The notes under the pieces are model-generated. The model saw only the letters and a program-made list of their open reading frames with translations. It did not search any database and was not told where the DNA came from. Position numbers and translations under genes: made by a program. DNA of 20,097 nucleotides from Chrysochromulina parva (Eukaryota; Haptophyta; Prymnesiales; Chrysochromulinaceae): positions 1 to 20,097 of the forward strand of contig PJAB01000829.1 of assembly GCA_002887195.1 (NCBI GenBank), given 5' to 3'. Shown piece after piece: positions 1 to 20,097 of the stretch (position 1 is its first letter; each line of letters begins with the position of its first letter).

Positions 1-2
1 AT

Positions 3-1214
3 GTAGGTAGGGGGGTAGGGAAGGCCCTGAAGGAGCCCCGTCGACAGTGCGTTGCAAGCGGGTGCCGTGCAGAGCCTCAACGTACTCGCATGGGACTCCG
101 CGACCTGCGCGTACGTCGTCACATCGGCACCGGGCATGTTCAAGCTTGCCCAAAGCATCAGGACGCTCGCGTACTCTCCCAACAGGTCGACGCCGCTGTC
201 GCAGAGGCACGTTCCAACCAGAGGCTCGACCTGGTCGACGGAGAATGGCGGCGAACACTGGGGGTGGGGGCATTGGCTCCCGCACTGCGCACGCGAGGCG
301 CAGTTGCCCACACAGCCATCGAGCGTAATTGGATTCAAGCACCCGGAGTTGCCATCAATCTGAGCGCCAGGGTACATGAGATCGTGGAGTGTGATCGCGA
401 CGATTTTTGAGAGCACCGGCCGGCACACATCACCGCACATGTTGCCTGCCGCAAGGAGGCCCGGAATGAGGGGTAAGATGGTCGTGGAGAAGTCGCTGCT
501 CTCCCCCGGCCGGGGCAGACCCGTGGGTGGCGCCGGGAGCGCGCCCTCGGGCAAGAGGCTCATGACGGTAGTCCAGTCGACTTGGCACATGCAATTCACA
601 GCGGCTTCCGAGGACTGCACCATGTGTGCTAGCACGATTTGGCCTAAGAGATCAGCACCAGGAGACGGCTCCGATGGAAGCCCCGCCATAGGCACCGATG
701 AAAGGAAGAAAGGATCCAAGGATGGGAGCGCCTCAAAGAACCGCGTCATCGCAAGCTTGCACTGCGTCGAGCACAAATGGGCCGGGCTCATCAGGATGGG
801 GATGGCGGGATAGAGCATCGCTCGCGGAATTACAGAGTTGTTCAGCGCCGCCGCAATGATCGGTCCAACAATATGGTCGGTCATGAGCTGCCTGTTCGCG
901 CAGGCGCAGGTAAACATAATGTCGAAAGGAATGGCGTGCATTTGCGCATCGGTAAGATTTTGCGACTGTTGGAATTGACCGATGAGGATTGGCAACACAA
1001 GGGCTCTGTTGGAGCAAGCACAATTTGCCAAAGCCGTATAGTCCATCGGGGCGCCCCCACCTCCCGTGAGTTGTCCTATGAGTCGCAAACAATTCGCATC
1101 GATATTAATCAAGAGTTCGCGGCCATGTGAATGCTCGTTCCGCGCCAATTGCAGTGCCACCTCATGCGTGAAGGTCCCTGCTACGGAGAGGAGCAGTGAC
1201 AGGGCAAAAGCCAT
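3..1214 (-). CDS. Secreted cysteine-rich protein with repeated CxC/CxxxC pairs (3' end off window)
   Basis: I do not recognise the family. The frame opens with ATG at 1214 and stays open to the left edge (at least 404 codons), so the C-terminus is missing. The N-terminus MAFALSLLLSVAGTFT is a good signal peptide, so the product is probably secreted or enters the endomembrane system. The mature part is rich in Ala, Leu, Pro and Cys, with no Lys/Glu-rich stretches. Cysteines come in pairs: CAC near residue 65, CAC near 102, CSTQC near 148, CMC near 207, CGDVC near 258, CLCD near 336 and CTAPAC near 383. Each pair is next to a hydrophobic, probably helical segment. Around residues 295-320 is a denser Cys patch, roughly GCVGNCASRAQCGSQC. 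This suggests tandem disulfide-bonded helical modules. Other frames here are shorter and lack this organisation. It is divergent from the transporter gene. No function is proposed. Confidence 0.72.
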   Translation of the reverse strand, partial: MAFALSLLLSVAGTFTHEVALQLARNEHSHGRELLINIDANCLRLIGQLTGGGGAPMDYTALANCACSNRALVLPILIGQFQQSQNLTDAQMHAIPFDIMFTCACANRQLMTDHIVGPIIAAALNNSVIPRAMLYPAIPILMSPAHLCSTQCKLAMTRFFEALPSLDPFFLSSVPMAGLPSEPSPGADLLGQIVLAHMVQSSEAAVNCMCQVDWTTVMSLLPEGALPAPPTGLPRPGESSDFSTTILPLIPGLLAAGNMCGDVCRPVLSKIVAITLHDLMYPGAQIDGNSGCLNPITLDGCVGNCASRAQCGSQCPHPQCSPPFSVDQVEPLVGTCLCDSGVDLLGEYASVLMLWASLNMPGADVTTYAQVAESHASTLRLCTAPACNALSTGLLQGLPYPPTY

Positions 1215-1699
1215 CACTTTTTTGAACGAAACTTTTTGATGATGAAGTTCTGAAGGAAACTTGGGCGGCCACTCAGACCGCCTCCCGCTCCCAGAGCGCC
1301 TCCCCGCGCACGCCTCCTGCTCAAAGGCGGACGTCGGCGAAATGAAGATGCGCGCTGCAGACGCGCTCTACACACCGGTACAGTACCGGAACTCGTGGCT
1401 GGTTGTGAGATTGGTCTGTGTGCCTTTGTGCGTCCGCGTGTCCCGTGTGTCCCGTGTGTGTCCCGGCTCCCCCCGGTGTCTTTTTACCGGAACTCGTACA
1501 TGTACCCGGGCGGCCGGCGGCCCGGGGGTACCGGGTACGTGTGAGTGCGCGCGCGCCCATGTGTCCCGTGTGAGACCTTTTGTGATAGGAAAAATTCCTA
1601 CCCGGCGACCCGGTGTTTTTAACCGAAACACCAGCATGAAGCGCTCGAGATGGGATCGCTCGGAGGGCGAGCGCCAGCGCGACGACTGACCGGACAGCG
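1215..1699. promoter_or_regulatory. Divergent intergenic region between the secreted-protein and transporter genes, with short repeats
   Basis: This 485-bp gap must hold the 5' regions of two genes transcribed apart. I see no TATA box. It carries the 13-mer TACCGGAACTCGT twice (1384-1396 and 1485-1497). The 12-mer GTGTCCCGTGTG occurs three times (1438-1449, 1447-1458, 1561-1572). A near-palindromic GC-rich element lies at 1505-1526. The stretch near 1471-1495 (CCCGGTGTCTTTTTACCG) is echoed near 1609-1628 as CCCGGTGTTTTTAACCG. Small open frames across the region look like chance. A promoter role is inferred from position only. Confidence 0.45.
1505..1526. repeat. GC-rich imperfect palindrome
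   Basis: Arms CCCGGGC and GCCCGGG flank an 8-nt centre, and the 22-bp element equals its reverse complement except at one mismatched pair (positions 8 and 15). It lies in the divergent intergenic region, so it could be a binding site or a 5' UTR hairpin. Its role is unknown. Confidence 0.5.
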
Positions 1700-3175
1700 A
1701 TGATCAACGTCGCTCCGGAGCCGCTGCTGACACCCCCGGCCACGCTGCCCACCGAGCTCAAGCCGGCCGCACCGCCATCATTCATCGTGCGGCTGTGTCC
1801 TGCGTTCAGCAGAGGCAGCGTGTGGGGAACGGTGATCAATATGTGCGCGGCCATCATGGGTGCGGGATGCCTATCGCTCCCGTCCGCTATGGCCGCGCTC
1901 GGCGTGGTGCCATTCGGCGTGCTCATCCTCTTCACCGCCGTCGCGACGCACTTCTCGATTGTGCTGCTGATCGCAGCGATCGACGCCACAGGGAGCCATT
2001 CGTTTGAGGACATGACCAGACTCGTCATCGGCACTTGGACGGGGCATGCCGTCGAGCTCGCGATCATCATCTTCCAGTACGGCACGCTCGTCGCCTATAC
2101 CATCGCCGTAGGCGACGTGCTCAGCCCGGTCCTGAGCATCGACGCAGTCAAAAACGCGATGCCCTGGCTGACGCGTGACCTAGTGCAGATCATCTTTTGG
2201 GCATGCCTGATGCTGCCGCTCTCGTTCGTCGAGAACATCTCATCGCTGCAGATTACGTCGCTCATCGGCCAGGCCAGCCTCGCCTACCTCGTCATCGCCG
2301 TCACCACCCACTCCCTCATCGACACCGCCGCTGCCCCCCAGTCCACCTACGGCTCCGTGGCGCTGATCAGCAGAGATCTCGGCCCGGCCGCCTCGGCATC
2401 GGCGGTGATCTTGTTCGCGTTCACATGCCAGGTGAACATCCCGTCGCTCTACGACGAGCTGCAGACGCGCACGCCGGAGACGATGAGCGCCGTATCAGTG
2501 CGAGCGTGCTTCCTCGCACTCACGTTCTACGTGCTCATTGGGATGTCGGGCTACGCCAACTTCCCGCACACGACGCAGGGCAACATCCTGAACAACTACT
2601 GCCTCCTCGATCCGGGCAAGAGCGCGCTCTCGGCTGACCCGCCGAACGTCATCCTTCCCGCCTTTGGGTGCCTCGCGCTCACCGTGCTGATGGCGTACCC
2701 AATCAACGTCTTCCCCACACGCACCGCCATCGAGATGATGTGTTATCCGAAGGCGTGGGTGCTCGATACGGCGCGGGATGCTCAGGGCGGCGGCCACGAG
2801 AGCAGCGAGCGTGGCACGGAGCGCGGCGCGGGCATGAGCGGATGGGCCAAGTTGCGCCACGTTCTCCTCACCCTCGCCATCGCCGTCTCTACGCTGCTCA
2901 CGGCGCTGGCGCTGCCCGACATCAACACCGTCTTCGCGCTCATGGGCGGTATCTGCTCCCCGTTCATTTGTTTCCTCATCCCGAGCGCGATCGCGTGGCG
3001 GCTCGCCGACCGCTTGGCGCTCAACCGCAGCTTCATCGGCAGGCTCGCTGTCATTGGGCTCGGTGCGTTTGGCACGGTCATCGGGGTCCTCTCGACGGCG
3101 ACCACCGTGATCGGCATGCTCCAGCCAACGAGCAACATGACGTACGATCCATGTAACCCGCCGCGGCCGCTCTGA
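1700..3175 (+). CDS. Amino-acid transporter, AAAP/SLC38-AVT family
   Basis: This 491-residue multi-pass membrane protein is the usual length for amino acid/auxin permease family (SLC36/SLC38/AVT) proteins, which move neutral amino acids across plasma or vacuolar membranes, often with H+ or Na+. The family signature in TM1 is clear: INMCAAIMGAGCLSLPSAM at residues 46-64, the unwound helix that contacts substrate. About 11 hydrophobic segments follow, near residues 46-66, 69-93, 113-137, 155-175, 183-205, 227-247, 262-284, 316-337, 387-408, 409-432 and 447-470. The stretch FAFTCQVNIPSLYDEL (TM6 and following loop) is typical of SLC38-like members. A charged Gly/Ser/Glu loop lies near 357-380. 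The N-terminal 40 residues are Pro-rich and probably cytosolic. The first ATG of the frame is used. There is no intron. Substrate and membrane cannot be told from sequence. Confidence 0.9.
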   Translation: MINVAPEPLLTPPATLPTELKPAAPPSFIVRLCPAFSRGSVWGTVINMCAAIMGAGCLSLPSAMAALGVVPFGVLILFTAVATHFSIVLLIAAIDATGSHSFEDMTRLVIGTWTGHAVELAIIIFQYGTLVAYTIAVGDVLSPVLSIDAVKNAMPWLTRDLVQIIFWACLMLPLSFVENISSLQITSLIGQASLAYLVIAVTTHSLIDTAAAPQSTYGSVALISRDLGPAASASAVILFAFTCQVNIPSLYDELQTRTPETMSAVSVRACFLALTFYVLIGMSGYANFPHTTQGNILNNYCLLDPGKSALSADPPNVILPAFGCLALTVLMAYPINVFPTRTAIEMMCYPKAWVLDTARDAQGGGHESSERGTERGAGMSGWAKLRHVLLTLAIAVSTLLTALALPDINTVFALMGGICSPFICFLIPSAIAWRLADRLALNRSFIGRLAVIGLGAFGTVIGVLSTATTVIGMLQPTSNMTYDPCNPPRPL

Positions 3176-3585
3176 ACGCGGGCGACGGCAGTCACATGAC
3201 GACGCACGTGGCGTGGTCGGTCCCGTCTCGATACCATACACGGCAGCCTTTTTGCACCTACGGCATTTGAGCTTTCTGTACCATTTTGTCCATTTGATTC
3301 ACCCTCGTTCCTAGCGTCCCTGTGTGTATGAAATTCGGGCGTAAACTCGCGCTGTCAGACAAAAGACGTGTCCAAAGTCTTCGCCTTGCCGTGACCCGGT
3401 ATAGAAGGGTTAGGGTGGGGATTATTATCTGGATTTGCACGCAACCCTCACCCCCCGATTTCGACTGAGAGTGTTGGCCGTGTTGGTCGCTTACAGAGGT
3501 GCGGTACTTGACTTGTCTACAGAGAGCTCGAGCGCCGCGGCTTGATTGCGGTGATTGCGGGTGTGCCGTGCTCGTGGTGATTGCA
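3176..3585. other. Intergenic region between transporter and helicase genes
   Basis: This 410-bp gap between two same-strand genes must hold the transporter 3' UTR and the helicase promoter and 5' UTR. It is less GC-rich than the flanking genes, with T-rich patches near 3245-3300. I see no RNA gene, TATA box or convincing repeat. The helicase frame is open from 3499, so its last part could be coding if an upstream start is used. Confidence 0.5.
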
Positions 3586-4743
3586 ATGGCGACGCGCCTC
3601 CTCGCCGTCCTCACTCTTGCCCTGTCACGACCGCTCCTCCACCGGCCGTCCCAGCTCTTATACACCTCTTGCATCCGCGCTGCACCCATCATGAGCGCGC
3701 ACCATCCGCTGCTGCCCAAGAGTCTATCCTCGGCCCTGGATGTCAACGGCATCGAACTCAATTCTCTGCAGCGCGCTGCTCTGGACGCGGCGCTACGCGG
3801 CTTGGACGCAATCATTCACGCTGAGACGGGCTCGGGCAAGACGCTCTGCTTCGCGCTTCCCATGCTCGCTCGGCTCTCCACTGCTGCCGCCGATGGTCTA
3901 CAAGGCATTGTCTTGGTGCCAACGCTCGAGCTGGCCGCGCAAGTGGCGCGCGTTCTGAATACTCTGCAGGCAGGCAGCGCAATCGCACTGACCCCAGGAG
4001 TGGAACAGCTTCCTGACAGCGCTCCTGTACTCGTCGGTCCGCCGGCGATGATGCTTCGGCTCCTGAGCGGCGGCGAGCGCGGCGTGGATGGCGCGCCGAG
4101 GCTTCCGAAAGCGTCGGTACGTGCGATGCGCACGGTGGTGCTGGACGAGGCGGATGCGCTGATGATGCCACTTGGCCGGTACGCCACAGCGGTCGACAAG
4201 GAGCGGCGCGAGGCGAAGCCCAAGGAGGCGGCCATCTTGCTAGAGCAGCTGTGCGCCCTCTGTGGGGAGAAGCTGCAGGTCATGGCGGCGTCAGCGACGG
4301 TGGGGCGGCCGCTGCGACGGATGCTCGCCACGACGTGTGGCGGGCGCACCTTTGAGGTCATTCGTGACAGCGGCGCCGACGCTGCCGAGGCGTCCGAAAC
4401 CAGCGCGGAGGCCCTGACAATTGGCGCCGCCGACGATGAGAGCGACAGCCGGGGTGTGGTCGGCCGACGGCCAATCGGGTTGCCGTCGTGCGTGAGCGTG
4501 ACTGTGGTGACGAGCGAAGAGGACAACGTGCTCGCGGCGGTGCACGACGTGATCCGCGCCGAGGGCGCTGCCGCCCCTCTGCTCTTCATCCCTCCAGGAC
4601 GGAGCCTACCCACAGAGCTTCAGCTCCTGCGCCAGTGCTCTCTCGACGCAGTCGCCCTGGATGCGGCCGTTCTCGATTCGAGCGCACCGCTGGCCGCGCA
4701 TGGTGTGGCGGGGCGGTCCGCTGCGGCATCCCTCATCGGTGGA

Positions 4744-4780
<37 letters not shown>

Positions 4781-5316
4781 CGAGTGTCGTCGTGGGCGCC
4801 AGCAAGGGGCCGAGGGTGTTCGTTGCCTCGCCAAGCGGAGCACGGGGTCTGGACCTGCCTGGGATTGACCTTGTCATCATCCTCGGGATCCCTCCGAGTG
4901 CCGACGCCCTGGTTCACATGGCAGGGCGCACGGGGCGGCAGGGTCAGCCAGGCCGAGTCGCCATCCTTTCAACCGCCAAGGAAGCTGACAAGAAGCTCGC
5001 ACTGATGAGTTCACAGCTCGCTCGTGAGCTCGGCGCTGAGCGGCGCCACGTGGCAGTGCGCGAGGAGGTGTGGGCAGAGATGTGGCGAGTGCACGGGAAG
5101 CGATACGAGCGCAATGAGGACGCGACGCCTTTCTACGCCAACCGGCCTCGCGGGCGCCCTCGTGGGCGCTCCGCTGCCGGGCGGACGAGCGGCCGAAGCA
5201 AAAGCGGCCGCGGCGAGAGCTCAACCCGAAAGCCGAAGGTGGGTCGGGGACGTGCTTCCCCATCTGTGCCGGGGGCGAGCCGTGCGGATGGCAGCAAGGA
5301 GAGCGGTGGGCCCTGA
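3586..5316 (+). CDS. DEAD-box ATP-dependent RNA helicase, possibly organelle-targeted
   Basis: ATP-dependent RNA unwinding enzyme. From ATG 3586 it has 576 residues. The motifs are in order: Q motif SLQRAAL near 63; Walker A AETGSGKT near 79; motif Ia PTLELAAQ near 111; DEAD in VLDEADALM near 187; SAT near 236; motif V ARGLDLPGIDLVI near 422; motif VI HMAGRTGRQGQPG near 444. Between the recA lobes is an acidic, low-conservation spacer (about 260-310), then 11 Ser encoded by pure AGC repeats. The C-terminus (about 520-576) is a basic RGRPRGRS-like tail that probably binds RNA. I chose 3586 because MATRLLAVLTLALSRPLLHR looks like a signal or transit peptide. Alternatives are 3499 (29 residues longer) and 3691 (MSAHHPLLPK, which would remove the targeting sequence). 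A mitochondrial or plastid rRNA role is possible but is inference. Confidence 0.88.
4747..4779 (+). repeat. (AGC)11 trinucleotide repeat encoding poly-Ser
   Basis: Eleven uninterrupted AGC codons inside the helicase gene encode 11 serines after three glycines, in the second recA lobe between motifs IV and V. Pure codon repetition suggests a slippage-prone microsatellite that could vary in length between strains. Confidence 0.95.
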
Positions 5317-5910
5317 GCAGAGCGGTGCTGGCGCGCACGAGTACGATGCACAATTGAGCGCGAGGCGATCTGGACCGCGTGGCGCCAGCCCGCGAACGGT
5401 GCAGATTTGAGATTCGGAGCGGGCCCTGTGGCCCTGGCGTGGTGTCAGCTGCCACACCGGCGCCGTACCCGCCGACAAGCTTGTTCGAGTGTCACGCCCG
5501 GTTTTCGTCTCCGTCAGTCCGTCTGGCGCTCTGAGATGCCTTAGCTCTGTCCTGAGACCGGACGGGGCGGGGAGTCGAGAGTCGGCTCGAAGAGACTCGG
5601 TGCGGTTTTCGGTGGACGGTGCGCGACCGTGCGGTCGGTCTTAGACCGGACCGGCTTGAACTGTGTCACATATTCATAAGCGTATTGGTATTTCACAACG
5701 GTCGTTCGAAAACGCGGTCGATATTTCAAGTAGACCGCCTCGAATGAATCATAAGCACCTCGGGGTTTCAGCAGTTGCATGTGGCGCGTTCACGGCCATT
5801 CGCCGCGCGCCGCGCATGGCGCATCGTGGCGAGGCGCGGGCTCTGGTCCGTCCACAAATCCACGACTGGGTTCGTAATAAGTTGTACTCCGCGGCTCGGA
5901 ACGTTCGGTT
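5317..5910. other. Convergent intergenic region with GACCG-rich hairpins
   Basis: This 594-bp gap lies between the 3' ends of the helicase and the DUF3605 gene. It holds no supportable gene. It has a run of small inverted repeats at 5624-5648 and scattered GACCG/CGGTC copies near 5554, 5644 and 5731. The part at 5660-5770 is notably AT-richer. The likely content is two 3' UTRs. No AATAAA signal or tRNA-like element was seen. Confidence 0.5.
5624..5648. repeat. Two adjacent small hairpins (CGACCG/CGGTCG and CGGTC-TTA-GACCG)
   Basis: CGACCG at 5624-5629 can pair with CGGTCG at 5632-5637. CGGTC at 5636-5640 can pair with GACCG at 5644-5648 around a TTA loop. The two share bases, so they are alternative folds. 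Both lie in the convergent gap, so a 3'-end role is possible. Confidence 0.45.
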
Positions 5911-6768
5911 TTACCGGGCGGCGTCGGCTGTGCGCCAGAAGCACTGGACGTGGTGCAGCTCCGGATCGCCCATGCTCATCTTCGGGTTCGCGTACCACAC
6001 AAACTCACCGCCGCCGCGCTCGTCTACCTCGCGCGCAATCTCGGCGGTGATGCGCTCGTCTGGCCACTCCGCCACAGGTGACGCCATCCACAGGACCCAA
6101 TGCAGCGTTCCGTCGGGCACCTGATATGGGAATGGGTTGACCGCGAACACGGTGCGCCCTGGGCTCGGCCGCTCGGCGGTGCGCTTGCCTGCGATGCGCG
6201 TCGTGCGCATGCCAAAGATCTGGTGGAAGACCCACGCGGCGGGCGTCACCCACATCGTCTCCATGTTGGCGATGAGCAACTCCTTCTGCGCGCGCACCGC
6301 AGGCGTGGGCCGCACCTGCTCAGCGCCCGGCACCCAGCGGTACACCTCGTGCAGCATCTGCATCATCTGAACGTCCGAATCAACCTTGCAGCGCAGTACG
6401 TGGGACGACATGCCAGCTGCCGGCGTCGTCGGATGTGCAGCATTGTAGGTGTTCAGCATTCTATGTTCTGCAGTGGGTGGAACGGCGTAGGTTAGGGCGG
6501 CTGGATCAGGCCGAGTAGACGGAGCAGCTGGAGGCTTGCCGTCTGGCTCGACGCTAGAGTAAACATCCGAGGATCCTGTGCGCGTAAAAGATGGCTGCCT
6601 TTGGTTGCCTGCTGCTTGTGCGAAAGAGTCTTCCGACAAGGGTGCAGACGCCGGACGAATGCGAGAAGTCAGATTGCGAGATGACGGCCGGCCGCAGCGC
6701 ACCTTGTGCAGCAGCATGTTGCTCGATGGGAGCGACACATGGCACAGCTCGCAGGTGAGCAAGTCCAT
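5911..6768 (-). CDS. C2HC zinc-finger-like / DUF3605 domain protein
   Basis: From ATG 6768 the product has 285 residues. It opens with MDLLTCELCHVSLP and continues to LLHKVRC, a C-x2-C-x12-H-x4-C zinc knuckle like those of TRAF-type or XAF1 fingers. A low-complexity Ser/Pro spacer follows (about 30-110). The C-terminal 170 residues resemble DUF3605, a eukaryotic family of unknown function common in fungi. Key landmarks are NPFPYQVPDG then HWVLW, and near the end VWYANPKMSMGDPELHHVQ, matching the family pattern of a WPY-like block, a HxxxW block and an NPxSL...HxHV block. A start at 6906 would add 46 residues, with ATG only 52 bp from the next gene. I prefer 6768 because the finger then sits at the N-terminus. 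It is divergent from the SHOCT-like gene. Its function is unknown. Confidence 0.75.
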   Translation of the reverse strand: MDLLTCELCHVSLPSSNMLLHKVRCGRPSSRNLTSRIRPASAPLSEDSFAQAAGNQRQPSFTRTGSSDVYSSVEPDGKPPAAPSTRPDPAALTYAVPPTAEHRMLNTYNAAHPTTPAAGMSSHVLRCKVDSDVQMMQMLHEVYRWVPGAEQVRPTPAVRAQKELLIANMETMWVTPAAWVFHQIFGMRTTRIAGKRTAERPSPGRTVFAVNPFPYQVPDGTLHWVLWMASPVAEWPDERITAEIAREVDERGGGEFVWYANPKMSMGDPELHHVQCFWRTADAAR

Positions 6769-6958
6769 TCCCGTCCGGCTCTCTCTTGCGCCGCCGCAGG
6801 CTCTGCGATGCGCCGCAAAAGGAGTCGCTGTGTGGCTAAAGGCGAGGCAGGCCTCGACCGAAGGTGTGAACCCCTGTCGGCAGGATCGAGCGTTTGTTTG
6901 GTTCACACCACTCGTTCACAGTGGAGTTTTGGGGTTCCAATTGAGACTCCAAGAAAGC
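6769..6958. promoter_or_regulatory. Short divergent region between the DUF3605 and SHOCT-like genes
   Basis: If the two genes start at 6768 and 6959, only 190 bp separate their start codons, so a shared bidirectional promoter is likely. No TATA box is visible. The right edge carries the left arm of an inverted repeat that spans the SHOCT-like start codon. Confidence 0.4.
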
Positions 6959-6977
6959 ATGCCGGCTAGAGTCTCAA
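6941..6977 (+). repeat. 9-bp perfect inverted repeat with the start codon in its loop
   Basis: TTGAGACTC at 6941-6949 is the exact reverse complement of GAGTCTCAA at 6969-6977. The 19-nt loop contains the ATG at 6959-6961. In mRNA this would place the initiation codon in an exposed loop. It could also be a dimeric DNA-binding site or chance. Confidence 0.55.
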
Positions 6978-7705
6978 AGGTTTTTGTAGGCCGGGACTCT
7001 GGCCAGTATGCGAGAGTCATCTTCCCAGTCGTCCCCACCAACGACGCAGCCCACGAGGCGCCATACTACGACAATCCGTTCTGCGTTGCCATGTGGCCGT
7101 TCTGCGAGGCGAGCACGCTCTACGGAAGGCCCGAATGTTGTGGCGGTGTGGAGCCCGAGTTCAAGCCTTTAAGGAACTCAATGATCCACACGCTAGCGCC
7201 GTTTTGCTGCGTGTGCATGCCAGTCAGCTTCGGTGTCTACCATTTCTTTTGGGCCATCTCGTGCTGCTGGTGCGGCTCTGAACTGCCGTGCACGATAAAG
7301 CCAGTCACAGCATTGTTTGCCAAGAACTATCCGAGTTACCTCTGCGACCCTCCGAACGGCGCTAGGAAGGGAAATCGAAATCTCTTTAAGGACCATCTAG
7401 ATGAGAGGCGCGCTAGGCTCACTGTGGCCGAGACGAACCTGGCTGCCGGTGTGATAACACAGGCCGAGTACAACCTGGTTGAAGCCGAAGTCACATTTGG
7501 CAAAGGGAGCACGCAAGCTCGTGCGGCAAAAAGCGCGTTGCAAGTGGAGAACCAAACGAAGGGGATCATCGTGCAGGCAGTAAGTGCACCGATGAACGCC
7601 GAGATGCAGCGCTCTCAGCTTGCCGAATACAAAAAGATGCTTGATGACGGCTTGATCACGCTCGCAGACTTCAACGCAAAGAAGCAAGTGATCCTTTTCG
7701 GCTAA
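6959..7705 (+). CDS. Cys-rich hypothetical protein with C-terminal SHOCT-like helices
   Basis: From ATG 6959 the protein has 248 residues. Residues 1-40 are soluble (MPARVSKVFVGRDSGQ). The middle (about 40-125) is rich in Cys and aromatic residues, with many pairs such as CC, CVC and CCWC around a hydrophobic stretch (SFGVYHFFWAISCCW, near 90-104) that could touch a membrane or bind metal. After about residue 140 it is charged and helical. The last 30 residues, LAEYKKMLDDGLITLADFNAKKQ, match the SHOCT pattern (helix, G-x-I-T-x-x-E/D-F, then K-K). An earlier stretch, TNLAAGVITQAEYNLVEAEV, looks like a second copy. SHOCT-like pieces are common C-terminal attachments thought to aid oligomerisation. 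The frame is open upstream to 6578, but that part overlaps the neighbouring gene on the other strand. Its function is unknown. Confidence 0.68.
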   Translation: MPARVSKVFVGRDSGQYARVIFPVVPTNDAAHEAPYYDNPFCVAMWPFCEASTLYGRPECCGGVEPEFKPLRNSMIHTLAPFCCVCMPVSFGVYHFFWAISCCWCGSELPCTIKPVTALFAKNYPSYLCDPPNGARKGNRNLFKDHLDERRARLTVAETNLAAGVITQAEYNLVEAEVTFGKGSTQARAAKSALQVENQTKGIIVQAVSAPMNAEMQRSQLAEYKKMLDDGLITLADFNAKKQVILFG

Positions 7706-7844
7706 CTACACACCAGGAGCGGCCCTGGATGCAAGAGCGGCCGGCGCAGGGTATGCTTTGCCTGCGCAGAGCAGAAGTCTGGTTGAGAACAAAGCAGAGC
7801 CTGAGAGGGTGAGGGCTGAGCCTGTGGGCGTGTACGATAAAAGA

Positions 7845-7896
7845 CGTTTCGCGTATACGGTAATACGACGTATTTGGTATTACGAAACGCACCGTA
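7845..7896. repeat. AT-rich nested inverted repeats
   Basis: GTAATAC at 7860-7866 pairs with GTATTAC at 7877-7883. Flanking arms allow either CGTTTCG (7845-7851) with CGAAACG (7883-7889) or TACGGT (7856-7861) with ACCGTA (7891-7896). Several exclusive stems in 52 bp make a cruciform or 3' UTR structure plausible. Confidence 0.5.
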
Positions 7897-7980
7897 GTAG
7901 ATTGTTTTCCCGGTTTGTTAACCCTCGCCTCCGCGCTCCGGCGGGAACGACTGGAATCGCAAGAGTTGATCATTTGGTGG

Positions 7981-8032
7981 AAAGCGGCTGACGGACCACA
8001 CCCCACAAAGCGGCTGACGGACCACATCCCAC
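7981..8032. repeat. 26-bp direct tandem repeat, two copies
   Basis: Units 7981-8006 and 8007-8032 begin AAAGCGGCTGACGGACCACA and differ by one base (C versus T at unit position 21). They lie in the 3' flank of the CHD gene and are head-to-tail with no spacer. They are probably a recent duplication. Confidence 0.9.
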
Positions 8033-8079
8033 AATAATCATTCCCTCTTGCCTCTAGACCTCCCTCGCTAGATCCGGAT

Positions 8080-8106
8080 ACCTCCGCTCGCTCTTTCTCC
8101 GGAGGT
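8080..8106 (-). other. Stem-loop in the CHD 3' flank
   Basis: ACCTCCG at 8080-8086 and CGGAGGT at 8100-8106 form a perfect 7-bp stem around a 13-nt pyrimidine-rich loop. It begins 8 bases past the CHD stop codon (8115-8117), so it should be in the 3' UTR. A role in mRNA stability or 3'-end formation is possible but unproven. Confidence 0.5.
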
Positions 8107-8114
8107 TGTATATC

Positions 8115-11100
8115 TCAGCGCATGCCGCCGTACGCCTGCTCCGCCGACGATGCGGTCGCTCCTGGAGCGGGCGCGCTGGGCACCACCACCGGCACCAGCG
8201 CAGGGATCAAAAGCTGGGTCGGTCCGACTGAGAGAACCTGCGCCGTCGCCACACGTGCCGCCGCCGTGGCGGTGGGTTGAGGCATCTGGGGGGCTAGCAC
8301 TCGCATAGCGTCAGCGTGCTGCTGCTGCTGCTGCTGCTGATGATGGTGGTGGTGGTGCTGCTGCAACAGCTGCTGCTGCTGGAGCTGCTGGTGCTGGAGC
8401 AGCTGCTGGTGCTGGAGCATCTGCAACTGCTGCAGCTGCAGTTGTTGCTGCAGTTGCTGCTGCTGATGCTGTTGCTGCAGTTGCTGCTGATGCTGTTGCT
8501 GCAGTTGCTGCTGATGCTGTTGCTGCAGTTGCTGCTGCTGCAGCGCGCCCGCGTGCGACACGGCAGCATTCGCGGCAGCGGAGGCGTTCTTGATCGCGGC
8601 GGCCGCGCTCGCAGCCGCGCCCACCGCGGCGCCCGACATGGATGGAGCCCCGGTAGAGACGGTGGCCCCAAACGAGGGTAGGCCGGCGCCGCCGAGGCCG
8701 GAGGGGGGAAGCACAAGCCCGAGAGGCGACTGCTGGTTGGCGGCCGTGCCGACGGGAGGACCGCTCGCTGCAGCGACCGCCGCTCGTTCGAGCCTAATGT
8801 CGAGACGCCACTCCTCCTTGGCGAGGTCGAGCCGCTCGACGGCGCCATCGTCCAGATAGCGCACCTCGTGCTGCCCCGTCGCATGGCTGTACCCGGTGAC
8901 CATCGCCACGTACCATTCCTCGTCCAGCGGAAAAAACAGCTCGATCCGCCGGCCCACGAGCGCTGCACCTGACGACGGCAGCGGAGCCGAGTTCGAGCGG
9001 AACAGCATCGGCTGCAATGGAGACGCATGCGCCGCCGCCACCGCAGCACCCGCTCGCACCGCGGCCGAAGCTGCCATCGCCGCGGACGCGCCTCCCATCA
9101 GTGGCGCCATCGGCGGCAGCGGCCCCGACGGGTACGCCGACGGGTGCGCCGACGGGTGACCCCGGGCGGCGGCGGCGGCGGCTGCCGCTGCGGCTGCCGC
9201 TGCCGCCGCGGCCGCGGCCGCCGCATTGTAATGTTGCGCGTGGGTGGGCTGATGCATGGTGCCCGGTGCGGTTGGCGGTCCGAGCACCATCCTCGACGTC
9301 GTCGTAGGAGGCCCTCCTCCGCTGTGCGTACGTACCGGCCCTCCCGTCGGTCCCAGGGGCGCGTGGGAGCCTCCTAGCAGTCCTGGGAGCAACAGTGGCT
9401 GACCCATCGCTGTGGCAGCATTCTGAACCCTGCCGCCGCCGCCATTGCTACCGGCAGGTAGCGAGGACGGCGGGTAGCCACTGATACTCGCCGCATGCGC
9501 GGCTTGCGCCGGCGCGGCGCCCTGCGCCTGCGCGGCGGCTTGCGCCTGCGCGGCGGCTTGCGCCTGCGCGGCGAGCAGTTGGGCAGTCGCGGCCGAGTGC
9601 TGCTGCGCCGCCCGCTGCGCCGCCGCCGTCTTGTCGGCGATCTGCTGCGCGAAGGCGACGTAGGCGGGATCCTGGGTCACCGCCTGGTAGGCCTGCAGGA
9701 GCTGGCGCAGGTGCGTCCACAGCTCGCTCTCCTCGGGCAGCTCGTCACGCGGGTAGTAGCGAGCTACGATCGACCCCATTTCATAAGGGGCGCCATGCCC
9801 TTTGGGAGCGCGAAGGTCGATACGGCCCAGCAGGTCGAAGCCGGAGGTGCGTGCGCGGTCGCCGAGCGCGCGCCGGCAGCGATCCCGCACAAAGGAAGCG
9901 ATGTTGCCGATGTGCACGTTGGCGGCCGCGGGGCCCACGGCAGCGCGCAGCTTGTTCGTGCCTTGTGCGAGGCACAGGTAGACCCCCGCGACGTCCGCCT
10001 GGAGGAGGTACTGCACGTACAGACCGGAGGAGGTGGTCTGCGCTGGATCGCAGATCGAAACCCACGGCACGCGAGCCCACTTACCGATGCCCATGGACGA
10101 GCGCACGGCGAGCTTATGGCCGAGTGCCAGCTGCAGGGAGCGCTCAATGCCGGAAAGGGTGTGGACCCACCGGTGTGTGGGCGAATGCACCTCTGTCTCG
10201 GACGCGTGGTTGTACTCTGAGAGCAAGCTGTGGAAGCCCTGCTGGAGAGAAACGGGCGGCACGGGCGGCGCGGACGTCGAGACGCCGTTCGCGCCGCCCA
10301 AGCCCGGGACGACGCCGACACTCAGCGTGAGGCTCACATGCACGCCCGTAACGCCCTCGAGGGAGAGCCCTGCATAGACGTACGCAGGCGGCGACGAGGC
10401 GGTGGATGTGGGCGACTTGGGGGCGGCCGTGCCGCCCTTGGCTTTCTTGGGCACCCCCGCACCAGCCGCCGCCGGCGCGCCGTCCGCGCCGTCCGCGCCC
10501 GAGGCGGCGCGATTCACGAGCGGTCGCTTGCGGCTTTGGATGGCGGCCACCTTCTCCTCGCGCTTGGCAAGGCTCTCGAGCTTCTTGAAGATTGCATCCA
10601 TGCACTTGGTCACCTCCTCCTTGATCTTCTTGTTCTCGCGCTCCTCCTTTTCCCGCGCGAGCGTCTCCTGCCGCTTCTCGCGCTTTTCGCGCTCAGCCTC
10701 CTCCTTGGCCTCCTTGGCCTTCGCGCGCTCCTGCGCACGCTCCTCCGCCTTCGCCTCCTGTTCGAGCCGCTTCGCCTCGAGCTTCGCCTCGCGCTCCTTG
10801 ACGCGCTCGGCTTCGCGCGCCGCGCGCTGCTCCATGGTGAGAACGGGAGCTCGATGGCGCAACCCATCGCCATGCTGGCGCGGCATCAGGGGGTCTTGAG
10901 GCGCCGTTGCGAGCGCTAGGGCCGTCATCCGCTCCTTATCGATGCCGGGCGGGTAGAGCGTCATCACGAACGCCTCATCCTCCTTGGTGCACAGCACACG
11001 CCGGGCCGGTTTGGGCGCCTTGACGGGCTTTTGCTCTCCCTCTCCTTCTCCCTCTCCCTCTCCCTCGCCCTCCTCGTCCTCGTCCTCGTCCTCGTCCGGC

Positions 11101-14100
11101 TCGGGCAGAGCATTTGGGTTTGAGGGCGGCACGGGCAGCGCGTAGATCAAATGCTTCACGCGCGCGGCGATCGAGCGAAGGTCGACGTGCGCTACCCAAA
11201 CCGGCCCATTGGGCTTCACTTCCTTGCCCTCCTCCTTGCCCTCCTCCTTGCCCTCCTGCCTGCCCTCGTCCTTGGCCTCATCTCTGGCCTCGTCTCTGGC
11301 CTCGTCGCCTTCGTCGACGCCCTCGTCGGCCTTTGCAGGAGGGGGGGTGGTGCTGCCCTCTAGGTGCTGTGCCGCCTCGCCCTCGGTCTTCACCTTGGAC
11401 TCTTCGCCCTCGTCATCCTGCTTGACATTGGCGCCACCACCGCCATGACCCTCCTCGTCGCCCTCGTCTTCCTCCTTTTTCACTCCCTTGGCCTCCTTCT
11501 TGCCTCCCTCCTCGCCATCCTTGAAAGGCTTCGGTTTGATCAGCTTGAGTGCGCGCAAGCGCACGAGCTCGGGGTCATCGAAATACGCCTCGAACGAGCC
11601 AAAGCCGTGCTTATACACGCCCAGCAGCAGCTCGCGGTCCTCGAGATACGTCCACTCGAGCTCAGGCGCCCTCGGGGGCGGGGGCGGCCGGGGTGGTGGC
11701 CGTGGCGGTGGCGGCGCAGATTTTCGAGTCACAACGGTGCCCAAGGCGGCTCTTTTTAACGGCTTCAGCGCCGCCGCCGCACCGTTTGCACCCACCGACG
11801 TCGTGCCGCTCTCGCCGGCGCCGACGCCCTCGCCTTTGGCCATCTCTTCATCCTCGGCCGCAGCTGGCAGTGGGCTATTCACGCCATCGGCGGCGGCTTC
11901 GCCCTCCTTCGCATGGCAATCTTCGGCTGCCACCGCAGACGCCGCCGCCGCGGTCGCCGACACGGCTGCTTTCGGTTTCCCCCGCGATTTCCTCTCCTTG
12001 GGCTCCTTGGGCGGTTTTGGCTCCTTAAGGGGTTTTGGCTCCTTAAGCGGTTTCGGCTCCTTGGGCGGTTTCGGCTCCTTGGGCAGTTTCGGCTCCTTCG
12101 GGGGTTTTGGCTCCTTCGGGGCCTTTGGCTCTTTGGGCGGCTTTGGCTCTTTTGGCGCAATGCACTTGCGGTTGGCGCAGCGCGAGCGGCGCAGCCCAGG
12201 CCCGCCAAATTTGGGCATGTCACGGCAGCAAAGGCAGTCGCCGCAGTCGGGGCGCGTGCAGCCGACGCAAGTGCACGGTCCCTTTTTGGTGCGTTGCGCA
12301 GCGCTAGGCGATCCGTTGCTCGAAGTCGCGCCGCCAGTTTCGACGGCGGCCTTGTACATTTCGTCCACAAGTGAGCTGGCGCACGCGCTGATTGGTATGC
12401 ACACGCCCTCCATACTACCAGAGGGGCCTGCACCAGAGGCCGCCGCCCTCTCCTCCTCCGCCGCTGCCGCCTCCTCCTCCGCCTCTTCTGCCGCATCCTC
12501 TCCTGCCTCCTCCGCTGCCTCCGCCTCCTCCTCCTCAGCTGCCTCCGCCGTCTCCGCTGCCGCCTCCGCCGCCGCCAGCGCTGCCTCCGCCGCCTCCTCC
12601 GCCGCCTCCTCTGCCTCCTCCTCCGCCGCCTCTGCCGCCTCCGCCGCCGCCTCCGCTGCAGCCTCCTCCTGCCTTTCACCATCAGCCGGCGGCGGCGAGT
12701 TCGTCGTCACCATGGGCTCAGCCTCCTCCTTCACCTCCGCTGCTAGCTCCGCTTCCTCCATGGCCTCTGGTGCCTCCGCGCCCATTGCTGCGTCGGCTTC
12801 GTCCACATCCATCGCGTCCTCCGCAAGCCCGCCATCCTTCGACAACGGCGATTCGCCCGCTTCCTTGCCCTCCAGAGCCGACGCTCCCTCTGCGCGCGCA
12901 TCCGAGGGGTCGTATGGCGCCGTGTCGAGCGGCACCATCAGCCGCGGCTGCCAGAACTCGGGAGGCTTGTAGAAGACCGAGTCGGGCGGGATATCCTCCC
13001 ACTTCATCCGATGGAGCAGGGCGGGCTTACCCAGGCGCGACGGCAGCTTGGGTGCCTCGAACTCCGCGAAGCTTGCCGCGGCCTCGACGGCTTGCCGTAG
13101 ACGGCGCAGGTCGAGTAGACACGTGATCATCTGGGCTGCCTTGCCCTCGACCCGTTGCGAGAACCACTGCGCCAGCGCCATCGGCAGCGGCTTGATCGTC
13201 GGCGCATCGGTCAGCGGCTGGCCGGGCATGGGCGGGCGTCCCTCCTGCAGGTAGTGCCACAGCCTCGCCTCATACTCGTGAAAGCGGTCGGGCTCCTCGT
13301 CCATAGACGCATCGTCGTCGCCGTCCTCGGCCGCGGGCGTAGCTGCCGCCCCGTCGTTCTCGCGATCGGCCGCATCGTCAACAATGTACTCGTCGTTTAT
13401 GGCGCCAGCCGCCGACCCGGGCCGACTCCGGATCGCCCCCGCCCCCTCGGCTCCCTCGGCCGGCATGCTCTGTGCGCTCGCAGCAGCAGCGGCGGCGGCC
13501 GTGTCCAAAGCCGCAGCGCCTTCCCCACCCTCTGCCGCCGCGGCGCCCGCTTCGGTGGTTCCGGCGTCGGCGCCGGTTTCGGGGCCGGTTTCGGCGCCGG
13601 CCGCGCCCCCGGCTGCGCCCCCCTCTGCAGGCGCGCGCAGGGCCCTCTTCGCCTTCGCCTTGGCGTCTGCTTCTGCCTGGGCGGCAAAGCGCAAGAGAGC
13701 CATCGAGAGCGAGCACGTGTAGTCGATGAGCTCGTGCACCATCTCGAGCGACCGTTGGGCGAGCGACGGGTAGCGCGCCTTGATGAGCGGCGTGCGGTGG
13801 TACCCGAGGCTAAAGATCCCCGCCAGCGTCGCATGTAGCTGTGCCTTGGTCCACGTGATCTGCTGGAACTCATCGCCCTCCTCCTCTTCCTCCTTCTCCT
13901 TCTTCTCCTTCTTTTCCTTCTTCTCCTTCTTCTCCTTCTCCTCCTTCTTCTCCTTCTTCTCGGGCTTGACGCCCAGGTCGAGCAGCGAGTTCGCCAGACG
14001 GTCGGGCGCCTGAGAGTTGCGCTGCGAGAAACGGCTCATGCCGCCGCTCATGGTCTCCCGGATGCCGAAGCCGTCCTCCTCGCCCTCGTCCTCGGCCTCA

Positions 14101-17100
14101 GCCTCGGCGCCGAGCATCTTCTCCCAAAAGTCGGGATCGTGCAAGTCCATTGCCTCGCCCTCGTCATCCGCCCTGAACGACGCCTGCGAGAAGACGCCGC
14201 CGCTCTGGCCCTTCTCCGCCTCGTTTGCGGTCTTGGTCGTGGCGCAGCGCTGTAGGATCTGCTCGATCGACTCGGCGCTGAAGCGCGCGATCTCATCGTC
14301 GTGCTCCTGCGTAAAGAGCTTTTGGGCGCCGTGTTTGAGCAGCTCCTCTACCTCGGCAGCCTTGAACGGCATGCCTTTTTTGCGCCCGCCACCCAGGGTG
14401 AGCGCGTCGTCGCCGGCGGCGTCTTCGCCCTTCTCGATATTGTGGTACGAGCCGTGTCCGATGACCGCGTGCTCGAGGCCGAGCTTCTGGTTGGCCGCAT
14501 CGAGGAGGTGCATCTCGTACGTATCTCGCGTCACCAGCCGGTAGATGCGCACGAGCTTGGTCTGGCCGATGCGATGGCAGCGCGCCTGGGCCTGCAGATC
14601 GTTCTGCGGGTTCCAGTCGGGATCGTAGATGATGACCGTGTCGGCGGCCGTCAGGTTGATGCCCACGCCGCCCGCGCGCGTGCCCAGCAGGAAGAGAAAG
14701 GTATCCGAGTCCGGCGCGCAGTAGCGGTCGATGGCAGCCTGCCGCTTGTCGCCAGTCACCGACCCGTCCAGGCGCTCGTAGCTGAAGCCTCGCAGCTCGA
14801 CGTACTCCTCGATCAGGTCGAGGAGCATCGTGAACTGCGAGAAGAGGAGCACACGGTGCCCCTGCTCGCGCAGGTGCGGCAGGAGCTTGTCGAGCAGCAG
14901 CATCTTGCCCGAGGCGGCGATCAGGTTGTCGAGCCACGTGGCGTTATCGGCGCCCTCGAGCCCCTCCGCCTCGACCACACCCTTGATGAGGAACGGGTGG
15001 TTGCAGCAGTGGCGCAGCTGCATCGACACGTTGTTGAACGACGGGCCGGCGCCCGAGGCTTCCGAGCCACGCAGGAGCACGGAGCGGTTCCGCTCGAGGA
15101 TCGCGCGGTAGCAGCGCTTTTGGAAGTTGGTGATCTCGACGCGGATGAGGGTCTCTTCCATCGGAGTGAGCCCGAGGTCGACATCCGCCTTGGTACGGCG
15201 CAGCAGGTACGGCCGAAGCACCTCGGTGAGCCCCTGCACCTGCGCCGCACTCTGCATGTCGCCGTACTGATCGAGAAAGTCGTCGAGCTCCTCGAAGGTG
15301 TCGGGCTCGAGGAAGTTGAGCATCGACCAGAGTTCAGCCACGTGATTTTGGAGCGGCGTGCCCGTGAGCGCGAGCTTCACGGGGCAGTCGAGCTCACGCA
15401 GCGCGAGCAGTGCCTTCGCATCGCGGTTCTTGAGACGGTGCGCCTCGTCGACGATCATGTACTCCCAGCGCACAGGCTTGAGCACCTCGAGGTTCGCCGT
15501 GAGCATCTCATAGGTCGTGACACACACGTCGAACTTGGGCAGCTGCTTCGGCGTCGGACGACGGCCGCCGCGCCCGCCGCCGCCGCCGCCGCGCCCGCCG
15601 CCTTCGACGCCCGAGGGCGGGAAGCCCCACTCGTACTGCACCAGGACGGCGCGCGCGTCCTTGTTGCCGTAGAAGACGACGGTGTCGAGCGAGGTCCACT
15701 CGGCAAGTTCGCGTGTCCAATGCGGCAGCGTGGAAAGAGGCACGACCACGAGTACGGGCCCTTGGGCATTGTGCAGCATGCGCACGCACTGCAGCATGCA
15801 CACGGCCTGTGCCGTCTTCCCGAGGCCCATCTCGTCGCCCAGGATGACGCTCCGCCCCTGCGCGTAGTTGTGGCGCAACCAGCGTAGACCGTCGAGCTGG
15901 TACGAACGGAGGGAGCGCTCGCCTTGAAGCACGCCTTCGGGCAGCTCGCTCACCGCCATGGTGCTACTGCCGCCTCCGCCGCCGTCGGAGGCGCCGAGCT
16001 TCCGCTTGCCGGCGGCCTTGGTGCTGGGAGCCGCGCCGGCCTCGGCTGCCTTGGCCAGCTCGATGCAGCGCGTGCGGAAGGCCACCTGGCGCTGGTGGAA
16101 GGCGGCCACCGCGGTGGCTGGCACGTCTTCCTCATCCTCCCAGGTACACATATCGTAAGTCAGGCTGAGCCACTTGATGAAGTAACGACGCCGCCGCCCG
16201 CCGCCGCCGCCACCGCCGCCGCCGCCGCCCGCCGCCGCGCTAGTGCTGTGCTCGGCATCGCCGCTCGGCCCGCCGCCATCGCCGCCGCTGCTTGCCTCCG
16301 TCCCGAGCCCGCCCTCTGCCAGCGCGTCCGAGGCGTCGATCGCGCCAGGGAAGGCGCCGTCCGGCCCACCCTTGCGCTTAGCACCGGCTCCGCCATCGAC
16401 GGCGAGCACGCGCTCGACGGTCAGGCACTGCTCGTTGAACCGGTCGAGCTCGCCTGCGAGCTTCTTCTTCTCATAGTTGCCCAGCCGCTGTGCTGAAAGG
16501 CGTCCGTCGGCGACGATCTCGTCAGCAGAGAGCCAGCGAGCATGGATGTGCGCACGCCCCTTGAACTTGCACAGGTACTCGAGCTCGTCCGACTCGCTCT
16601 GCAGGCTGCCGAGGCGCTTGCGAACGCTCGCCGGCGACGCCGAGGCCTTGTCCGCCGCCGGCAGCGCCACCCCAGCATGCGAGGCGCCACCGGGTCCACC
16701 ACCGGGTCCGCCACTAGATGCGCCCGTGGCGCGCGGCCGGTCGTCGAGAATCTTGTCGATCGAATTGTCTTCCTCGAGCCTGGCGAGGGCACGCCGCCGC
16801 GAAGAGCACGAAGGGCAGTACCTGCGCACGGCGACACGCACGACGATCAGCGCGGGGCAGGGGCTACACATGAGGTGAGGGAGCGCATCGGCCGTGCGGC
16901 TGCGCCGTCGACTGCCGACGTGTGGGGCGACGTGTGGGGCGACGTGAAGGGCGGATGGGCGTGGCACGCACCAGTCACCCTTGGGCACCGCGAGCAACTT
17001 TGGGCGCAGGCAGTGCAGGTGGTACGCCGAGCCGCAATCGTCGCCGTCGCACAAGAGCAGCTCATTGCCCGGGTACGAGTGCGACTCCTGGCACTTGACA

Positions 17101-17573
17101 CACAGGTCGTGGGGCGGCTCCTCCGGGGGCACGTCGCCATTGGCCCCCAGGGCGGCAGCGGCCGCCTCCTCCTCGGTGCGGCGCACCACCGCCGGCTTGC
17201 GCTTGCCGGAGGACCTCTTCTTCTTGGGAGGGGGGGGCTGATCGGCAAGCGAGGCCGCCAGGGCAGCATCAGCCTCCACCTGCTTCATGATGGCCGCCTT
17301 GCCCGCCTCGGCGGCCGCCTCGGCCGGCGCTGACGACCCAGCCCGTGCGCGCTTCGCCGCCCCGCGCGTGGCCAGCTCCAGCTCCTGATCCTGATCCTCA
17401 GAGTCCATGTCGCTCTCGGCATCGCCGTCGTCCTCCTTGATCACTCTCGGGTTCTTCTTGGGGAAGGAGGCCGCGAGGTGCCCGTCGCCGTCGTCCTCGT
17501 CCTCCGGCTCCCAGCTGTCCATGGAAGCCCACAGGACTGGGGGGAGAAGGGGGGCGCAAGGACCAGATGCCAC
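8115..17573 (-). CDS. CHD-type chromatin remodeler with PHD, chromo, SNF2, CXXC, SANT/SLIDE, McrB-N (DUF3578) and Tudor-like domains
   Basis: ATP-driven nucleosome remodeler, nuclear by inference. Numbering is for the unspliced 3152-residue frame. PHD finger about 156-253 (CVKC, CDGDDC, then CPSC), broken by a 150-bp intron. Chromodomain 1 about 268-380 and chromodomain 2 about 383-490 (YFIKW, CTWEDEED), both with low-complexity insertions. SNF2 ATPase about 555-1010: GDEMGLGKT near 578, VDEAHRLKN near 707, LTGTPLQN, GTRAGGVGINL, CHRIGQT. Lys/Glu and Ala/Glu-rich linker to about 1760. CXXC finger about 1763-1803 with DMPKFGG. KEPKPP repeats to about 1858. SANT-like LLLGVYKHGFGSFEAY near 1975, then SLIDE-like pieces to about 2200. 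Coiled coil about 2247-2348. McrB-N-like domain about 2447-2630. Poly-Ala 2782-2804. Tudor-like domain about 2871-2920. Gln/His tail about 3010-3085. Met18 (17522, MDSWEPEDEDD) is an equally likely start. The CHD assignment is firm, the tail domains slightly less so. Confidence 0.93.
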   Translation of the reverse strand: MASGPCAPLLPPVLWASMDSWEPEDEDDGDGHLAASFPKKNPRVIKEDDGDAESDMDSEDQDQELELATRGAAKRARAGSSAPAEAAAEAGKAAIMKQVEADAALAASLADQPPPPKKKRSSGKRKPAVVRRTEEEAAAAALGANGDVPPEEPPHDLCVKCQESHSYPGNELLLCDGDDCGSAYHLHCLRPKLLAVPKGDWCVPRPSALHVAPHVAPHVGSRRRSRTADALPHLMCSPCPALIVVRVAVRRYCPSCSSRRRALARLEEDNSIDKILDDRPRATGASSGGPGGGPGGASHAGVALPAADKASASPASVRKRLGSLQSESDELEYLCKFKGRAHIHARWLSADEIVADGRLSAQRLGNYEKKKLAGELDRFNEQCLTVERVLAVDGGAGAKRKGGPDGAFPGAIDASDALAEGGLGTEASSGGDGGGPSGDAEHSTSAAAGGGGGGGGGGGRRRRYFIKWLSLTYDMCTWEDEEDVPATAVAAFHQRQVAFRTRCIELAKAAEAGAAPSTKAAGKRKLGASDGGGGGSSTMAVSELPEGVLQGERSLRSYQLDGLRWLRHNYAQGRSVILGDEMGLGKTAQAVCMLQCVRMLHNAQGPVLVVVPLSTLPHWTRELAEWTSLDTVVFYGNKDARAVLVQYEWGFPPSGVEGGGRGGGGGGRGGRRPTPKQLPKFDVCVTTYEMLTANLEVLKPVRWEYMIVDEAHRLKNRDAKALLALRELDCPVKLALTGTPLQNHVAELWSMLNFLEPDTFEELDDFLDQYGDMQSAAQVQGLTEVLRPYLLRRTKADVDLGLTPMEETLIRVEITNFQKRCYRAILERNRSVLLRGSEASGAGPSFNNVSMQLRHCCNHPFLIKGVVEAEGLEGADNATWLDNLIAASGKMLLLDKLLPHLREQGHRVLLFSQFTMLLDLIEEYVELRGFSYERLDGSVTGDKRQAAIDRYCAPDSDTFLFLLGTRAGGVGINLTAADTVIIYDPDWNPQNDLQAQARCHRIGQTKLVRIYRLVTRDTYEMHLLDAANQKLGLEHAVIGHGSYHNIEKGEDAAGDDALTLGGGRKKGMPFKAAEVEELLKHGAQKLFTQEHDDEIARFSAESIEQILQRCATTKTANEAEKGQSGGVFSQASFRADDEGEAMDLHDPDFWEKMLGAEAEAEDEGEEDGFGIRETMSGGMSRFSQRNSQAPDRLANSLLDLGVKPEKKEKKEEKEKKEKKEKKEKKEKEEEEEGDEFQQITWTKAQLHATLAGIFSLGYHRTPLIKARYPSLAQRSLEMVHELIDYTCSLSMALLRFAAQAEADAKAKAKRALRAPAEGGAAGGAAGAETGPETGADAGTTEAGAAAAEGGEGAAALDTAAAAAAASAQSMPAEGAEGAGAIRSRPGSAAGAINDEYIVDDAADRENDGAAATPAAEDGDDDASMDEEPDRFHEYEARLWHYLQEGRPPMPGQPLTDAPTIKPLPMALAQWFSQRVEGKAAQMITCLLDLRRLRQAVEAAASFAEFEAPKLPSRLGKPALLHRMKWEDIPPDSVFYKPPEFWQPRLMVPLDTAPYDPSDARAEGASALEGKEAGESPLSKDGGLAEDAMDVDEADAAMGAEAPEAMEEAELAAEVKEEAEPMVTTNSPPPADGERQEEAAAEAAAEAAEAAEEEAEEAAEEAAEAALAAAEAAAETAEAAEEEEAEAAEEAGEDAAEEAEEEAAAAEEERAAASGAGPSGSMEGVCIPISACASSLVDEMYKAAVETGGATSSNGSPSAAQRTKKGPCTCVGCTRPDCGDCLCCRDMPKFGGPGLRRSRCANRKCIAPKEPKPPKEPKAPKEPKPPKEPKLPKEPKPPKEPKPLKEPKPLKEPKPPKEPKERKSRGKPKAAVSATAAAASAVAAEDCHAKEGEAAADGVNSPLPAAAEDEEMAKGEGVGAGESGTTSVGANGAAAALKPLKRAALGTVVTRKSAPPPPRPPPRPPPPPRAPELEWTYLEDRELLLGVYKHGFGSFEAYFDDPELVRLRALKLIKPKPFKDGEEGGKKEAKGVKKEEDEGDEEGHGGGGANVKQDDEGEESKVKTEGEAAQHLEGSTTPPPAKADEGVDEGDEARDEARDEAKDEGRQEGKEEGKEEGKEVKPNGPVWVAHVDLRSIAARVKHLIYALPVPPSNPNALPEPDEDEDEDEEGEGEGEGEGEGEQKPVKAPKPARRVLCTKEDEAFVMTLYPPGIDKERMTALALATAPQDPLMPRQHGDGLRHRAPVLTMEQRAAREAERVKEREAKLEAKRLEQEAKAEERAQERAKAKEAKEEAEREKREKRQETLAREKEERENKKIKEEVTKCMDAIFKKLESLAKREEKVAAIQSRKRPLVNRAASGADGADGAPAAAGAGVPKKAKGGTAAPKSPTSTASSPPAYVYAGLSLEGVTGVHVSLTLSVGVVPGLGGANGVSTSAPPVPPVSLQQGFHSLLSEYNHASETEVHSPTHRWVHTLSGIERSLQLALGHKLAVRSSMGIGKWARVPWVSICDPAQTTSSGLYVQYLLQADVAGVYLCLAQGTNKLRAAVGPAAANVHIGNIASFVRDRCRRALGDRARTSGFDLLGRIDLRAPKGHGAPYEMGSIVARYYPRDELPEESELWTHLRQLLQAYQAVTQDPAYVAFAQQIADKTAAAQRAAQQHSAATAQLLAAQAQAAAQAQAAAQAQGAAPAQAAHAASISGYPPSSLPAGSNGGGGRVQNAATAMGQPLLLPGLLGGSHAPLGPTGGPVRTHSGGGPPTTTSRMVLGPPTAPGTMHQPTHAQHYNAAAAAAAAAAAAAAAAAAAARGHPSAHPSAYPSGPLPPMAPLMGGASAAMAASAAVRAGAAVAAAHASPLQPMLFRSNSAPLPSSGAALVGRRIELFFPLDEEWYVAMVTGYSHATGQHEVRYLDDGAVERLDLAKEEWRLDIRLERAAVAAASGPPVGTAANQQSPLGLVLPPSGLGGAGLPSFGATVSTGAPSMSGAAVGAAASAAAAIKNASAAANAAVSHAGALQQQQLQQQHQQQLQQQHQQQLQQQHQQQQLQQQLQLQQLQMLQHQQLLQHQQLQQQQLLQQHHHHHHQQQQQQQHADAMRVLAPQMPQPTATAAARVATAQVLSVGPTQLLIPALVPVVVPSAPAPGATASSAEQAYGGMR
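8316..8541 (-). repeat. CAG/CTG-rich repeat encoding the poly-Gln/His tail
   Basis: Forward-strand CTG/TTG codons read on the minus strand as long Gln runs broken by Leu and His. The centre has about three copies of a 24-bp unit (QQHQQQLQ, near 8460-8530) and a run of six His. Such tails are common in transcription cofactors and prone to length change. Confidence 0.92.
9163..9228 (-). repeat. GCN repeat encoding poly-Ala (about 22 residues)
   Basis: Mixed alanine codons give about 22 consecutive Ala at residues 2782-2804 of the remodeler, in the low-complexity linker between the McrB-N-like and Tudor-like domains. Confidence 0.9.
11998..12162 (-). repeat. 18-bp tandem repeat encoding KEPKPP units next to the CXXC finger
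   Basis: About nine 18-bp units (forward form GGCTCCTTGGGCGGTTTC and variants) encode KEPKPP, KEPKAP, KEPKLP and KEPKPL directly after the CXXC domain. The basic, Pro-rich array could extend DNA contacts like an AT-hook flank. This is inference. Confidence 0.9.
12432..12672 (-). repeat. Ala/Glu-rich low-complexity coding tract
   Basis: Forward GCC/CTCC triplets encode long EEAAEAAEA stretches around residues 1634-1713, forming a probably disordered or helical acidic linker before the CXXC finger. The opposite strand has a matching open frame, which I treat as a shadow. Confidence 0.85.
13880..13967 (-). repeat. Lys/Glu tract (KEKKEKKEKK)
   Basis: CTC/CTTCTT repeats on the plus strand encode alternating Lys and Glu at about residues 1202-1231 of the remodeler, some 200 residues after the ATPase. 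This is probably a charged single helix or disordered linker. Confidence 0.85.
16822..16971 (-). other. In-frame 150-bp GT-AG intron inside the PHD finger
   Basis: On the minus strand the intron begins GTGCGTGCC at 16971 and ends GTGCGCAG at 16822. Joining TG at its left to GTACTGCCC at its right restores GDWYCPSC, the end of a normal C4HC3 PHD finger. The unspliced reading instead puts 50 unrelated residues (His/Val/Pro/Arg-rich) between GDW and YCPSC. The length is a multiple of three with no stop, so retention keeps the frame. Phase 2. It is the only intron I can support in this 9.5-kb gene. Confidence 0.85.
16914..16949. repeat. Short tandem repeat inside the PHD intron
   Basis: Three near copies of a 12-bp unit, GACGTGTGGGGC on the plus strand, the last one diverged (GACGTGAAGGGC). 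They encode HVAP repeats if read through. The repeat is absent from any PHD finger and supports the intron call. Confidence 0.75.
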
Positions 17574-17819
17574 GCGGCAAAGAGTTCCGTACAGGGTCGC
17601 CCAAGATGCCGATCGCAGAAAAAAACTTCACATCTCGCGCGTCATCGAACATACGGCGCGTTTCAAATACTTCGAGCGTCTTGGCGGGCGGCGCTGCGAC
17701 GTGGATACATGTACGTTCCCGATAGACTTCACGGCTCTGAAGCGCTGCTCGTGCGGTTGCTTTTGTCCGTCGAAGGTTTGGGATATTGGGTACGTTTCAT
17801 TACACAAGTTTCACGGGAT
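17574..17819. promoter_or_regulatory. Shared divergent region of the CHD and PP2C genes
   Basis: Only 246 bp separate the first possible CHD start (17573) from the PP2C start (17820), or 297 bp if CHD starts at 17522. No TATA box is seen. The PP2C frame is open upstream to 17478, but that part overlaps CHD coding and is not protein-like. A bidirectional promoter is inferred. Confidence 0.45.
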
Positions 17820-19646
17820 ATGGACTCCGATACCTCACAACTCCAAGCGCTCACGACGGAGGAGCGCTCGGCGATCGCGAGCCTCGCGCTACAGCGCGAG
17901 GACCTTTCGCTGTGCGCGTTCGACGACGCGCTCGCGGGGCGCTACAGCGCAAGGCTCGCGATCGCCGAGGTCCTCGGCCTTGACGCGGATGAGCGTGACG
18001 GCAACCTGGCCTCCTTTCTGGCGGAGCCGGACCACGGCGCGACGGTGCTGAGCTCGTACACATCATTCGTGCAGTGCATAAACGCATACGCCGCGATCAA
18101 GGCGCGCTCCGCCGCAAAGGTCAACAATGCCATACTTCGCTCGACCATCAAGTGGCACGTGCAGCTGCAGCGCGTGCGCGCGAGGCATGTGATTACGGCG
18201 ACCAGCGCCCCCGACGACATCATGTCCTTCAAGGGGGCCGTCGCCGACGGCCACGCGACCTTGAAGGGCGTGCGCCGCCAGTCGATCAAATTCAGACCAG
18301 GCGGTCTCAGCATCGATGAGCACAGTGCCTCGAGCGTGATCATGCCGAGCCCCAAGCTCACACGTCAGCAGACGGCGAGCTCCTTCTCAGTCCGACTGAG
18401 CCACATCGACGAGGTCGACGACGATGAGACAGCTGAGGGCGACAAAAATGTTGGCGGCACTGCTGGGGCCGGTGTCGTCGATGACGAACGCGTGGACCTC
18501 GCGCTGACTTTGCCTGCCAAGAGCTCCGTGCTCGCAGCCGCCGATGCCATGCTGGCCGATGCCATGCCGGCCGATGCCATGCCGGCCGATGCCATGTCGA
18601 CGATGCCGCTTTCTCAACGAACCTCGGGGTCGCCGACGCCGATCCCGGGCTTCCACAAGTCGGTGGAGATGGGCCAGGAGGATGAGGCCGAACACCTGCC
18701 GCTGCCCTCCCACGTTGTCGGCAGCTTCTCCTGCCACGGCATGGACTCGAATAAGGATAAGATCAACCAGGATTGCGCATGTATCGTATACCCATGCGCG
18801 GGCGACGAGCGGTCGGCCCTCTTTGTCGTGCTGGACGGGCACGGCGACAAGGGCGACGTGGTCTCGCAGGAGCTCTTGCACCAGCTGTACGAGCGCATCT
18901 CGGGCTCAAGTACCAAGGGACCTTCATGGGACAGCACCCTCGGCGACGTAACGCTCTCCCAGCAGCTGACCGACGCCTTCGAGGCCGCCCACTCGCATCT
19001 GCGCACGTACCTGGTGGACGGCACCACTGGAGAGGTGCCTGGCACGACGAGCGGCGCGGCGGCGGTCGCCATGGTGCTGCGCCAGGGGCGCGTGCTCCTC
19101 GCGCACTCGGGAGACTGCCGCGCCGTGATGGGCACGCACGACGCCGAGGGCACGCTTGTGAGTGTGGAGCTAACGCACGACCACAAGCTGGAGAACCCTG
19201 AGGAGAAGGCGCGCATCGAGGCGGCGGGCGGCTGGATCAAGCCATCGGAGGTGGAGCCATACTTTGCGCCCGCGCGCGTGTACAAGGACAAGAAGAATCG
19301 TAGGCTCGGCCCAGGCCTCACGATGAGTCGTTCCCTTGGCGATCTCGACGCCGACGAGATCGGAGTCATCGCGACGCCCGAGGTGGCATTTTACAGCCTC
19401 GCCAAAGGGCGCGATCGCTTCATCGTGCTTGCCTCGGACGGCGTGTGGGAATTCCTCTCCTCTGCGGACGTCGTCAACATCGTGGGAGGCTTCCTCAACA
19501 GAGGCGAGCCTGCGATCAATGCGGCTCGCTTCCTGATTGCCAAGGCTGCAGTCGCGTGGGCGTCGGACGGCGACGACTACCGCGACGACATCACAGCCAT
19601 CGTCATCTTCCTCGACAGCTTGCCTGGCGCACTCGGCACCGCGTGA
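17820..19646 (+). CDS. PP2C-type Ser/Thr protein phosphatase with unknown helical N-terminus
   Basis: Metal-dependent (Mg/Mn) Ser/Thr phosphatase of the PPM family, 608 residues from ATG 17820. The catalytic domain fills about residues 298-600. It shows NQDCAC near 316, the metal-binding DGHGDKG near 338, TTSGAAAVAMVL near 405, GDCRAVM near 430, LTHDHKLENPEEKARI near 448, SRSLGD, ASDGVWEF near 537 and the closing metal motif RDDITAIVIFL near 583. All expected Asp ligands are present, so it should be active. The first 290 residues are not a family I know. They are helical at 10-130, with an IQ-like basic stretch (IKWHVQLQRVRARHV near 112-126), then Ser/Asp-rich and disordered, with a small ADAMP repeat. 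This part may target or regulate the enzyme. No intron is seen. The upstream ATG at 17478 is unlikely because it overlaps the CHD gene. Confidence 0.92.
   Translation: MDSDTSQLQALTTEERSAIASLALQREDLSLCAFDDALAGRYSARLAIAEVLGLDADERDGNLASFLAEPDHGATVLSSYTSFVQCINAYAAIKARSAAKVNNAILRSTIKWHVQLQRVRARHVITATSAPDDIMSFKGAVADGHATLKGVRRQSIKFRPGGLSIDEHSASSVIMPSPKLTRQQTASSFSVRLSHIDEVDDDETAEGDKNVGGTAGAGVVDDERVDLALTLPAKSSVLAAADAMLADAMPADAMPADAMSTMPLSQRTSGSPTPIPGFHKSVEMGQEDEAEHLPLPSHVVGSFSCHGMDSNKDKINQDCACIVYPCAGDERSALFVVLDGHGDKGDVVSQELLHQLYERISGSSTKGPSWDSTLGDVTLSQQLTDAFEAAHSHLRTYLVDGTTGEVPGTTSGAAAVAMVLRQGRVLLAHSGDCRAVMGTHDAEGTLVSVELTHDHKLENPEEKARIEAAGGWIKPSEVEPYFAPARVYKDKKNRRLGPGLTMSRSLGDLDADEIGVIATPEVAFYSLAKGRDRFIVLASDGVWEFLSSADVVNIVGGFLNRGEPAINAARFLIAKAAVAWASDGDDYRDDITAIVIFLDSLPGALGTA
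18540..18599 (+). repeat. 15-bp tandem repeat, four copies (ADAMP units)
   Basis: GCCGATGCCATGCTG is followed by two copies of GCCGATGCCATGCCG and one ending TCG. They encode ADAML/ADAMP/ADAMP/ADAMS in the linker before the phosphatase domain. Near identity at DNA level indicates recent expansion. Confidence 0.92.
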
Positions 19647-20097
19647 GCGCGGCCGGCATCAATACCGCCGTGCTCATCATGTGCGTCACGCGTCATCGAT
19701 AGATCCGGCGCTTCCGCCTTCCGGGCCGACCGAGTGTGAGGTATGTAACAGACACACCGCGCATGGACCGCGCTAATTTATGCGATTTCATGCGCGCGCG
19801 CCCCCCGGCTCTCACACACCCGAACCCACACGCAGTCGGCACGCCGGGTCAATCGCACATACGACAATGCGCATTTAAACGTGAGAAATGATACGCCCGC
19901 ACCATCCGGACCATGGGGCCCGCGGCACGGGACCGGTCCGGGCGTGCGGGGACCGGGGTGCGCTCGCCGTCGAATATGGTGGGTTCTAGCGCCTAGGCGC
20001 TAGATTGGTTGTCTTCTAGGGCAAACAACGTTAAGGGTGGTAGGCGCAACAGCTCGACGCCGAGCCGTATGCGCCGGCGGGCGGGTGTAAACAAACA
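19647..20097. other. Downstream flank of the PP2C gene with a perfect palindrome
   Basis: This 451-bp stretch holds the PP2C 3' UTR and whatever lies beyond. I see no gene. It contains a 20-bp perfect palindrome (19985-20004) and GGACCGGTCC near 19932-19941. Small open frames are not protein-like. Confidence 0.5.
19985..20004. repeat. Perfect 20-bp palindrome TCTAGCGCCTAGGCGCTAGA
   Basis: The sequence equals its own reverse complement with no spacer. It does not extend further, because the next bases are T on both sides. Such a site suits a dimeric DNA-binding protein or a cruciform. No gene is adjacent within the window. Confidence 0.8.

Follow-up and report, generated by a model that had tools for sequence, protein, structure and literature searches.

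A bacterial defence part as a possible guide of chromatin remodeling in an alga

Can the cytosine reader of a bacterial restriction enzyme find a place in a eukaryotic nucleosome motor, and what would it read there? This question is raised by a stretch of 20,097 nucleotides from the haptophyte alga Chrysochromulina parva (contig PJAB01000829.1, called the window here), in which a domain of the MrcB_N family (DUF3578/ADAM, PF12102) is found within the open frame of a CHD-type chromatin remodeler. The explanation considered here to be fairly probable is an ancient capture of the modified-cytosine reader of Type IV restriction by a CHD remodeler, which would use it in the sensing of modified cytosine, perhaps in linker DNA.

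Parts of the CHD-type reading frame

The open-frame listing contains a stop-free CHD-type remodeler frame of 3,170 codons (3170 aa) at positions 8115..17627 of the minus strand, to which all features of the frame given below belong. The first in-frame methionine is residue 36. No stop is present in the frame of the ATPase and MrcB_N, and each of the five other frames has 20 to 70 of them. The first recognizable part is a PHD finger (residues 176-220, 16968..17102; PF00628 23.9 bits, just under the cut-off of 24), the last cysteine pair of which (YCPSC) lies 3' of a putative in-frame GT-AG intron of 150 nt, stop-free and seemingly located inside the finger (16822..16971). After its removal the finger reads GDWYCPSC. 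This intron, a probable one, is far from the MrcB_N domain; in this genome, introns can be concealed within frames that show no stop.

Two chromodomains follow. The second (residues 480-513, 16089..16190) is matched by PF00385 with 39.1 bits and by the PDB sequence search, and the first (residues 345-389, 16461..16595) was added by the PDB search, in which CHD1 tandem-chromodomain chains were reached with an E-value of 1.8e-6; with this addition the chromodomains are tandem and CHD1-like. They lie N-terminal to the SNF2 ATPase, the arrangement by which CHD proteins are recognized. Lobe 1 of the motor (residues 576-879, 14991..15902; PF00176 244.2 bits) has the GDEMGLGKT and DEAH boxes, and lobe 2 is a Helicase_C domain (residues 908-1021, 14565..14906; PF00271 80.9 bits). 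In a comparison with PDB sequences, the two best sequences for the ATPase were CHD4 (3.3e-138) and CHD1 (9.9e-125).

A CXXC zinc finger is found at residues 1781-1822 (12162..12287; PF02008 29.3 bits, cut-off 26.5). It keeps KFGGPG, and its closest solved relatives in the PDB sequence search are KDM2B, KDM2A and FBXL19. Genome-wide, 34 CXXC matches were noted, many of them spanning only about half of the profile, and these fingers are expanded in the alga. A CHD1-type HTH segment (residues 1990-2021, 11565..11660) gives 24.8 bits with HTH_CHD1_Hrp3 (PF23588), under the cut-off of 27; the matching segment of the related proteins P0002, P0009 and P0010 is above it. Inspection revealed a charged helical, coiled-coil-like stretch (residues 2264-2364, 10536..10838), and blastp a segment GVHVSLTLSV...SEYN...THRW (10167..10346) which enters MrcB_N and overlaps its start; blastp pieces span this whole segment in P0003, P0005, P0007, P0008, P0010 and P0013. 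C-terminal of MrcB_N, a Tudor/Agenet-like segment GRRIELFFPLDEEWY...VRYLDDG (residues 2887-2943, 8799..8969) was recognized by inspection, Pfam giving no match for it; a Pfam Agenet domain is located C-terminal of MrcB_N in P0002 and P0007-P0010. AAA_5, the AAA+ GTPase of the McrB kind, does not figure in the list of 11 families that Pfam gives for the protein of 3170 aa. The neighbours in the window are encoded on the strand opposite to the CHD gene, namely an amino-acid transporter (1640-3172, plus strand), a DEAD-box helicase (3469-5313, plus), a SHOCT-domain protein (6563-7702, plus) and a PP2C phosphatase (17334-19643, plus).

Identity and origin of the MrcB_N domain

The original prediction placed an McrB-type reader domain in this frame, and it was correct in doing so. 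The Pfam profile search finds MrcB_N at residues 2468-2650 (9678..10226), and the match to PF12102 reaches 109.5 bits (cut-off 25, E 1.9e-31) and spans positions 2-181 of the 183 in the profile, by which the objection that no HMM match exists is excluded. The interval 9680-10235 proposed at that time was right as well, and only the residue numbers 2447-2630 were about 20 lower than a count from the first codon of the frame. The motifs GIGKWARVPWVSICDP, TTSSGLYVQYLL, GVYLCLAQGTNKL, IDLRAPKG and GSIVARYYPRDELPEE are all present in the frame 17627-8115 of the minus strand. A second profile was made of 36 prokaryotic MrcB_N domains and zero eukaryotic ones. With this profile the window domain obtained 135.9 bits, the 12 remaining eukaryotic domains between 110.6 and 152.1 and E. 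coli McrB 34.5; the best of 1000 shuffles (596 listed) had 4.9 bits and the reversed domain -2.4, and the window protein deprived of MrcB_N was not listed. At the level of sequence, these profiles demonstrate full-length homology of the window domain to MrcB_N/DUF3578.

Membership rests on the family, of which E. coli McrB is by sequence a distant member: it is the family profiles that match, and the window domain taken alone reaches the E. coli structure 3ssc in a single-sequence search only at E 0.26. The N-domain of E. coli McrB itself has 31.8 bits within PF12102 (cut-off 25). When a profile of the 34-row alignment was compared with the PDB, the first seven matches were McrB chains (3ssc E 1.9e-5). 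Profile comparison with E. coli McrB-N gave a probability of 40.7% over 48 columns when four eukaryotic rows were used, and with 34 rows the probability was 95.2% over 54 columns. Alignment A4 was composed without L037, L047, L054, L059, L060 and L061, and without the paralog from contig C704.

A scan of genomes of prokaryotic species yielded 37 relatives from nine phyla according to the tree labels, 23-42% identical over the best matched segment (37 loci). Ten of the 37 were scanned with Pfam: an AAA-type match stands beside MrcB_N in 9 of the 10 (AAA_5 in 8, above cut-off in 6), EVE is present in 3, all of them also AAA-type, and HNH in 1, and no chromatin domain was found in these ten. An origin among restriction proteins, as had been supposed, is in agreement with this picture, the relatives of the domain being McrB-type and other restriction-type prokaryotic proteins. 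In a tree of 48 domains, from which P0005 and P0006 (97-99% like P0002) and L061 (64 residues) were omitted, the 11 eukaryotic rows form a single clade (100/99) beside prokaryotic DUF3578/McrB proteins, with a stem of 1.74 changes per column and a sister that the tree does not resolve. The branch of E. coli McrB is very long, and L043, a long row as well, is possibly drawn falsely near the eukaryotic clade according to a warning of the program. Three eukaryotic subgroups can be distinguished, i.e. the window domain with P0003 and P0004, the Agenet type, and P0012 with P0013. Judging from this topology, one capture followed by duplication would fit best; the donor cannot be named from this sample, for its members were chosen by their similarity to an alignment with eukaryotic rows in it.

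A viral origin was considered and rejected. The scan of viral contigs with the window domain gave 0 relatives among 5 stretches, and the scan with a mixed alignment 2 among 22, with no giant-virus source. An integrase-like gene was seen by inspection near both matches, so they look like prophages. In one IMG/VR contig (L069, 1724-4151) a prokaryotic DUF3578 gene adjoins a gene resembling a C5-cytosine methyltransferase, with an integrase-like gene nearby on inspection. Phage records contained 2 Listeria phage matches of 30% identity, and neither the window domain nor the paralog was matched in PADLOC.

The base pocket and the marks it may read

Alignment with E. coli McrB places the pocket residues of the window domain at W2522 (10062-10064), Y2537 (10017-10019) and L2541 (10005-10007), hence W49, Y64 and L68 of the E. 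coli numbering are retained; W49 is one of the residues of the flipped-base pocket. In E. coli McrB this pocket also includes Y64 and L68 and accommodates C, 5mC, 5hmC and 4mC, and replacement of the wedge residue Tyr41 by Ala or Gln weakened binding (PMC3874153). W49 is kept in 13/13 eukaryotic and 36/36 prokaryotic domains, Y64 in 12/13 and 36/36, and L68 in 13/13 and 33/36, where the 13 eukaryotic rows include the near-copies P0005 and P0006 (97-99% like P0002), L061 (64 residues) is left out and the near-copies L036 and L037 are both kept. Overall, 36-52% of the residues of the eukaryotic copies match the window row. The wedge position (I2514, 10086-10088, aligned with Tyr41) is Ile in the window only and Cys in the other 12 of the 13 eukaryotic copies; in the prokaryotic relatives it is Tyr in 0/36 and Gln in 22/36, thus the wedge tyrosine is not a family-wide feature. 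The kept pocket favours binding of modified cytosine by the window domain, as far as an alignment can indicate, and the loss of Tyr41 would leave the exact mode of binding undecided.

Possible writers and readers of such a mark are encoded in the genome, which has 6 DNA_methylase, 2 SRA and 4 MBD matches; the frames of 5, 2 and 2 of these, respectively, were sent to Pfam, and all were confirmed. Two of the methyltransferases were compared with PDB chains. The closest PDB chains of the methyltransferase L008 are HhaI and HaeIII, and L009 has PHD-type fingers joined to a divergent methyltransferase with a weak HhaI-like match in the PDB. GFCCKPFS replaces the expected catalytic motif in L009, and L010 has GFCCKPFS too. 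Neither DNMT1 nor DNMT5 was identified in the genome. A single RFD match (L070, 1102-3219) was rejected as a DNMT1 candidate, the protein having HMG-box-like and DDT-like stretches on inspection and no methyltransferase. There was no TET/JBP match in the genome and none in the control genomes either, so absence is not implied. The observed/expected ratio of CpG in the window is 1.13, i.e. there is no depletion, and heavy, mutable CpG methylation is accordingly not evident. A published survey reports a correlation between DNMT5 and heavily methylated linkers for Micromonas, Aureococcus and Emiliania (PMC9998398).

The course of events that we regard as fairly probable would be as follows. MrcB_N would have been taken up by a CHD remodeler from a prokaryotic McrB-type Type IV restriction protein, once and long ago. 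The motor, with the PHD finger and the chromodomains, would handle the nucleosome, and MrcB_N would still bind DNA with modified cytosine, most likely 5mC, flipping the base out, and would anchor or gate the remodeler at modified DNA, probably the linker; the outcome of the reading could be recruitment or a gating of sliding. The CHD1-type C-terminal region normally grips linker DNA, and the linker is suggested here by the position of MrcB_N, which follows the CHD1-type HTH segment in the protein. Unmethylated CpG would be reported by the CXXC finger, and with MrcB_N reporting modified cytosine a two-way methylation sensor is proposed.

It has to be weighed against this that the captured domain may have lost its preference for modified bases and may simply bind DNA or nucleosomes, raising the affinity for linker DNA. 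The wedge residue, which is now Ile or Cys, the long stem branch of the eukaryotic clade (1.74 changes per column) and the undepleted CpG of the window are consistent with such a loss, nevertheless it is considered unlikely, since W49, Y64 and L68 are nearly invariant in the 13 eukaryotic copies in spite of the low overall match (36-52%), and the wedge position is variable in the prokaryotic family as well. Rather improbable, too, is the reading of another mark (5hmC, N4-methylcytosine or a viral hypermodified base) by a remodeler that takes part in the silencing of invading DNA. The known work of CHD proteins is on host chromatin, which speaks against this role, as do the scans of viral contigs with no link to giant viruses and the lack of a TET/JBP match, the latter with the reservation about the control genomes given above. 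What can be said for it is that the pocket of E. coli McrB admits C, 5mC, 5hmC and 4mC (PMC3874153), that the scanned prokaryotic relatives have restriction-type partners (AAA-type in 9/10, EVE in 3, HNH in 1) and that at least one methyltransferase of the genome, L008, is HhaI-like.

The fusion and its relation to known systems

The genome searched comprises 45 Mb in 2199 contigs, and counts of MrcB_N in it are lower bounds. At least 2 matches are present, namely the window and contig C704 (locus L003, 1-4987), which carries a second CHD-type gene truncated by the contig end. The contig starts within an SNF2 gene (QARCHRIGQ). A gap of about 130 bases, taken for an intron, separates the SNF2 end from the MrcB_N frame, whose 1287 codons encode HTH_CHD1 (at 29.8 bits over the cut-off), CXXC, MrcB_N and Agenet. 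P0005, 99% identical to the product of this gene, represents 68 member sequences in the protein database. The SNF2 segment used as a query gave 12 listed matches in the genome against two MrcB_N loci, so that, by both searches, other remodelers are devoid of MrcB_N. The genome also has 58 light-harvesting matches, some of them perhaps exons of one gene, which mark it as that of an alga. When three of these LHC segments were compared with PDB chains, the best single-length chains for one came from Emiliania (9uen, 9jj8), and Isochrysis 8z11 ranked fourth; for the second, other chains surpassed those of haptophytes, and for the third a strict limit was passed by chains of 9vfj only. In all three comparisons the top scores belong to 9vfj chains.

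The same fusion had been suggested as something to be looked for elsewhere, and it recurs in the paralog and in the database proteins P0008 and P0010. Of the protein searches, the one for long homologs with the window domain found 0 relatives among 2723 candidates and the others 2 and 9, and the fused homologs came from the query with the paralog. The protein relatives are called eukaryotic on the basis of their kinship to the window and of chromatin domains where these are present. P0008 (1823 aa) and P0010 (1585 aa) are predicted proteins, each of which unites SNF2, Helicase_C, Agenet and MrcB_N in one chain. Compared by blastp with the window protein, they align in colinear pieces, with 50.6% and 54.9% in the ATPase; the pieces after the ATPase cover window residues 1455/1454-1537, 1992-2029 and 2218/2123 through MrcB_N to about 2670. 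P0003 aligns with residues 2214 to 2665. P0012 and P0013 have MrcB_N and no ATPase match in Pfam, hence another type of eukaryotic protein may make use of MrcB_N as well. Their layout is a helical stretch, MrcB_N and a C-terminal segment which is AP2-like by eye.

That the fusion is an artefact of the gene model, of assembly or of contamination, with MrcB_N belonging to a bacterial or a separate gene, is regarded as very improbable. The probable intron in the frame, whereby stop-free need not mean exonic throughout, and the distance of about 130 bases between the SNF2 end and the MrcB_N frame in C704 are in its favour. However, MrcB_N is located in the middle of the frame with chromatin-type domains N-terminal to it, its GC3 of 0.825 is like that of the remainder (0.69-0.90 in other segments of the frame), and a second genome locus together with two colinear fused database proteins makes an accident of the gene model unlikely. 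The colinear homologs likewise make separate transcripts for the ATPase and MrcB_N unlikely. It is scarcely credible that MrcB_N recruits protein partners or binds modified RNA, for although EVE, another family of restriction base readers, has eukaryotic members reading modified DNA or RNA (PMC11090510), duplex DNA is the ligand of the MrcB_N member that has been characterised (PMC3874153), and the domain is housed here in a nucleosome motor that has further DNA-reader domains.

The putative captured reader can be set beside several known systems. The N-domain of E. coli McrB (3ssc), from the Type IV enzyme McrBC, belongs to the same Pfam family and has S38, G40, G42, P48, W49, Y64 and L68 in common with the window domain, however it is only about 15% identical, the window domain is devoid of the wedge Tyr41, and the reader is joined in E. 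coli to an AAA+ GTPase and in the alga to an SNF2 remodeler. Prokaryotic DUF3578 proteins with AAA_5, EVE or HNH (L030, L031, L036) are the closest sequence relatives found; they differ in their restriction-type partners and in the wedge, which is mostly Gln. CHD1 and CHD4 of animals and fungi share with the window protein the PHD finger, tandem chromodomains and SNF2 ATPase and possibly, by a match under the cut-off, the CHD1-type HTH segment, whereas the C-terminal MrcB_N and the Tudor-like segment are extras of the window protein. We know of no CHD1/CHD4 remodeler of animals or fungi with MrcB_N or CXXC. The eukaryotic 5mC readers known to us are MBD, SRA and certain zinc fingers. SRA proteins (UHRF1, SUVH) and MBD2/3 in NuRD couple the reading of 5mC to chromatin factors; in contrast to them, the window protein has the reader and the remodeling ATPase on one polypeptide. 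SRA also flips the base and its fold differs from that of MrcB_N (PMC3874153). A restriction part repurposed for a cellular task is also exemplified by PcdA of Staphylococcus aureus, a protein of a phage-restriction system reused in cell division (PMC10602043); that case is bacterial and concerns cell division, with no chromatin. Among the best-ranked open-access papers listed, judged at the level of titles and abstract openings, none concerns a eukaryotic MrcB_N/DUF3578 protein, and an earlier notice in algal gene sets is possible; a census of McrBC systems excluded eukaryotic sequences (PMC11090510).

It may be suggested, only as a possibility, that chromatin remodeling in the alga is guided by a component of bacterial defence. 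The further conjecture is that a nucleosome motor with a built-in base-flipping methylcytosine reader from Type IV restriction, adjacent to its linker-binding end and combined with a CXXC finger for unmethylated CpG, measures linker methylation and couples nucleosome spacing to the methylated linkers known from some algae; it is a tentative one, and we consider it rather doubtful. If the capture is true, it would add a further kind of 5mC reader, which originated in an anti-phage enzyme of bacteria and became joined to the remodeling motor itself, and would clearly exemplify the turning of defence parts into epigenetic ones. The coupling of nucleosome position with linker methylation in algae would then become testable.
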